A stretch of DNA of 64,000 nt from NCBI RefSeq assembly GCF_900110115.1, contig NZ_FOCM01000009.1, positions 5,001 through 69,000 on the forward strand. The letters are read 5' to 3'. The notes under the pieces were generated by a model that was not told the origin of the DNA, did not search any database, and saw only the letters and a list, made by a program, of their open reading frames with translations. This document shows positions 1-64,000 of this stretch, piece by piece (the first letter of the stretch is position 1; each line of letters starts with the position of its first letter). Origin of the DNA: Palleronia pelagia. GTDB lineage: Bacteria > Pseudomonadota > Alphaproteobacteria > Rhodobacterales > Rhodobacteraceae. The position numbers and the translations under genes are program-made.

Positions 1-772
<772 letters not shown>

Positions 773-870
773 ATCCAGTAGTAGACATGCAAGACCATGT
801 CACACTCGGACCAAAAGCATACACCACGTGAACTTGACTTGGAAAACTGATGTATCCGCGAGGTTTATTC

Positions 871-988
871 GGTTTGGTGGTCACAGCACGAGCAAAACAC
901 CCGATCCCATTCCGAACTCGGCAGTTAAGTGCCGTTGCGCCAATGGTACTGCGTCTCAAGACGTGGGAGAGTAGGTCGCCGCCAAACC
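871..988 (+). rRNA. rrf: 5S ribosomal RNA
   Basis: About 118 nt. The ends GGTTTGG (871-877) and CCAAACC (982-988) pair to form helix I. Inside are the conserved 5S blocks CCCGATCCCATTCCGAACTCGG and GGGAGAGTAGGTCGCCGCC. It lies about 100 nt downstream of 23S in the same transcription unit. The ends are inferred from the terminal helix. Confidence 0.95.
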
Positions 989-1046
989 TAATAAGCCTCG
1001 CTCAAAAATATCTCTCAAAACGATGACAAAACGATACGAAAATTGC

Positions 1047-1123
<77 letters not shown>

Positions 1124-1135
1124 ACTTTAGCGAAG

Positions 1136-1167
1136 ACGCCGCTCCCGAAAGGGCAGCGGCGTTTTTG
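1136..1167 (+). terminator. Intrinsic terminator of the rRNA operon
   Basis: An 11-bp GC-rich stem (1136-1146 with 1151-1162, one bulged C at 1154) closes a GAAA tetraloop and is followed at once by a TTTTT run. It sits 12 nt after the initiator tRNA and ends the rRNA transcript. Confidence 0.9.
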
Positions 1168-1292
1168 CTGTCCGCCAAGCTTAACAATCCCAACAGCTTG
1201 CCACGGATTCCCAGCATGTGGAGGACCGCCTCCGCGTCCCACGAGACGATGACCTGCTCTCCTTGGAGTCCGCGCTTATAGGTTAGCCCTGT

Positions 1293-1493
1293 TCAGAGTT
1301 TCGCGTTCTCGGCTTCCAGCGCCTTCCGCCGCCGCGCATCCGACACCTCCATGCCGTCGTATCTCGAGCGCCACTTGCAGATGGTCGCGTCACTGATGCC
1401 GTGCTTGCGCCACAGCTCTCTCGCGCCCAGCCCGGCCCGGTGCTCCTTCAGACTGCCAATGATCCGCTCTTCGCCGAACCCGCTTCTTTCCAT
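1293..1493 (-). pseudogene. IS3-family transposase OrfA, truncated
   Basis: The 66-residue frame matches the N-terminal half of IS3/IS407-group OrfA: a helix-turn-helix (GARELWRKHGISDATICKWR, residues ~23-42) and the conserved MEVSDARRRKALEAENAKL. It stops right there, where intact proteins continue into a leucine-zipper region, and no OrfB (DDE integrase) follows. A Shine-Dalgarno-like GGAGAC lies upstream of the ATG at 1493. The flanks 1168-1292 and 1494-1664 contain no other gene I can recognise; 1494-1535 may be the element's own leader. I read this as a dead IS remnant beside the rRNA operon, incapable of transposition alone. Confidence 0.8.
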
Positions 1494-1664
1494 CGTCTGT
1501 CTCCTCGTTCGGAGAACAGGCTGACCTCAAAACAAGGACGCTTCAGGGGAGCAGGGCGCCGATGCGCCAGGCCAACGACGCGGGGGCGGTCTACGCCATT
1601 TGTAGGCCGCCGGCGCAGTTTCGGATGGCGGCCAGAGCAGGCATTGAAAATATGGGCTCTCAAT

Positions 1665-3620
1665 CTACCCGAGGTCAGGCTTGGATAATTTCAGCGCAAT
1701 ACGAGCGATGGAAAATCCGTCTAGCGCCAGTGTGTCCGATCCGTCCATGAGTTGGTCGAAGTAGGTTGGGCGGCTGGCCGCAGATTGAAACGTTGCCGCA
1801 TCAAGGACCGCAACCTCGGCGCCAGCGGTAAGGCCGATCTCCGCGGGCTCCGGCCCCATATTGGCGATCCAGAATTCCACTCCGTCTTGCGTCGTCGCGC
1901 AGAGCCCGCTGATGGGCGCGGCCGGAGCCAAGTCCAGCGGGGCCAGCTCGGCGCCTTTCAGCCGCGCGAGACCGCGCAGCACGTGAAAGACAGGGAACAA
2001 CCCGCCGTGCTCATCGAACCAGGGTTGCGGAAAATCGGCCGGCGCATGGATTGCCCCAAAGGGCCCAGTCGCTCCGCCAAGAGCGATGGATGATGCGCCG
2101 CCGGTCGCGAAATCAGCGAAGTAGGACAGCGCCCAGGCGGCGCCGAAGAGGCCGCGCTGACGCGGATCGTTCCAGTTCATCGCTTGCCGTATATTTCGAG
2201 GATTGTCTTTCGCCGCCTCGCCGTAGGGATTGTCGCGCACGCCGATGGCCGAGGGACCGACGGCCCAGGGTGTGCCGTCCGCGATCTGCGTCACCGATCT
2301 GACGATGGCCGGATGGGCCTCGCGCGTCTCCATCACCGACCGGTCGTCGCCCGCATGGACCATGGGCGAGGTGGTGAAGCTGACGAGATCCAGCGCATCG
2401 ACCGGCGGACGCTTGCGATTGAGTTCGGTGAAGTAGCTGAACATGCCACCACCGATGCGCGCGCCCGGGAAAGCCTCGCGCGTGGCTCTGTAGAGAGCGG
2501 CGGCATCCGGCGTCTCGGGCCATTCAGACCCGGGAAGCGTGCATTTCAGATCCGGCGCGGGCGAGACGAGGACGATCTTGAACGGCTGCCCGAACCGCGC
2601 GGCGATGTCACCCAAGGCCGCGATCTCGTCCGCTGCGGCCACATCCGTGACCGAGGCGATCACAGCCTCCAGCCAGGGCGCGGCGCCTACGTCTTCCGCG
2701 ATAGCCAGCATGGCGCGCAAGGTGTCCGCATCGTGGCCCGCGCGGGCGTCGTGGTGCAGCACCAAATAGGCGGGCCCGAGCTGGCGAAGCGCGTCGAACC
2801 GGTCACGTGTCCGGTCGATATCCTCTGGGCGTAGGCCGAGGCCCAGCGGAGGGACTTGTCCCGTTGGGCGCCCGGGCGACAGAGCGATGTCACCCGCGTC
2901 GCGCGCGCCCGTCGTCTCTCCCGTGATCGTCACCGTGATGGTCTGGTCGATAACCTCTCCCGGCTCGATCCGATAGGGCCAGGGCAGGGCCAGAGGGCGG
3001 ACATAGGTCTTGTAGGAAGCATCGGTCCAGTTGCGCTGATCCTCCATCTCGAACGTGTCGCCCTGCATCAGGGTCTTTACCGTCAGCCCGCCGGGCGTCC
3101 GGTGGGTCAGAGCGCGGAGATCCATCATTGGTTGCAGCGGGTCGATGATGACCGGGAAGGTGCCGTCCACCTCGCTGCCGTCGGTATGCTCAATGGTGAC
3201 CGGCTCGCCCGCGACCCCGTCGATCGGGTGCAGAATGACGAAACCGGTGCGATTGGTCAGGAAGCCTCCCGCGCTTTCGCCGCGGCCCTGGAAGATCAGC
3301 GTGCCGTCGGCTCGGCCTTCGATGCTGGCGGCATAGGCGAAGCTCTGGTCACCGTCGCCCGCCACCGCGGTCAGGGACACGCGAAAGCTGTTGTCGTCTT
3401 CGTGCACCTCGAGGTCCGATATCTCGGGATTGTAGGTGCCCCAATCCTTATCGCGCACGATGAAAGACACCGCGCGCAGCACCTCTTCACCGTCCCAGCG
3501 AAGGTAGCGCAGATTGCCGGCCTCGAGTTCGGCTGAAAGCTTGCCTGCCCGCAGCACGCGGGGCGGAGGGACCTCTTCGTCGGTTCCGTAAAGGGCGATG
3601 GCACGGCTGGGATCGGACAT
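1665..3620 (-). CDS. apnL: Probable D-apionate lactonase
   Basis: A 651-residue soluble protein without signal peptide. From its N-terminal block (ALYGTDE..PPRVLRAG, then LRYLRWDGEEVLRAVSF and RDKDWGTY) I recognise the large protein found in rhizobial apiose/apionate clusters. It was assigned as ApnL, which opens D-apionolactone to D-apionate. The middle (~270-560) is TIM-barrel-like and the last ~90 residues are beta-rich. I start at ATG 3620 because GAGG lies 5 nt upstream; a TTG at 3635 would overlap the permease stop by 3 nt and add five residues. It is last in a four-gene sugar-uptake operon. The function is inferred from family resemblance and context. The remaining apionate catabolic genes are not in the window, so a related sugar-acid lactonase is possible. 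Confidence 0.6.
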   Translation of the reverse strand: MSDPSRAIALYGTDEEVPPPRVLRAGKLSAELEAGNLRYLRWDGEEVLRAVSFIVRDKDWGTYNPEISDLEVHEDDNSFRVSLTAVAGDGDQSFAYAASIEGRADGTLIFQGRGESAGGFLTNRTGFVILHPIDGVAGEPVTIEHTDGSEVDGTFPVIIDPLQPMMDLRALTHRTPGGLTVKTLMQGDTFEMEDQRNWTDASYKTYVRPLALPWPYRIEPGEVIDQTITVTITGETTGARDAGDIALSPGRPTGQVPPLGLGLRPEDIDRTRDRFDALRQLGPAYLVLHHDARAGHDADTLRAMLAIAEDVGAAPWLEAVIASVTDVAAADEIAALGDIAARFGQPFKIVLVSPAPDLKCTLPGSEWPETPDAAALYRATREAFPGARIGGGMFSYFTELNRKRPPVDALDLVSFTTSPMVHAGDDRSVMETREAHPAIVRSVTQIADGTPWAVGPSAIGVRDNPYGEAAKDNPRNIRQAMNWNDPRQRGLFGAAWALSYFADFATGGASSIALGGATGPFGAIHAPADFPQPWFDEHGGLFPVFHVLRGLARLKGAELAPLDLAPAAPISGLCATTQDGVEFWIANMGPEPAEIGLTAGAEVAVLDAATFQSAASRPTYFDQLMDGSDTLALDGFSIARIALKLSKPDLG

Positions 3621-3631
3621 GGGAACCTCAA

Positions 3632-4651
3632 TCAATTACGGTTGGAACGCCAGTTGATCAGGCGCTCGGCCAAAAGGGCGATGATGATGATCGAGCCGAT
3701 GGCAGTTCCCTGCCAGAAGGGCGACACGCCCATCAGGTTCAATCCGTTTCGGATCATCACCATGATGAGCACGCCCAGAAGCGTGCCGATGATCGAGCCG
3801 CGACCGCCGTAGAGGCTGGCTCCTCCGATCACCACAGCGGCGATGGCGTCGAGCTCCATCTGGTTGCCGGCCAGGGGATCGGCCGACATGATCTGCGCCA
3901 GGCTGAAGGTGACGGCGACGGCGCTGAGCGCGCCCGCAACCACGTAGGGCAGGATCGAGTAGAACATGGTCGACAGGCCCGCCGCGCGGGCCGCCTCCTT
4001 GTTCGACCCGATGGCGTAGATCGTCCGCCCGCCCTTGGTGTAGGTCAGGTAGACCCAGGCCAGCAGATAGAGGCCCAGCAGGAACAGCACGTTGGCGGGA
4101 ATGCCGAGGAAGGTGGAATAGACAATGGCATCCAGCTCGGGTGGCAGTCCCGAAATGCTGCGCTGCCCCGACAGGATGAAGGAGAGACTTCGGCCAATTG
4201 CCATCACGCCCAATGTCACGACGAAGGGCGCGAGACCGAAGACGGCGATCAACAGTCCCGAAAACAGCCCGATCCCGGCGCCTGTCGCCACTGCCGCCGG
4301 GATCGCCAGCGGGATCGGCATGACTTGCAGCGCCTGCGCCAGGATAATGCCGGTCAGCCCGAAGACCGCGCCAACGGATAGGTCGATACCGCCTGTCAGG
4401 ATGACGAAGGTCATGCCGACGGCAACGATGCCGATGACCACCGACTGGTCGAGAATGTTGAAGATGTTGCGTTCAGTCAGGAAGAAGGGCGACAGCAGCG
4501 ACAGGATCACCGCCAGGAGCAGCGCAAGGCCCAGCATCCGGATTTCAAGCGATCGCAGGATGCGGCCAACAAGGCCGATGCTGCCGGACGCGCGCTGATC
4601 TGTCGCCGCGGCGTCGCGGTCTTCGGGGGCGCCCTGCACGGTGTCGGTCAT
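3632..4651 (-). CDS. Sugar ABC transporter permease (RbsC/BPD_transp_2 family)
   Basis: 339 residues, with a ~35-residue cytoplasmic tail and then about ten hydrophobic segments. It has the family's LTGGIDLSVGAVFGLTG motif near residues 85-101 and VVIGGASLYGGRGSIIGTLLG near 275-295. It forms the inner-membrane channel of a pentose/hexose-type importer with the ATPase upstream and the binding protein before it. Its ATG lies 2 nt after the ATPase stop, and its stop runs into the lactonase start, so the genes are translationally linked. The substrate cannot be read from the sequence. The lactonase neighbour suggests a branched sugar or its acid. Confidence 0.88.
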   Translation of the reverse strand: MTDTVQGAPEDRDAAATDQRASGSIGLVGRILRSLEIRMLGLALLLAVILSLLSPFFLTERNIFNILDQSVVIGIVAVGMTFVILTGGIDLSVGAVFGLTGIILAQALQVMPIPLAIPAAVATGAGIGLFSGLLIAVFGLAPFVVTLGVMAIGRSLSFILSGQRSISGLPPELDAIVYSTFLGIPANVLFLLGLYLLAWVYLTYTKGGRTIYAIGSNKEAARAAGLSTMFYSILPYVVAGALSAVAVTFSLAQIMSADPLAGNQMELDAIAAVVIGGASLYGGRGSIIGTLLGVLIMVMIRNGLNLMGVSPFWQGTAIGSIIIIALLAERLINWRSNRN

Positions 4652-4652
4652 G

Positions 4653-6554
4653 TCATGGTTCCTTGGTCTCGTCGGTCAGGGCTTGCAGCTCGACTCGGAT
4701 ATCGCCGGGATCGGGAGGGACCGCATCGCCCGCGATGGTCAGCCCGATCCAGCCCATGTCGTGACCGCGCTTGTCCGTCATCTGGACCAGAAGGGTCTGG
4801 CGGCTGCCATCGGGCTCGGCAACGAAGCTCGGTTCTCGAGTGCGCAGTGCCTGTTCAATCATTGTCTGCGAAAAATCCATCGCCTCCCCCGCCGCAAGGC
4901 CTGATTTCGGCGCATCGGGATGGCCCGCATGCGCCAGACAAATCAGCCCATCGTCGTCGAGAAGGGTCCAGAACGCGTCCGCCCGATGAAGCCGCGACAG
5001 ATCGGCCAGCAACGCCTGATTGCGGGCGGTCGAAGTGCGTGGGGCGGCGAGCAGGGTCAGTTTTTCCTCGTCCAGCCGATCGGCGGGAAGATCGGCGATG
5101 GTCACGCCGTCGCTGATGACGACCACGCGTTCGGCGAGGCCCAGCAGTTCCTCGAAATCCGAGCTGATGACGATCACCGCCAGACCGTCGTCGGCGGCGG
5201 CCTGCAACATCCGGTAGATCGAAGAACGGGTGCCAATATCGACGCCCTTGGTCGGCTCATCCATGATCAGGATGTCGGGCTCGGTCAGCAGCCAGCGGGC
5301 TATGATGATCTTTTGCTGCATCCCGCCGGAATAGTTCAGCAGGCTGGTGTCCAGCCGGTCGGCGGGCAGGCCAAGGTCGCTGATCAGGCGGGCGACACGA
5401 TCGGCGCGCTTGCCATAGCCGCGGCCGAACCCGCGATGCTGCCCCATCTGCGCGACCATCAGGTTCTCGCGCACCGACAGGTCGGGAATGATGTTCTGAG
5501 CCCGGCGGTCCTCGGCAACAAATCCAAGGCCGGCCCGCACCGCATCGGCGGGTTGGCGCAGCTTGGCCGGCTTTCCTCCCACCAGGATCTCCCCGCCCTG
5601 ACGCGGGCGCAGGCCCCAGATCGCCTCGGCCGCCTCGGACCGGCCCGCGCCGACCAGGCCCCCGAGGCCCAGGATCTCGCCCCGGCGGACCGAGAAGCTT
5701 ATGTCGCCCACCCATGGCAGGGCGCGCAGATGGCGCACTTCGAAAATCCGGTCGCCGATATCGTCCGATGCGACCTCGCGCTTGGCATAGATCGCGCCGA
5801 TGTCGCGACCCACCATATGCTGAATGATGTCTCCCTGGCTGAGGGACGATGTTTTCACATCCTCGGCGACGACACGTCCTTCGCGCAGAATCGTGACCCG
5901 GTCGGTGATGGCGAAGACCTCTTCCAGACGATGGGACACGAAGGCCAGCGCGCGGCCGCCGTCGCGAAGCCGGGACATGACGTCGAAGAGCAGATTCACC
6001 TCGGTCGTCGAGAGCGATGCCGTCGGTTCGTCGAAGATGATCAGCTGTGCGTCCAGCGCCAGCGCCTTGGCAATCTCGACAAGCTGGCGCTGTGCGGCTG
6101 AAAGCGTTCGCACCTCGGCATCCAGCGGAAGTGCATGGTCGTGGCCAAGTTCAGACAGGATCTCGCGCGCTCTGACGCGCATCCCGCCGTAGGACAGACG
6201 ACCCGGCGTAGCGAGGTCCGGCAGAAAGATGTTTTCCAGCACGCTCATGTCGGGGGCGAGCGACGTCTCCTGGGCCACCAGGGCGATCCCCCGGCGCAAC
6301 GCGTCGCGGGTCGATGTCAGACGCAGGGGTGCATCGCGAAACCGCACCTCTCCGCCCGAGGGTTGAATGTGACCCGAAACGATACGCGAGAGGGTCGACT
6401 TGCCGGCCCCGTTAGCACCCAGCAGCCCGACGATCTCGCCCGGGCGCAGGGTCAGCGCCGCGTCGACAAGCGCCTGTGTGCTGCCAAAGGATTTCGACAC
6501 GCCCTGGGCGTCCAGAAGCGGCGCAGCGCGGCTGTCGCGATGTGTGTCCAGCAT
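4653..6554 (-). CDS. Sugar ABC transporter ATP-binding protein with C-terminal extension
   Basis: 633 residues. Two ABC domains of the RbsA/MglA type occupy ~1-500. The first has an intact Walker A (GANGAGKST) and Walker B (LIIFDEPTASL). The second has the degenerate P-loop usual in this family (GGLVGAGRSE) with LNYSGGMQQK and LIMDEPTKGVD. Family members normally end near residue 500. This one has ~130 more residues (503-633) with an alternating FWTLLDDDGLICLA ... DMGWIGLTIAG pattern that looks like a small GAF/PAS-type ligand-binding fold (inference). It stands between the binding-protein gene (60-nt gap) and the permease (1-nt gap). Its ATP hydrolysis powers uptake; the tail may sense substrate or couple to a partner. 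Confidence 0.88.
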   Translation of the reverse strand: MLDTHRDSRAAPLLDAQGVSKSFGSTQALVDAALTLRPGEIVGLLGANGAGKSTLSRIVSGHIQPSGGEVRFRDAPLRLTSTRDALRRGIALVAQETSLAPDMSVLENIFLPDLATPGRLSYGGMRVRAREILSELGHDHALPLDAEVRTLSAAQRQLVEIAKALALDAQLIIFDEPTASLSTTEVNLLFDVMSRLRDGGRALAFVSHRLEEVFAITDRVTILREGRVVAEDVKTSSLSQGDIIQHMVGRDIGAIYAKREVASDDIGDRIFEVRHLRALPWVGDISFSVRRGEILGLGGLVGAGRSEAAEAIWGLRPRQGGEILVGGKPAKLRQPADAVRAGLGFVAEDRRAQNIIPDLSVRENLMVAQMGQHRGFGRGYGKRADRVARLISDLGLPADRLDTSLLNYSGGMQQKIIIARWLLTEPDILIMDEPTKGVDIGTRSSIYRMLQAAADDGLAVIVISSDFEELLGLAERVVVISDGVTIADLPADRLDEEKLTLLAAPRTSTARNQALLADLSRLHRADAFWTLLDDDGLICLAHAGHPDAPKSGLAAGEAMDFSQTMIEQALRTREPSFVAEPDGSRQTLLVQMTDKRGHDMGWIGLTIAGDAVPPDPGDIRVELQALTDETKEP

Positions 6555-6614
6555 GATCCCGAGCCTCCCCGATCGCGAACCGGGACGCGCAACCGCGCGC
6601 CCCGGCCTCAGAGC

Positions 6615-7595
6615 TTACTCGATCTCGTTGGCGAAGACCGTTTCCTTGATCGTTGGAAGCATATCCTCGATGTTCTCCGAGGTAACGATCAGGATCGGGA
6701 CGGTGATCTCCTTCTCGGGGGTCGCGCCATCCAGATGCGCGACCATCGCCTCGGCGGACCGCACACCCATGAGGTATGGCTGCTGCATGCCCGACACGAC
6801 CAGGTCGCCCGATTGCAGCAGCGGGACGAATTCCGGAATGCCGTCGAAAGCCGCGACAAGCACGTCACCGTCCATTCGCGCTGCCTTGATCGCGCGGAGA
6901 GCACCCAGTGTGGGCGCGTCGGTCTGGACGAACATCCCGCCCATATCGGGGTTCGAGGTGATCATGTCCTGGGTGAAGCGGAAGGTCTCGTCGGCGGTGT
7001 AAGCCTGCATCTGCTGCATGCCGGCGTCGCCCTCGACCCCGCCCTCGGCCATGGCGTCCTTGAACCCTTTGGTCCGGGCCTGGCCGTTCAGACGGGATTG
7101 GCTGATTGCGACGATGCCGACGCTGGCATCCTCTTTGCCCGCATCGACCATGGCCGCGGACAGCGCTTCGCCCACGCCATGGGCGCCTTCGTAGTTATTG
7201 GACCCGATCACGGAGACGAACTCGCCGCTGTCGGTGCCGATATCGGCGATGACGACGGGAATGTCGTTCTCCTGCGCAAGACTCAGGACGGCGGGGGCGG
7301 TGGAACTGTCGGTGGGCGACAGCACGATGCCGGCCACGCCCCGGGCGACCGCATCCTGCGCGTTCTGCAATTGGGTCTGCGGGTCATTGGTGCTGTCGAG
7401 CGCTGCGAAGCCGTAGCCATTCTCCTCGGCTACCGATTTCACGCCCTCTGAGACATACCGCCAAAAGGCCAGGTCGAGGCCGGGGGTCATATAGACAAGC
7501 TCGCCCTTGTCCTGGGCCGTGGCAGTGCCCCAGCCGGTGGTGGCCGCAACTGAGGCGGCAAGCGCCAGTTTGATGAATGGTCTGCGCATGGTCAT
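6615..7595 (-). CDS. Periplasmic sugar-binding protein of ABC importer
   Basis: 326 residues, with a signal peptide of ~27 residues (RR near the start, hydrophobic core LALAASVAATTG, cleavage after TATA or TAQ). The mature part is a ribose-binding-like two-lobe fold (Peripla_BP_4): GVKSVAEENGY, GVAGIVLSPTD, NDIPVVIADIG, IGSNNYEGAHGVGEAL and the C-terminal DVLVAAFDG. There is no lipobox, so it should be soluble. It is the first gene of the operon, 54 nt or more downstream of the two operator palindromes at 7649-7708, so the GntR regulator transcribed the other way very likely controls it. Confidence 0.88.
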   Translation of the reverse strand: MTMRRPFIKLALAASVAATTGWGTATAQDKGELVYMTPGLDLAFWRYVSEGVKSVAEENGYGFAALDSTNDPQTQLQNAQDAVARGVAGIVLSPTDSSTAPAVLSLAQENDIPVVIADIGTDSGEFVSVIGSNNYEGAHGVGEALSAAMVDAGKEDASVGIVAISQSRLNGQARTKGFKDAMAEGGVEGDAGMQQMQAYTADETFRFTQDMITSNPDMGGMFVQTDAPTLGALRAIKAARMDGDVLVAAFDGIPEFVPLLQSGDLVVSGMQQPYLMGVRSAEAMVAHLDGATPEKEITVPILIVTSENIEDMLPTIKETVFANEIE

Positions 7596-7648
7596 TAAAG
7601 GTCTCCTCCCTAAAATGCGACGTGTCCGACTTCGCGGCTCGCGTCGAG

Positions 7649-7667
7649 TGGTCTGGAAATCAGACCA
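7649..7667. promoter_or_regulatory. Operator palindrome 1 for the adjacent GntR regulator
   Basis: TGGTCTG-GAAAT-CAGACCA is a perfect inverted repeat with 7-bp arms, in the divergent spacer between the sugar operon and the gntR gene. The TGGT...ACCA outline fits operators of FadR/FCD-type GntR proteins. Its arms are identical in the core TGGTCT/AGACCA to the second site, and the centres are 41 bp apart. Confidence 0.75.
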
Positions 7668-7689
7668 TGTTCCACGGTATAAGGCCCAC

Positions 7690-7708
7690 TGGTCTTGTCA
7701 ATAGACCA
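7690..7708. promoter_or_regulatory. Operator palindrome 2 for the adjacent GntR regulator
   Basis: TGGTCT-N7-AGACCA, the second copy of the same operator core. The spacer holds TGTCAA, which reads TTGACA on the minus strand and could be the -35 element of the sugar operon. If so, bound regulator would block RNA polymerase directly. I could not find a well-spaced -10, so the promoter itself is only suggested. Confidence 0.72.
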
Positions 7709-7777
7709 CTGTAAAATGGCGTTTCGTGCCTGTATGGATGATCGTGTGAAGGTGCAGGTGCGCAAGGGATGGCGATC

Positions 7778-8518
7778 ATGACGGATCAGACTCAGCCAAT
7801 CGCGGCCACGCAATTGATCGGGGACCTTCCGCGGCGAACGGTCCGCGATCTGGTCGCCGAGAAGATCGCGACTCTGATTTCTTCAGGCGTTCTGGCTCCT
7901 GGGGATGAACTGCCAGGAGAGCGCGAATTGGCGGCGTCTCTGTCGGTCAGCCGCGAGACCGTGCGTGGCGCCATCGGCATCCTCGCCGGGCACGGCATTC
8001 TGCGCGTGACCCATGGCGCACGCACCGCTGTCGCGAGTGCGGATACGGGCGCCTTCGCGGCGGGGCGAACTGTTCCAGCGATCGGGATGCATAACGATCT
8101 GAGCAGCGTCTACGAGGCCCGTTTGCTGATAGAAAGATATCTGGCCCGTCGCGCGGCAAATCTGGTAGACGCGGCGCTTCTGAATGAACTCCAGGGATCG
8201 CTGGATGCACAGCGCGCCTGCGGGGGCGATGCGGTCCGGTTTCTGCTATGCGACCGGGATTTTCATTCCCTGATTTACCAAGCAGGCGGCAATGAGATCC
8301 TCTCTGACACGGCCATGATCCTCTACAATCACCTGCTGGAGTTTCGTCGTCGCATCGTCTCGTCGCCCGGCGCTATCCAGCAGAGCATAGCCGAGCATAC
8401 AGCCATCGTGGATGCCTTGGGCCAGCGCGATGCCGACGCGGTCGAACGCGCCGTCACTGCGCATACCAATCGCATCCATGAGACGACCAGGGCGTTTCTG
8501 AAAGCGAAGATGACCTGA
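7778..8518 (+). CDS. GntR/FadR-family transcriptional regulator
   Basis: 246 residues from the ATG at 7778. That start is preferred because AAGGG sits 9 nt upstream, whereas for the ATG at 7769 it would be directly adjacent. An N-terminal winged helix-turn-helix (LAASLSVSRETVRGAIGILAGHGI, ~45-70) is followed by an all-helical FCD ligand domain. That domain carries the usual acid/histidine metal ligands (CDRDFHSLIY, AEHTAIVDAL, VTAHTNRIH). Such proteins bind a sugar acid or other organic acid and release their operator. The divergent position and the twin palindromes indicate control of the ABC/lactonase operon and probably of itself. Confidence 0.88.
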   Translation: MTDQTQPIAATQLIGDLPRRTVRDLVAEKIATLISSGVLAPGDELPGERELAASLSVSRETVRGAIGILAGHGILRVTHGARTAVASADTGAFAAGRTVPAIGMHNDLSSVYEARLLIERYLARRAANLVDAALLNELQGSLDAQRACGGDAVRFLLCDRDFHSLIYQAGGNEILSDTAMILYNHLLEFRRRIVSSPGAIQQSIAEHTAIVDALGQRDADAVERAVTAHTNRIHETTRAFLKAKMT

Positions 8519-8533
8519 GGATCATAACCGAAT

Positions 8534-9184
8534 TTAGATGCCGCTTTTCACAGATGGCACCAGAAGGCTCGCCCGCTTTGAGGTCGCTTCCCGCAGTCTG
8601 TACCACCTGACAGGCTTGGGAAGTGGGCTGGCTGCGCGAGAATAGACCCGAATATCGGCGTGCGGGTCGGAGTAGTCTTCGGAAGACTGGACCCCCGTCG
8701 TCATATCCATGACCTCGCGCACCGTGTCGGTGGCGAAAGCGCTGTCGCCGATCTCGGGGATGACATCTGCGACCGTCGGGGTATCGTCCAGCACGCCTTC
8801 TGCCACCAGAATTTTACCGAGCCGGCCCGTGATCGACGTGGTCATCGACCCGATGGCGTGCTTGCCGTCCTTTTCGAGGCAGCCGGAATAGCACGCGTAG
8901 ACGACTGCGCCCGCGTGGCTGATCAGCATCTCGTCGGTGCAGTTGGCCCAGAGCGAGTCCTCCCAGGTCATCTCCGCCTCGCTGTCCCTCGGCATGAATG
9001 TCAATGCGTCGATCTCGCGGGCAAGCTCGGCAAGCCTGCCGCACCGCCATAAGTCAGCTCCGAGCCTCTTCTGCTCATTGGCCGACAGCGCAGCATTAGA
9101 CACGAAGGGCGGGATGCGGTCATTCGCTGCGCACCGTCTGCGGACTGCACTGGCCCGCCACGGTCTCAAGCAACGAGCACGCAT
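8534..9184 (-). pseudogene. Decayed beta-lactamase-fold serine hydrolase (6-aminohexanoate-dimer-hydrolase type)
   Basis: The 216-codon frame resembles the N-terminal half of NylB-like serine hydrolases: LTFMPRDSEAEMTWEDSLW, VVYACYSGCLEKDGKHA, ILVAEGVLDDTPTVADVIPE and VREVMDMTTGV. The family's catalytic Ser-x-x-Lys box reads SMTT here, so the lysine that activates the serine is gone. After SRAASPLPKP the family similarity ends and the frame stops, so the second catalytic motif and the whole C-terminal half (~200 residues) are missing. It lies between gntR and lysR and is almost certainly inactive. The assignment rests on motif order only. Confidence 0.7.
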
Positions 9185-10062
9185 CAGACCTCATTATGGT
9201 CCGTCAATGGCCCTATGAGCTTTTCCAGTAGCGGATGCGGAAAGGTTCGGGGCGCGGTGACAGCGTAGAAGCTTTCGACGATGTCGAGCGGAAAAGGTGC
9301 GCTCGCAAGCAGGCCCTGCTCCAGTTCGTCCGCGAGCACAACGGCCGGCGTGATCGCGAGGCCAAGATCGCTGCGTGCGAGAAGCCTGACCATCGCCATG
9401 TCATCCACGGTCGCGGCGATCCGCGGCACCACGCCAAGCCGCGTGACGAGACTGTCAAACCCCGTGCGAATTGAGCTCTCGGTCGGCAGGATGACTGGCT
9501 CGGATGCGAGAAGGTCCGCGGGCGTGGCATGCCCCAGGCGGTGGGCGGTGCCGTGGATGCCGACCGGCTGCTCGGCGATCCGGTGCGCGACGAGGCCGGG
9601 AAAGCTGTCCCTCGGCGGCGGATCGGTCAAGAGCACCACGTCGAGCGCGAGATCCTCCAGCGCCCGCAGCAGGGAGAGACTGTTGCCCGAGGACAGGACC
9701 AGCTCGGCATCGGCCGCCAGCGCTGGGTGCAGGAACCGAAGCTGGAAGTTGCGCGACAGCGTCGAGAGCGCGCCGACCCGCAGTGGCGACTGCGCTGCGC
9801 CGCCCCCGGTGAGCGTGGCCACGAGGTCGTCGCCGACGGCGAAGATGCGCTCGGCATGATCGAGCGCGATCCGTCCTGCCTCGGTCAGCAGCATAGCCCG
9901 GCCGGTGCGATCGAACAGCGCATGGCCCAGCCGATCCTCCAGCAGGCGGATTTGCGTCGACAGGGCGGATTGGGACAGATTCAGCCCGGCCGCCGCGCGG
10001 GTGAGGTTCCCCTCCCGGGCAACCTCCTGGAAATAGCGCAGGTGGTGATAGTTGAGCCGCAT
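9184..10062 (-). CDS. LysR-family regulator of the dab operon
   Basis: 292 residues from the ATG at 10062 (MRLNYHHLRYF). An upstream start at 10098 would add 12 unlike residues and read through the operator. The N-terminal winged helix (LTRAAAGLNLSQSALSTQIRLLEDRLGHALFDR) is followed by a two-lobed effector domain from ~90 to the end. It is divergent from dabBA and its start abuts a perfect palindrome (10065-10083), so it should regulate dabBA and itself. LysR genes next to dabAB are known in other bacteria. The effector (CO2, bicarbonate or a metabolite) is unknown. Its stop overlaps the start of the decayed hydrolase frame. Confidence 0.85.
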   Translation of the reverse strand: MRLNYHHLRYFQEVAREGNLTRAAAGLNLSQSALSTQIRLLEDRLGHALFDRTGRAMLLTEAGRIALDHAERIFAVGDDLVATLTGGGAAQSPLRVGALSTLSRNFQLRFLHPALAADAELVLSSGNSLSLLRALEDLALDVVLLTDPPPRDSFPGLVAHRIAEQPVGIHGTAHRLGHATPADLLASEPVILPTESSIRTGFDSLVTRLGVVPRIAATVDDMAMVRLLARSDLGLAITPAVVLADELEQGLLASAPFPLDIVESFYAVTAPRTFPHPLLEKLIGPLTDHNEV

Positions 10063-10064
10063 AC

Positions 10065-10083
10065 CGTTCTGATAAACAGAACG
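10065..10083. promoter_or_regulatory. Palindromic LysR-type operator between lysR and dabB
   Basis: CGTTCTG-ATAAA-CAGAACG is a perfect 7-bp inverted repeat starting 3 bp from the lysR ATG and 78 bp before dabB. The dyad spacing suits a LysR dimer site. Its position would let the protein repress its own gene and act on the divergent dab promoter. Confidence 0.65.
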
Positions 10084-10160
10084 TTTTGATCCATACAATG
10101 TATTTTTATTTAGGTCCTTGGCGCTTTACCCCGACCGAAATTCCACCGTGGAGGATTTCT

Positions 10161-11720
10161 ATGAGTTTCCTGCTCCTGCTGCCCCCACTCGCGTTGGCCG
10201 CCGCTGCCCTCGCGATGAGACGTTCCTCACCCCCCCGTGGGAGCTGGCGCCTGCGCCTGCCCGAGACCGCCGCCCTCGTCGCGCTGGCGGTGGCGGTCCT
10301 CGCCGCGATTCAGCTCGCAGTGGCGGGCCAGTCGACCAGCCCGGTTGTCGGCATTGCCGCGATCGGCCTCTCGGCGCGCAGCGATATCGTCAGCGTGGCA
10401 ATGACGCTGACGGTCGCCTTCGTCGGGTGGGCCGTGCTGCGCTTCTCGCGTGTGGCGCTCGATGGTGAGGCGCGGCAGACGGCGTTCATGGGCTGGATGG
10501 CCGCAACCGTTGCCTGCGTCCTGTTGCTGGTCGGCGCGGGAAATATCGTGCAGCTGGCCATCGGTTGGGTCGCCACCGGCTTCGCCCTGCACCGATTGCT
10601 CCTGTTCTACCCCGAGCGGCCGAGGGCGCGCCGGGCGGCGCGGAAGAAGGCGCTGAGCGGGATCGTGGCGAGCGCGGCGCTGCTGCTCGCCTGCGGTATC
10701 CTCGTCGCGGGTTACGGCACCTCCGACATCGCCGCGATCAATGCCGCCGCGCAGGCGGGCAAAGGTCCGTCCCTGCTGTGGCTGGCCGCGTTGCTGATCG
10801 CGTTGGCGGCGATCTTCAAATCGGCGCTGGTGCCGACCCATGGCTGGCTGACCGAGGTCATGGAGGCGCCCACCCCCGTCTCGGCCCTTCTGCACGCAGG
10901 CGTGGTGAACGCGGGTGGCTTCCTCCTGATCCGCTTCGCGGATGTGCTGGTCGCCGCGCCGGGGGTGCTGGCGATGCTGGCGCTGGTGGGCGGCTTTAGC
11001 GCGCTTATGGGCGCGGCGGTGGCGCTGACGCAGCCGGCGGTGAAGACCTCGCTGGCCTGGTCCACCTGCGCGCAAATGGGGTTCATGGTGCTGCAATGCG
11101 GGCTGGCGCTGTTCCCGCTGGCCCTGCTGCACATCGGGGCGCATTCACTCTACAAGGCGCATGCCTTCCTCGCCTCCGGCGGGGCGGTGGCCGAAGTAGT
11201 GGCCAGCCGACGGCCCGGCCCGGTCGCGGTACCCGACCTCGCCGCCGTGGTGCGGGCCTTCGGCCTCGCCCTCGCGCTCTATCTCGTTGTTGGGCTGGCC
11301 TTCGGCATCACCGACAAGCCGCCACAGACCGTGGCTCTTGGCGCGATCCTGATCTTCGGCGTGGTCTATCTGGTCGCGCAAGGCCTGGCCGACCGGGCGC
11401 CCCGTGCGCTGACCTGGCGGACTGTCGGTCTGTCAGTGCTCGCTACGGTTGCCTATTTCGCCCTGCAACAGGGGGCAAGCTGGGTTGCCGTAGGCACCCT
11501 GCCAGCCCCGCCGCCGCCCGACGGGCTGATCTGGGCGGCGATCACCCTTACGCTGGCGAGCTTCGCCGTCTCCGCAGTGGCGCAGACGACCTTCCCGCTC
11601 TGGGCCGGGCACCCCGCAGCTGCCGGTTTCCGCGTGCACCTGATGAACGGCCTCTATCTTAACGCCATCCTCGAGCGGCTGTCCGGCCGCTGGACCTTCA
11701 AGACCGGAGCGACGCAATGA
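10161..11720 (+). CDS. dabB: DabB, membrane subunit of the inorganic-carbon accumulation complex
   Basis: 519 residues, about 14 hydrophobic segments, of the proton-conducting antiporter family (NuoL/MrpA-like): FKSALVPTHGWLTEVMEAPTPVSALLHAGVVNAGGFLL at ~215-250 is the family signature with its conserved lysine and histidine. The start at 10161 has GGAGG 6 nt upstream; the ATG 75 nt earlier has none. It overlaps dabA by 4 nt. In characterised DAB systems, DabB uses the cation gradient to drive the carbonic-anhydrase-like DabA, so CO2 is converted one way to bicarbonate in the cytoplasm. Pairing with dabA separates it from complex I or Mrp subunits. Confidence 0.88.
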   Translation: MSFLLLLPPLALAAAALAMRRSSPPRGSWRLRLPETAALVALAVAVLAAIQLAVAGQSTSPVVGIAAIGLSARSDIVSVAMTLTVAFVGWAVLRFSRVALDGEARQTAFMGWMAATVACVLLLVGAGNIVQLAIGWVATGFALHRLLLFYPERPRARRAARKKALSGIVASAALLLACGILVAGYGTSDIAAINAAAQAGKGPSLLWLAALLIALAAIFKSALVPTHGWLTEVMEAPTPVSALLHAGVVNAGGFLLIRFADVLVAAPGVLAMLALVGGFSALMGAAVALTQPAVKTSLAWSTCAQMGFMVLQCGLALFPLALLHIGAHSLYKAHAFLASGGAVAEVVASRRPGPVAVPDLAAVVRAFGLALALYLVVGLAFGITDKPPQTVALGAILIFGVVYLVAQGLADRAPRALTWRTVGLSVLATVAYFALQQGASWVAVGTLPAPPPPDGLIWAAITLTLASFAVSAVAQTTFPLWAGHPAAAGFRVHLMNGLYLNAILERLSGRWTFKTGATQ

Positions 11721-14080
11721 ACGCGCCTATGAACTGGCCCGGCCAGACCCTCGAACTCTTCGCCTCTGCGGAAGAGGCCATGCGGCAGATCCCCCCGGCC
11801 TTCCCGCTCGATGCAACGGTCGCGGTCAATCCCTGGCTGGGCCAGGCAGGCGAGGATCGTCGCTTGGCAGCCGTCCGGCTGGCCCGCGTCGGCGGAGGCC
11901 GCATGTTCCTGCCGCGCGAGGCCGTGGCCGCGATGATCGCGGCGGGCGACATTACGGCCGAGGACATCGGCGCAGCCGCCACGGCGCATCGTCTCGCGCC
12001 CGATGATCTGCGCCGCGCCGCGACCGCCCGGGCGCCAGCCCCCAGGGTGTTGGCCACAGTGGCGGACCTTGCGCAAAGGGCCGACGGTGTCGACTGGCCG
12101 GCGCTGGTGGAGGAGCGGATCGGCCTCTGGGCCGCGGCGCAGTTCGACCAAGGCCAGGCTTTCTGGCCAGCCCCCGACTGCGGCGCCTGGGCGGGCTGGC
12201 GCGCATTTGCCAGCCGCGACCTGACGCCTGAGATCGCGGGGCTGCCGGGCTTCGCGGCGCGGGTAGCAGCGATGCCATCCGATCCGCGCGCGGCCTTTGC
12301 CGAAGCCTGCGCGTCATTGGGCCTCACAGCGGAGGCCGCGCCGCTCTACTTCCACCGGCTGCTCGTCACGCTCTCCGGCTGGGCGCAATATGCCCGTCAT
12401 CTTCACTGGACGGCAGAGCGCGACGGTAACCGCGACAACACGCTGTTCGAGCTTCTGACCGTCCGCCTGACTTGGGAGGCCCTGCTGCTGGAGACGGGCA
12501 AGGCCCCCTTGGAGGAATGGGAGCAGGCCCGCGCCGAATGCGTCCTGCCAGTGACACTCGACCGGGAAATGGCCCTCGATGCCGCGCTTCAGGAGGCTTA
12601 TGACCGCAGCGTGGAGCGTCGGCTCTCCTGCCAACTCTCGCGGGAGGCAGAGAGGGGCCCTGAGACCTCCCCGGCGGTTCAGGCGGCATTCTGTATCGAC
12701 GTGCGCTCCGAGCGGCTGCGCCGCGCGCTCGAAGCGTCCGATCCGCAGATCCGCACCATCGGCTTCGCTGGCTTCTTCGGCCTCCCACTCGGCCATCGCG
12801 GCCACGCCTCGGACATCGTCGAAGCGCGCGCCCCGGTGCTATTGAGCCCCGGAATCGAGACCCGCGCCGCAGACGAGGCGGGGCGCGACGCCGGTGACCG
12901 TGTCAGGCTGCGGACCAGCCGCGCCTGGGGCCGGTTCAAGCGCGCCGCAGTCTCGGCCTTCGCCTTCGTGGAGGCGGCGGGGCCGCTTTACGTGGCCAAG
13001 CTCGTGCGCGACAGCCTTTGCCTCGCGATGCCCTCGCGACCCGATCCGGCGCCGGTGCTGGACCTGCCGCTGTCGGAGCGTGTCGCGGCCACCGAAGGCG
13101 CGCTTCGGGCGATGTCGCTGACCGAAGGCTTCTCTCCTCTGGTGCTGGTCTGCGGTCACGGCGCGACGGTGACCAACGCTCCCCATGCCAGCGCGCTGCA
13201 ATGCGGCGCTTGTGGGGGCCATGCCGGTGACGTCAATGCGCGGCTTCTGGCGGCTTTGCTGAACGAGACCGACGTGCGGGCCGGGCTACGGGCAAAGGGG
13301 ATCACGATCCCCGAGGAAACATATTTCCTCGCCGGTCTGCACGACACGGTGTCCGACACGGTGCGGCTGTTCGACGAGGCGCTGCCGGCGCGCCGCCGGG
13401 CCGAGGTGGAGCGGCTGCGCACCGCTCTGGCTAAAGCAGGCCTCCTGACCCGGACGGAGCGCGCTCAGAGCTTGCCCCACGGGTCGGAAGCGGGTCTGGT
13501 CAGCCGGGGTCGGGACTGGTCCGAGGTGCGGCCGGAATGGGGGCTGGCCGGTTGTCGCGGCTTTGTCGCCGCGCCGCGGGCGCGGACGGCCGGGCAGGAT
13601 CTCGGCGGCACCGTCTTTCTGCATGATTACGACTGGCGGCAGGACGAGGGCGCCGCGACGGTGGAGCTGATCCTCAGCGCCCCGGTCGTCGTCGCGAGCT
13701 GGATCGCCCTGCAATACCACGGCTCGGCCATTGCGCCCGAGACCTTCGGCGCCGGCAACAAGCTTCTGCATAACGTTGTTGGGGGCATCGGGGTGCTGGA
13801 AGGCAACAATGGGCCGCTGCGCGCGGGACTACCCTGGCAATCGGTGCACGATGGGCAGGCTTTGCGGCACGTGCCGAGCCGGCTTGTGGTGGCGGTGGAG
13901 GCACCTGAAGAAATGATCTCGTGCGTGCTCGACCGTCGGCCTGACGTCCGGGCGCTCTTCGACAACGGCTGGCTGACATTGCTGTCTCTGAACACCGCCG
14001 GGTCCGGCGTTCGCCGCTACCAGGATGGGGCCTGGGTGGCCAAGCCGCTGGACGAGGCGACGCTTCGGGCCGCGGCATGA
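11717..14080 (+). CDS. dabA: DabA, DUF2309 carbonic-anhydrase-like subunit
   Basis: 787 residues, DUF2309/UPF0753. All four zinc ligands known from Halothiobacillus DabA are recognisable: C326 and D328 (FCIDVRSE), H481 (CGHGATVTNAPH) and C496 (QCGACGGHAGD). The 15-residue spacing of the last two is preserved. It is peripheral, with no clear membrane segment, and works with DabB to turn CO2 into trapped bicarbonate. ATGA overlap with dabB indicates coupled translation. No RuBisCO or carboxysome genes are in view, so here it may feed anaplerotic carboxylases or pH control rather than autotrophy (inference). Confidence 0.93.
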   Translation: MNAPMNWPGQTLELFASAEEAMRQIPPAFPLDATVAVNPWLGQAGEDRRLAAVRLARVGGGRMFLPREAVAAMIAAGDITAEDIGAAATAHRLAPDDLRRAATARAPAPRVLATVADLAQRADGVDWPALVEERIGLWAAAQFDQGQAFWPAPDCGAWAGWRAFASRDLTPEIAGLPGFAARVAAMPSDPRAAFAEACASLGLTAEAAPLYFHRLLVTLSGWAQYARHLHWTAERDGNRDNTLFELLTVRLTWEALLLETGKAPLEEWEQARAECVLPVTLDREMALDAALQEAYDRSVERRLSCQLSREAERGPETSPAVQAAFCIDVRSERLRRALEASDPQIRTIGFAGFFGLPLGHRGHASDIVEARAPVLLSPGIETRAADEAGRDAGDRVRLRTSRAWGRFKRAAVSAFAFVEAAGPLYVAKLVRDSLCLAMPSRPDPAPVLDLPLSERVAATEGALRAMSLTEGFSPLVLVCGHGATVTNAPHASALQCGACGGHAGDVNARLLAALLNETDVRAGLRAKGITIPEETYFLAGLHDTVSDTVRLFDEALPARRRAEVERLRTALAKAGLLTRTERAQSLPHGSEAGLVSRGRDWSEVRPEWGLAGCRGFVAAPRARTAGQDLGGTVFLHDYDWRQDEGAATVELILSAPVVVASWIALQYHGSAIAPETFGAGNKLLHNVVGGIGVLEGNNGPLRAGLPWQSVHDGQALRHVPSRLVVAVEAPEEMISCVLDRRPDVRALFDNGWLTLLSLNTAGSGVRRYQDGAWVAKPLDEATLRAAA

Positions 14081-14825
14081 GAGCGGCGGGTTTTTCAGGA
14101 CGATCTGTCGTCCTGGCGACCATGAATGACAGGGGCGCTTCTTCGGCACGGTCGTGAGTGACCTTTTTCAGCAACGTCGGATTAAAGACGATGTGGTAGA
14201 CGCGCAGGCGCAGCAACCTCAAGCAATTCTGCGCTCAGCGCGGCCAGCTCATTCAGGAGCGGACGCTCGCCGCGGGTGCTACGAATGGCCGATATGGGAT
14301 AGAAGCGTTCGACCATCAGCAGGCACCATGCCTGGGCGCCCATAAATTGCCGTTCGGGTGTCTGAAAGTCTCGACAGCCAAGACCTTGGGGGTGTCAGGC
14401 TCCCGCAACCAGATTACCACTCGTCATTAATCTCTTGATCGCCGCCTTACCGGGCGGCGCTCGTGTTTGCGCGACCCGTGTCCGCACGATGCCTTGGGAG
14501 GAGGACCGAAAATTTTGACGGTCTTGGAAATGGCTGGTCTCGCCCTGTGTTACCGCACACGGCTGAGTACGACCTGCCAACAATCCTTGATCCGGCGGCG
14601 ACCGGATGGCCGCGTTGCCCGGCAGACCACAGCGATCAATCCGGCTGGGTCCGCTCCGTGACGCGATGGGGGAAACGATGACGCTGCGACGGCTTCAGGC
14701 CCTTTCCGGACTGTCAGCAGCACTGCATGGGACGGCCCGGCAGGAGTGCGATCGCGCTGGGTTCCACATCCCACCCACCGCAGCGGGCTGGTCGTGAAGA
14801 GCGTCAGGCGCTCAAACAGCTGTCG
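14081..14825. other. Eroded intergenic DNA, no intact gene
   Basis: 745 bp with no convincing gene. On the minus strand, 14190-14400 contains coding-like text in two overlapping frames: TPKVLAVETFRHPNGNLW in one, and CLLMVERFYPISAIRSTRGE with NELAALSAELLEVA in another. This suggests a frameshifted relic that I cannot name. A GCCGCC/GGCGGC hairpin (~14441-14458) lacks a T run. The rest shows nothing I can support. Confidence 0.4.
14400..14411 (+). repeat. 12-bp copy of the tRNA-fMet 3' end
   Basis: CTCCCGCAACCA is identical to 1112-1123, the end of the initiator tRNA including CCA. The identity stops on both sides. It could be a right attachment site of an island inserted at the tRNA, or chance. 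No integrase gene lies between the copies. Confidence 0.3.
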
Positions 14826-15416
14826 CTATTCATCGAGGCTGATATCGCTGAGCTGCAAGGGCTCAAGTCGTTGCGTGCTGTCGACGATCTTCTCCATGGC
14901 CGTGCTGAAGGTGCTGGCCAGGCCCAGGAACAGGATACCAGCGGCAACCTTGGCGAGCGCCCGCAAACGACCGGTGGTCGGTCGCGTCGCGACGCGATCA
15001 GCCTTCAACGGCGGCTTGAGCATCAACCAGATATTCACGACGGGAACGTAGGCCAGGAAGAACCGGCCAGGATGGCCCCATCCGTCACGTGAGCGGCGCA
15101 TCGCAACGATGCCGAAAACATACCCGATCCCGATCGGAGAGATCAGGTCCCAGATCACAAGGGCTTCGATCACGCCAGAGGACGCAGAAGAGTCCACCAG
15201 GAACCACGGCAGCTGCGCCGCAACGACCGCGATGAAGAACAGGCCCGTACAAGCAATGTAGTACGAGCGGCCGATGGCTGCGCTTGTCTTGCTTTCACGG
15301 GGAAGCGCGATGAGACCGCCGACATAGGCAAGGCCCAGGGCCAGGAATCACGTCCCTTCCCTCGGCAAATCCAGATACCACCAAGCCAATTCTTCGAACA
15401 CGTCGGGTCCTTGCTG
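14826..15416 (-). pseudogene. Membrane-protein gene with in-frame stop
   Basis: On the minus strand one frame reads VFEELAWWYLDLPREGT, then TGA at 15350-15348, then FLALGLAYVGGLIALPRE, on through a hydrophobic segment ending in LPWFLVD and further segments to a stop at 14826. Related proteins of this family, as I recall them, have tryptophan where the TGA stands, so a TGG-to-TGA change fits. No ATG exists upstream before a TAA at 15417-15419. The downstream part (123 residues from a GTG at 15197, with IWDLISPIGIGYVFGIVAMRRS) could still be made, but would lack the first membrane segments. Function unknown. Confidence 0.6.
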
Positions 15417-15419
15417 TTA

Positions 15420-15776
15420 TTCCTCGAAACGCCAACACAAATTGGCGATCGAATTGGGTCCAATCGTTCACGTCGCCGCCGACCCGCGCATACCTCGATG
15501 CAGCGTCCGGTGCGGGTTTCGAGACTTCGTCACGCCGGAGCGTCGCACCGGATTGTTGCAAGTCGGCGGCGCAAACGGGGCATCAAAGCGGTAATGCAGG
15601 CATCCCGCCATGCGTCCCGGCCCTTGCAACACGGGATGGCGAGGCGTCTCGCGGACGGTTTTGCCGCAAAGACGCCCATTCTTCGCATTGCCGTGTGAAA
15701 GGGCGGCGTCGCGTGGAACCGCATCGCGGGGTTACGCGCTGTTTTGTCGCACGTCCTGTTTATGAGGAGGCACGCG
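15420..15776. other. Intergenic region before the respiratory module
   Basis: No gene or clear repeat is visible. The last 40 bp form the leader of the small membrane-protein gene, with GAGGAGG at 15764-15770. A promoter for the downstream operon probably lies here, but I cannot point to convincing -35/-10 boxes. Confidence 0.4.
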
Positions 15777-16136
15777 ATGACCAATCGTTTCTCAGGCCGG
15801 AGGCGCCTCGGCTCGAGCATCACCGCGATTGCGGCGCTGTCTGCCGCGCTATTCGCCTTCAATCTTTACGTGACGCCGCTGACCGGTGTCACCGGAACAT
15901 CCGGTGCGCTGCTGGTGATGCTCGGCTGTATCCTAATCGCTGTTGGGGCGCTGTTCATGGCGGTCACGGGGCGTAGAGGATGGCGCTGGCTCACTATTCT
16001 CGGCGTGCTCGGCACGGCCGTCGCCGCGTTCTTCCTACACGGCTGGTGGATCCTTCTCTTGCTGGCGGTCGCCTTCGTCGGCATCGCAATCGACGCTGTC
16101 GGCGCGGGCATGGAACGCACGGAGGTGACGGCATGA
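15777..16136 (+). CDS. Small membrane protein, first gene of the PQQ/oxidase module
   Basis: 119 residues with three or four hydrophobic helices (ITAIAALSAALFAFNLYV, ALLVMLGCILIAVGALFMAV, WLTILGVLGTAVAAFFL, ILLLLAVAFVGIAI). The start at 15777 is fixed by GAGGAGG 6 nt upstream; the earlier ATG at 15762 lies within that site. It overlaps the PQQ dehydrogenase by 4 nt. Soluble glucose-dehydrogenase-like PQQ enzymes often need a membrane anchor, and membrane GDH has five N-terminal helices that the next gene lacks. This protein may replace that anchor (inference). Confidence 0.7.
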   Translation: MTNRFSGRRRLGSSITAIAALSAALFAFNLYVTPLTGVTGTSGALLVMLGCILIAVGALFMAVTGRRGWRWLTILGVLGTAVAAFFLHGWWILLLLAVAFVGIAIDAVGAGMERTEVTA

Positions 16137-18148
16137 CCTTTACTGGAAACTTGAACCGAGTGATGTCGCTTTCGGTGGTTTGCCTGGCGACCGCTGCCCA
16201 GGCGCAGCAGACCACGACGGACGGCTCGACGGCGCAAGATGCGGCTCCTTCCACCCAGTCGCAATCCCAGGCCGCCGAAAGGCAACCCGTTCCGCTGGTC
16301 CCGGATGAGCCGACATGGACCGGCTTCCACGGACAGCTCAACGCGCAGAAATATTCGCCGCTGGACCAGATCACGACCGAGAACGTGGGGCGGCTCGAGA
16401 AGGCGTGGGAGGTCTTCACCGGCGACGTGTCCGATGGAACGGGCGACCTGCCGGGGACCGTCTGGTCGGCCACGCCGATCTATGCCAACGGGATGCTTTA
16501 TATCGGCACGCCCTTCTACCGCGTGCTGGCGCTCGACCCGGCGACGGGCGAGGAGGTCTGGAGCTTCGACTCCCAAAGCACGCTCGAGGCCCTGACGCAG
16601 CCCGCGCTGAAGAACCGGGGTGTGTCCTACTGGGAGGCCGAGAATCCGGTGGATGGCGAGGCGTGCCAGAAGATCATCTATCTCGGCACCATGGACGCCC
16701 AGCTTTTCGCGATGGACGCGGATACCGGCGCCTTGTGCGAAAGCTTCGGCGACGGCGGCGCGCTTGACGTCAACCAGTGGAACGACACCAACGATCGCTG
16801 GCCCCTGTCGCTGCTCCAGCCGCCCACCATCGTCGGCGACCATGTCGTGATCGGCTGGGCCGGCATGGATTGGGAGTGGTCCGAAGCGCCGCCCGGAACG
16901 GTCTTTTCCGTAGATCCGCAGACGGGCGAGCTGCAATGGACCGTGGACCTGTTGCCGGAAGAGGTGCGCCTGCGCACCGGCACGGCGAATGTCTGGACCG
17001 CGATGAGCGCCGACGAGGAACTGGGCCTCGTCTACCTTCCCGTCTCGTCGCCCTCGCCGAACTACTGGGGCGGCAACCGGGTCGAGGAGATCCCGCTTGC
17101 CACGTCCACAACGGCCGTCGATGTCGAGACCGGCGAAGTTGTCTGGTCCTATCAATACGTCAAGCACGACGTCTGGGACTACGACACCAACTCCGCCCCC
17201 ACGCTGATGGACATCACCGTCGACGGCGAGGAGATCCCCGCGCTGCTGCAGGCCAGCAAGATGGGACTTCTCTGGGCGCTCAACCGCGAGACCGGCGAGC
17301 CGATCTGGCCCGTGGAGGAGCTGGAGGTTCCGACCGACACAGATATCGAGGGTGAGGTCCTGCCCGCGACGCAACCGGTGCCGACCCGGCCCGAGCCGGT
17401 CGTCGACCTGCGCAACCGCCCGGATGTCTGGTGGATCGCGGATCTCGTCTCACTCGGAAACTGCTCGCGCATTTTCGACAATGCCCGCTACGACGGGATC
17501 TACACACCGATGACGACCGAGGGCACCGGGACGCTGGTCTACCCGGCGACCTTCGGCGGCCAGCAATGGGGTGGCATCGGGTATGATCCTGAAAATCAGG
17601 TTGCCATCGTGAACTCGTCGCGCGCCGTGCAGATGCTCAAGATGTACCCCCGCGAGGAATACGAGCGTATCGCGGGCAGCTCGGGCAACGAGACGGGGTT
17701 CTACCCGCAGCACAACGCGCCCTACGGGTTCGAGCTCTACATCCCGCTCAACTGGCTTGGCATGCCATGTTGGGAGCCGCCTTACGGCGATATCCGCGCG
17801 ATCGACATGACCACGGGCGAAACGCTGTGGTCCCGCCCCATGGGGGCATCGCAGAAATACGGGTTCTACATGCCCGAGTTCATGGGCTCGCCAACCATCG
17901 GCGGGCCGGCGGTCACGGCCGGCGGGCTGATCTTCATCGGCGCCTCCATGGACGCCAAGGTGCGCGCCTACTCGGTCGAGACGGGCGAAGAGCTGTGGGA
18001 GGATACCGTCATGGCGCCGGCCGTCTCGAACCCGGCCGTCTACGAGCACGAGGGCCGCCAATACGTGGCTTTCACCGCCGGCGGCAACTCGATCATCAAG
18101 GACCAGGTCGGTGACCACCTCGCGGTCTACGCCCTTCCCGAAGAATGA
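16133..18148 (+). CDS. PQQ-dependent dehydrogenase (glucose/quinate dehydrogenase-like)
   Basis: 671 residues with a signal peptide (cleavage near AAQAQQ, ~26), then an eight-bladed propeller with tryptophan docking motifs (VLALDPATGEEVWSFD, YSVETGEELWEDT). Segments CQKIIYLGTMDAQLFAMDADTGALC, HDVWDYDTNSAPTLMDI and GGPAVTAGGLIFIGASMDAKVRAY follow membrane glucose/quinate dehydrogenase rather than methanol dehydrogenase. The vicinal Cys-Cys of the latter is absent. It oxidises an alcohol or sugar in the periplasm; the natural substrate is unknown. The start is set by GGAGG and the ATGA overlap. No PQQ synthesis genes are in the window. Confidence 0.85.
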   Translation: MTFTGNLNRVMSLSVVCLATAAQAQQTTTDGSTAQDAAPSTQSQSQAAERQPVPLVPDEPTWTGFHGQLNAQKYSPLDQITTENVGRLEKAWEVFTGDVSDGTGDLPGTVWSATPIYANGMLYIGTPFYRVLALDPATGEEVWSFDSQSTLEALTQPALKNRGVSYWEAENPVDGEACQKIIYLGTMDAQLFAMDADTGALCESFGDGGALDVNQWNDTNDRWPLSLLQPPTIVGDHVVIGWAGMDWEWSEAPPGTVFSVDPQTGELQWTVDLLPEEVRLRTGTANVWTAMSADEELGLVYLPVSSPSPNYWGGNRVEEIPLATSTTAVDVETGEVVWSYQYVKHDVWDYDTNSAPTLMDITVDGEEIPALLQASKMGLLWALNRETGEPIWPVEELEVPTDTDIEGEVLPATQPVPTRPEPVVDLRNRPDVWWIADLVSLGNCSRIFDNARYDGIYTPMTTEGTGTLVYPATFGGQQWGGIGYDPENQVAIVNSSRAVQMLKMYPREEYERIAGSSGNETGFYPQHNAPYGFELYIPLNWLGMPCWEPPYGDIRAIDMTTGETLWSRPMGASQKYGFYMPEFMGSPTIGGPAVTAGGLIFIGASMDAKVRAYSVETGEELWEDTVMAPAVSNPAVYEHEGRQYVAFTAGGNSIIKDQVGDHLAVYALPEE

Positions 18149-18915
18149 GCGTTAGCCCGGACGACCGTGCCAACGCGGGGAAGGTCGCGCTCGTCACCGG
18201 GGCGTCTCGCGGGCTCGGGGCCGAGATCGCACGGACGCTGGGTCGCGACGGCTGGTCGGTCGCCGTGAACTATCGCAGCGACGGCGCGGGCGCGGACGCC
18301 GTCGCGGCGGATATCAGGTCAGACGGCGGCAGCGCGTCGAAGGTGCAGTTCGACGTGCTCGATCCCGACGCGATCGAGACTGGCCTGGCCGAGATCGCCG
18401 GGACGCTCGGACCTGTGGACCTGCTAGTGAACAACGCGACCGGCCCGCAGCCCGAGAAACCGATCGAGGAGCAGGAGTGGTCTGACTACGAGGCGCAACT
18501 TGCCTTCTTCGTCCACGCGCCTCTGCTTTTGATGCAGGCGTGTCTGGGCGACTGGAGGCGGCGCGGCAGCGGACGCATCGTCAATATCGGGTCGGAGGCG
18601 GCGCATGTGGGCCCACCCGAGCTTGCGCATTATGCCACGGCGAAAAGCGCGATGATCGGCCTGAGCCGCTCGTGGGCCAACGCGCTCGGAGGCGACGGAA
18701 TAACCGTGAACCTCGTCGAGCCGGGCTTCGCGCCGGTCGAGCGTCACGCCGATGTGTCCGAAGCCGAACGCGCGGCCCACGCCGAGCAAATTCCGCTTGG
18801 TCGGCTGGCCAAGCCCTCCGACATCGCCGGCGTGGTCGCGTTCCTCGCCTCGCCCCGCGCGGATTTCGTGACCGGCCAGCGCATCCTCGTGGATGGCGGA
18901 TTGCGGTTCACATGA
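18145..18915 (+). CDS. Short-chain dehydrogenase/reductase
   Basis: 256 residues, classical SDR: TGASRGLG cofactor loop at ~20-27, NNATG at ~94, serine in NIGSEAA, catalytic YATAK and a C-terminal GQRILVDGG. NNAG is altered to NNAT, which is tolerated in some members. It is cytoplasmic and NAD(P)-dependent. The 4-nt overlap with the PQQ dehydrogenase suggests it processes the same substrate family after uptake (inference). A 257-bp gap follows before coxB, with no gene recognised; a 42-codon frame overlapping the stop is not convincing. Confidence 0.85.
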   Translation: MSVSPDDRANAGKVALVTGASRGLGAEIARTLGRDGWSVAVNYRSDGAGADAVAADIRSDGGSASKVQFDVLDPDAIETGLAEIAGTLGPVDLLVNNATGPQPEKPIEEQEWSDYEAQLAFFVHAPLLLMQACLGDWRRRGSGRIVNIGSEAAHVGPPELAHYATAKSAMIGLSRSWANALGGDGITVNLVEPGFAPVERHADVSEAERAAHAEQIPLGRLAKPSDIAGVVAFLASPRADFVTGQRILVDGGLRFT

Positions 18916-19172
18916 GGGTGCGGGGTGAGGCGCATCGCACGATGGTTCGATTTTTAGGCGCGCCTGCCAAGGACATTCCCGTGGATCCGCATCGCGGCGT
19001 CCACGACCCGGTCAGACGCGGTAGGCCGCGGCGTCAATGATGACGGGGAACCAACATTGCCCCGGGGCTGTTGGCCATCGGGTGGCCGGACCAGATCCGA
19101 GCGCTCGCGCCCGAGAGCGGAGTCATTCATGGTCGTAGCAGAGTGCTACCCTTCATCCTGCGCTGGCGCTTC

Positions 19173-20150
19173 GTGAAGCGGCTGTTTGCAGGCCTCGTTC
19201 CGGTCGTGGCGCTCTCGGGGTGCAGCGGCCGTCAGTCCATCCTGGACCCGGCCGGACAGGACTCCGCCTCGCTGCTGACCCTGTTCTGGGTCATGCTGGC
19301 CGGCTTGGTTGTCATCTGGTTGCTCATCAACGGGATGATGTTCTTCTTCCACCACCTGAGCCCGCGGAAATACGACGAGTCCATCGCCCGCAAACTGATC
19401 GTGGGCGGGGGCATCGTATTTCCGACGGTCGTTATCGCGGCCCTGCTTGCATGGGGCCTGTCGATGATGCCCGATCAGCGGGCGCCGGGCGACGGCCTGC
19501 GCGTCGAGATCGTCGGCGAACAATGGTGGTGGCGGGTCGCCTACTGGCCCGACGGCGCGGACGAGCCGATCGTCTCGGCCAACGAGATCAGGCTTCCCGT
19601 CGGACGCAGGTCCACCTTCGAGCTGAGCAGCGCCGCCGTCATCCACTCGCTGTGGATCCCGGCGTTGGGCGGCAAGATGGATATGTTCCCGGGCCGCGAG
19701 ACCTTCCTGACGCTGGAGCCCACCGAGGCCGGGACCTTTCGCGGCCAATGCGCGGAGTTCTGCGGCGCCTCCCACGCCCTGATGGCCTTCGAGGTGGTCA
19801 CCATGGACCCCGAGGAGTTCGAGACCTGGCTTGCGGAGGAGGCCGGCCCCGCGCAGTCGCCCGAGGGCGAGGCCGCCATCGAAGGCGCGGATGTCTTCTC
19901 AGCACAGGGCTGCGGCGCGTGCCACACCGTGCGCGGGACCGAAGCGGTGGGGCAGGTCGGCCCCGACCTCACCCACGTGGGCAGCCGGATGAGCCTCGGC
20001 GCGGGCATACTCGCTCCCACGGTCGATAACTTCATCGCCTGGATCGACCATACCGGCGATCTGAAACCGGAGGTCGAGATGCCGGCCTACGACGACCTGC
20101 CCGAGGACGACCTCCTGGCGCTGGCGACCTACCTTGTGGGGCTGAAATGA
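19173..20150 (+). CDS. coxB: Cytochrome c oxidase subunit II with cytochrome c domain
   Basis: 325 residues from a GTG at 19173, chosen because it begins a clean lipoprotein signal (MKRLFAGLVPVVALSGC). Starts at 19143 or further upstream are possible, and no strong ribosome site decides. Two membrane helices precede a cupredoxin domain with the complete CuA set (H in HSLWIP, then CAEFCGASHALM). A C-terminal class I cytochrome c follows (CGACH, distal Met in VEMPAYD). This is the caa3 arrangement, where electrons enter through the tethered heme. It overlaps the subunit I-III gene by 4 nt. Confidence 0.93.
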   Translation: MKRLFAGLVPVVALSGCSGRQSILDPAGQDSASLLTLFWVMLAGLVVIWLLINGMMFFFHHLSPRKYDESIARKLIVGGGIVFPTVVIAALLAWGLSMMPDQRAPGDGLRVEIVGEQWWWRVAYWPDGADEPIVSANEIRLPVGRRSTFELSSAAVIHSLWIPALGGKMDMFPGRETFLTLEPTEAGTFRGQCAEFCGASHALMAFEVVTMDPEEFETWLAEEAGPAQSPEGEAAIEGADVFSAQGCGACHTVRGTEAVGQVGPDLTHVGSRMSLGAGILAPTVDNFIAWIDHTGDLKPEVEMPAYDDLPEDDLLALATYLVGLK

Positions 20151-22735
20151 CCGAGGATCCCTTCGCGAAATATTCCGGCACCAACCGGCCCGAACCGGAA
20201 GGCACGTTCCCCCCCACCGACGAGATGCTGGCGCGCCCGGTCGACACGGAAGAGGAAGCGCGCCGCGCCGACCGCCTGCGCAGGGCCTGGGACGAGCCAA
20301 AGGGATGGGCGTATTTCAGCGCGGTCAACAACGACAAGGTCGGCGCGTGGTATTCGCTGACGGCGCTGTTCTTCATGCTGGCCGCGGGGGTGCTGGCGCT
20401 GTTGATGCGGATCCAGCTCGCCGTGCCCGAGAACGACTTCCTCGACGCTGACCGCTTCAACCAGTTCTTTACCATGCACGGCTCGGCGATGATGTTCCTC
20501 TTCGCCGTGCCCATGTTCGAGGCCATCAGCATCCTCCTGCTTCCGGCGTTCCTGGGGGCGCGCGATCTGCCGTTCCCCCGCCTGTCGTCCTACGGCTTCT
20601 GGTGCTTCGTCATCGGCGGCTGCTTCGTCATGGGCTCGGTCCTGTTCGACGTGGCCCCGCGCGGCGGCTGGTTCATGTACCCGCCGCTCTCGACCGAGGA
20701 CATGGGCATCGGGGCCGATATCTGGCTGCTCGGCCTGTCGTTCATCGAGGTGGCCAGCATCGCGGCTGCGGTCGAACTGATCGTCGGCGTGCTCAAGTGC
20801 CGCCCGCCGGGGATGCGAGTGAACCTTATGCCGCTTTACGCGTGGTACGTGCTGGTCGTGGGGGGGATGATCCTCTTCGCCTTTCCGCCCCTCATCGCGG
20901 GCGACTTCCTGTTCGAGATGGAGCGCTCGTTCGACTGGCCCTTCTTCGACCCCACACGCGGCGGCGACCCGATGCTGTGGCAGCACCTGTTCTGGATCTT
21001 CGGTCACCCCGAGGTCTACATCGTCTTCCTGCCCTCCATCGCCATCGCCGCGATGGTCATCCCGACCGTCGCCCAGCGGCCGATCGTCGGCTATTCCTGG
21101 ATCGTGCTGAGCGCGGTGGGCGTCGGCTTCCTGTCCTTCGGCCTGTGGGTCCACCACATGTTCACCACGGGACTGCCGAACATATCGCTGGGCTTCTTTT
21201 CCGCCGCGTCCGAAGCGGTCGTCATCCCGACCGGCATTCAGCTTTTCGTCTTCGCCGCCACGCTGATGGTGGGCAAGGTGAAGCGATCGCTGCCGATGCT
21301 CTGGATCGCGGGGGCGCTGGCGATCTTCGTGCTGGGCGGATTGACCGGGGTGATGCTGGCCATCGCGCCCTTCAACTGGGCGGTGCACGACACCTATTTC
21401 ATCGTCGCGCACCTGCACTACACGCTGTTCGGAGGGATGATCTTTCCGGTGATGGCGGGGGTCTACTACTTCTACCCGTTCTTCCGCAAAGGCCGGATGA
21501 TGTCCGAGACGCTGGGGCGCTGGTCCTTCTGGCTGATTTTCATCGGCTTCAACCTGACCTTCCTGCCGATGCACTACACAGGCCTGATCGGCATGCCGCG
21601 CCGCGTCTTCACCTACGGCGAGGAGATGGGCTGGGGCTGGCTGAACATGCTCTCCACGGTCGCCAGCTTCGTGATCGCCGCCGGCTTCGCGGTCTTCGTG
21701 TGGGACCTGCTGCGGCCCAAGCGCAACGAGGGCGCATCCCGGCGCAACCCGTGGAATGCCGGCACGCTCGAGTGGTCGCACAATGTCCCCGAAGAGCAAT
21801 GGGGCGTGCGGTCGATCCCGTTCATCACCTCGCGCTACCCGCTCTGGGACCAGCCGAAGATCGTCGAGCGAATGGATGCGGGCCGCTTCTACCTGAGCGA
21901 CACGAAATACGGCTATCGCGAGACGATCGTCACCTCGGTGCTGGACGCCCGGCCCCAGCATGTCCAGCGGGTCACCGGACCCGCCTGGATCACGATGATG
22001 GCGGCCGCGTTCACCGGCGGGGCGTTCATCTTTCCCACCTTCTCGATGTACGTGCCCGCCATCATCTCGGGGGCCTTCGCTATCGTCTGCGTCCTATACT
22101 GGCTTTGGACGGCAACCGCGCAGGTCCCGGAAGAGCCGACCAGCGACGTGGGGCTCGGCCTGCGCTTGCCGCGCTATGCGTCGGGGCCCAACGCGCCGGG
22201 ATGGTGGGCGGTCTGGATCACCATGCTGGGTGATGCGACGGCGTTCACCAGCCTCGTCTTCGGCTTCTTCTTCTACTGGACGGCCAGCCCGGACTTCCCG
22301 CCCATGGGCGCGGACCACGCCGGCGGCGCGGCGTTGCTGGCCGCCGCCGTGCTTCTGAGCCTGTCGTGGCTGGCGACGCGCAGCGCGAAGGCCACCAACC
22401 GGCACGGCAACGTGCGGCAGGCACGGATCCTCCTCGCGGTGGGGATGGCCTGCACCGTCGCGGGGGGCGCGGGGCTCTATTTGGCCGTGGCCGACCTCGC
22501 GCCCACCAGCCACGCTTACCCCGCGATCGTCTGTGCGCTCGCGGTCTGGCTGGGCGCGCATCTCGGCCTCGGGCTGATCGCCCAGGGCTATTCTCTCGCG
22601 CGCAGCCTCGCGGGGCACACGACGCCGATCTATGACGCCGACCTGACGAACACGACGCTGCTGTGGCACTTCATCGTGGTGCAGGCCCTCATCACCTCGG
22701 CCGTCATCGGCCTGCTGCCGGGGTGGATGACATGA
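20147..22735 (+). CDS. Fused cytochrome c oxidase subunits I and III
   Basis: 862 residues. Residues ~40-560 are subunit I: FTMHGSAMM (heme a), GHPEVY with H287/E289/Y291, HH at 336-337 for CuB and HDTYFIVAHLHY for the hemes. Residues ~650-862 are a five-helix subunit III. The D-channel entrance acid is present (D140) but its paired asparagine is Ser147. At the K-channel position, 28 residues after the second CuB histidine, glutamine (Q365) replaces the near-universal lysine, and Val368 replaces the K-channel serine. It lies within the coxB-ctaG-cytochrome run, all with ATGA overlaps. It is an alternative terminal oxidase; the main aa3 genes are presumably elsewhere. Confidence 0.92.
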   Translation: MTEDPFAKYSGTNRPEPEGTFPPTDEMLARPVDTEEEARRADRLRRAWDEPKGWAYFSAVNNDKVGAWYSLTALFFMLAAGVLALLMRIQLAVPENDFLDADRFNQFFTMHGSAMMFLFAVPMFEAISILLLPAFLGARDLPFPRLSSYGFWCFVIGGCFVMGSVLFDVAPRGGWFMYPPLSTEDMGIGADIWLLGLSFIEVASIAAAVELIVGVLKCRPPGMRVNLMPLYAWYVLVVGGMILFAFPPLIAGDFLFEMERSFDWPFFDPTRGGDPMLWQHLFWIFGHPEVYIVFLPSIAIAAMVIPTVAQRPIVGYSWIVLSAVGVGFLSFGLWVHHMFTTGLPNISLGFFSAASEAVVIPTGIQLFVFAATLMVGKVKRSLPMLWIAGALAIFVLGGLTGVMLAIAPFNWAVHDTYFIVAHLHYTLFGGMIFPVMAGVYYFYPFFRKGRMMSETLGRWSFWLIFIGFNLTFLPMHYTGLIGMPRRVFTYGEEMGWGWLNMLSTVASFVIAAGFAVFVWDLLRPKRNEGASRRNPWNAGTLEWSHNVPEEQWGVRSIPFITSRYPLWDQPKIVERMDAGRFYLSDTKYGYRETIVTSVLDARPQHVQRVTGPAWITMMAAAFTGGAFIFPTFSMYVPAIISGAFAIVCVLYWLWTATAQVPEEPTSDVGLGLRLPRYASGPNAPGWWAVWITMLGDATAFTSLVFGFFFYWTASPDFPPMGADHAGGAALLAAAVLLSLSWLATRSAKATNRHGNVRQARILLAVGMACTVAGGAGLYLAVADLAPTSHAYPAIVCALAVWLGAHLGLGLIAQGYSLARSLAGHTTPIYDADLTNTTLLWHFIVVQALITSAVIGLLPGWMT

Positions 22736-23124
22736 CCGAGCCCAACGAATTCGGCGTCGGCGTCGGTATCCTGCTGAAGATCACCATCGCGCCGTGGATC
22801 TGGGCGTTCCACTTCGTCATCTCGTACGGGGCGGCAGCGGTTTGGTGCGCGAAGATCGCGCCGGATGCCGATCCCCGCGCGCTGCAACTCGCGCTGATCG
22901 CCCTCACGGTCCTTGCGCTGGTCGGGATCGGGCTCAGCGGCTGGCTGGGCTGGCGCAACTGGACCAAGGGCGGCTACGGCGAGGACGGCGCGGTCCCGGG
23001 CATCGACGACGTGGAAAGCCGCGACCGTTTCCTGGGGCATGTCTCCGTGCTTCTCGCGGTCGTCTCGGCCATTGGCGTGGTCTATGTCGTCCTGCCGGTG
23101 CTGCTGGCCGGGTCGTGCCGATGA
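22732..23124 (+). CDS. Small membrane protein of the oxidase cluster
   Basis: 130 residues with three hydrophobic segments: one around IAPWIWAFHFVISYGAAAVWC (~20-40), LIALTVLALVGIGLSGWLGW (~55-75) and VSVLLAVVSAIGVVYVVLPVLL (~103-125). A polar loop GGYGEDGAVPGIDDVESRDRF lies between the last two. I do not recognise a named family. Its place between the fused oxidase and ctaG, with 4-nt overlaps at both ends, suggests a small structural subunit (like subunit IV) or an assembly helper. Confidence 0.7.
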   Translation: MTEPNEFGVGVGILLKITIAPWIWAFHFVISYGAAAVWCAKIAPDADPRALQLALIALTVLALVGIGLSGWLGWRNWTKGGYGEDGAVPGIDDVESRDRFLGHVSVLLAVVSAIGVVYVVLPVLLAGSCR

Positions 23125-23687
23125 ATGTCGCGGCCATCCTCTCCTGCGCGCTTCTGCTGGCGATCTGGGGCCTGCCATGGTCCGACTGGCTGGGCCATTT
23201 CCCGGCGCACATGATCCGGCACATGGGGCTTGTCGCCGTCGTGGCCCCGCTGATCGTTTTGGGGTTTCCACGGCTGGCGGACCCGCTGGCCCTGTCTCCG
23301 CTCGCGGGGGCCGTCCTGGAATTTCTCGTGGTGTGGGGCTTCCACCTTCCCGTCCTGCACGAGGCCGCCATGGCGAGCCCCGTCGCCTTCCTCATCGAAC
23401 AGGCGCTGTTCCTGATCGTCGGGGTCGTCGTCTGGGCGGGATGCGTGCGGACCGGCGGACTGGCCGGGGCGGGCGGGCTGCTGCTTACCTCCATGCACAT
23501 GACGTTGCTGGGCGCGCTGCTGACGCTGTCGCCGCGCGTGATCTATGCGTTGGACCACGCCGGCGCGCTGCAGGAACAACAACTCGGCGGCATGCTGATG
23601 CTGGCCATCGGCACGCCGATCTACCTGATCGCGGGGCTGTGGCTGGTCGCCCGATCCCTTGAAGACACGAAGGACGAGATGGCATGA
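23121..23687 (+). CDS. ctaG: CtaG-type (caa3) cytochrome oxidase assembly protein
   Basis: 188 residues, five or six hydrophobic helices, of the CtaG_caa3 family. It keeps conserved features HMIRHMGLVAVVAPLIVLG, VVWGFHLPVLHEAA and SMHMTLLGALLTLS with the histidine and methionine residues expected in a copper-delivery protein. It is unrelated in fold to Cox11, which is also called CtaG. It overlaps both neighbours by 4 nt. It is needed to assemble the oxidase encoded just upstream. Confidence 0.85.
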   Translation: MNVAAILSCALLLAIWGLPWSDWLGHFPAHMIRHMGLVAVVAPLIVLGFPRLADPLALSPLAGAVLEFLVVWGFHLPVLHEAAMASPVAFLIEQALFLIVGVVVWAGCVRTGGLAGAGGLLLTSMHMTLLGALLTLSPRVIYALDHAGALQEQQLGGMLMLAIGTPIYLIAGLWLVARSLEDTKDEMA

Positions 23688-24760
23688 AACGCGTCCTCCA
23701 GACCCTCGCGACCCTGGCGGTCCTGGCCGCCATTGCCGGAGCCGCGATCGTCTTCGGCGGCCTGTTCAACGTCTCGGCGCGCGCGGGGCACTGGGCGATC
23801 ACGCCGTGGCTGCTGCACACCACGTTTCGCAACTCGGTCGAGCTGCGCGCGCCGGCGCAAAGCGAGGTGCCCGACCTGTCGCGGGACGGCATGGTCGCCC
23901 TTGGCGCCGGGCATTTCGACGAGGGCTGCCGGACCTGCCACGCGGCACCGGGACACCGGCAATCGGCGGTCGCCGCCGCTATGGTGCCGCGGCCGCCCCA
24001 CGTGTCCGAGATAGACCCGTCGTGGAAGCCGAACGAGCTGCACTGGATCGTCGACGAGGGCGTGAAGATGTCGGGCATGCCGCACTGGCCCGCCACGCGC
24101 ACGGACGATGTCTGGCCGGTCGTGGCGTTCCTGATCGAGGTTCGCGACATGACCGGCGCGGAATACGACGATCTCACCGCGCGCCCCGAAGTCCCCGACG
24201 ATGCGCCCGATGGCCTCGCCTATTGCGCGATGTGCCACGGACTGGACGGCCGGAGCGGCAATCAATGGATCCCCCGGCTGGACATCCAGCCGCGGGCCTA
24301 CCTTGAACGGACGTTGCTGGCCTATGCCGACGGCGCGCGCAGCAGCGGCATCATGCACATGGCGGCGTCCCGGTTTCCCGAGACCGACCTCGTGGAACTG
24401 GCCGCGTGGTTCGCCGATCGCGACCCCGTGGCCGACCCGGCGACGCGAAACCTCGACGCGGCCCTGGTCGAGAAGGGCGCGGACCTGGCGTCGCGGGGCA
24501 CGCGGGATGTTCCCGCCTGCACGTCGTGTCACGGTCCGAAAGCCGGTCCACGCGCCGAAGATTTCCCCCGGCTCGCCGGCCAGAGCGAGCGCTACCTCGC
24601 CCAGCAACTGCGCCTTTGGCGTGACGGGGATCGGGGTGGTGCCGCGCGGGCGAACCTGATGGCAAAGTCCGCACAGGATCTGTCCGACGCCGATATTGCG
24701 GCCCTCGCTGCCTACTTCGCCTCTCTATCCGCAGGGGGGGCTGAGGCGGAAGGCGATTGA
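23684..24760 (+). CDS. Triheme cytochrome c
   Basis: 358 residues. An N-terminal helix (~1-30) serves as signal or anchor. Three heme-binding motifs follow: C82-RTC-H, C181-AMC-H and C279-TSC-H. The last two thirds look like a diheme c4-like pair (GRSGNQWIPRLDIQ, GPRAEDFPRLAGQSERYLAQQLRLW). It is in the same overlapping run as the oxidase and is the best candidate for carrying electrons from the PQQ dehydrogenase to subunit II. It resembles the cytochrome subunit of alcohol/gluconate dehydrogenases, which also has three hemes. Confidence 0.87.
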   Translation: MKRVLQTLATLAVLAAIAGAAIVFGGLFNVSARAGHWAITPWLLHTTFRNSVELRAPAQSEVPDLSRDGMVALGAGHFDEGCRTCHAAPGHRQSAVAAAMVPRPPHVSEIDPSWKPNELHWIVDEGVKMSGMPHWPATRTDDVWPVVAFLIEVRDMTGAEYDDLTARPEVPDDAPDGLAYCAMCHGLDGRSGNQWIPRLDIQPRAYLERTLLAYADGARSSGIMHMAASRFPETDLVELAAWFADRDPVADPATRNLDAALVEKGADLASRGTRDVPACTSCHGPKAGPRAEDFPRLAGQSERYLAQQLRLWRDGDRGGAARANLMAKSAQDLSDADIAALAAYFASLSAGGAEAEGD

Positions 24761-24828
24761 GCGCTGCGGTTTGCTGCGACGCGAGAACCGGACTGGCGCA
24801 TGAGGATCAGGTCCTGCGCGACGCGCGC

Positions 24829-25848
24829 TCAGACCTGGTGGTAATCGCGATACCATTCGACGAAGCGGGCGACGCCCTCGCGCACCGTGGTGCGCGGCTG
24901 GTAGCCGGTCAGCCGGTGCAGCAGCGACGCGTCCGCCCATGTGGCGGGCACGTCGCCGGGCTGCATGGGCATCATGTTCCGCTCTGCCTTGCGGCAGGTG
25001 GCGTCCTCGATCGCCTCGATGAAATCGATCAGCTGGACGGCCTGTGAATTGCCGATATTGACGACCCGGAAGGGCGCGACCGGCGACAGGCTGTCGCCCT
25101 CCGGGATCTGGTCCCGCTCGGCGCGCTGCGGCACGGCATCCATCAGCAGGCGGATGCCCTGCACCAGATCCTCGATATAGGTAAAGTCGCGCCGCATGTT
25201 GCCGTGGTTGTAGACCTCGATCGGCTCCCCGGCGAGGATCGCGCGGGTGAACTTGAACAGCGCCATGTCGGGCCGCCCCCACGGCCCGTAGACCGTGAAG
25301 AAGCGGAACATGGTGGTCGGGATATCGTAGAGATGCGCATAGCTGTGGGCCATCGCCTCGTTCGCCTTCTTGGTCGCGGCGTAGAACGACATCTGGTGGT
25401 CGGCGCGGTCGGTCTCGACATACGGCATCCTGTCGTTGGCCCCGAACGCGGACGAGGTCGAGGCCATGAGCAGATGATCGGGCGGGAACGCCCGCGCGGC
25501 CTCGAGCAGTTCGAAGCTGCCGACAAGGTTGCTTTCAAGATAGGAACGGGGATTTTCGATCGAGTATCGGACCCCGGCCTGGGCGGCGAGGTGGATCACG
25601 GCGGACGGCCGACGCTCGCGCATCAGGTCCATCAGAACGCCGGGCGTCTCGAGCCGCTCGATGACCGGGGTAAAGCTGTCGAAACGAGACAGGATGCCAT
25701 GGCGATCCCGCTTTAGCCCGACATCGTAATAATCCGACAGAGCATCCAGTCCGACGACGGTCCAGCCTTCCTCCAGAAGGCGCTGCGCCAAGTGGAAGCC
25801 GATGAACCCGGCCGAGCCGGTGACCAAGGCCGTGCGCGGCTTGCTCAT
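24829..25848 (-). CDS. NAD-dependent epimerase (UDP-glucuronate 4-epimerase-like)
   Basis: 339 residues from the ATG at 25848, which has AAAGGAAAG upstream. Rossmann motif TGSAGFIG (~9-16), GLDALSDYYDVGLKRDR typical of UDP-glucuronate epimerases, catalytic serine/threonine in MASTSSAFG and YAATKKANE with the Tyr-x3-Lys pair, then RFFTVYGPWGRPDMALFKF and RDFTYIEDLV. It makes UDP-galacturonate for surface polysaccharide. It is convergent with the triheme cytochrome and stands alone. The exact sugar substrate is inferred from these motifs. Confidence 0.85.
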   Translation of the reverse strand: MSKPRTALVTGSAGFIGFHLAQRLLEEGWTVVGLDALSDYYDVGLKRDRHGILSRFDSFTPVIERLETPGVLMDLMRERRPSAVIHLAAQAGVRYSIENPRSYLESNLVGSFELLEAARAFPPDHLLMASTSSAFGANDRMPYVETDRADHQMSFYAATKKANEAMAHSYAHLYDIPTTMFRFFTVYGPWGRPDMALFKFTRAILAGEPIEVYNHGNMRRDFTYIEDLVQGIRLLMDAVPQRAERDQIPEGDSLSPVAPFRVVNIGNSQAVQLIDFIEAIEDATCRKAERNMMPMQPGDVPATWADASLLHRLTGYQPRTTVREGVARFVEWYRDYHQV

Positions 25849-26150
25849 GACGTCGTCTTTCCTTTCATCGCGCGTCCGGCAATTCGAACATCCCAACGCG
25901 GATCGCGCGGGCGCTGGTCAGAATGCACGAAGACCCTGCCGCCGGTGCGCGGCCATCCGAAACCTCCGGATCGGTATACAGGCTGCGGACGAATTTCAAC
26001 AAATTAGGGACATTGGTCGGGCCTTGAGATCGTTCTCTCTGCTCGCACGGTTGTTGTCATGCGCGTTCAATCCGTCGGCGAACAGATCCGGCTCCCGGCT
26101 CCCGGCTTCGGGGCAGAATCCGACCGGCGCGAGTATTTGGAAGTGACGGC
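25849..26150. other. Intergenic region, possible degraded REP-like element
   Basis: 302 bp without a gene. Near its right end, 26095-26146 reads like an eroded copy of the palindromic element found in the bch cluster: a CGGGGC block, then GAGTATTTGGAAG and TGA. It lies just past the mrpG stop. The rest is the upstream region of the epimerase gene. Confidence 0.35.
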
Positions 26151-26534
26151 TCAGTTGCCCTCGACCGGCTTGCGCGCGTCGTCCTGTGGAGTGTCGTAGG
26201 TGGCCCACCGGCCGCCCGTCGGCGGGGGCGGGGGGCTCTTCTGCGAGCTCCGTCCATGGAGGTGGACCTTGGCGATGAAGTTCGCCGTGATCGGTGCGGT
26301 GACGAACAGGAACGCCAGGATCAGCACCTGGTGCAGCGATCCCTCGCCCCGCGCGAAGGCCGCCAGCATGGAGCCGAGCAGAAGCGACCCGACCCCCAGC
26401 GTGCTGGCCTTGGTGGGCGCGTGCAGGCGCGACATGGGCGTGTCCACCTTCAGCAGGCCGATGGACCCGACCAGCGTGAAGAATCCGCCGATGAACAGGC
26501 TGATCGCGGCGGCGATTTCCAGATACTCGGTCAT
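26151..26534 (-). CDS. mrpG: Mrp antiporter subunit G
   Basis: 127 residues, three hydrophobic helices. MnhG/PhaG family: FTLVGSIGLLKVDTPMSRLHAPTKASTLGVGSLLLGSM is the signature. The start at 26534 overlaps the mrpF stop by 4 nt. The proline-rich tail (SPPPPPTGG) is longer than in most relatives. It is the last gene of the six-gene operon for a multi-subunit Na+(K+)/H+ antiporter. Confidence 0.92.
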   Translation of the reverse strand: MTEYLEIAAAISLFIGGFFTLVGSIGLLKVDTPMSRLHAPTKASTLGVGSLLLGSMLAAFARGEGSLHQVLILAFLFVTAPITANFIAKVHLHGRSSQKSPPPPPTGGRWATYDTPQDDARKPVEGN

Positions 26535-26800
26535 TCGATGATGTCCCCGCGCAGCACGAACCGCGCCAGCGCCACGGTCGAGATGAAGCCCAGCATGGCG
26601 ATGATCATGCCGCTTTCGAAATACATCTGCGTGCCCCACTGCACGCCGATCAGCACGATCAGCGCGATGGCGTTGATCACCATGGTGTCCAGCGCGAGGA
26701 TGCGGTCGCCGATATGGGGGCCGCGCATCAGCCGGATCATGGCCATGACCTGCGCGGCGCCCACGGTGACGAAGGCGAAGACAAGGGCGATGTCGATCAT
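26531..26800 (-). CDS. mrpF: Mrp antiporter subunit F
   Basis: 89 residues, three helices, MnhF/PhaF family, with RLMRGPHIGDRILALDTM as the conserved block. The ATG at 26800 overlaps the mrpE stop, and its own stop overlaps mrpG. Confidence 0.92.
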   Translation of the reverse strand: MIDIALVFAFVTVGAAQVMAMIRLMRGPHIGDRILALDTMVINAIALIVLIGVQWGTQMYFESGMIIAMLGFISTVALARFVLRGDIIE

Positions 26801-27285
26801 TCGAAGATCTCCTTCAGCCGGGATTCGTATCGGGACTTGATGTCGTCGCGCACGCCGTCGGGGTCGGGCGCGTCGAGCGCATGCACCAGAAGCGACCGGC
26901 CGTCCTCGGACAGGTCGACGCTGACCGTGCCGGGCGTCAGGGTGATCGTGCCGGCCAGCACCGTGATCGCCTCGGGCGATTTCAGCTCCAGCGGGATCGG
27001 CACCCAGGCGGGCCGGCGCGCGGCATTGGACTTGAACAGGATGATCGCCGCGACGACCACGTTCGCGACGATGATGTCGTAGATCACGATCACGATGTAG
27101 ACGAGCAGCTTGAACGGGTTCGAGATCTTCGGCCGGTCGGGCCAGAAGGCGGCGGTCACGAAGGGGATGATGATCCCGAGGATCGTGCCGAAGACCACGG
27201 TGCCCAGCGTGAAGGCCTGCGACAGCAGGCACCACACCAAGATCAGCGTCAGTGTCAGGAACGGGTGGGGGAACAGCCGTGTCAT
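26797..27285 (-). CDS. mrpE: Mrp antiporter subunit E
   Basis: 162 residues. Two N-terminal helices (ILVWCLLSQAF, VVFGTILGIIIPFV), then VYDI-type segment YDIIVANVVVAAIIL and a cytoplasmic domain (LTPGTVSVDLSEDGRSLLVHALD) characteristic of MnhE. The start at 27285 lies within 5 nt of the mrpD stop, so translation is coupled. Confidence 0.9.
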   Translation of the reverse strand: MTRLFPHPFLTLTLILVWCLLSQAFTLGTVVFGTILGIIIPFVTAAFWPDRPKISNPFKLLVYIVIVIYDIIVANVVVAAIILFKSNAARRPAWVPIPLELKSPEAITVLAGTITLTPGTVSVDLSEDGRSLLVHALDAPDPDGVRDDIKSRYESRLKEIFE

Positions 27286-27286
27286 C

Positions 27287-28963
27287 TCAGTGGCCCTCCG
27301 GATCCGACGTATCGTCCGCGCTGCCGCCATGGGCACCGTCATCACCCTTGCTTTCGCCGTCGCCGTAGCCCTCGTCCCCATGGCCATAGCCCGACAGGTC
27401 CTTGCCTTCGGTGGACATCACCGTGGTGATATAAGGCTCGGGCGCGAAAAGTTGCGCCGCGGTGGCGTCCAGTGTCCGCTTGACCGGCCCCGCCGCCACA
27501 GTCAGGGCCACCAGCCCCGCGATCAGCGCGCCGATGGCCACCATGGGCAGCGCGGCGGGCGACGGCTCGGGGTCGGGGGCGTTGTCCAGGTCGGCCTCGG
27601 CGTCGCGCTCGGTCCCGTCGGCGCGGGTCGCGGCGACCTGGTGGGCCTTCCAGAACACCTGGCTGCCCGCGCGGCCGAAGCCCACGATCGCCACCAGCGA
27701 TGTCGACAGCACCACCGCCCAGACCCAGACGGCCAGCGCGTTGTCCCGCGCCGCGTCCAGCACCAGCAGCTTGCCCACGAAGCCCGACAGCGGAGGCAGC
27801 CCGCACATGGCGATGGCCGCGGCGAAGAACAGGCCTGCGACCAGCGGCCCGCCCATGATCGGTGTGGCGTCCTGCAGGCGCGCGCCGATGCCGCCGCGCC
27901 GCTCGCGCACCGTGTCGACCAGCAGGAACAGCGCCGCGGTCGCCAGGGTCGAATGCAGGGCATAGTAGAGCGCCGCCGAAATGCCGGTCTCGGTGAAGAC
28001 CGACACCGCGATCAGCAGCATCCCCATGGAGCCGATGACCGAGAACGCCACCAGCCGGTCCAGCCGCCGCGCGCCCAGCACGCCCACCATGCCCACGGTC
28101 AGGGTCAGCAGAGCGGCGGGCAGAAGCCACGTGCCGAACAGGCCCTGCGTGATCTCGAGGTCGGGCGGGAAAACCAGCGTGTAGAAGCGGATGATCGAAT
28201 AGGCGCCAACCTTCGTCATGATGGCAAACAGTGCCGCCACCGGACCCGGCGCCTCGGAATAGCTGGCCGGCAGCCAGAAATGCAGCGGCAGCACCGCCGC
28301 CTTCACCGCGAAGACCAGGATCAGCAGAACCGATGCCACCCGGATCCCGGCCGTGGCGTCGGGGCCCATCATCGACACCCGTTCGGCCAGGTCGGCCATG
28401 TTCAGCGTGCCGGTCTCGGCGTAGAGCGTGCCCAGCGCGAACAGGAACAGGGTCGAGCCCAGCAGGTTGTAGAGAACGTACTGCACGCCCGCGCGCAACC
28501 GCTCGGCCCCGCCCGCGTGGATCATCAGGCCATAGCTGGCGATCAGCAGCACCTCGAAGAACACGAACAGGTTGAACGCGTCGCCGGTCAGGAAGGCGCC
28601 GTTGATGCCCATCAGCTGGAACTGGAACAGCGCGTGGAAGTGCCAACCGCGTTTGTCCCAGCCCGACCCGATGGCGTACAGCAGGACCGGCAGCGCCAGC
28701 AGCGATGTGAGCAGCAGCATCAGCGTCGATAGCCGGTCGGTCACCAGCACGATGCCGAAGGGTGCCGTCCAATTGCCCAAAGCGTAGACGTCGATGGTCC
28801 CGTCGCTCGCCCGCCAGAACAGCCCGGCGGCCACCAGGGTCAGCGCGACGGTTCCCGCGACCGAGAACGTCCGTGCCAAATTCATGTGGAATCGGGCGGA
28901 CAGCACGATGATCGCCGCCAGCATGGCGGGCAGCACGACGGGCAGGGTCATCCAGTGGCTCAT
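27287..28963 (-). CDS. mrpD: Mrp antiporter subunit D
   Basis: 558 residues, ~14 helices, proton-conducting antiporter family. FAVKAAVLPLHFWLPASYSEAPGPVAALFAIMTKVG (~225-260) carries the lysine and histidine of the proton path. A charged acidic C-terminal tail (~515-558, rich in D, G, E and H) goes beyond the usual end. It overlaps mrpC by 4 nt. Confidence 0.93.
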   Translation of the reverse strand: MSHWMTLPVVLPAMLAAIIVLSARFHMNLARTFSVAGTVALTLVAAGLFWRASDGTIDVYALGNWTAPFGIVLVTDRLSTLMLLLTSLLALPVLLYAIGSGWDKRGWHFHALFQFQLMGINGAFLTGDAFNLFVFFEVLLIASYGLMIHAGGAERLRAGVQYVLYNLLGSTLFLFALGTLYAETGTLNMADLAERVSMMGPDATAGIRVASVLLILVFAVKAAVLPLHFWLPASYSEAPGPVAALFAIMTKVGAYSIIRFYTLVFPPDLEITQGLFGTWLLPAALLTLTVGMVGVLGARRLDRLVAFSVIGSMGMLLIAVSVFTETGISAALYYALHSTLATAALFLLVDTVRERRGGIGARLQDATPIMGGPLVAGLFFAAAIAMCGLPPLSGFVGKLLVLDAARDNALAVWVWAVVLSTSLVAIVGFGRAGSQVFWKAHQVAATRADGTERDAEADLDNAPDPEPSPAALPMVAIGALIAGLVALTVAAGPVKRTLDATAAQLFAPEPYITTVMSTEGKDLSGYGHGDEGYGDGESKGDDGAHGGSADDTSDPEGH

Positions 28964-29340
28964 GCCGCGTCCTGTCCGCGCGGGGCCCGATCGGCGCTTT
29001 TGGTGCGCGGATCATGCTGCTCCACCGCCTCGACGAAATCGTCGTCACAGGCCAGCCACGATCCCAGAGCGATGATGACCACGACGGCCGTCATCCCGAA
29101 CGAGATCACGATTGCCGTCAGCACCAGCGCCTGCGGCAGCGGATCGGTGTAGTTCTCGACCCCGTCGCGCAGGATCGGCGGCATGTCCATGGCCAGCCGT
29201 CCGCTGGCGAACAGGAACACGTTCACCGCGTAGGTCAGAAGCGATACGCCGATGATCACAGGGAAGGTGCGCAGGCGCAGCACGAGGTAGATCCCCGCCG
29301 CGGTCATCACCCCCACGGCCGATGCGACCAGAAGCTCCAT
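28960..29340 (-). CDS. mrpC: Mrp antiporter subunit C
   Basis: 126 residues, three helices, NuoK-like MnhC family: GIYLVLRLRTFPVIIGVSLLTYAVNVFLF and PLPQALVLTAIVISFGMTAVVV. The start at 29340 lies 1 nt after the mrpAB stop. Confidence 0.92.
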   Translation of the reverse strand: MELLVASAVGVMTAAGIYLVLRLRTFPVIIGVSLLTYAVNVFLFASGRLAMDMPPILRDGVENYTDPLPQALVLTAIVISFGMTAVVVIIALGSWLACDDDFVEAVEQHDPRTKSADRAPRGQDAA

Positions 29341-29341
29341 G

Positions 29342-32212
29342 TCAGTGGCCCTTTCCGTCGGTCTTGTCGTCGTCGTCATCCCGCGACGGGTCAATGTCCA
29401 TGGCGTGCTCGGGCGCGTCCTCGCCCGACCGGCGTCCCAGCCGAGAGAAGCTTTCCAGCGACAGCATCACCGCGCCCACGACCGCCAGGAAGACGCCCAG
29501 GTCGAAGCCCATGGCGGTGGCCAGCTCGAACTCGTTCATCGGCGGGATGCGGAAGTAGCCGAAGGCCGAGGTCAGGAACGGCTGGCCGAAGAACCACGCC
29601 CCGATCCCGGTCAGCCCTGCGATCAGCACGCCCGCCCCGATGATCCCGTGATAGGGATATCGCTGTCGCTTGGCCGCCCAGGCAAAGCCCGACGCCATGT
29701 ATTGCATCACCACCGCGATCGCCACGACCAGGCCGGCGATGAAGCCGCCGCCCGGCTCGTTGTGGCCGCGCAGGAAGATGTAGAACCCGACCATCAGCGC
29801 GATGGGCAGCAGCACCCGGGTCAGCACGACCATCATCACCGGGTGGGCGTCGCCCGCGCGGCGTTCCTCGTAGCCGCGGTTCAGCAGCCGCGCGCGCACC
29901 GACGACGACAGCAGCGCCTCGGTCAGCGCGTAGATGACCAGCGCGGCGATCCCCAGAACGATGATCTCGCCGAAGGTGTCGAAGCCCCGGAAGTCGACGA
30001 GGATCACGTTCACCACGTTGTCGCCGCCGCCGCCCTTGTAGGAGTTGTCCAGGTGGTACTGCGAGATGCTTTCGGCCGCGAAATCGGTGCGCAGCATGGA
30101 ATAGATCAGCGCTGTCACGGCACCGCCGCCCGCCAGCGCGATCACCGCGTCGCGGGTCTTGCGCAGGCCGCTGGTCTCGCGCGGCGTGCGGTTGGGCAGG
30201 AAGTTCAGCGCCAGAAGCAGCAGGATGATCGTCACCACCTCGACGCTGATCTGCGTCAAAGCCAGGTCGGGCGCCGAGAAGAAGTTGAATCCCACCGACA
30301 CCATAAGCCCAACGATCCCCATCAGGATCAGCGCGGCCAGCCGGTTGCGGTGCACGATGACCAGCGTAATCGTCGCGGCCACCAGCATGCCCCACCCGGC
30401 AACCGCATTCGCGGTCATGTCCAGCGCGGCGCGGGTATACCCCGCGAAAGCGCCGGTCATCCAGGCGTGGGCGCCCAGGGCGATGATCGTGACGATCATG
30501 ATCGCGGCGTAGCGGGTGAAGCTGCCGTTGTGCAGCCCGTGGGTGATCCGCCCGGCCAGCGCCACGGCCGCGGCGATGACCGCGTCGAACATGGGCTTGG
30601 CCTCGGGGCGCGGGACGGCATTCCAGCCACGCGCCAGCGGGGAATAGAGCGCCAGCAGGATCAAGCCGCCGACCACCGCGATGATCGACATGTACAGCGC
30701 GGGGGTCAGGCCGTGCCAAAGCTTCAGGTGCGCGTCCGGCATCTCGACCGCGTCGCCGATGACGGCATAGGTCACCGTCTTGACGAAGGGCTCGGCCAGG
30801 AAGGGCAGAATGCCGATCAGCAGGACGGGCACGATCAGGATCGCAGGCGGCAGCCACATGCCGGTGGGCGGATCATGCGGCTTGGCCGGGTAATCGTCGC
30901 GCACCGGGCCCAGGAAGGTGTGCACGATGAACCGGAACGAGTACGCGGCCGAGAACAGCGCGCCCACCGTCGCGATCACCGGCACGGCGTAGTAGCTGCC
31001 GAAGAGCTTGGTATGCGCGGCCTCCTCCAGGAACATCTCCTTGGACAGGAAGCCGTTGAAGAACGGTATGCCGGCCATGGACAGCGCGGCCAGCGTGCCG
31101 ATGGCGAAGGTGATCGGCATGAGCTTGCGCAGCCCGCCCAGGCGCGGAATGTCGCGGGTATGCGCCTCGTGATCGACGATGCCCGCGGTCATGAAAAGTG
31201 CGGCCTTGAAGCTCGCGTGGTTGAGAATGTGGAACACCGCGGCCATGGCGGCATAGCCGGTGCCGGTGCCCAGCAGGAAGGTGATCAGGCCCAGCTGGCT
31301 GACGGTCGAGAAGGCCAGCAGCGCCTTCAGGTCGTCCTTGAACAGCGCGATGATCGCGGCCAGCGCCATGGTGATGATGCCCGCGCCCGAGACCAGCCAG
31401 AACCACGCGTCGGTGCCCGACAGGACCGGCCACATGCGCGCCAGGATGAACAGGCCCGCCTTCACCATGGTGGCCGAGTGCAGGTAGGCCGACACCGGCG
31501 TCGGCGCCGCCATGGCGTGGGGCAGCCAGAAATGGAACGGGAACTGCGCCGACTTGGTGAAGCAGCCCAGCAGGATCAGGATCAGCGCGGGCAGGTACAT
31601 CGGGTCGGCCTGGATCGCCTCGCGGTTCTCGAGGATCACGGTCAGGTCGTAGCTGCCCACGATGTTGCCCAGGATCAGCATGCCGCCGATCAGGGCGAGC
31701 CCGCCCATGCCGGTGACGGTCAGCGCCATGCGCGCGCCCTGGCGGCCCGCGGGCAGGTGCTTCCAGAAGCCGATCAGCAGAAAGGACGACAGCGACGTGA
31801 GCTCCCAGAAGATCAGGAGCATCAGGATGTTGTCGCACAGCACGATCCCCACCATCGCGCCCTGGAACAGCAGCAGGTAGGTGAAGAATTCGCCCATGTT
31901 GTCGTCGCGCGACAGGTACTTGCGGGCGTAGGCGATGATCAGCAGGCCGATCCCCAGGATCAGCCCCGCGAACATCAGGCCCAGGGGGTCGAGGAAGAAG
32001 TTGGCGTTCATCCCCAGCCCCGGCAGCCATTCGGCCTGCGCGGTGATCACTTCGCCCGACAGGACCGCCGGCGCGTGGACGGCGACGCCCACGGCGGTCA
32101 GAAGGGTCACCAGGAAGGTGGCCATGAAACACGCCTGTCGACCCGCTTGGATCATCAGGCCCGGCAGCAGCGCACCGAGGAACGGCAAGGCAACGATCAG
32201 AAACAAGGACAT
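29342..32212 (-). CDS. mrpA: Mrp antiporter subunits A and B, fused
   Basis: 956 residues from the ATG at 32212 (MSLFLIVALPFLG); the frame further upstream is unlike the family. Residues ~1-500 are the NuoL-like MrpA core (LLIFWELTSLSSFLLIGFW, FTKSAQFPFHFWLPHAMAAPTPVSAYLHSATMVKAG). Then comes the MrpA C-terminal/NuoJ-like part. The last ~140 residues (VLLPIALMVGFYIFLRGHNEPGGGFIAGLVVA...) are MrpB. The fusion is known from rhizobial PhaAB and explains why no separate mrpB exists. The complex exports Na+ or K+ in exchange for protons at alkaline pH or high salt. Confidence 0.93.
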   Translation of the reverse strand: MSLFLIVALPFLGALLPGLMIQAGRQACFMATFLVTLLTAVGVAVHAPAVLSGEVITAQAEWLPGLGMNANFFLDPLGLMFAGLILGIGLLIIAYARKYLSRDDNMGEFFTYLLLFQGAMVGIVLCDNILMLLIFWELTSLSSFLLIGFWKHLPAGRQGARMALTVTGMGGLALIGGMLILGNIVGSYDLTVILENREAIQADPMYLPALILILLGCFTKSAQFPFHFWLPHAMAAPTPVSAYLHSATMVKAGLFILARMWPVLSGTDAWFWLVSGAGIITMALAAIIALFKDDLKALLAFSTVSQLGLITFLLGTGTGYAAMAAVFHILNHASFKAALFMTAGIVDHEAHTRDIPRLGGLRKLMPITFAIGTLAALSMAGIPFFNGFLSKEMFLEEAAHTKLFGSYYAVPVIATVGALFSAAYSFRFIVHTFLGPVRDDYPAKPHDPPTGMWLPPAILIVPVLLIGILPFLAEPFVKTVTYAVIGDAVEMPDAHLKLWHGLTPALYMSIIAVVGGLILLALYSPLARGWNAVPRPEAKPMFDAVIAAAVALAGRITHGLHNGSFTRYAAIMIVTIIALGAHAWMTGAFAGYTRAALDMTANAVAGWGMLVAATITLVIVHRNRLAALILMGIVGLMVSVGFNFFSAPDLALTQISVEVVTIILLLLALNFLPNRTPRETSGLRKTRDAVIALAGGGAVTALIYSMLRTDFAAESISQYHLDNSYKGGGGDNVVNVILVDFRGFDTFGEIIVLGIAALVIYALTEALLSSSVRARLLNRGYEERRAGDAHPVMMVVLTRVLLPIALMVGFYIFLRGHNEPGGGFIAGLVVAIAVVMQYMASGFAWAAKRQRYPYHGIIGAGVLIAGLTGIGAWFFGQPFLTSAFGYFRIPPMNEFELATAMGFDLGVFLAVVGAVMLSLESFSRLGRRSGEDAPEHAMDIDPSRDDDDDKTDGKGH

Positions 32213-32330
32213 GGTGCAGTTATGGCACGCCCAGCCCGGGGGGCAATGCCAGCACGTCATTTGTTAACCGATTTCTGATCGTTTCACCCCGGTCTGCGGC
32301 CGCCTGACCGGGCCGGGCGGGCCGGGCACA

Positions 32331-32368
32331 GGGATTGCAACGCCAACTCCTCCCGACGTTGCAATCCC
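32331..32368. repeat. Perfect 12-bp inverted repeat upstream of mrpA
   Basis: GGGATTGCAACG (32331-32342) and CGTTGCAATCCC (32357-32368) are exact complements around a 14-nt spacer. The site is 119 bp before the mrpA start and ~110 bp past the frcR-type regulator gene, which runs in the same direction. No T run follows on the minus strand, so it is not a simple terminator. An operator or leader structure for the mrp operon is more likely. Confidence 0.6.
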
Positions 32369-32480
32369 AGGCCCCGGCGGATCGGCGCCCCGCGCATCGC
32401 GCGCGGCGGATCACACCGGAATCACGTTCGTGATCCCTTGCCCGCGCACATTAGCGAGGCGTTCACAAAGTGCAAATAAA

Positions 32481-33692
32481 TCAGGCAGTGGCGTATGGGA
32501 AAGCCGGTGAGAACGGGCTTTGCTGCAGGAAATGCTGGGCTTGCAGCGGTCCGAAGGCCGCCCCCTTGACCCGGGCATTGGGGCCCACCTTGCCCGCGTG
32601 GACCTTCGGCACGATCAGGCCGCGCGAATCGAGCTTCGCCAGCTCCGCCGCGACCCGGTCAACCAGCGCGGCGCGCACCGTGCGGGGGAACGCCCCGTCG
32701 ATCACCACGTGCGGAAAGTCGATGATCGCGCAGGCCGACAGGACGGCCGCCCCGATCTCGGCGCCCGCTCGGTCCACCCAGGCGTCGACCTCGGCGGCGT
32801 GCTCGCTCCAGTCATTCAGGTCGCGATAAAGCGCCCTGGGATCCGCGCCCTTGGCCGCGATCTCCTTCTCCAGAAGGAACAGCGATGCCGTGTGCAGCAG
32901 CTGGCGGCTCTCGCCGTCGGCCCCCATGCTGGGGATCGAGCCAAGCGCCCCCGCGTTGCCGAAGCTGCCCTCATAGACCGCGCGGTTCAGCACGATGCCG
33001 CCGCCGATGAACGTGCCCACGAAGAAATGCACGAAGTCCGACAGGTCGCGCCCCGCGCCGACAGCGTTCTCGGCGTGGCAGGCGGCGGTCGCATCGTTGA
33101 CGACGTGAACGGGCAGGTGGCTGAAGCGTTCGATCTCAGTCGCGAAGTCCAGGTCGATCCAGGCCTCGAACTCCTTGGCAGGGGCATCCAGCGATTCGCG
33201 CCATTCCCAGATCTGGAACGGGGTCGCCACGCCGATCCCGCCGATGCGGTCGATCTGGGCGGGCGCCATGTCTGCCGTCATCTGGGCGATGCAGTCCTTC
33301 AGGAAACCGAAGATCCGGTCGGGCAGGGGATAGGGATATTTCAGCCGCTCCTGCGCGCGGATGTTGCCCATCAGGTCGACCAGCGCCACCTCGGAACTGC
33401 GCCGCCCGATCTTGAGTCCGAAGGAATACGCGCCGTCGGGGTTCAGGGCGATGGGCACCGACGGCTTGCCCACGCGGCCGCGCATGGGTTCGCCCTTGCG
33501 CACCAGCCCTTCCTGTTCCAGCCCGCGCAGGATCACCGAGACCGTCTGGGCCGACAGATTCGCCTGGCGCGCCAGCTCGCTGCCGGGCCGCGGACCCAGC
33601 TTCTGGATCATGGTCAACAGCAGCCGTTCGTTGAAATCGCGCAGCCCGCTTTGATTGACGCCGGCGCCCACGTTCAACTTCATGTCCTTCAT
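32481..33692 (-). CDS. ROK-family regulator of the fructose transporter
   Basis: 403 residues. N-terminal winged helix ([28 protein letters not shown], ~35-65), then a ROK sugar-binding fold with [17 protein letters not shown] and [13 protein letters not shown]. The zinc-binding cysteine cluster of Mlc/NagC is replaced by [13 protein letters not shown], so it lacks that structural zinc. The start is placed at ATG 33692; a GTG at 33701 or an ATG at 33683 remain possible. It is divergent from frcBCA across 203 bp. In Sinorhizobium a ROK regulator (FrcR) accompanies frcBCAK, so fructose-responsive repression is the likely role. Confidence 0.85.
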
Positions 33693-33895
33693 CGTCCCCA
33701 CTTTCCCAGAAACTCAACCCTAAAGTGATTGCCCAAAAAACCGACACGCGCAACGGGAACGTCAGGTTAAGTGAATTATTCCGTTGGCGAGCGTCGCGAA
33801 TTCTGAAAGGTTTGAAAAATTGTGTAAACTTGGTACGGATTGAGCGTTGTTCAAGGTTCGTTACAGGCTTGCATAACACAACCGGGAGGAAAGAG
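33693..33895. promoter_or_regulatory. Divergent control region of the ROK regulator and frcBCA
   Basis: An AT-richer spacer. A tentative promoter for frcB is TTGAAA at 33812-33817 and TACGGAT at 33834-33840 with a 16-nt spacer. GGGAGGA at 33884-33890 is the frcB ribosome site. No strong palindrome stands out as the ROK operator. Confidence 0.35.
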
Positions 33896-34918
33896 ATGAA
33901 GAAGATACTTACCGCAACGGCTTTCATGACCGTGGCCGTGTCCGGCGCGGCACAGGCCGCCGAACATGGCGACGTCTCGGCGTGCCTGATCACCAAGACC
34001 GACACCAACCCGTTCTTCGTGAAGATGCGCGAAGGGGCACAGGCCAAGGCCGAGGAACTGGGCATCGAGCTCAAGACCTTCGCGGGCCGCATCGACGGCG
34101 ACACCGAAACCCAGATCGCCGCGATCGAGACCTGCATCGCCGACGGCGCCAGCGGGATCCTGATCACCGCGTCCGACACCGCGGCCATCGTGCCGTCGGT
34201 CGAGCAGGCCAAGGAGGCGGGCCTGCTGGTCATCGCGCTCGACACGCCGCTGAATCCCATCGACGCCGCCCACGCCACCTTTGCCACGGACAACTTCCTG
34301 GCCGGTGAACTGATCGGCCGCTGGGCCGCCGCGACCATGGGCGACGAGGCCGAGAACGCCAAGATCGCCATGCTGGACCTGGCCATCAGCCAGCCCACCG
34401 TGGGCGTCCTGCGCGACCAGGGCTTCCTGACGGGCTTCGGCATCGACATCGGCAACCCCGACGAATGGGGTGACGAGGACGATCCCCGCATCGTCGGCCA
34501 CGACGTGACCGCCGGCAACGAGGAAGGCGGCCGCACCGCGATGGAGAACCTGCTGGTGCAGGATCCCGACATCAACGTGGTCTACACCATCAACGAACCC
34601 GCCGCCGCCGGTGCCTATCAGGCGTTGCAGCAGATGGGCTCGACCGAAGGCGTCATCATCACCTCGGTCGATGGCGGCTGCCCGGGTGTGCAGAACGTGG
34701 CCGACGGCGTGATCGGCGCGACCTCGCAGCAGTACCCGCTACGCATGGCGTCGCTGGGGATCGAGGCCATTGCCCAGTACGCAAAGGACGGCACCGTCCC
34801 CGAGCCCACCGAAGGCAAGGACTTCTACGACACGGGCGTCGCCCTGGTCACCGACGCGCCGGTGGAAGGGGTCGATTCGATCTCGGTCGAGGAAGGGCTC
34901 GAGCTCTGCTGGGGCTGA
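33896..34918 (+). CDS. frcB: Fructose-binding periplasmic protein
   Basis: 340 residues. Signal peptide of ~22 residues ([22 protein letters not shown]). The mature protein agrees block for block with rhizobial FrcB as I know it: [77 protein letters not shown] and [26 protein letters not shown]. The start is fixed by GGGAGGA 5 nt upstream. It binds fructose, and possibly ribose or mannose, and delivers it to FrcCA. Confidence 0.92.
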
Positions 34919-34942
34919 TGTGACACCTGGCTGAAACACATG

Positions 34943-34969
34943 ACGGGCGGCCCGGTCGGGGCCGCCCGT
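34943..34969 (+). promoter_or_regulatory. Intercistronic hairpin between frcB and frcC
   Basis: ACGGGCGGCC (34943-34952) and GGCCGCCCGT (34960-34969) pair perfectly over 10 bp around a 7-nt loop, with no T run. Such stems after a binding-protein gene usually protect the upstream message from 3' decay, so more binding protein than membrane components is made (inference). Confidence 0.6.
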
Positions 34970-34995
34970 ACCGGCATGCCATAGGGGGGAGAGCC

Positions 34996-36063
34996 ATGAG
35001 CGACGCCGACAACTACGAGGCAAGCACGCGGGGCGGCAAGTCAGACTCGCAGGCTGAATTCGAGTACGAGGAAAAGGGCCTGCTGGGCCGGATCCACAGT
35101 ATCCTTCACCATTCGCCTGCGCTGGTGCCGCTGATCGTGCTGGTTCTGGCGGTCATCGTCTTCGGGCTTCTCAACGCGAATTTCTGGCGGGTCTCGACCC
35201 TTTCGCTGATCTTCCAGCAGATCGGCATCGTCGGCATCCTGGGGATCGCGCAGTCGCTGGTGATCCTGACCGCCGGCATCGACCTGTCCGTGGGCGCCAT
35301 GGCGGTGCTCAGCTCGGTCATCATGGGCCAGTTCACCTTCCGCTACGGCATCCCGCCCTCGGCCGCGATCGTCATCGGCCTCGCTGCCGGGACGGCCATG
35401 GGCGCGCTGAACGGGGTGCTGGTGGCGAAACTCCGAATACCGCCCTTCATCACAACGCTGGGCACCTGGCAGATCTTCCTCGCCGCGAACTACATCTACT
35501 CGGCGAACGAGACGATCCGCAGCCAGGAGCTCGACGCCGAGGCGCCGGTGCTGAAATTCTGGGGCTCGACCTTCGAGGTCTTCGACGCCCGGGTGACCTA
35601 CGGGGTGGTTCTTCTGCTCGTGCTGGTGGCGATCATGGCCTACGTTCTGCGCCACACCGCCTGGGGCCGACACGTCTATGCCGTGGGCGACGACGAGGAG
35701 GCCGCGCAGCTGTCGGGCGTGAACCGCTCGCGCCAGCTGATCCAGGTCTACGCGCTGGCGGGGTTCTTCTGCGCCATCGCCGGCTGGGTCATGATCGGGC
35801 GTTTCGGGTCCGTCTCGCCCTCGGCCTCCACCGGGCAGCTCGGCAACATCCAGGCCATCACCGCCGTGGTGATCGGGGGCATCTCGCTCTTCGGCGGACG
35901 CGGCACCATCGTGGGCATGTTCCTCGGTGCGCTGATCGTCGGCGCGTTCGAGATGGGTCTGCGCCTGGCCGGGGCCGACGCGCAGTGGACCTACCTGCTG
36001 ATCGGCGTGCTCATCATCGCCGCCGTGGCCGTGGACCAATGGATCAGAAAGGCATCGGCATGA
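34996..36063 (+). CDS. frcC: Fructose ABC transporter permease
   Basis: 355 residues, with a ~35-residue polar N-terminal tail and about ten helices. RbsC-type signature ILTAGIDLSVGAMAVLSSVIMG (~90-111) and VVIGGISLFGGRGTIVGMFLGALIVG (~295-320). GGGGAGAG lies 5 nt before the ATG. Its stop overlaps frcA in ATGA. It forms the membrane channel for fructose. Confidence 0.92.
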   Translation: MSDADNYEASTRGGKSDSQAEFEYEEKGLLGRIHSILHHSPALVPLIVLVLAVIVFGLLNANFWRVSTLSLIFQQIGIVGILGIAQSLVILTAGIDLSVGAMAVLSSVIMGQFTFRYGIPPSAAIVIGLAAGTAMGALNGVLVAKLRIPPFITTLGTWQIFLAANYIYSANETIRSQELDAEAPVLKFWGSTFEVFDARVTYGVVLLLVLVAIMAYVLRHTAWGRHVYAVGDDEEAAQLSGVNRSRQLIQVYALAGFFCAIAGWVMIGRFGSVSPSASTGQLGNIQAITAVVIGGISLFGGRGTIVGMFLGALIVGAFEMGLRLAGADAQWTYLLIGVLIIAAVAVDQWIRKASA

Positions 36064-36845
36064 GCGATCAGGAACCCATCCTCAAGGCACGCAACCTGGT
36101 CAAGCGCTATGGCCGGGTCACCGCCATCGACCACGCGGATTTCGACCTCTACCCGGGCGAGATCCTCGCGGTCATCGGCGACAACGGCGCGGGCAAGTCC
36201 AGCCTCATCAAGGCCGTGTCGGGGGCCGTGGTCCCCGATTCGGGCGAAATCTGGCTCGAGGGGAAGAAGGTCACCTTCTACAACCCCATCGAGGCGCGCG
36301 AGGCGGGGATCGAGACGGTCTACCAGACCCTTGCCATGTCGCCCGCGCTGTCCATCGCCGACAACATGTTCATGGGCCGCGAGATCCGGCGCGAGGGTTT
36401 CCTCGGCAAGTATCTCCGGATGCTCGACAAGAAGAAGATGGAGGACTTCGCCCGGCAGAAGCTGAGCGACCTCGGCTTGATGACGATCCAGAACATCAAC
36501 CAGGCGGTCGAGACGCTCTCGGGCGGCCAGCGGCAGGGCGTCGCCGTGGCCCGCGCCGCGGCCTTCGGCTCCAAGGTCATCATCCTGGACGAGCCGACGG
36601 CCGCGCTGGGCGTGAAGGAAAGCCGCCGCGTGCTCGAGCTGATCATGGACGTGAAATCCCGCGGCATCCCGATCATCCTGATCAGCCACAACATGCCCCA
36701 CGTGTTCGAGGTCGCCGACCGCATCCACGTGCACCGGCTGGGCAAGCGGCTGACGGTCGTGGACCCCAGGAAGTGCACCATGTCCGACGCGGTGGCCTAC
36801 ATGACCGGCGCCAAGGAACCCGACCCGTCACAACAGGCCGCCTGA
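36060..36845 (+). CDS. frcA: Fructose ABC transporter ATPase
   Basis: 261 residues, a single ABC domain: Walker A GDNGAGKSS (~37-45), Q-loop YQTLAM, signature LSGGQRQGVAVARA, Walker B VIILDEPTAALG and H-loop ISHNM. Unlike RbsA/MglA it has only one nucleotide domain, as FrcA does, so it must work as a homodimer. No fructokinase gene (frcK) follows, unlike the Sinorhizobium operon. Confidence 0.93.
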   Translation: MSDQEPILKARNLVKRYGRVTAIDHADFDLYPGEILAVIGDNGAGKSSLIKAVSGAVVPDSGEIWLEGKKVTFYNPIEAREAGIETVYQTLAMSPALSIADNMFMGREIRREGFLGKYLRMLDKKKMEDFARQKLSDLGLMTIQNINQAVETLSGGQRQGVAVARAAAFGSKVIILDEPTAALGVKESRRVLELIMDVKSRGIPIILISHNMPHVFEVADRIHVHRLGKRLTVVDPRKCTMSDAVAYMTGAKEPDPSQQAA

Positions 36846-36919
36846 GCCGCGGTCCGGATTGAAACCTTCGCGCGGGCGGTCCTGCCTGGGGCGGCCCGCG
36901 CCGTATCGGGGCCCGCGCC

Positions 36920-37303
36920 ATGGACAGCTACGCCGGCGGATGCCTTTGTGGCGATATCCGGTTCACCGCCACCGGACAGCCCGACCGCGTCGGGCTCTGC
37001 CACTGCCTCGACTGCCGCAAGCACCACGGCGCCGTCTTCTACGCCGCCGCCATCTTCCCGCTTGACCGTGTTCGCGTTACCGGCGCGCCCGCCAGCTACC
37101 AGGGCCGCGCGTTCTGCCCGCGCTGCGGCGCGTCGGTCTTCGCCGAGTCCGGGAACGAGATCGAGTTGCACCTGGGCGCCATGGACGCGCCCGACCTCTT
37201 TCGCCCGGATTACGAACTCTGGTGCGACCGGCGCGAGTCGTGGCTTCCGCCGATCCCCGGCATCGCCTCGCACCCCCGGAACCGCGCTGACGAGGCCGAC
37301 TGA
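36920..37303 (+). CDS. GFA-family zinc protein
   Basis: 127 residues, Mss4-like fold. Zinc ligands CLCG (~8-11), CHCLDCRKHHGA (~27-38) and FCPRCGASVF (~66-75) are complete. The family includes glutathione-dependent formaldehyde-activating enzyme and S-(hydroxymethyl)glutathione synthase relatives, but most members have no proven reaction. It lies 74 bp after frcA and ends 6 bp before the convergent GNAT gene. Function unassigned. Confidence 0.85.
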   Translation: MDSYAGGCLCGDIRFTATGQPDRVGLCHCLDCRKHHGAVFYAAAIFPLDRVRVTGAPASYQGRAFCPRCGASVFAESGNEIELHLGAMDAPDLFRPDYELWCDRRESWLPPIPGIASHPRNRADEAD

Positions 37304-37309
37304 TCCCGG

Positions 37310-37855
37310 CTACCAGATGTCGGGCCGGTCGAAGGCGGGCACGGTCTTCAGCGGACCCGACATCGGCCGCACCGCGCCACCATCCAGCGCCTGCCCGATC
37401 CATCCCACCGGCTGGCTCAGCGGATGGGGCGGCGGCACGGCGTCGGGGTCCAGCGCGGCGAACCCCAGCCGTCCGTAGAAGGAGGGGTCACCGTAGGTGA
37501 CGACCGTGTCGGCGCCGTCCTGCCGCAGACGCTCCAGCCCGAAGGCGATCAGCCCGCTGCCCACGCCCTGGCCCTGCGCGTCGGTCGCCACGGCCACGGG
37601 CGACAGCAGGAACACGCTGCGCCCCGATTCGGCCGGGTGCATCCGCGTGAACAGGATCACCGCCCGCCGCGCGCCGTCCGAGAGGGCCGAACACACCTTC
37701 AGGTCCGACGCGGGCGTGGTGGCGATAATGCTGCGCGCCAGGTCGGACACGATCCGCGCCTCGTCCGAATCCGCCGCGTCACGGAAACTCGCCTCGACCA
37801 GCGCCACCAGCGCGTCGACCCGCTCGGGCCGCGCGCCCTCGTCCAGGTGCTCCAT
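37310..37855 (-). CDS. GNAT-family N-acetyltransferase
   Basis: 181 residues from ATG 37855. The acetyl-CoA loop is VATDAQGQGVGSGLIAFGLERL (~92-113), followed by TVVTYGDPSFYGRLGFAAL, which is typical of YhbS-like proteins. The substrate is unknown. The start is chosen because the family fold begins there; the longer frame has no homologous look. Confidence 0.85.
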   Translation of the reverse strand: MEHLDEGARPERVDALVALVEASFRDAADSDEARIVSDLARSIIATTPASDLKVCSALSDGARRAVILFTRMHPAESGRSVFLLSPVAVATDAQGQGVGSGLIAFGLERLRQDGADTVVTYGDPSFYGRLGFAALDPDAVPPPHPLSQPVGWIGQALDGGAVRPMSGPLKTVPAFDRPDIW

Positions 37856-37872
37856 GGTGCTGTCCCCGTTCG

Positions 37873-38310
37873 CTACAACTTGCGGCCATCTACGCCCATG
37901 GCCCGCGCGATGGCCAGCATGTCGTCCTTTGTCACCTCGAACAGCGAGCGGTGGAAATGCACCCCCCAATGCGACCGGTCGGTAACGAACGAGAACGCGT
38001 CCAGCAGGTCGTAGATGTCGGCATCATGGTCGTGGTGATAGGTCGCCCGGCGCGACATGGCTTGCCCGCCATCGCTGACCGGGCGGCTTTCGGGCGTGTC
38101 GTCGTCGATCCGCGCCATGGCGACGAAGCGGCGCACGGGCGTGTCGCGGTCCATGGTCTCGGCGGGCGCGTAGCTGGCCACCCAGTCGCCCCGCGCCGGG
38201 CGCGCGGCCGCGCTGTCGCGGCCCGGCCCGAAGACCACCAGCGCCGACTCCACCGCGGCGTCCAGGTGGTCCTTCGACGCCACCGAGATCCAGTATTGCC
38301 TTTCGGTCAT
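37873..38310 (-). CDS. EVE-domain protein (UPF0310)
   Basis: 145 residues. RQYWISVASKDHLDAAVESALVVF and RGDWVASYAPAE match the start and middle of the PUA-like EVE fold, and WGVHFHRSLFEVTKDDMLAIARAMG its end. EVE proteins bind modified bases in DNA or RNA; this small stand-alone type has no proven role. It is 17 bp upstream of the GNAT gene on the same strand. Confidence 0.8.
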   Translation of the reverse strand: MTERQYWISVASKDHLDAAVESALVVFGPGRDSAAARPARGDWVASYAPAETMDRDTPVRRFVAMARIDDDTPESRPVSDGGQAMSRRATYHHDHDADIYDLLDAFSFVTDRSHWGVHFHRSLFEVTKDDMLAIARAMGVDGRKL

Positions 38311-38384
38311 GCCGACCCAAGCCCCGGTCGCCGCGCCCGGTTCCCGCGCTTGATCCCGGGGGCCGCCGCCGCAAGTCCAAGTCC

Positions 38385-38690
38385 ATGAGCGATCCCATCT
38401 GCCCTCTCTGCGGGCGCCCGATCCCGCCCGACGTGCCGCAAAGCGCGCACCACCTGGTCCCCAAGCTGCGCGGCGGCAAGGGCGGGCCCACGGTGCTGCT
38501 GCACCAGATCTGCCACAACGAGATCCACGCCACGCTCTCCGAAGCCGAGCTCGCCCGCAACTTCGCCAGCATCGAGGCGCTGCGCGCTCATCCCCGGATC
38601 GAACGGTTCATCGCCTGGGTGTCGAAGCGCCCGCCCGGCTTCCGCTCGAAGACGCCGGGCGGCCGGCGGGCGGGGCGCAACCGGCGGTAA
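38385..38690 (+). CDS. Small HNH-domain protein
   Basis: 101 residues. CPLCGRPIPP with SAHHLVPKLRGGKGGPTVLLHQICHNEIHA forms a beta-beta-alpha metal HNH motif: two zinc cysteines, His-His, then Cys-His-Asn-x-x-His. The basic C-terminal tail (RSKTPGGRRAGRNRR) suits nucleic-acid contact. These short HNH proteins are common in Rhodobacteraceae, and their targets are unknown. Confidence 0.82.
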   Translation: MSDPICPLCGRPIPPDVPQSAHHLVPKLRGGKGGPTVLLHQICHNEIHATLSEAELARNFASIEALRAHPRIERFIAWVSKRPPGFRSKTPGGRRAGRNRR

Positions 38691-38745
38691 GGGGGCGGCC
38701 CGCGTCGGGTGGTCCTTCGATCAAGCCCGGGGCGGATGCGGCCCA

Positions 38746-39190
38746 CTTCGCTGCTGCCCGCGGCCGGGCGCGGCCCTTTGCACCGATCTTAAATCCTTCG
38801 GTCTGGTGAACCCTCGCTCGGACCTCCTGCGCGGTGAAGACCGGCTTGACCGCTGACCATGGGCCGCGGCCCGATCTCGCCAACCTATGCCACCAGGGGA
38901 CCCGCCCGGCGGCCACGCCGGGCAGCGCCCGACCGCCCCCATGGGCGGGCGCTTCGCTTCCGCCCGCGGCCGGGCGCGGCCCTTTGCGCTAAATTCATAC
39001 CTTTAGGGCTGGCGATCCCTTCCTTGGACCTCCCGCGCGGGGAAGACCGGCTGGACGGCTGACCATGGGTCACGACCCGATCTCGCCGACCTTTGCCAGC
39101 AGAAGACCCGCCCGGCGGCCACGCCGGGCAGCGCCCGACCGCCCCCCTGGGCGGGCGCTTCGCTCCCGCCCGCGGCCGGGCGCGGCCCTC
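38746..39190. repeat. Tandem repeat, 206-bp unit, about 2.1 copies
   Basis: CCCGCGGCCGGGCGCGGCCC begins at 38757, 38963 and 39169, exactly 206 bp apart each time. Each unit also carries GACCGGCT..GACC.CTGACCATGGG, CCCGATCTCGCC and GACCCGCCCGGCGGCCACGC followed by GGGCAGCGCCCGACCGCC. A 40-bp stretch after the first block is much more divergent than the rest. It lies between the convergent HNH and enoyl-CoA hydratase genes. ORFs drawn through it are artefacts of GC-rich composition. Confidence 0.85.
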
Positions 39191-39263
39191 CGGGCTAACG
39201 GCAAAACTCGGGAAGGGGGCCGACCGGGTCAGGCTCGCGCCGGAACGCGCAGTCAGTCTTCCC

Positions 39264-39872
39264 TCACCCGAGCATGGCCTTGATCGCCGCCGCGTGGCCC
39301 TCCCGCGCCGCCATCGCGTCGGCCGACAGCGCATCGACCTCGGCCCCCAGATCCTCGGCGATCCGGTCCACCAGCCCCATGGCCAGCGCCTCGTCCGCCG
39401 TGACCCGCGCGCCGCCCATGAGGATCAGCTTGGCGCGCGCCGGCCCCACCAGCGCGCGCAGACGCCCGGGGTCCGAGGGCTGCGGCAGGAACCCCAGCTT
39501 CATCACCGGGTAGAAGAACCGTGCGCCGGGCACCGCGACGCGCAGGTCGCAGGCCAGCATCATCCCCATGGCGCCGCCCGCGCACGGACCGTTCAGCGCC
39601 GCGATGCTGAGACCGGGGAAGGCGGCGATGGCGCCCGACGCGCGTTCCCACGCGGCCGATGTCGCCAGCCCCGCGCGCGCGGCCTCCAGGTCGGCGCCCG
39701 CGCTGAACACGCCCCCCGCGCCGGTGATCACCAGCACCGGGGCGTCCGCCGTCCCGGCGGCGCGGGCCACGGCGTCCAGCATCTCCTCGGTCAGGGCGTT
39801 GGCCTTGCCCGGCCGGTCCAGCGTGATCGTCACGCGGCCCGCGGCGTGCGTCACGCGCACGTGGTCGCTCAT
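39264..39872 (-). CDS. Enoyl-CoA hydratase/isomerase family protein
   Basis: 202 residues, short for a crotonase (usually ~260). It keeps LDRPGKANALTEEML, the oxyanion-hole segment GGVFSAGADLEA, and ALNGPCAGGAMGMMLACDLRVA with the second oxyanion glycine. The glutamate pair of classic hydratases is not evident, so isomerase or hydrolase chemistry is possible. Its start overlaps the upstream SDR stop by 4 nt, so the two probably act on the same acyl-CoA. Confidence 0.82.
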   Translation of the reverse strand: MSDHVRVTHAAGRVTITLDRPGKANALTEEMLDAVARAAGTADAPVLVITGAGGVFSAGADLEAARAGLATSAAWERASGAIAAFPGLSIAALNGPCAGGAMGMMLACDLRVAVPGARFFYPVMKLGFLPQPSDPGRLRALVGPARAKLILMGGARVTADEALAMGLVDRIAEDLGAEVDALSADAMAAREGHAAAIKAMLG

Positions 39873-40627
39873 CCGGTCAGGCCGACGCGGGCGCGGATCC
39901 CTTCGTCACGCAGCGAGATCTCCTCGCCCAGGAAGTCGTCGCCCTCGGGGCCAGCCATCCAGACCAGCGCCTTGGCGGGCCATTCGGGGGGGATGTGCTC
40001 GGACCAGTCCAGCTGGCTGACCGGGTTGACGCCCGACGCCTTGATCTCGCGCTGCATGTCGGTGGCCACGGTGCCGGGCGACAGGCCCATGACGCGCACG
40101 CCGCTCTCGCGGGCCTCCTTGTCGGCGCAGCGTGTCAGCATCGCCGCGCCGGCCTTGGACGCACAGTAATGCGACCACCCCTCGACCGGGCCATGCGCCG
40201 CGCCGGACGAGATCGTGATGATCGTCCCGCCGCCCGCCGAGATCATGGTGGGCATCGCAGCGCGCATCCCGTTGAAGACCCCCTTGAGATTGATGTCGAT
40301 GACTTGCCCCCAAGCTTCGGGGTCGGCCTGCGACAGGTGCGAGATCGGCTCGATCACGCCCGCGTTGTTGATCAGCACGTCCAGCTGCCCGAAGGTCCCC
40401 ACGCAGGCATCCACGGCGGCGCGCATTTCCCAGTAGCGGCTGATGTCGCAGGGGATCGCCAGCGCGTTGTCGGCCCCCAGTTCGCCCGCGATGGCGCCGA
40501 TCTCGTCGCCGGAACGCGCCAGAAGGGCCACCTTGGCGCCCTCGGCCACGAATTCCCGCGCCGCCGCCGCGCCGATGCCGCGGCTGGCCCCCGTCACCAT
40601 CACGACCTTGCCGTCCATCTTGCCCAT
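39869..40627 (-). CDS. Short-chain dehydrogenase/reductase
   Basis: 252 residues from ATG 40627, which has GGAGCACGG upstream; a GTG one codon earlier is possible. Motifs TGASRGIG, INNAGVIEP, ISSGAAHGPVEGWSHYCASK (Ser, Tyr, Lys catalytic set) and LSPGTVATDM. The C-terminus (WPAKALVWMAGPEGDDFLGEEISLRDEGIR) differs from FabG. It is co-translated with the crotonase. Confidence 0.85.
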   Translation of the reverse strand: MGKMDGKVVMVTGASRGIGAAAAREFVAEGAKVALLARSGDEIGAIAGELGADNALAIPCDISRYWEMRAAVDACVGTFGQLDVLINNAGVIEPISHLSQADPEAWGQVIDINLKGVFNGMRAAMPTMISAGGGTIITISSGAAHGPVEGWSHYCASKAGAAMLTRCADKEARESGVRVMGLSPGTVATDMQREIKASGVNPVSQLDWSEHIPPEWPAKALVWMAGPEGDDFLGEEISLRDEGIRARVGLTG

Positions 40628-40829
40628 CACCGTGCTCCTTCGACCTTGCCTCTGCGCGCGTCGCGCCTCGGGTCAAAGGCTAGGGCACGCGGCCCGGCCC
40701 GTCCAACGGGAACGCGATCCCTCCGCCGGATCGCCGCGGCGACAGCCGCACCACGCGACCCCGCGCTTGACCGCGCGCCGCGCCGCGCCCATCGTGGACC
40801 ACGCCCTGCAGCCTATCCGAAAGTCCGCC

Positions 40830-42227
40830 ATGTTTTCCACGCGCGCCCTTCTGCCCGCCGCCTGCCTGATCCTGCCCCACGCCGCCCTCGCCCAGGTCAC
40901 CGCCGACGAGATCTGGGCGGCCTGGCAGGATGGCGGCCCGGGCGTGACCACCACGGCCAAGGTCGACCGCGACGGCTCGGACCTGTCGCTCGCGGACCTT
41001 TCGGTCGAGATCGCGGATGACGACGGCGGCCGGACGGTCTTGGCCATCGACCGGGTCGAGATGACGGACCGGTCCGATGGTACGGTGGCGATCCGGGTGC
41101 CCGGATCGGCCACGATTTCGCGGGACGACATGCCCGATGTCGCGGTGATCCTCGATCTCGAGACGACCGAGGTCACGGTCAGCCGCGCGGACGGGACGCT
41201 GAGCTACGACGCGCTGTCGCCCACGCTGCCGCTCCGGGTCGAGGGGCCGGAGCTGCCCGCCCCGATCGAGGCGCTGGTCAACGGCGCCGAGACCACGCTC
41301 GAGCTCGCGCCCGACGCGCTGACCGTGTCCAGCCGGTCCGAAGGCGTCGGCGTCACCGGCCTTTTCCCGGGCGACTCGGGGACCGTCAATTTCCAGCTGG
41401 TCACCGGCCCGTCCGAAGGAACCACGCGCGCCGAAACCGTGGCCGGGCTGTTCGCCAGCGGCGGAGAAAGCGGCGCCGGAGCGTTCGAGGCCGAGCAGTC
41501 CACGCAGGATATCCTGGTGCGGCTGACCGGCGGGCTGGGCGGCGGTGCCGAAGCGGTCGAGCTGGCGATCGCCGAAACCTCGATCGCCACGCGCTCCGCG
41601 CCGGCGCGGCAGGGCACCGAGGGCACGCTCGGCGGCGTGGAGCTGTCCGCTGCCCTGGCCCCGGGCGCGCCGGTCCAGGTGCTGGGCACGCTCGACCGTC
41701 TCGAATGGTCGGGCACGATCCCCGGGGTGGCAGCCGAGGATGAACAGACCGAGCTTGGCCTGTCGCTGTCGGTCGACGCACTGGCCCCGTCCGAGACGGC
41801 CTGGGAGACGTTCGATCCCTCCGGGTTTCTCGCCCGCACGCCGCTGAACCTGACCGCCGAGATCAGCGGCACGGGTCAGCTGGTGCATCCGGGACTGCCG
41901 GTGCCCCTGGCCTACGAGCTGTCCGAACTGACGCTCGAGACGCTGAGCCTGTCGGCGCTGGGCGCAAGCATCACCGGCGGCGGCAGCGTCACCGCGCCGC
42001 TGGACCCCCCGGCGCGCAGCGGGCAGCTCAGCTTCATCGGCACCGGCCTGCTGGAGCTGATCGGCGACCTGGGCCAGACCGGCCTGCTGCCGCCGGGCCA
42101 GGACGTGGGCGCGCGCATGGGGCTGATGTTCCTCACCGAACCCGAGCCCGACGGCGAGGGCCTGCGCAGCGACGTGACCTTCGGCCCCGACGGCGCGATC
42201 TCGGTCAACGGCACCCGCCTGCGCTGA
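40830..42227 (+). CDS. DUF2125-family periplasmic protein
   Basis: 465 residues from ATG 40830, with a signal peptide (AACLILPHAALAQ, cleavage ~22). The mature protein is acidic and rich in beta strands with repeated D/T/G/E patches. I recognise it as the Rhodobacteraceae DUF2125 protein. Its role is unknown. The long beta-helical look, with terms such as LSFIGTGLLELIGDLGQTGLLP near the end, recalls AsmA-like proteins of the envelope (inference). Confidence 0.7.
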   Translation: MFSTRALLPAACLILPHAALAQVTADEIWAAWQDGGPGVTTTAKVDRDGSDLSLADLSVEIADDDGGRTVLAIDRVEMTDRSDGTVAIRVPGSATISRDDMPDVAVILDLETTEVTVSRADGTLSYDALSPTLPLRVEGPELPAPIEALVNGAETTLELAPDALTVSSRSEGVGVTGLFPGDSGTVNFQLVTGPSEGTTRAETVAGLFASGGESGAGAFEAEQSTQDILVRLTGGLGGGAEAVELAIAETSIATRSAPARQGTEGTLGGVELSAALAPGAPVQVLGTLDRLEWSGTIPGVAAEDEQTELGLSLSVDALAPSETAWETFDPSGFLARTPLNLTAEISGTGQLVHPGLPVPLAYELSELTLETLSLSALGASITGGGSVTAPLDPPARSGQLSFIGTGLLELIGDLGQTGLLPPGQDVGARMGLMFLTEPEPDGEGLRSDVTFGPDGAISVNGTRLR

Positions 42228-42303
42228 CCGGGCGCGGGCGGCGGTCTTGCGGCAGGGCGCCGGGCGGGCTACCTGCGGTGGATCCCGACGCAAAGGACCG
42301 ACG

Positions 42304-43650
42304 ATGCCCGCTCCGCTCGACCAGCTGACCGCCCGCCTGCTCGACGCCGCCCTGAAGGCCGGGGCCGAAGCCGCCGATGCCATCGCGGTGCGCGAGGCGT
42401 CCATCGGCATCGACGTGCGCGGCGGCGCGCTGGAACAGGCCGAACGCTCGGAGGGCACCGATATCGGGCTGCGCGTGCTGATCGGGCGGCGGCAGTCCTG
42501 CGTGTCGGCCTCGGACCTGACCGACGCCACCATCGCCGAGATGGCCGAACGTGCGGTCACCATGGCCCGCCTCGCGCCCGAGGATCCGGGCGCGGGCCTG
42601 GCCGACCCCTCGCAGCTTGCCACCGACTGGGACGCCGCCGCGCTCGACCTTGTCGACCCGGCGGACGAGCCCGCCCCCGCCGCGCTTCAGGACGCCGCGC
42701 TGGCGCTCGAATCCGGGGCCGCCTCCATCGACGGGGTGACGCAGGTGCAATCGGCCTCGGCCGGGCACGGCTGGGCCGAGATCCACCTGGCCGCCACCAA
42801 CGGCTTCTCGGGCGGATACCGCCGCAGCTCGACCTCGTATTCCGCCGTCGCCATCAGCGGCGATGGCACGGGGATGGAGCGGGACTACAACGGCGAATCC
42901 CGCGTCTACGCGGCCGACCTGCCCGACCCGCACGGCATCGGCGTCATCGCGGGCGAACGGGCCGTAGCGCTCCAGGGCGCGCGGCGCGCCAAGACGGGCG
43001 CCTACCCGGTGATCTTCGATGAACGGATCGCGTCGTCGCTGATCGGCAACCTCGTCATGGCCATCAACGGCACCGCCATCGCGCGCGGCTCAAGCTGGGC
43101 GCGCGACCTGCTGGGCCAGCAGATCCTGCCCAGGGGCATCGACCTGGTCGAGGATCCGTTCCGCCCCCGCGTGTCGGGGTCGCGTCCCTTCGACGGCGAG
43201 GGCCTGCCGCGCCAGCGTCGCGCCATCGTCGAGGATGGCATCCTCACCGGCTGGACGCTGGACCTGGCCACGGGCCGCAAGCTGGGGCTGCCCAGCACCG
43301 GCAACGCCGCGCGCGGCACCGGCGCCCCGCCGCAGCCGTCGGTCACCAACCTCGCGCTGACGCAGGGCACCCAGTCCCGGGCGGACCTGATGGCCGAGAT
43401 CGGCACAGGCCTGCTCGTCACCTCGATGATCGGCTCGACCATCAACCCCAACACCGGCGATTACAGCCGGGGGGCGTCGGGCTTCTGGGTCGAAGGGGGC
43501 GAGATCGCCTACCCGGTGAACGAGATCACGCTGGCGGGCAACCTGCGCGACATGCTGCCCCGGATCCGGCCCGCGAACGACGCGCGCACGCATCTCAGCC
43601 GGGTGGTGCCGTCGCTTCTGGTCGAAGGCCTGACACTTGCCGGCGACTGA
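42304..43650 (+). CDS. tldE: TldE/PmbA-family metalloprotease-complex subunit
   Basis: 448 residues. The PmbA/TldE fold shows in AVREASIGIDVRGGALEQAERSE, HLAATNGFSGGYRRSSTSYS, GARRAKTGAYPVIFDERIASSLIG and NTGDYSRGASGFWVEGGEIAYPVNEITLAGNL. TldE lacks the HExxxH zinc site of its partner TldD, and none is seen here. The heterodimer degrades peptides, as in microcin or PQQ-precursor maturation. tldD is not nearby. The ATG follows AAAGGACCG. Confidence 0.9.
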   Translation: MPAPLDQLTARLLDAALKAGAEAADAIAVREASIGIDVRGGALEQAERSEGTDIGLRVLIGRRQSCVSASDLTDATIAEMAERAVTMARLAPEDPGAGLADPSQLATDWDAAALDLVDPADEPAPAALQDAALALESGAASIDGVTQVQSASAGHGWAEIHLAATNGFSGGYRRSSTSYSAVAISGDGTGMERDYNGESRVYAADLPDPHGIGVIAGERAVALQGARRAKTGAYPVIFDERIASSLIGNLVMAINGTAIARGSSWARDLLGQQILPRGIDLVEDPFRPRVSGSRPFDGEGLPRQRRAIVEDGILTGWTLDLATGRKLGLPSTGNAARGTGAPPQPSVTNLALTQGTQSRADLMAEIGTGLLVTSMIGSTINPNTGDYSRGASGFWVEGGEIAYPVNEITLAGNLRDMLPRIRPANDARTHLSRVVPSLLVEGLTLAGD

Positions 43651-44422
43651 CCTCGACCTTCTGCTGGCGGCCGCGCGCGACGCGGGCGAGATCGCCATGT
43701 CGCACTGGCGGGAAGACCCCGAGACCGAGACCAAGTCCGACGGCACGCCCGTGTCCGAGGCCGATATCGAGGTCGACACCGACCTGCGCCGCACCCTGAC
43801 CGCCGCGCGCCCCGGCTACGGCTGGCTCAGCGAGGAAACCCCAGACGACGCTGCGCGGCTGGAGCGCGAGCGCTGTTTCATCGTCGATCCCATCGACGGC
43901 ACCCGCGCGTATCTGTCGGGGCAGGAGAACTGGGCGCTCAGCCTCGCCGTGGCCAGCGGCGGCACGGTTACCGACGCGGTGATCCACATGCCGGCCAAGG
44001 GCCTGACCTACGTGGCGGGGCAGGGACAGGGCGCACGCCTGATCGTCGCGGGCGACGCGAATTCCGCGCTGTCGGTCACCGCCACGGCGGGGGCCGAGGG
44101 CGCGCGGCTGATCACGTCCAAGGGCACCTATGCCGACCGCCACTGGCGCGACGGCGTGCCGGGGTTCTCGAAGCATTTCCGCCCCTCGATGGCCTATCGG
44201 CTGGCGGTGGTGGCGCAAGGCCGGTTCGACGCGATGATCACCCTGCGCGACGCGTGGGAATGGGACATCGCCGCCGGCGTGCTGATCGCGGCCGAGGCCG
44301 GGGCCACGGTCACCGACCGCCGCGGGGCCGCGCTGCGGTTCAACTCGCCCGGGCGGCAGACCGACGGCGTCCTGGCCGCGAACCCGGCGCTGCACGGCGA
44401 GATCCTGTCGCGGCTGGCCTAG
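43637..44422 (+). CDS. Inositol-monophosphatase-family phosphatase (CysQ-like)
   Basis: 261 residues from a TTG at 43637 overlapping tldE by 14 nt; the in-frame ATG at 43697 would remove the first helix. The metal-binding motifs are complete: WLSEETPDD, VDPIDGTRAYL and AWEWDIAAGVLIAAEAG. It dephosphorylates a small sugar or nucleotide phosphate; PAP (CysQ) or histidinol phosphate are candidates. Coupled to tldE. Confidence 0.85.
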   Translation: MPATDLDLLLAAARDAGEIAMSHWREDPETETKSDGTPVSEADIEVDTDLRRTLTAARPGYGWLSEETPDDAARLERERCFIVDPIDGTRAYLSGQENWALSLAVASGGTVTDAVIHMPAKGLTYVAGQGQGARLIVAGDANSALSVTATAGAEGARLITSKGTYADRHWRDGVPGFSKHFRPSMAYRLAVVAQGRFDAMITLRDAWEWDIAAGVLIAAEAGATVTDRRGAALRFNSPGRQTDGVLAANPALHGEILSRLA

Positions 44423-44826
44423 GGTCGTGGGCCATCGGATGCGCGATCCCCGGACGGCGCGAACGTCGGGCAGCCCGAGCCTTCGGTCAGCCAGCCGTCA
44501 CGCATGACGGCCCGCGATAAGCGCTTTGAGGAAATCGCCGATCGGACGTGCACCATATGTCCGACCCACTGTGCACGGGAGGTGCACAAAGGGCATCGGG
44601 ACGCCGACCCCGTCTGCACGGCCCGTGCCGAACGGCGCACGGTTGCGGCACGCGTGGCGCACGGGCGGGGGACGGTTGCGGCACCGGCGGTGCACACGGG
44701 CGGGACACCGGGCGGTCACTTGACCCGGCGGGCCGCTGGCGTACCCTCGCGCCCCAACCGCAGGAGCCCGCCCATGGATCAGCGCCCCCCGACCCGCATC
44801 GCCGCCCGGCCGCGCTGAACCGGCCC
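44423..44826. other. GTGCAC-rich low-complexity intergenic region
   Basis: 404 bp without a convincing gene. Between 44558 and 44725 the words GTGCAC, TGCACGG and GCACGG recur about eight times in imperfect form. ORFs here give only low-complexity H/G/T/R/A text. The same kind of sequence forms the N-terminal extension of bchM (63418-63510). The last 25 bp form the leader of the Kdo transferase gene. Confidence 0.5.
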
Positions 44827-45990
44827 ATGGCGTTCTCGCTTTCCCTCCTGCGCCATCGCCTGGCCGTCCGCCGCGCCACGCCCGCGCCGCTCGCCCCGAC
44901 GCCCGATTCTGGCCAGCGGCCCGAAGGTCCTCTGCTTTGGGCGCAATTCTGCGACGGCGGCCCGCGCCCCGGCGTGACACTGGTGATCGACGCCCTGTCG
45001 CGCCGCTTCCCCGAGCTCAACATCCTCGTCACCGGCGACCAGGAGCCGTGGCGCCCCGACCTCGTGCTTGGCTCGCAACCCGTCGACACGCGCGGCGGCG
45101 CGCTGGCCTTTCTCAATCACTGGGATCCTGATATTGCTTTATTTTCCGGACCCGACCCATGGCCCATCACGTGGGAGGAATGTCACTTCCGCGGGATCGC
45201 GCAAGTGGCCATCGACGCCGATCCGGGACGCCACGCCATCGCATTGGTGCGGCCGCTGGATCACTTCGTTCTGGTGCATGCCACCCGCGACGATCCCCGG
45301 CTGTCGGACGTGGTGCGCCCACTCGGGCCACTGGCGACCACGCCCGTGCCACCGCCGGTCATCGCCAGTGATCTCGACGACATGACCCGGCTGCTGGCGT
45401 CGCGGCCTGTGTGGCTTTCGGCCGCCACGCCCCCGGCCGAGGTCGACGCCGTGCTCGCCGCCCATCGCGCGGCCGCGCAGCTGTCGCACCGGCTGTTGCT
45501 GATCCTCGAGCTTGCCGATCCCGTGGCGGGCCTGGCCCTCGCGGATCGCCTGCAAAACATGGGGATGCGTGTCGCCCTGCGGTCGGTCGGCGACGAACCC
45601 GCCCCCGACTGCCAGGTGCTGATCGCCGACGACCCGGGCGAGATCGGGCTCTGGGCGCGGCTCGCCTCGATCACCTACATGGGCGGCACGCTCAGCGGCG
45701 GCGGTGATTGCGACCCGGCTATTCCCGCGGCGCTGGGGTCGGTCGTGATCCACGGCCCCATGGGCGGCGACTACCAGCGCACGCTGTCGGCGCTGGACCA
45801 GGCGCAGGCGGCGCAGATCGTCCTGAGATCGGACGCGCTGGGCCAGGCGGTCGAACAGATGCTGGTGCCCGACCGTGCCGCCGCCTTCGCCCACCGCGCC
45901 TGGGACGTCCTGACGCGCGGGGCCGAGGCGTCCCACACGGTGCTGGCCGCGCTGGATCGCGCCGTGCGCGCCCTGAAGGAGCCCGCCTGA
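44827..45990 (+). CDS. waaA: Kdo transferase-type glycosyltransferase
   Basis: 387 residues from ATG 44827 ([13 protein letters not shown]); the frame upstream is the repeat region. The glycosyltransferase-N half has [37 protein letters not shown], and the C half has [39 protein letters not shown], the activated-sugar site of WaaA-like enzymes. Directly upstream of lpxK (TGATG junction), it fits addition of Kdo to lipid A precursor. It lacks the N-terminal membrane helix of E. coli WaaA. Confidence 0.75.
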
Positions 45991-46982
45991 TGCGTCCGCC
46001 CGCCTTCTGGAACCGCCCGCCCGACAGCCCCGGCTGGCAGGCCCGGGTGCTGGCGCCGCTGGGCGCGCTCTACGCCAGCGCCACCGCGCGCCGGGTGGCC
46101 CGCCCCGGTGCGCGCGTCGAGGCGCCGGTGATCTGCATCGGCAACATCAACGCGGGCGGCACCGGCAAGACACCCACGGTCATCCATGTCGTGCAGCGGC
46201 TTCAGTCCATGGGGCGGGCGCCGCATGTCGTCTCGCGCGGCTACGGCGGACGGCAGCGCGAGACGTTGCGCGTGGATCCCGCCATTCACGACGCCGCCGC
46301 CGTGGGGGACGAGCCGCTGCTGCTGTCGGCCTTCTGCCCGGTCTGGGTGGGCCGCGACCGCGCCGCCGCCGCCCGCGCGGCGGTTTCCGCGGGCGCCGAC
46401 GTGGTGGTGATGGATGACGGGCTGCAGAACCCGGGTCTGGACAAGGACCTGTCCATTGTCGTGGTGGACGCCGCCACCGGCTTCGGCAACGGCCGTGTCC
46501 TGCCCGCGGGCCCCCTGCGTGAGCCGGTGGCCGCCGGGCTCGCCCGCGCCGACCTGGTGCTGGCCATCGGCGACGAAGACGCGCAGCGGGACTTCGCCCT
46601 TCGGTGGGGGCAGGGCGTGGATTTGCCGGTGGTCGCCGCGCGGCTGGCCCCGTTGCCGACAGGCATGCCATGGCAGGGGTTGCGCGCCCTTGCCTTCGCC
46701 GGGATCGGCCGGCCGCAGAAATTCTTCGATACGCTGCGGGGGCTCGGCGCCGAGTTGATCCACGCCGAGCCGCTGGAGGATCATCAGGCCTTGTCGCCCG
46801 CGCTGATGGCCCGGCTGGAACGCGACGCGCGCGAGATGAACGCCCAGCTGGTCACGACCGAGAAGGACGCCGTGCGCCTGCCGCAAAGCTTTCGCACCAA
46901 GGTTCTGACCCTGCCGGTGCGGCTCGAGATCGCCGCGCCGGAACCGTTCGATACGGCCCTGGCGCGGCTGTTCGAGGCTTAG
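45990..46982 (+). CDS. lpxK: Tetraacyldisaccharide 4'-kinase
   Basis: 330 residues. P-loop [12 protein letters not shown] (~46-57), [37 protein letters not shown] (Walker B-like), and [21 protein letters not shown] are all typical. It phosphorylates the lipid A precursor at the inner membrane. Its TAG overlaps the stop of the convergent dsbA-type gene by 3 nt, so the two transcripts share their ends. Confidence 0.93.
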
Positions 46983-47641
46983 TCGGCCAGCTTCTCGTCC
47001 AGGATCGCCGAGAAGTCGGCGTAGTTCATGTTCGAGTAGTTCTCGCCGTCGATCACGAAGCTCGGCGTCGCGCGGATATTGTCCGCGGCGGCGTTCTGCT
47101 CGTAGGTGGCGACCAGGGCCTGGGCCTTGGCGGCGTCGTTCAGGCAGGCGTCCAGCTGATCATCGCCGAGTCCGGCCGTCTCGCCGATCTGGCGCAGGTT
47201 CTGCGCGATCTGCGCGGGCTCGCCCTGGGCCCATTCGCTCTGCCGTTCGTAGATCAGGTCGGCGATCCCGAAATAGCGATCGGGCCCGGCACAGCGGGCC
47301 ACCATCCCGGCCCACAGGCCGTAGCGGTCGAAATAGACCTCGCGGTAGATGAAGTTGATCTTGCCCGGGTCGATGTAGTTTTCCTTCAGGTCGTCGAAGA
47401 CGTTGTCGTGGAAGGTGCGGCAATGGGGGCAGGTGAAGGACGCGTACTCGATGACGGTCACGTCGGCGTCGGGGTTGCCCATCGACATTTCCTGCACCAG
47501 CGACAGATCGGCCTCGCTGCTTTCCTGGGCCTCGACCTGGAAGGACGTGGCGCCGGGCGCGCCGCCGGGGGTGGTCGAGAAATACCAAGCGCCGGCGCCC
47601 AGTACGGCGGCGGCTGCGATGGCGGGGACGATCTTGTTCAT
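46979..47641 (-). CDS. DsbA-family thiol:disulfide protein
   Basis: 220 residues. An N-terminal signal or anchor helix ([19 protein letters not shown]), then a thioredoxin fold with the CPHC active site ([16 protein letters not shown]) and the cis-Pro loop [11 protein letters not shown]. It folds periplasmic proteins. DsbA/BdbD-like proteins of this length are widespread in the family. Its start and the DUF721 stop share one base (TAATG). Confidence 0.9.
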
Positions 47642-48171
47642 TATTTGGGTCCTTTCGGGGTAGGTGTCGTGTCCAGCACGTGGCTGCCCAACCGTTCCAG
47701 CGCGGCGCGCAGGCCCGGATCGGTCACGTCGGACGTGCTGGCGCGGGCCGCGGTGACGGCCTGCGGTGTGGGTTGACGTGGCGCCTGCTTCGGCGCCGGG
47801 GTGAATTCAACCGCGCCGTCGGAAAATCCGGTGGGCGCGGTCTGGGTGATGCGGATGCGGCTGATGGCGTTGTAGCCGTAGCAGGCATTGACCCGCTCGC
47901 GCAGCTTGTCCTTCTGCATTTCCAGCATCGGGGCCTGCGCGCCGGTGGTCAGCACGGTCAGGGTCGCGCCCATGCTGCCGCGACCGTAGCGCACGTTGAC
48001 GGGCCGCGCGATCGCGGCGATGTCGGGGCCGGCGATTTCGGGCCAGTGGGTCAGCAGGCGGCTGACGGCAAAGCCCCGGCTTTCGCCCACGCGGCGGATC
48101 TGCTGCTCGAGCAGGGTCGAGGCGCGCTGCGCGCTGCGACGGTAGGGTCGCCGATGGGGTGTCGTTGCCAT
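47641..48171 (-). CDS. DUF721 (DciA-like) protein
   Basis: 176 residues. The N-terminal KH-like DUF721 domain reads LLTHWPEIAGPDIAAIARPVNVRYGR and LTVLTTGAQAPMLEMQKDKLRERVNACYGYNAISRIRIT. A disordered P/T/A-rich tail follows. DciA proteins help load the replicative helicase, and the short alphaproteobacterial version may do the same. It is divergent from mutY across 82 bp. Confidence 0.85.
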   Translation of the reverse strand: MATTPHRRPYRRSAQRASTLLEQQIRRVGESRGFAVSRLLTHWPEIAGPDIAAIARPVNVRYGRGSMGATLTVLTTGAQAPMLEMQKDKLRERVNACYGYNAISRIRITQTAPTGFSDGAVEFTPAPKQAPRQPTPQAVTAARASTSDVTDPGLRAALERLGSHVLDTTPTPKGPK

Positions 48172-48253
48172 ATGCCGTATCTATGGGCGGGGCCGGATTC
48201 GGACCAGCCGGGAATGCGTTGGGAGAGCATAAAACTTGCGTGACGACAGCGCC

Positions 48254-49306
48254 ATGAACCTCAGTACCGAGCTTTTGGACTGGTACGACCGCCACGCGCG
48301 GACCATGCCGTGGCGCGTGTCGCCCGCCGATCGCGCCCGTGGTGTACGCCCCGACCCCTACGCGGTGTGGCTGAGCGAGATCATGCTGCAGCAGACCACC
48401 GTGGCGGCGGTGCGGGATTACTTCCTCAAGTTCACGCGGATCTGGCCCAAGGTGACCGACCTCGCGGCGGCCGAGGATGCCGATGTCATGGCCGCCTGGG
48501 CGGGGCTGGGATACTACGCCCGCGCCCGGAACCTGCTGAAATGTGCCCGCGTCGTCGCGTCCGAGCATGCCGGGCGGTTTCCTGACACCTACGAAGCGCT
48601 TCTGAAACTTCCGGGGATCGGCCCATACACCGCTGCTGCCGTGTCGGCGATCGCCTTCGACCGGTCGTCGGTCGTGGTGGATGGCAATGTCGAACGGGTG
48701 ATAGCCCGGCTCCATGCCGTCGAGACGCCCTTGCCCGATGCCAAGCCCGAGCTGACCGCGCTGGCCGCGGACCTGACGCCAGAAGCGCGGCCCGGGGATT
48801 ACGCGCAGGCGGTGATGGACCTCGGCGCGACGATCTGCACGCCGCGCAGCCCGGCCTGCGGAATCTGCCCGTGGTCGGGCCCGTGCCGCGCGCGGGCGAT
48901 GGGCCTCCAGTCGGAGCTGCCGCGCAAGCGACCCAAGGCCGCCAGGCCGGTGCGCCAGGGCGTTGCCTACCTCGCGCGGCGGCGCGACGGGGCGTGGCTC
49001 TTGGAAACGCGGCCCGAGAAGGGGCTGCTGGGCGGCATGCTGGGCTGGCCGGGCAGCGATTGGGCCGAAGCGGTGCCGGACCACGCGCCACCCCTGGCCG
49101 CCGACTGGACCGACCCGGGCGCCGAGGTGCGCCATACCTTCACCCACTTCCACCTGTCGCTGTCGCTCCGCGTCGCTCAGGTCGGTGACGTCACGCCCGA
49201 CCGCGGCCGTTTCGTCCCGCGCGACAGCTTCCGCCCGGCCGACCTGCCCACGGTGATGCGCAAAGCCTACGATCTGGCTGCCGCGACACTGCCGCCGATT
49301 GAGTGA
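48254..49306 (+). CDS. mutY: A/G-specific adenine glycosylase
   Basis: 350 residues from ATG 48254. Catalytic glutamate in LSEIMLQQTTV, helix-hairpin-helix LPGIGPYTAAAVSAIAF, catalytic aspartate in VVDGNVERVIARL, and an iron-sulfur loop CTPRSPACGICPWSGPC (C-x6-C-x2-C-x5-C). A NUDIX-like C-terminal domain reads 8-oxoG (GGMLGWPGSDW, VRHTFTHFHLSLSL). It removes adenine opposite 8-oxoguanine. The upstream frame adds six residues from a TTG. Confidence 0.95.
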   Translation: MNLSTELLDWYDRHARTMPWRVSPADRARGVRPDPYAVWLSEIMLQQTTVAAVRDYFLKFTRIWPKVTDLAAAEDADVMAAWAGLGYYARARNLLKCARVVASEHAGRFPDTYEALLKLPGIGPYTAAAVSAIAFDRSSVVVDGNVERVIARLHAVETPLPDAKPELTALAADLTPEARPGDYAQAVMDLGATICTPRSPACGICPWSGPCRARAMGLQSELPRKRPKAARPVRQGVAYLARRRDGAWLLETRPEKGLLGGMLGWPGSDWAEAVPDHAPPLAADWTDPGAEVRHTFTHFHLSLSLRVAQVGDVTPDRGRFVPRDSFRPADLPTVMRKAYDLAAATLPPIE

Positions 49307-49351
49307 CGGCGCGGGCGGGGGCATATTGCGCGCAAGCTGTTCCCCGCACGG

Positions 49352-50476
49352 ATGTCCGAGATGTCGCGAGTAACCAAGGCACTGCCCTTCTGGCTGTCGG
49401 TGGCGCTGATCCCCATCGCGGTGTTCATCACCGTCGAGGGCGGATGGTGGGTCCTGCTCATGCCCGCCGTCACCTGGTACCTGTTCTCGATCATCGACAG
49501 CTTTGCCGGCCTGAACGAGGCGAACGAGGACCCCGAGACCCCGGATGCGCAACTGTTCTGGTACCGGCTGATCACGCTGATCTGGTTCCCGCTGCAATTC
49601 ATCCTGATCTTCGGCGCGATCTACCTCGTCACCCGCGACCCCACACTGAGCGGGTGGGAGAAGTTCGGCATCTTCTTCGGGCTCGGCATCGTGTCCGGGA
49701 CCGTCGGCATCAACTACAGTCACGAGCTGATGCACCAGCGCTCGCGGCTGGAGCGTTGGATGGCGGACCTGCTGCTGGCGATGGTGTTCTACTCGCATTT
49801 CCGGTCCGAGCACCTGCTGGTCCATCACCGTTATGTCGGCACGCCGCGCGACCCGGTCTCGGCCCGCTACAACGAGGGCTTTCACCGCTACTATCCGCGC
49901 GTCTTGTGGCAGTGCTTCCGCTCTGCCTTCCGCGCCGAGGCGGCCATGCAGGCCCGGCGGGGCCGCCCGTGGTGGGACGCGCGCAACCCCTTCTGGCGCT
50001 ACTGGGCGCTTCAGGCCGGGTTCGCGTCGCTGGCGCTGCTGCTGGGCGGGTTCGAGGGGGTTCTGTGGCTGCTGGTGCAGGCGGGCGTGGCGATCTGGCA
50101 GCTGGAGCTCGTGAACTACGTCGAGCACTACGGGCTGACGCGGAAACACCTGGGCGGCGGGAAATACGAGCACGTGCAGCCGCGCCATTCGTGGAACGCG
50201 GCGCAGCGGGCGTCGAACTGGCTGCTCATCAACCTGCAACGCCACTCGGACCACCATTTCAAGCCCGACCGGCCCTATCCGCTGCTTCAGAACTATTCGG
50301 CGGACGAGGCGCCGCAGCTGCCGGCGGGCTACCCGGTGATGACGATGGTGGCGATGATCCCGCCCCTGTGGCGGAGGATGATGAACCCGCGGGTGCGGGC
50401 GTGGCGGCGGCAGAACTATCCCGAGATCGAGGATTGGAGCGCCTATAACAAGGCCGCCACGCCGATGCCGCGCTAG
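49352..50476 (+). CDS. alkB: Alkane 1-monooxygenase
   Basis: 374 residues, with membrane helices at ~10-60 and ~70-120 and more near 215-245. The histidine boxes of AlkB-type diiron hydroxylases are all present: NYSHELMHQ, SEHLLVHHRYVGTPRDPV, NYVEHYGL and LQRHSDHHFKPDRPYPLLQ. It inserts oxygen at the terminal carbon of medium-chain alkanes using rubredoxin; no rubredoxin gene is adjacent. ATG 49361 (three codons in) is an alternative start. Confidence 0.92.
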   Translation: MSEMSRVTKALPFWLSVALIPIAVFITVEGGWWVLLMPAVTWYLFSIIDSFAGLNEANEDPETPDAQLFWYRLITLIWFPLQFILIFGAIYLVTRDPTLSGWEKFGIFFGLGIVSGTVGINYSHELMHQRSRLERWMADLLLAMVFYSHFRSEHLLVHHRYVGTPRDPVSARYNEGFHRYYPRVLWQCFRSAFRAEAAMQARRGRPWWDARNPFWRYWALQAGFASLALLLGGFEGVLWLLVQAGVAIWQLELVNYVEHYGLTRKHLGGGKYEHVQPRHSWNAAQRASNWLLINLQRHSDHHFKPDRPYPLLQNYSADEAPQLPAGYPVMTMVAMIPPLWRRMMNPRVRAWRRQNYPEIEDWSAYNKAATPMPR

Positions 50477-50514
50477 GCGGCGTCCCGCACAAGATCCGAA
50501 GATGATGTGCGGAA

Positions 50515-50531
50515 GACTATCTTGGATAGTC
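50515..50531. terminator. Hairpin between convergent alkB and esterase genes
   Basis: GACTATC-TTG-GATAGTC pairs perfectly over 7 bp, with a second stem CCGCAC/GTGCGG just before it. It stands between two converging stop codons, so it may end transcription from both sides, although no long T run follows. Confidence 0.45.
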
Positions 50532-50533
50532 CC

Positions 50534-51799
50534 TTACTCGGCGTCGCGCGTTTCGAACCGCAGGCCCACCGCCGTGCGCTCGGGGAAGCCTTCCCAGTAG
50601 GTGTGGTCGTCCTGTTCGGTCCCGTCGTCGTTCACCGACCAGACGCCGTCCGACGCGTTCTCGACCAGGTCGAGGTAGTCCGCCTTGGCGCTGTCGCCCT
50701 TCAGGTGCAGGTCCATGAAGGCCGTCGCGAAATGTTGGGCGATGTTGTTCATGCGGCGATTGTCCCAGACCGCGTCGCCGTAGTGGCTGAAGATGCCCAG
50801 GTCGGGATCCATCGCCTCGGGGGGCGCGGGCATGGGCGCGGCGGCGTTGTGGTTCGCGTCCTCGAAGGTCAGCAGGTGACGGCGGGTGCCGGTGGTCTCT
50901 TCGAAGATCGTGCGCATGTCGTCGTAGACCGATACGTCGTCGACGCTCCCCGCCATGATCATCAGCGGCAGGTCGATCTGCGACAGGCCCTCGGCGCTCC
51001 AGAAATCGCGGTTGCGCCCCCAGGGGCCGATGGCGATCACGGCCTTCAGCCGCTCGTCGGACAGGCTTTCGTGCCGGTCTGCACCAACTTGCAGCTCTTC
51101 CAGCAGGCCACCCGGTGGGGCGTAGGCCAGGTCCAGCGGCGCGGCGTCCAGACCCGCGCCTGCGAAGATCAGCGCCCCGTAGCCGCCCATGGAATATCCG
51201 ATCAGCCCGGCGGTGTCGCCGTCGATGATCGCGCCGAGCTCACCCTCCAGCCCTGCCATCTGGTCCAGCACGAAGGCCTGGTCCTGCGGGCGGTTGTAGA
51301 GGGTCGAGCCGAACGCGGCCATGTCGGAATAGGTGCTGTCGGTGTGGTCGATCGACGCCGTGACATATCCCTTGGACGCCAGGTTCTCGCCCAGGTGGCT
51401 CATGAGGAAGCGGTTGCCGGGATAGCCATGCGAGATCAGGACCAGGGGGAAGGTCTCGCCACTGGCCGGCGCAGCGTCGCGGGCCGCGCGGCCCGTGAGG
51501 GTGGTCGTCGTTTCGCCGTCGCGCAGCGTGGCCTCGTAGGTGCCGCCGGGCTCGGTCCCTTCGGCGGCGGGGTACCATATCTCGACGGTCAGGTCGCGGT
51601 CATAGGTCGGCTGCGCGTCCTCGGTCGCGTTCAGCACGTCGACCACGCCCTCGCGCGTGAAGGTCATGGTGCGCACGCCGATCACTCGGTCGCCGAAGGC
51701 GGCAAGGGCGGGCGCGTCGGGGCGGACCACGTCGATCGGGTGGTCCGCCCACGCCGGAAGGGCCGCGACGGCGGCGGTAAATGTCAGTTTTTTCAGCAT
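50534..51799 (-). CDS. Exported alpha/beta hydrolase (dienelactone/PAF-acetylhydrolase type)
   Basis: 421 residues from ATG 51799 with AGGAGGAC upstream. Signal peptide of ~18 residues (LTFTAAVAALPAWA). The fold shows FPLVLISHGYPGNRFLMSHLGENLASKGY and the nucleophile elbow GYSMGGYGAL. An aspartate in MIMAGSVDDVS and a histidine in FEDANHNAA complete a likely triad. It is an esterase or lipase acting in the periplasm on an unknown substrate. The translation site is next to a hairpin (51807-51842). Confidence 0.85.
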   Translation of the reverse strand: MLKKLTFTAAVAALPAWADHPIDVVRPDAPALAAFGDRVIGVRTMTFTREGVVDVLNATEDAQPTYDRDLTVEIWYPAAEGTEPGGTYEATLRDGETTTTLTGRAARDAAPASGETFPLVLISHGYPGNRFLMSHLGENLASKGYVTASIDHTDSTYSDMAAFGSTLYNRPQDQAFVLDQMAGLEGELGAIIDGDTAGLIGYSMGGYGALIFAGAGLDAAPLDLAYAPPGGLLEELQVGADRHESLSDERLKAVIAIGPWGRNRDFWSAEGLSQIDLPLMIMAGSVDDVSVYDDMRTIFEETTGTRRHLLTFEDANHNAAAPMPAPPEAMDPDLGIFSHYGDAVWDNRRMNNIAQHFATAFMDLHLKGDSAKADYLDLVENASDGVWSVNDDGTEQDDHTYWEGFPERTAVGLRFETRDAE

Positions 51800-51806
51800 T
51801 TTGTCC

Positions 51807-51842
51807 TCCTGTCGCCGCAGCATGGGACGCGCGGCGACAGGA
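51807..51842 (-). promoter_or_regulatory. Hairpin next to the esterase ribosome-binding site
   Basis: TCCTGTCGCCGC (51807-51818) and GCGGCGACAGGA (51831-51842) are perfectly complementary over 12 bp around a 12-nt loop. On the minus strand the second arm ends in CAGGA, which is the first half of the AGGAGG ribosome site of the esterase. The stem would therefore partly hide it, or act as a processing/termination point after the upstream curA gene. Confidence 0.55.
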
Positions 51843-51855
51843 TACAACCCGAGGT

Positions 51856-52890
51856 TTAGGGGTCGGCGCCGACCCGCACCAGCGTCTTGCCGAAATTGCC
51901 GCCCTTCAGCATGTCGAGGAAGGCCTTGGGCGCGTATTCCAGCCCCTCGGTCACGCTCTCGCGGTAGCTCACGCGGCCATCGGCGACCATCGGTGCGACC
52001 TCGTCCAGGAAGTCGGGGAAGCGGTGCCAGTGGTCGAAGATGATGAACCCGCGCGCGGTCAGCTTGCGGGTCAGCATGTTGCGCCACAGCACCGGGCCCA
52101 TCGGCCCCTGGTCCAGGTTCTGACCGCCGTACCACGCGACCATGCCGCAGATGGCGATGCGGCCGAAATCGTTCATGTTCTGGATGGCCCCGGCCAGAGT
52201 CTTGCCGCCGACATTCTCGAAATAGCCGTCCACGCCGTCCGGCGCGACCTTGGCGATGGCCTCGGCCATGGCGCGGCCATCGGCGTGGGCATGGTGGTCG
52301 ATGCAGGCGTCGTAGCCCAGCTCGGACGTGGCGAAGTCGCATTTCTCGGGGCCGCCGGCGACGCCGACGACGCGGCAGCCCTTGGCCTTGGCAACCTGTC
52401 CCGCGACCGTGCCCACGGCGCCCGTGGCGGCCGAGATCAGCAAGGTCTGGCCCGATTGCGCCTCGAGGATGTCGTTGACGCCGACCCAGGCCGTCAGGCC
52501 CGGCATGCCCAGCACACCCAGCGCCGCCTGCACGGGCGCGCGGGACGGGTCCAGCTTGCGCAGCTCGTCGCCGGGCATCACCGCGTGGCTGGTCCAGCCG
52601 GTCATGCCCGTGGCGATGTCACCGGGGGCGAAGTCGGGGTGATTGGACGCCGTCACCTCGCCCACGGTCTGGCCGGTCATCACCTCGCCAAGGCTGACCG
52701 GCTTGGCGTAGCTTTTCGCGTCGTCCATGCGGCCGCGCATGTAGGGGTCCAGCGACAGCCAGATGGTGCGCAGCGCGACCTCGCCGTCGCCGGGGGCGGG
52801 CGGGTCGAACGCCTCGTGCCGCAGGTCGTCCAGCGTCGCCTCACCCTGGGGACGGGCGGCCAAAACGACTCGATGTGCCTGATCGGTCAT
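51856..52890 (-). CDS. NADPH-dependent alkenal/curcumin-type reductase
   Basis: 344 residues, medium-chain dehydrogenase family without zinc ligands. LSLDPYMRGRMDDAKSYAKPV, GMPGLTAWVG, the nucleotide loop AATGAVGTVAGQVAKAKG (~153-170) and DGYFENVGGK are as in CurA and leukotriene B4 12-hydroxydehydrogenase. It reduces conjugated double bonds of enones/enals. 56 bp separate it from the downstream esterase. Confidence 0.88.
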   Translation of the reverse strand: MTDQAHRVVLAARPQGEATLDDLRHEAFDPPAPGDGEVALRTIWLSLDPYMRGRMDDAKSYAKPVSLGEVMTGQTVGEVTASNHPDFAPGDIATGMTGWTSHAVMPGDELRKLDPSRAPVQAALGVLGMPGLTAWVGVNDILEAQSGQTLLISAATGAVGTVAGQVAKAKGCRVVGVAGGPEKCDFATSELGYDACIDHHAHADGRAMAEAIAKVAPDGVDGYFENVGGKTLAGAIQNMNDFGRIAICGMVAWYGGQNLDQGPMGPVLWRNMLTRKLTARGFIIFDHWHRFPDFLDEVAPMVADGRVSYRESVTEGLEYAPKAFLDMLKGGNFGKTLVRVGADP

Positions 52891-52942
52891 GCTCGATCAT
52901 TCCTTTCCTTGGATCGCGATTTCAGGAGGGCCCGAGGGCGGC

Positions 52943-54358
52943 TCAGTCGTCGTTGCGCGCCAGCAGGCCGTATTTCCGCAACTTCACGTAGAGCGACTGG
53001 CGCGAGAGGCCCAGCATTTCGGCGGCCGCAACGCGGTTGTTGCCGGTCAGCTCGACCGCGGTCTCGATGCACATCTTCTCGACCACGTCCGAGGTTTCGC
53101 CCACCAGCTCCTTCAGCGAAGCGGTGCCCACCAGTTCGCGGATCGAGCGCATGGTGTCGTCGTCCACCCCACCGGGCGCGGCGCGGGGGGCTTCGTTGCG
53201 GGTGCCGTCGCGCAGGATGAATCCCAGCATCGGGCTTTCTGCGTCGTCGAGATAGCTGACCGAGATCTCGACCGGCAGTTCGACGCCCACGTCGGTCCGG
53301 AACCGGGTCGCGTAAAGCTTGATCTGGCCGTTGCGCACCGCGTTGTCGGACATCACCTTCAGGTCGACGCCGCCCCGCACCAGGAAATCCGACAGGTTCC
53401 GGCCCAGGGCCAGCCCGGAATTGTCCAGGTCCGCCAAATCGAGGAAGCCGTCATTGGCCGACACGATCTGTCCCGACCGGTCGGTGACCACGATGCCTTC
53501 CGCGCAGCTGTCATACAGCCGCGCCAGGTTGTCGTTCAGGGCCTGGGTCCCGGCGGCGGCATGGTCGGCGCGGTCCATCCGGCAGACCAGCATCCGCTCG
53601 CCGGCCGCGCGGAACAGCGTGACGCCGACCATCAGCGGCGTGCGCGTGCGCCGCGCCGTCAGTTCGGTCCGCGCGGCGCCATCGCTGCGCCCCGCGCGCG
53701 CCAGCTGGTCCAGCACGTCGGTGCCCGCGCCGCCCGTCAGCTCGTCGGCGAAGGCGGCGCCTTTCAGGTCCTCGACCGATCCCCCCAGGATCTGCGCGGC
53801 CGATCCGTTCAGGTCGGTGATACGCCCGGTGTTCAGCGCGACGAAGGCGATGGCGTCGCGGCTGATATCCAGCAGCACGCGCATCCGCGTGGCGATGTCG
53901 CGGTTCAGCTCGTAGTCCCGCTCCAGCGCCAGCTGGGCTTCGACCAGCTGCTGCTGCATCTCGGCGATGGGGCGCAGGTCGCGGCCCAGAAGCAGGATGG
54001 CGCCGTCCGGCCCGACCTGGTGAAAGCTGTAGCGGATGGGAAATTGCAGCCCGGACGAACCGCGGTGGTTCAGCTCCAGCGGTTTGTCGTTCTCGACCCC
54101 GCTGGCGAACTCGGCCAGGCGGCGCTCCAGCTTGGTGGCCGACTCGGGCGTCAGCACCTCGCGCATGTCGAGCCCGTTCCAGTCCTCCTGGACGTCGAGC
54201 CCCTTCTGCTGCGGGTTCACCAGCACCGAAAGGATCTGTCCCATGTCCGAGACGACCACGGCGATGTCCGAGGCCGACGAGATGATCGACCCCAGCAGAT
54301 CGGGAGCGATCAGCGGAATGGTCCCGGTGGACCAGTATTTCGCACCGCGCGAGGTCAT
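52943..54358 (-). CDS. ppsR: PpsR/CrtJ repressor of photosynthesis genes
   Basis: 471 residues. An N-terminal PAS region (~20-140), a glutamine-rich linker helix (MQQQLVEAQLALERDYELNRDI), two further PAS domains (~160-270, ~285-390) and a Fis-type helix-turn-helix at the end (NNRVAAAEMLGLSRQSLYVKLRKYGL). The two redox-relevant cysteines of Rhodobacter PpsR have counterparts at C259 and C430. It represses bch, crt and puc genes under oxygen by binding TGT-N12-ACA. It is 31 bp downstream of the aerR/ppaA gene, same strand. Confidence 0.93.
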   Translation of the reverse strand: MTSRGAKYWSTGTIPLIAPDLLGSIISSASDIAVVVSDMGQILSVLVNPQQKGLDVQEDWNGLDMREVLTPESATKLERRLAEFASGVENDKPLELNHRGSSGLQFPIRYSFHQVGPDGAILLLGRDLRPIAEMQQQLVEAQLALERDYELNRDIATRMRVLLDISRDAIAFVALNTGRITDLNGSAAQILGGSVEDLKGAAFADELTGGAGTDVLDQLARAGRSDGAARTELTARRTRTPLMVGVTLFRAAGERMLVCRMDRADHAAAGTQALNDNLARLYDSCAEGIVVTDRSGQIVSANDGFLDLADLDNSGLALGRNLSDFLVRGGVDLKVMSDNAVRNGQIKLYATRFRTDVGVELPVEISVSYLDDAESPMLGFILRDGTRNEAPRAAPGGVDDDTMRSIRELVGTASLKELVGETSDVVEKMCIETAVELTGNNRVAAAEMLGLSRQSLYVKLRKYGLLARNDD

Positions 54359-54389
54359 GGCGTCTTTGGTACTGTTGAGGCTCTGCGGA

Positions 54390-55166
54390 TCATGGCGCAG
54401 TGCCTCGATCGTCTGTCTGACAGCACATCGACAGAGCGATTGTCAAATCGTTCGTGGCGTGCGCGGCGCCAGTCAGCCGCGTCACCGTCTCGGGGCCCGC
54501 GCCCAGGATGGCGCCGCCGACGATCAGCGGCACCCGCGCGGGCAGGACGGCGGACAGCCTTTGCACCAGGTCGCGGACCGGGGTCAGGTCGTCGCTTTCG
54601 GCGACCGACATCATGATGCCGTCGAAACGCCCGGCGCGCACGGTTTCGACCACCTCGCTCGCGGGGCGGCCCAGCATCAGCCGCACCGAAACGCCCACGC
54701 GGCGCATCTGGCCGGTCAGGACCATGGCGCCCAGGGTGTGATACTCGTTTGCCAGCACCAGGACCGAGATGTCGCGTCCTTCGGCATCGGTTCTCTCGCC
54801 CTTCTCCGGCACCAGGTCGCGCACCATGGCTTGCAGCCGGGCCGCGCCGATCGAAACGTCGGCGAAGCTCATCTCGTCGTCGCACCAGTCGTCGCCCATG
54901 CGCCGCGCCACCTGCGGCACGTAAAGGTCGCAGATGTCGTCGCGGCTGATCCCGGCCTCTTCCATGCGGTGGATCAGGTCCCAGCGGCGGGATTTGTCGG
55001 GCGATGCGATGGCGGCGCGCATTTCGGACAGGAACGTCTCGGATAGGGGCGGGCGGCTGGCCCGGCGCGCGGCAAGGACCGCCAATGCCTTTCGCGCCAG
55101 CGCATTGACGCCGGGTCCGCTTTCGCGCTGCGGGGGCGATGCCGGTTTCAGGTTTCGGGCCGTCAT
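54390..55166 (-). CDS. ppaA: AerR/PpaA cobalamin-binding antirepressor
   Basis: 258 residues. A helical N-terminal part (LSEMRAAIASPDKSRRWDLIHRMEEAGISRDDICDLYVPQVARRMGDDW) precedes a cobalamin-binding SCHIC-type domain (ISVLVLANEYHTLGAMVLTGQMRR, LIVGGAILGAGPE). The histidine in EYHTLGA matches the AerR histidine that ligates cobalt. In Rhodobacter AerR/PpaA senses light through B12 and relieves PpsR repression. It is divergent from bchF, with PpsR sites in the shared spacer, and upstream of ppsR in one operon. Confidence 0.92.
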   Translation of the reverse strand: MTARNLKPASPPQRESGPGVNALARKALAVLAARRASRPPLSETFLSEMRAAIASPDKSRRWDLIHRMEEAGISRDDICDLYVPQVARRMGDDWCDDEMSFADVSIGAARLQAMVRDLVPEKGERTDAEGRDISVLVLANEYHTLGAMVLTGQMRRVGVSVRLMLGRPASEVVETVRAGRFDGIMMSVAESDDLTPVRDLVQRLSAVLPARVPLIVGGAILGAGPETVTRLTGAAHATNDLTIALSMCCQTDDRGTAP

Positions 55167-55249
55167 AGGGATGCGAGCCTTTCGCGACCGTCCGTTACGT
55201 GTCCAGGGGCGCGAACGATCCCCTTCACTGTCTGCCCTCGACTGTAAAA

Positions 55250-55267
55250 TGTCAAAGCCAATTGACA
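55250..55267. promoter_or_regulatory. PpsR-binding site, aerR-proximal
   Basis: TGTCA-N8-TGACA fits the PpsR/CrtJ consensus TGT-N12-ACA with symmetric extra bases. It is 84 bp from the ppaA start and 142 bp from bchF. Confidence 0.8.
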
Positions 55268-55361
55268 GAAGGGCCGCGGACAGTCCCGCAAATTGTGTTG
55301 AAAAGCCGGCCGGTCAAGGCTGCATGGGATTTCACAGCCTGACAGGCGTCAGTTTTCAAAG

Positions 55362-55379
55362 TGTAAGTTTGAGTTGACA
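55362..55379. promoter_or_regulatory. PpsR-binding site, bchF-proximal
   Basis: TGT-N12-ACA (TGTAAG...TTGACA), 30 bp before the bchF ATG and 112 bp from the other site. It contains TTGACA, so bound PpsR would cover a likely promoter element. Paired, well-spaced sites are required for cooperative CrtJ/PpsR binding. Confidence 0.75.
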
Positions 55380-55408
55380 CTTTTGGGGTCGAATGCTCAT
55401 GGTAAGGC

Positions 55409-57183
<1,775 letters not shown>

Positions 57184-57189
57184 CCCATT

Positions 57190-57212
57190 CCATCACTGGT
57201 CTCCAAATACTC
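57190..57212 (-). repeat. REP-like element fragment between bchN and bchB (inverted)
   Basis: Read on the minus strand, this 23-bp stretch is GAGTATTTGG followed by AGACCAGTGATGG. It matches the tail of the element inside bchB (58588-58610) at 21 of 23 positions, in the opposite orientation. Only the tail is present; no palindromic head is attached. Confidence 0.7.
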
Positions 57213-57229
57213 GACGCGAGCCGCACGCC

Positions 57230-58789
57230 ATGAAGCTCAGCGTCTGGACATATGAAGGCCCGCCCCATGTCGGGGCGATGCGCGTCGCCACCGGGATGCG
57301 CGGTCTGCACTATGTCCTGCACGCGCCCCAGGGCGACACCTACGCCGACCTTCTGTTCACCATGATCGAGCGGCGCGACCGCCGTCCGCCGGTGACCTAC
57401 ACCACGTTCCAGGCGCGCGACCTCGGCTCGGACACCGCCGACCTGTTCCGCACCGCCTGCGAGGACGCCGTGGCGCGCTTCCGGCCCGAGGCGATAATCG
57501 TCGGCGCGTCCTGCACGGCCGAGCTGATCCAGGACGACCCGGGCGGCATGGCAGAAACCATGGACCTGGGCGGGATCCCGGTGATCCCGCTGGAACTGCC
57601 GTCCTACCAGCGCAAGGAAAACTTCGGCGCGGACGAGACGTTCTACCAGGTCGTCAAGCGGCTCGCCCAGCCGATGGAGCGCACGGCCCGTCCCACGGTC
57701 AACATCCTCGGGCCCACCGGGCTGGGCTTCCGCCACCGCGACGACGTGGCCGAGATCACGGGCCTGCTGGCCGACATGGGGATCGAGGTGAATGTCTGCG
57801 CCCCCATGGGCGCCACCCCCGCGGACATCGCGCGACTGGGCGCGGCGCATGCCAACGTGCTGCTCTACCCGGAAACGGGCGAGACGGCCGCGCGCTGGTG
57901 CGAGAAGACGTTGGGCCAGCCCTTCACGAAAACGGTGCCGATGGGCGTCGGCGCCACCCGCGATTTCATCGCCGAGATCCGCGCAATGCTGCCCGATGCG
58001 CTCGCCCCCAGCGAGGCGGGGCTGCGCCTGCCCTGGTACTCGGCCAGCGTCGACAGCACCTACCTGACCGGCAAGCGCGTGTTCCTGTTCGGCGACGCGA
58101 CCCACGTGATGGCGGCCGCCCGGATCGCCCGCGACGAGATGGGGTTCGAGGTCTGCGGCATGGGCTGCTACAACCGCGAATTCGCGCGGCCCATGCGCGC
58201 GGCGGCCAAGGAATACGGGCTGAGCGCGCTGATCACCGACGACTATCTCGAGGTCGAGCGCGCGATCGAGGACGCCGCGCCCGAGATGATCCTCGGCACG
58301 CAGATGGAACGGCATATCGGCAAGCGGCTCGGCATCCCCTGCGCCGTGATCTCGGCCCCCGTCCACGTGCAGGATTTCCCCGCCCGCTATTCGCCCGTCA
58401 TGGGGTTCGAGGGCGCGAACGTGATCTTCGACACCTGGGTGCACCCGCTGGTCATGGGGCTGGAAGAGCACCTGCTGCACATGTTCCGCGAGGATTTCGA
58501 GTTCCACGATGCCGCCGGCCCGTCGCATCACGGCGGCAAGGCCGTCGCGCGGGCCGAGGACGCCGGGGGCCAGCCCCCGGACCCCCGGAGTATTTCGGGA
58601 CCAGTGATGGAAGAGACCGGCGCGGACGTGGTGACGTGGCTCGCCGAGGCCGAGCGTGAACTGAAGAAGATCCCGTTCTTCGTGCGCGGCAAGGCGCGCC
58701 GCAACACCGAGACCTTCGCGGCCGAGCGCGGCGTGCGCGAGATCAGCGTAGACACGCTTTACGAGGCGAAGGCCCATTATGCGCGATGA
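57230..58789 (+). CDS. bchB: Dark protochlorophyllide reductase subunit B
   Basis: 519 residues. D36 (the unusual aspartate ligand of the NB-cluster) is present in [10 protein letters not shown]. The nitrogenase-like domain runs to ~440. The C-terminal protochlorophyllide-reductase domain ([33 protein letters not shown]) fills ~470-515. The linker between them (445-461) is encoded by an inserted palindromic element, in frame. It overlaps bchH by 11 nt. The start at 57230 gives the family's [18 protein letters not shown]. Confidence 0.96.
58563..58610 (+). repeat. REP-like palindromic element inside bchB
   Basis: 48 bp. The hairpin CCGGGGG-CCAG-CCCCCGG (58563-58580) is followed by ACCCCCGGAGTATTTCGG and GACCAGTGATGG. 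The layout (hairpin, ACCCCGGAG, GTATTT, purine-rich tail) is shared with 62366-62412. It is exactly 16 codons long and is translated as a [15 protein letters not shown] segment. It sits in the variable linker, where it should be tolerated. Confidence 0.75.
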
Positions 58790-61700
58790 CCTTGGCCATA
58801 TCGACGCGGGCTACCGCATCGCCATCGTGACGCTGGACGCCCACGCCGCGGGCCCGGCCGCGCGGGTTCTGCCGCGCATGTCGCGCGACTTTCCGGGCCT
58901 GTCTGTCAGCGTGCACGCGGCCGCCGAATGGGCCGAGACGCCCCACGCGCTGGACGCCGCGCGCGAGGCGGTGCGCCATGCCGATATCGTCATCGTCACC
59001 CTGCTGTTCCTGGAAGAGCATATCTCGGCGATCCTGCCGGACCTGAAGGCGCGGCGCGATCATTGCGACGCCATGATCGGCATCGTGGCCGACCAGCAGA
59101 TCGTGAACCTGACACGCATGGGCAGCCTCGACATGGCCAAGCCCGCCTCGGGCGTCATGGCGATACTGAAGAAGCTGAAGCCCAAGGCCGGCAAGCGCGC
59201 CTCGGGCGAAGGCCACATGAAGATGCTGCGCCGGATCCCGCGGATCCTGCGCTACCTGCCCGGCAAGGCGCAGGACCTGCGCGGCTATTTCCTGACGATG
59301 CAATACTGGCTGGGCGGCTCGGACGACAATGTCGAACAGATGCTGCGGCTGGCGATCTCGCGCTATTCCAGCCAGCGTGGCTGGCGTGGCGCAGCGGTGG
59401 CCGACCCGATCGAGTATCCCGAGGTGGGGCTTTACCACCCCGACCTGGCCGATCACCGCATCACCACCGAGGCCGCCGAATTCCCCCGGCCGGAGGGCGC
59501 GCGCGCCACGGTCGGGCTGGTCATCCTGCGCAGCTATGCGCTGGCCTCGGACACCGCGCATTACGACGCCGTCATCCGCAGCTTCGAGGCGGCGGGCCTG
59601 GCCTGCGTCCCGGTGTTCTCGGGCGGGCTGGACGCGCGCCCGGCGATGGAGCGGTATTTCCGCGACGCGGACGGTCACGTCTCGGTGGACGCCATCGTGT
59701 CGCTGACCGGTTTCTCGCTTGTGGGCGGGCCCGCCTACAACGACAGCGACGCGGCCGTCACGACGCTGGGCGGCTTCGACGTGCCCTACCTCTCGGCCCA
59801 TCCGCTGGAGTTCCAGACGCTGGGCCAGTGGTCCGACAGCCGCACCGGGCTGGGACCGGTCGAGACGACCATGCTGATCGCCTTGCCCGAGATCGACGGG
59901 GCGACCAACCCCACCGTGTTCGCGGGCCGCCACGGCGCCGATGGCTGCGCGGGCTGCGCCCATCGCTGCCGTAACGGATCTGAGGTGAAAGCCATGGCGC
60001 CCTGCCACGAGCGGATCGCGGCCCTGACCGAGCGGGCCGGGCGGCTCGCCCGCCTGCGGCGGCAGGAGGCGGCCGAGCGCAAGGCGGCGATCGTCCTTTT
60101 CGGCTTCCCGCCCAACGCCGGCGCCATCGGCACCGCCGCCTACCTGTCGGTGTTCGAGAGCCTGTTCAACACGCTGCACGCCATGAAGGCCGAGGGATAC
60201 GAGCTGGACCCACCCGAAAGCGTGGACGACCTGCGGCGGCTGGTGCTGGAGGGCAATGCCGCGCAATACGGGCAGGAGGCCAACGTGGCCGCCCGCGTCA
60301 GTGCCGACACGCTGGTGCGCCGCACGCCCTGGCTGGCCGAGATCGAGTCGGCCTGGGGCCCCGCGCCGGGCAAGGTTCAGAGCGATGGCAGCGGCGTCTT
60401 CGTGCTGGGCCACCGGTTCGGCAATGTCTTCGTCGGGGTGCAGCCCGCCTTCGGCTACGAGGGCGACCCCATGCGCCTGCTGTTCGAGCGCGGCTTCGCC
60501 CCGACCCACGCGTTCAACGGTTTCTACCAGTACCTGCGCGAGGATTTCGGCGCCGACGTGGTCCTGCATTTCGGCATGCATGGCGCGCTCGAGTTCATGC
60601 CCGGCAGACAGGTGGGCATGGGCGCGTCCGACTGGTCGGACCGGCTGATGGGCAACCTGCCCAACGTTTACCTCTACGCCGCCAACAACCCGTCCGAGGC
60701 GACACTGGCCAAGCGCCGCTCGGGCGCGGTCTGCGTCACGCACCTGACCCCGCCGCTGGGGCAGGCGGGGCTTTACAAGGGCCTGGCCGAGTTGAAGGAC
60801 AGCCTTCAGCGCTGGCGCGCGGGTGACGGCGGTGCCGAGCTCGAGGCGTTGATCGAAAGCCAGGCGGCGGCGGTGGATCTTGGCGGCGTGGCACCCGGCG
60901 ATTTGTGGCTGAAGCTGCTGGAGTTCGAGGACGCGCTGATCCCCGACGGGTTGCACGTGGTGGGCCGCCCCATGGGCGACGACCAGCGAGCGCGGCTTCT
61001 GGACCTGCTGCCCGACCAGTCCGAGGAGGGCCGCGCGGCGCTGGACGCCAAGCTGCGGCAGCAGACCGAGATCCCCGCGCTGATGGCGGCGCTGGGCGGG
61101 CATTACATCGCGCCGGTGCCGGGCGGCGACCTGATCCGGTCGCCCCAGATCCTGCCCACGGGGCGCAACATACACGCGTTCGACCCGTTCCGGATGCCGA
61201 CCGCCTTCGCGATGGCCGACGGCGCCAAGCAGGCGCAGCTGCTGCTGGAGACCCATAAGACCTTGCCCAAGACCGTCGCGCTGGTGCTGTGGGGGTCGGA
61301 CAACATCAAGTCCGACGGCACGCCCATCGCCCAGGCGCTGGCGCTGATGGGCGCGCGGCCGCGCTTCGACGGCTACGGACGGCTGTGCGGGGCAGACCTG
61401 ATCCCGCTGGCCGAACTGGGCCGTCCGCGCATCGACGTGGTGATGACGCTGTCGGGCATCTTCCGCGACCTGCTGCCGCTGCAGACCCGCATGCTGGCCG
61501 AGGCCGCGTGGAAGGCCGCGACGGCCGAGGAACCGCTGGATCAGAACTTCGTCCGCGCCCATGCCCTGGCCTATGCCGAGACCATGGGATGCGATCTCGA
61601 GACGGCGGCTTTGCGCGTCTTCTCGAACGCGGAAGGGGCCTATGGCTCGAACGTCAATCAACTGGTGGACGGGTCCAGCTTCGACGACGAGGACGAGCTG

Positions 61701-62336
61701 GCCGATGCCTACGAGGCGCGCAAGAGCTTTGCCTACGGACGGTCTGGCAAGCCCGCCGCGCAATCGGCGCTGCTGCAGCGCGCGCTGGGCGACGTGGACC
61801 TGGCCTACCAGAACCTGGAATCGGTCGAGCTTGGGGTCACCAGCGTCGATCACTACTTCGACACGCTGGGCGGCATCTCGCGCGCGGTGAAGCGCGCCAA
61901 GGGCGGCCAGTCGGCGCCTGTCTATATCGGCGACCAGACCCGCGGCGCGGCCAAGGTGCGCACCTTGCAGGACCAGGTCGCGCTGGAGACACGGTCGCGC
62001 AGCCTGAATCCCCGCTTCTACGAGCCGCTGCTGAAGCACGGGGCCGAGGGCGTGCGCCAGATCGAGGCGCACGTGACCAACACGCTGGGCTGGTCGGCGA
62101 CGACCGGCGAGGTCGAGCCGTGGGTCTACCAGCGGCTGAGCGAGACATTCGTGCTGGACGAGGACATGCGTCGGCGGCTGTCGGAGCTGAACCCGGTGGC
62201 GTCGTCGCGCATGGCGGGGCGGCTGCTGGAGGCGTCGGACCGCAACTACTGGCAACCCGACGCCGCGACGCTCGACGCGCTGCAGATGGCGGCGGACGAA
62301 CTCGAGGACCGGATGGAAGGGATCGCGGCGGAATGA
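58779..62336 (+). CDS. bchH: Mg-chelatase subunit H
   Basis: 1185 residues, normal for BchH (~1190). [19 protein letters not shown] begins the protein. CobN/BchH blocks follow: [76 protein letters not shown] and [34 protein letters not shown]. The porphyrin-binding subunit inserts Mg2+ into protoporphyrin IX with BchI and BchD, which are not in the window. The long ORF on the opposite strand is a codon-bias shadow. Confidence 0.97.
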
Positions 62337-62365
62337 CCGGGCGACGCGCATTCGGAAAGGCCGGA

Positions 62366-62412
62366 CCGGGGCTCTGCCCCGGACCCCGGAGGTATTTAGG
62401 GAAAGATGAAGG
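62366..62412 (+). repeat. REP-like palindromic element between bchH and bchL
   Basis: The hairpin CCGGGG-CTCTG-CCCCGG (62366-62382) is followed by ACCCCGGAGGTATTTAGGG and AAAGATGAAG. It is the same layout as the bchB copy and occupies nearly half of the 103-bp bchH-bchL gap. From memory, such elements are frequent just after genes in Rhodobacteraceae genomes. It may act as a mild terminator or mRNA-stabilising stem. Confidence 0.7.
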
Positions 62413-62436
62413 ACGGACCGTTCTTCGGGAAGGTGA

Positions 62437-63359
<923 letters not shown>

Positions 63360-63360
<1 letters not shown>

Positions 63361-64000
63361 TGAACATGCACGCCCCGTCCACCGACCGTACCGCCACCGT
63401 GCCGCCCGCGTCCCGCGCGGGTGCAGGGGGCGTGCACGGCGGGGCCGACGGCGTGCATACCGTGTCCACGGGCCGTACACCGCCGGTGCACGGCGCGCAG
63501 GGCGGAAGGCCGACGGCGTATGATGCCACGCGCGACCGGGTCGAGCGGTATTTCGACGGAAGTGCCACCAAGGTTTGGGAGCAGCTGACCAGCGATGCCG
63601 AGGTCAGCCGCATCCGCGCCACCGTGCGGGCCGGGCGCGACCGGATGCGCGCCGTGATGCTGGGTCAGTTGCCCCGGGACCTGCGCGGCGCCCGCGTTCT
63701 GGATGCCGGCTGCGGCACCGGTGCGGGGGCGGCGGCGCTGGCCGCGCGCGGCGCCGACGTGGTGGCCATCGACATCTCGCCCCGGCTGGTCGAAATCGCC
63801 GCGCGGCGCCTGCCGGAGGGTCTGCCGGGACAGGTCGAGTTCCGCGCGGGCGACATGCTGTCGGCCGAACTGGGCCGCTTCGACGCGGTGCTGGCGATGG
63901 ATTCGCTGATCTATTACGGCGAGCGGGACCTGGTGGCGGCGCTGGACGCGCTGTCGGCCCGTAGCCCGCGGCTGGTCTTCACCGTCGCGCCGCGCACGCC
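63360..64000 (+). CDS. bchM: Mg-protoporphyrin IX methyltransferase, cut by window end
   Basis: 213 residues are visible and the reading frame is open to the end. From residue 52 on it is BchM: TAYDATRDRVERYFDGSATKVWEQL, then the SAM motif VLDAGCGTGAGAAALAARGADVVAIDIS and MDSLIYYGERDL. Residues 1-51 are a low-complexity G/A/H/P/T-rich extension encoded by GTGCAC-type repeats, which BchM normally lacks. The usual start would be at 63513, but that codon is ACG within PTAYD. The first possible start is ATG 63360, overlapping the bchL stop by 1 nt; a second ATG follows at 63366. Methylates the C13 propionate. Confidence 0.93.

Follow-up and report, generated by a model that had tools for sequence, protein, structure and literature searches.

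Here we report that eight consecutive genes of Palleronia pelagia, located in a stretch of 64,000 nt (the window), are two separable modules in tandem, a PQQ dehydrogenase set (P1-P3) and an A1 caa3 oxidase block (P4-P8). We consider it somewhat probable that the block is a module, an oxidase that has been paired time and again with dehydrogenases of the periplasm and is most likely coupled to them through ubiquinone and the bc1 complex. A preliminary description had listed eight genes with 4-nt overlaps inside each half, and this was borne out: the eight ORFs, all on the plus strand, form two runs (P1-P3 and P4-P8), and all six junctions within the halves are ATGA overlaps (Table 1). A search of 15400-19400 yielded no consensus promoter and no terminator; this is a weak test, as shuffled sequences give 0.4 and 1.9 by chance.

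Table 1. Features of the two modules (positions in the window).
Feature	Position	Strand	Description
P1	15777..16136	+	membrane partner (119 aa) of the PQQ dehydrogenase, with TPLTGVTG as family signature
P2	16133..18148	+	671-aa PQQ dehydrogenase lacking a CxxCH motif and a CC pair
P3	18145..18915	+	short-chain dehydrogenase (SDR family match)
Junction between modules	18916..19171		256 nt
P4	19172..20150	+	GTG start; subunit II of the oxidase, with a CuA motif and a single heme c motif at the C-terminus
P5	20147..22735	+	fused subunit I-III, A1-type heme-copper oxidase
P6	22732..23124	+	unknown membrane protein, 130 aa
P7	23121..23687	+	Caa3_CtaG-type copper assembly factor
P8	23684..24760	+	triheme cytochrome c; last two domains cytochrome c4-like

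The check proposed in the preliminary description, whether the halves occur together in other genomes, showed them mostly apart, and one of the two conditions that the description itself had named as refuting it thus applies to the genomes examined. None of 80 named P2 relatives carries a P4-P8 gene in its flanks (up to 10 kb, with 11 of the 80 stretches shortened by contig ends), which refutes a conserved eight-gene package. The block stands without a PQQ enzyme beside it in 60 of the 69 other loci. Nineteen other family genomes have both a block with 58% identity or more and a PQQ match at 1e-100, and in one of these genomes (G261) the two lie within 10 kb of each other. Five of 15 other P2-type family genomes are without a block of at least 58%. 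The block is most similar to those of two genomes, G008 and G013. Nucleotide similarity to the oxidase locus of G008 starts only at position 19212 of the window; G013 was set aside as a witness for the junction, since a putative transposase- or integrase-like ORF breaks its gene for subunit I. The description of the locus as self-contained also fails, because pqqC and pqqE were not found in this 99.96% complete genome (best pqqE match 45.8 bits, cut-off 381.35), while three congeners carry both genes.

The oxidase block consists of a subunit II-cytochrome c protein, a fused subunit I-III, P6, CtaG and a triheme cytochrome. P4 contains COX2 and cytochrome c domains, with the CuA ligands and one heme c on subunit II, and starts like a lipoprotein (LSGC). 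P5 contains a COX1 domain with the GHPEVY motif and the D-channel Asp, and neighbours a Caa3_CtaG gene. Its C-terminal 303 aa gave no significant Pfam or PDB match; a 13-row alignment of this part matched three COX3/CyoC proteins in profile comparison (97.8% probability), and the I-III fusion is real. At the expected position of the K-channel lysine P5 has Gln365, and Gln occupies this site in all 68 readable fused-oxidase loci of at least 42% identity; a more distant fused oxidase (L137, 38% identity) has Ser. Membership in family A is not excluded by the missing canonical lysine, since K-channel losses within this family are described in passages of a published study (PMC8239418). P6 matched no family; its 56 homologues, found in 69 loci, share invariant P21, W24, H27, F28, Y32, S112 and P122. 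P8 has cytochrome c domains and three CxxCH motifs, and a homologue is present in every block locus of at least 58% identity that was read. CtaG was undetected by the queries used in seven such loci (L175, L185, L200, L216, L217, L220, L227), of which L175 and L185 do carry an annotated assembly protein.

The closest described relatives of the block are the COX operons of type a and a-II (Degli Esposti 2014; A1 oxidases of subtype a in a 2019 survey), which, in the passages available, share the fused COX1-3, the frequent COX2-cytochrome c fusion, the association with Caa3_CtaG and short hypothetical proteins (PMC4013037, PMC6431628). The PQQ enzyme named in the same passages is MxaF-related and belongs to an operon with a COX1-COX4 fusion (PMC4013037, PMC6431628), whereas the present locus has a relative of the membrane glucose dehydrogenase family, a separate small membrane partner and a COX1-3 fusion. 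The coxMNOP oxidases are likewise alternative cytochrome c oxidases with heme c on subunit II; compared by description, subunit II of KF707 has two heme c motifs and P4 one, and the passages available mention no PQQ neighbour (PMC5492768, PMC4274787). The most similar arrangement was found on a plasmid of Sulfitobacter sp. OXR-159 (L175), where a small membrane protein and a P2-type PQQ dehydrogenase (56% identity) precede the block and share its strand; there, CtaG comes ahead of subunit II, an intervening SDR gene is absent, and the P5 homologue is about 61% identical. In the open-licence literature, which was partially covered, we found no description of a recurring pairing of a COX1-3 block with glucose-family PQQ dehydrogenases, and nothing linking coxMNOP with PQQ; passages of one paper describe the loss of bc1 in Acetobacteraceae.

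P2 matched the PQQ propeller with 612 bits (Pfam). Its score against TIGR03074 (membrane-bound PQQ dehydrogenase, glucose/quinate/shikimate) is 526.7 bits, below the curated cut-off of 832.65, which corrects the earlier label "glucose/quinate-type". The profile is matched only from position 114 on, and the P2 chain contains no N-terminal membrane domain. Sequence identity to E. coli Gcd is 35%. In the alignment, Asp466 and Lys493 of Gcd, which we take to be the catalytic residues, are kept as Asp349 and Lys376, and the equivalent of Gcd His262 is Gln. P2 has neither a heme c domain nor a vicinal cysteine pair, features of the cytochrome c-reducing quinohemoprotein alcohol dehydrogenases. A P1-type gene lies as a separate gene upstream of the P2-type gene in 77 of 87 loci (a set with at least one duplicate, as L084 and L013 are one contig); P3 is not a conserved neighbour. 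Two identities of P1 were rejected. As a split Gcd membrane domain it received an hhalign probability of 0.4% (few, similar sequences) and no significant BLASTP match. An SldBA-like pair with P2 was rejected after motif comparison with a 25-row alignment, because P1 lacks the GGSWYY/WEVG motifs of Gcd-like small subunits, which are present in the S. alexandrii small subunit P0014; SldB was represented here by these motifs. Our guess is that P1 may be the quinone-side partner of P2. Membrane PQQ dehydrogenases of the glucose, quinate, glycerol and inositol type, as described in passages of a published study, share with P2 the propeller, the catalytic Asp and Lys of Gcd and an accompanying membrane part (PMC9171043), and differ in the P1 signature and in the identity and profile score given above.

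The block and a PQQ dehydrogenase occur in the same genome in 19 cases (2.6 expected, n = 393; odds ratio 40.7), and in a repeat at class level in 5 (1.1 expected, n = 219; odds ratio 8.6), in statistics that ignore phylogeny and lifestyle. An association with PQQ dehydrogenases was also seen for CyoB-like oxidases, with an odds ratio of 9.1 in a control in which only 16 of 34 CyoB-like genomes pass the CyoB cut-off. A PQQ dehydrogenase adjoins the block in 9 of the 69 other loci, where it belongs to several subfamilies in other lineages, and a FAD, molybdenum or sorbosone-type dehydrogenase does so in 7; these neighbours include a GMC type with a cytochrome, a molybdenum type with a triheme cytochrome and a GSDH type. 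The 69 loci break down into 28 family genomes and 3 second copies in them, 13 class genomes and a second copy in one, 10 congeners, 13 plasmid loci and L146. The plasmid loci were hand-picked for variety from 275 records (three of them from a nucleotide search), and L145, L146 and L147 were chosen for an adjacency already visible, L145 and L147 being also in the evenly drawn sets. Flanks of about 6-9 kb were surveyed, some contigs ending within them (e.g. L202, L203, L221). The queries were the SDR, three PQQ proteins and a single protein each of the GMC, molybdenum and sorbosone types; other kinds would be missed. In the evenly drawn sets, adjacency was found in 4 genomes, 3 of them independent, against 0.15 expected, in a test devised after G120 and G261 had been noticed and with copy numbers that are lower bounds, as the top two or three candidates were scored per genome in the family searches. 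At family level alone, a PQQ dehydrogenase lies 10 kb or less from the block in 1 of 28 block genomes, which is not significant (P 0.11). The adjacency label changes seven times on the tree and is somewhat clustered (11 of 500 shuffles as low).

A functional link between the block and PQQ dehydrogenases is likely, because their co-occurrence far exceeds expectation and the block has PQQ enzymes of several subfamilies as neighbours in other lineages, with seven label changes. It is rather unlikely that both are accessory cargo of plasmids or islands that hitchhike without a working link. This would fit the presence of both parts on plasmids, the genes flanking the block, which differ between genomes, the variable position of the PQQ gene (upstream, downstream or convergent), the lack of a P2 match at 1e-100 in G008 and G013, the clustering of the label and the association seen for CyoB-like oxidases. 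However, co-occurrence is stronger for the block than for the CyoB-like oxidases, adjacency in evenly drawn genomes is more frequent than random placement would give and is seen again with different PQQ subfamilies, and in several lineages the PQQ gene lies upstream or downstream on the same strand.

If the modules are coupled through ubiquinone and bc1, P1 as membrane partner and P2 as catalytic subunit would oxidise a substrate on the outer side of the inner membrane, probably one of the polyol or sugar class, and P3 would probably convert the product or a compound related to it. The block would draw electrons at the level of c-type cytochromes. The most likely path leads from the substrate to PQQ, ubiquinone and bc1, from there to cytochrome c or P8, and through heme c and CuA in P4 to oxygen; both the quinone as acceptor and the use of bc1 are putative. 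The oxidase may serve as a high-capacity, low-affinity outlet for the dehydrogenase, and their position side by side would favour joint acquisition and probably joint expression. P2-type enzymes are present in Enterobacter, Leclercia and Pantoea, which are not known to have a cytochrome c oxidase. Because of this distribution, the Gcd-like catalytic residues, the absence of a CC pair or heme motif and its relatives, of which those studied are described in passages as ubiquinone oxidoreductases (PMC9171043), P2 probably belongs to the quinone class, and the claimed independence of bc1 finds no support.

The preliminary description had proposed a dedicated chain from P2 via P8 to the oxidase, by-passing quinone and bc1. 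Its functional link is likely, as set out above; the bc1-free route is improbable. It would agree with the constant presence of P8 homologues in the block loci read, with the multiheme cytochromes that also accompany molybdenum and GMC dehydrogenases beside the block, and with the missing Gcd-type membrane domain in the P2 chain. Yet P8 homologues are also present where no sought dehydrogenase adjoins the block, so that P8 belongs to the oxidase; P2 lacks the cysteine pair and heme c motif; and a P2-type dehydrogenase does not need the block, as the five family genomes without one show. We are equally doubtful of a broader version, in which P4-P8 would be a plug-in caa3 family, its K channel rebuilt and a triheme cytochrome its own, repeatedly wired to an acquired periplasmic PQQ, FAD or molybdenum dehydrogenase via dedicated cytochromes without bc1. 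If the plug-in version were true, periplasmic incomplete oxidation would be a portable respiratory cassette.

Several independent joinings of the two gene sets hint that they cooperate as partners more than that they form one closed unit. Alternative caa3 oxidases of the P4-P8 kind are often without an assigned role. Should serving periplasmic dehydrogenases be the function of the block, this would provide a testable role and explain its co-occurrence with PQQ enzymes, and would suggest that bacteria without PQQ genes rely on PQQ made by neighbours for the periplasmic oxidation of sugars or polyols.

The eight genes P1 to P8 of the Palleronia pelagia window (G000:C3:5001-69000; genome of 3.85 Mb in 25 contigs, 99.96% complete) form two runs, module 1 (P1, small membrane protein; P2, PQQ dehydrogenase; P3, SDR) and the caa3-type oxidase block (P4, subunit II with cytochrome c; P5, fused subunit I-III; P6, membrane protein of 130 residues; P7, CtaG; P8, triheme cytochrome c), and the genes inside each run are joined by ATGA overlaps, six altogether. 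Gene positions, overlaps, family scans (PQQ propeller, SDR, COX2 with cytochrome c, COX1, Caa3_CtaG and cytochrome c domains) and the match to subunit III in P5 confirmed this layout as given in the preliminary description. Next to the region lies a DabAB-type inorganic carbon transporter, formed by a DabA gene (784 bits) and an overlapping 544-aa gene, which groups with the window's antiporter-like genes.

Features of the window and of compared loci, with dehydrogenases beside the oxidase block
Feature	Position or loci	Strand	Remarks
P1-P8, eight genes	15777-24760	+	two runs, 256 nt between runs
rRNA operon end	1-1123		23S 3' part, 5S, tRNA-Met
544-aa gene and DabA gene	10086-14080
Mrp-type Na+/H+ antiporter genes, downstream	26151-28963	-	matches to MnhG, Proton_antipo_M
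Interrupted oxidase subunit I gene (G013)	L149 12701-15088		transposase/integrase-like ORF
Gcd/P2-superfamily PQQ dehydrogenase within ~3 kb of block	L145, L146, L147, L171, L175, L181, L184, L198, L199		9/69 loci
Sorbosone-type GSDH proteins	L177, L182, L183, L205		4/69 loci
GMC dehydrogenase and its cytochrome	L174		1/69 loci
Molybdenum-type dehydrogenase and triheme cytochrome	L150, L152		2/69 loci

The eight genes as one unit are not supported by conservation. The two halves were not neighbours in any of the 80 named P2 relatives that ranked highest among 200 found: no block gene lay within up to 10 kb on each side of the P2-type gene (11 of the 80 stretches being shorter than the full flank). 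This holds also for the Roseivivax halodurans protein, which is nearest to P2, in the stretch examined. Of 394 family genomes (window excluded), 19 had both the block (at least 58%) and a PQQ match (1e-100), and one of them, G261, had the two within 10 kb (0.12 expected, P 0.11). Similarity between the window and the oxidase locus of the congener G008 starts only at 19212, so the junction between the halves looks lineage-specific.

The halves are nevertheless together not by chance alone. The 19 family genomes with both compare with 2.6 expected (odds ratio 40.7), against an odds ratio of 9.1 for control CyoB-like oxidases with PQQ dehydrogenases (CyoB cut-off passed by 16/34 control genomes); for P2-type enzymes alone, the block was present in 10/15 genomes (odds ratio 40). 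Among 219 further genomes drawn across the class, the co-occurrence is seen again but is weaker (five with both, 1.1 expected, odds ratio 8.6, P 0.002); in three of the five, from two genera, the genes are adjacent on the same strand. Both draws together gave three independent adjacencies versus 0.15 expected (P ~5e-4), with G120 and G261 known before the adjacency test was framed and G571 (genus of G120) and G591 from the class draw.

Among 69 oxidase loci read, 53 had none of the tabulated dehydrogenase kinds beside the block; in the evenly drawn part, PQQ-adjacent loci occurred in 1/28 family and 3/13 class genomes. When adjacency to the block is mapped onto a tree of 48 PQQ proteins, ten of which (counting that of the window) are adjacent, well-supported branches force seven changes of the label; 11/500 shuffles of the label were equally low, which indicates some clustering as well. 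That the pairing was assembled repeatedly, with different enzymes, favours a functional use of it, while the varied orientation, carriage on plasmids and statistics uncorrected for phylogeny speak for caution. Another pairing of an oxidoreductase with an oxidase is seen in Rhizobium, where alternative oxidases with separate subunit III (L237, L238) are immediately preceded, by annotation, by genes for a cytochrome c and an FdhF/YdeP-family oxidoreductase.

The oxidase block was found in 10 of 13 congeners (at least 68% P5 identity), with or without P2; it is absent from G001 and G004, broken in G013, and present in G008 (P5 85% identical), which has no P2 match at 1e-100. G013 is a close relative (shared genes 96-99% identical) and likewise has no P2 match at 1e-100. 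The window's genome encodes three more COX1 homologues that pass the cut-off. The last 303 residues of P5 gave nothing significant in Pfam or PDB, and their 13-row alignment matches COX3/CyoC (97.8% probability), which shows that P5 carries a subunit III in its C-terminal part. The A1-type glutamate and other checked motifs are present in P5, with Gln365 where the K-channel lysine is expected. Glutamine stands there in all 68 readable fused-oxidase loci (55 at at least 58%, 13 at 42-53%), lysine in the oxidases of their own read in L234 and L236, and serine in the more distant oxidase L137 (38% identity); Glu356, nine residues before Gln365, is invariant in the 55 closer loci and absent from the 13 others. 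Passages in PMC8239418 already report K-channel losses in family A oxidases, so the glutamine is a noteworthy feature for which no discovery is claimed.

No Pfam or NCBIfam model matches P6, an unnamed but conserved membrane protein with homologues in 56 of the 69 loci. Seven of its residues (P21, W24, H27, F28, Y32, S112, P122), Trp, His and Tyr among them, are invariant, and Cys residues are nearly so, with Cys129 present in 55/55. Homologues of P8 go with the oxidase even in loci without any dehydrogenase sought, and the two final domains of P8 are similar to cytochrome c4, so P8 looks like the oxidase's own electron donor.

P2 (35% identity to E. coli Gcd; nearest named organisms Roseivivax and Maritimibacter) retains the counterparts of Gcd Asp466 and Lys493 and has Gln, with a two-residue insertion, at the position of His262; given the roles of these Gcd residues, this points to an active PQQ enzyme whose substrate is not glucose. 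P2 contains no CxxCH motif or CC pair, and its TIGR03074 score (526.7 bits) is under the cut-off. A P1 homologue (E < 1e-3; family signature TPLTGVTG) is a separate upstream gene within ~570 nt in 77 of 87 P2-type loci (80 of them named and 7 taken from whole genomes, with L013 and L084 being one contig), fused to P2 in none; P1 is thus not a stray gene. The ten loci without one at this threshold include both Pantoea loci and Maritimibacter, the closest P2 relative but one. No relation between P1 and the membrane domain of Gcd was detected, a weak negative, as the sequences compared were few and similar, and the SDR is not kept as a partner among the 80 named P2 relatives.

P2-type enzymes were also found in Enterobacter, Leclercia and Pantoea, which are not known to respire through terminal oxidases other than quinol oxidases; in these bacteria the enzyme should thus function with no cytochrome c oxidase present. 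A P1 homologue accompanies it in 3/4 Enterobacter loci and in Leclercia. The review PMC9171043 describes the membrane PQQ dehydrogenases of the glucose, glycerol, quinate and inositol types as ubiquinone oxidoreductases. Given these relatives and the occurrence in quinol-oxidase bacteria, we place most weight on a route from substrate via PQQ to ubiquinone, bc1, the cytochrome and the oxidase, where the preliminary description had a chain independent of bc1. Neither pqqC nor pqqE was found in the window's genome; both are present in congeners G002, G006 and G009 (cut-offs passed by 16/33 genomes tested for pqqC and 5/19 for pqqE), and neither was above cut-off in G010, G055 and G031, which also have P2-type enzymes. 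P2 would have to rely on an external supply of PQQ, like E. coli Gcd, and the term 'self-contained' was dropped.

According to Degli Esposti 2014 (PMC4013037), fused COX1-3 typifies COX operons of type a, and those of type a-II often contain PQQ dehydrogenases such as MxaF relatives, whereas relatives of the membrane glucose family stand beside the COX1-3 block here. No account of this block paired with glucose-family PQQ dehydrogenases was found in open-licence papers. The present case thus widens the known association of oxidases with PQQ enzymes: it brings in the COX1-3 block and enzymes related to the membrane glucose family, and it adds numbers.
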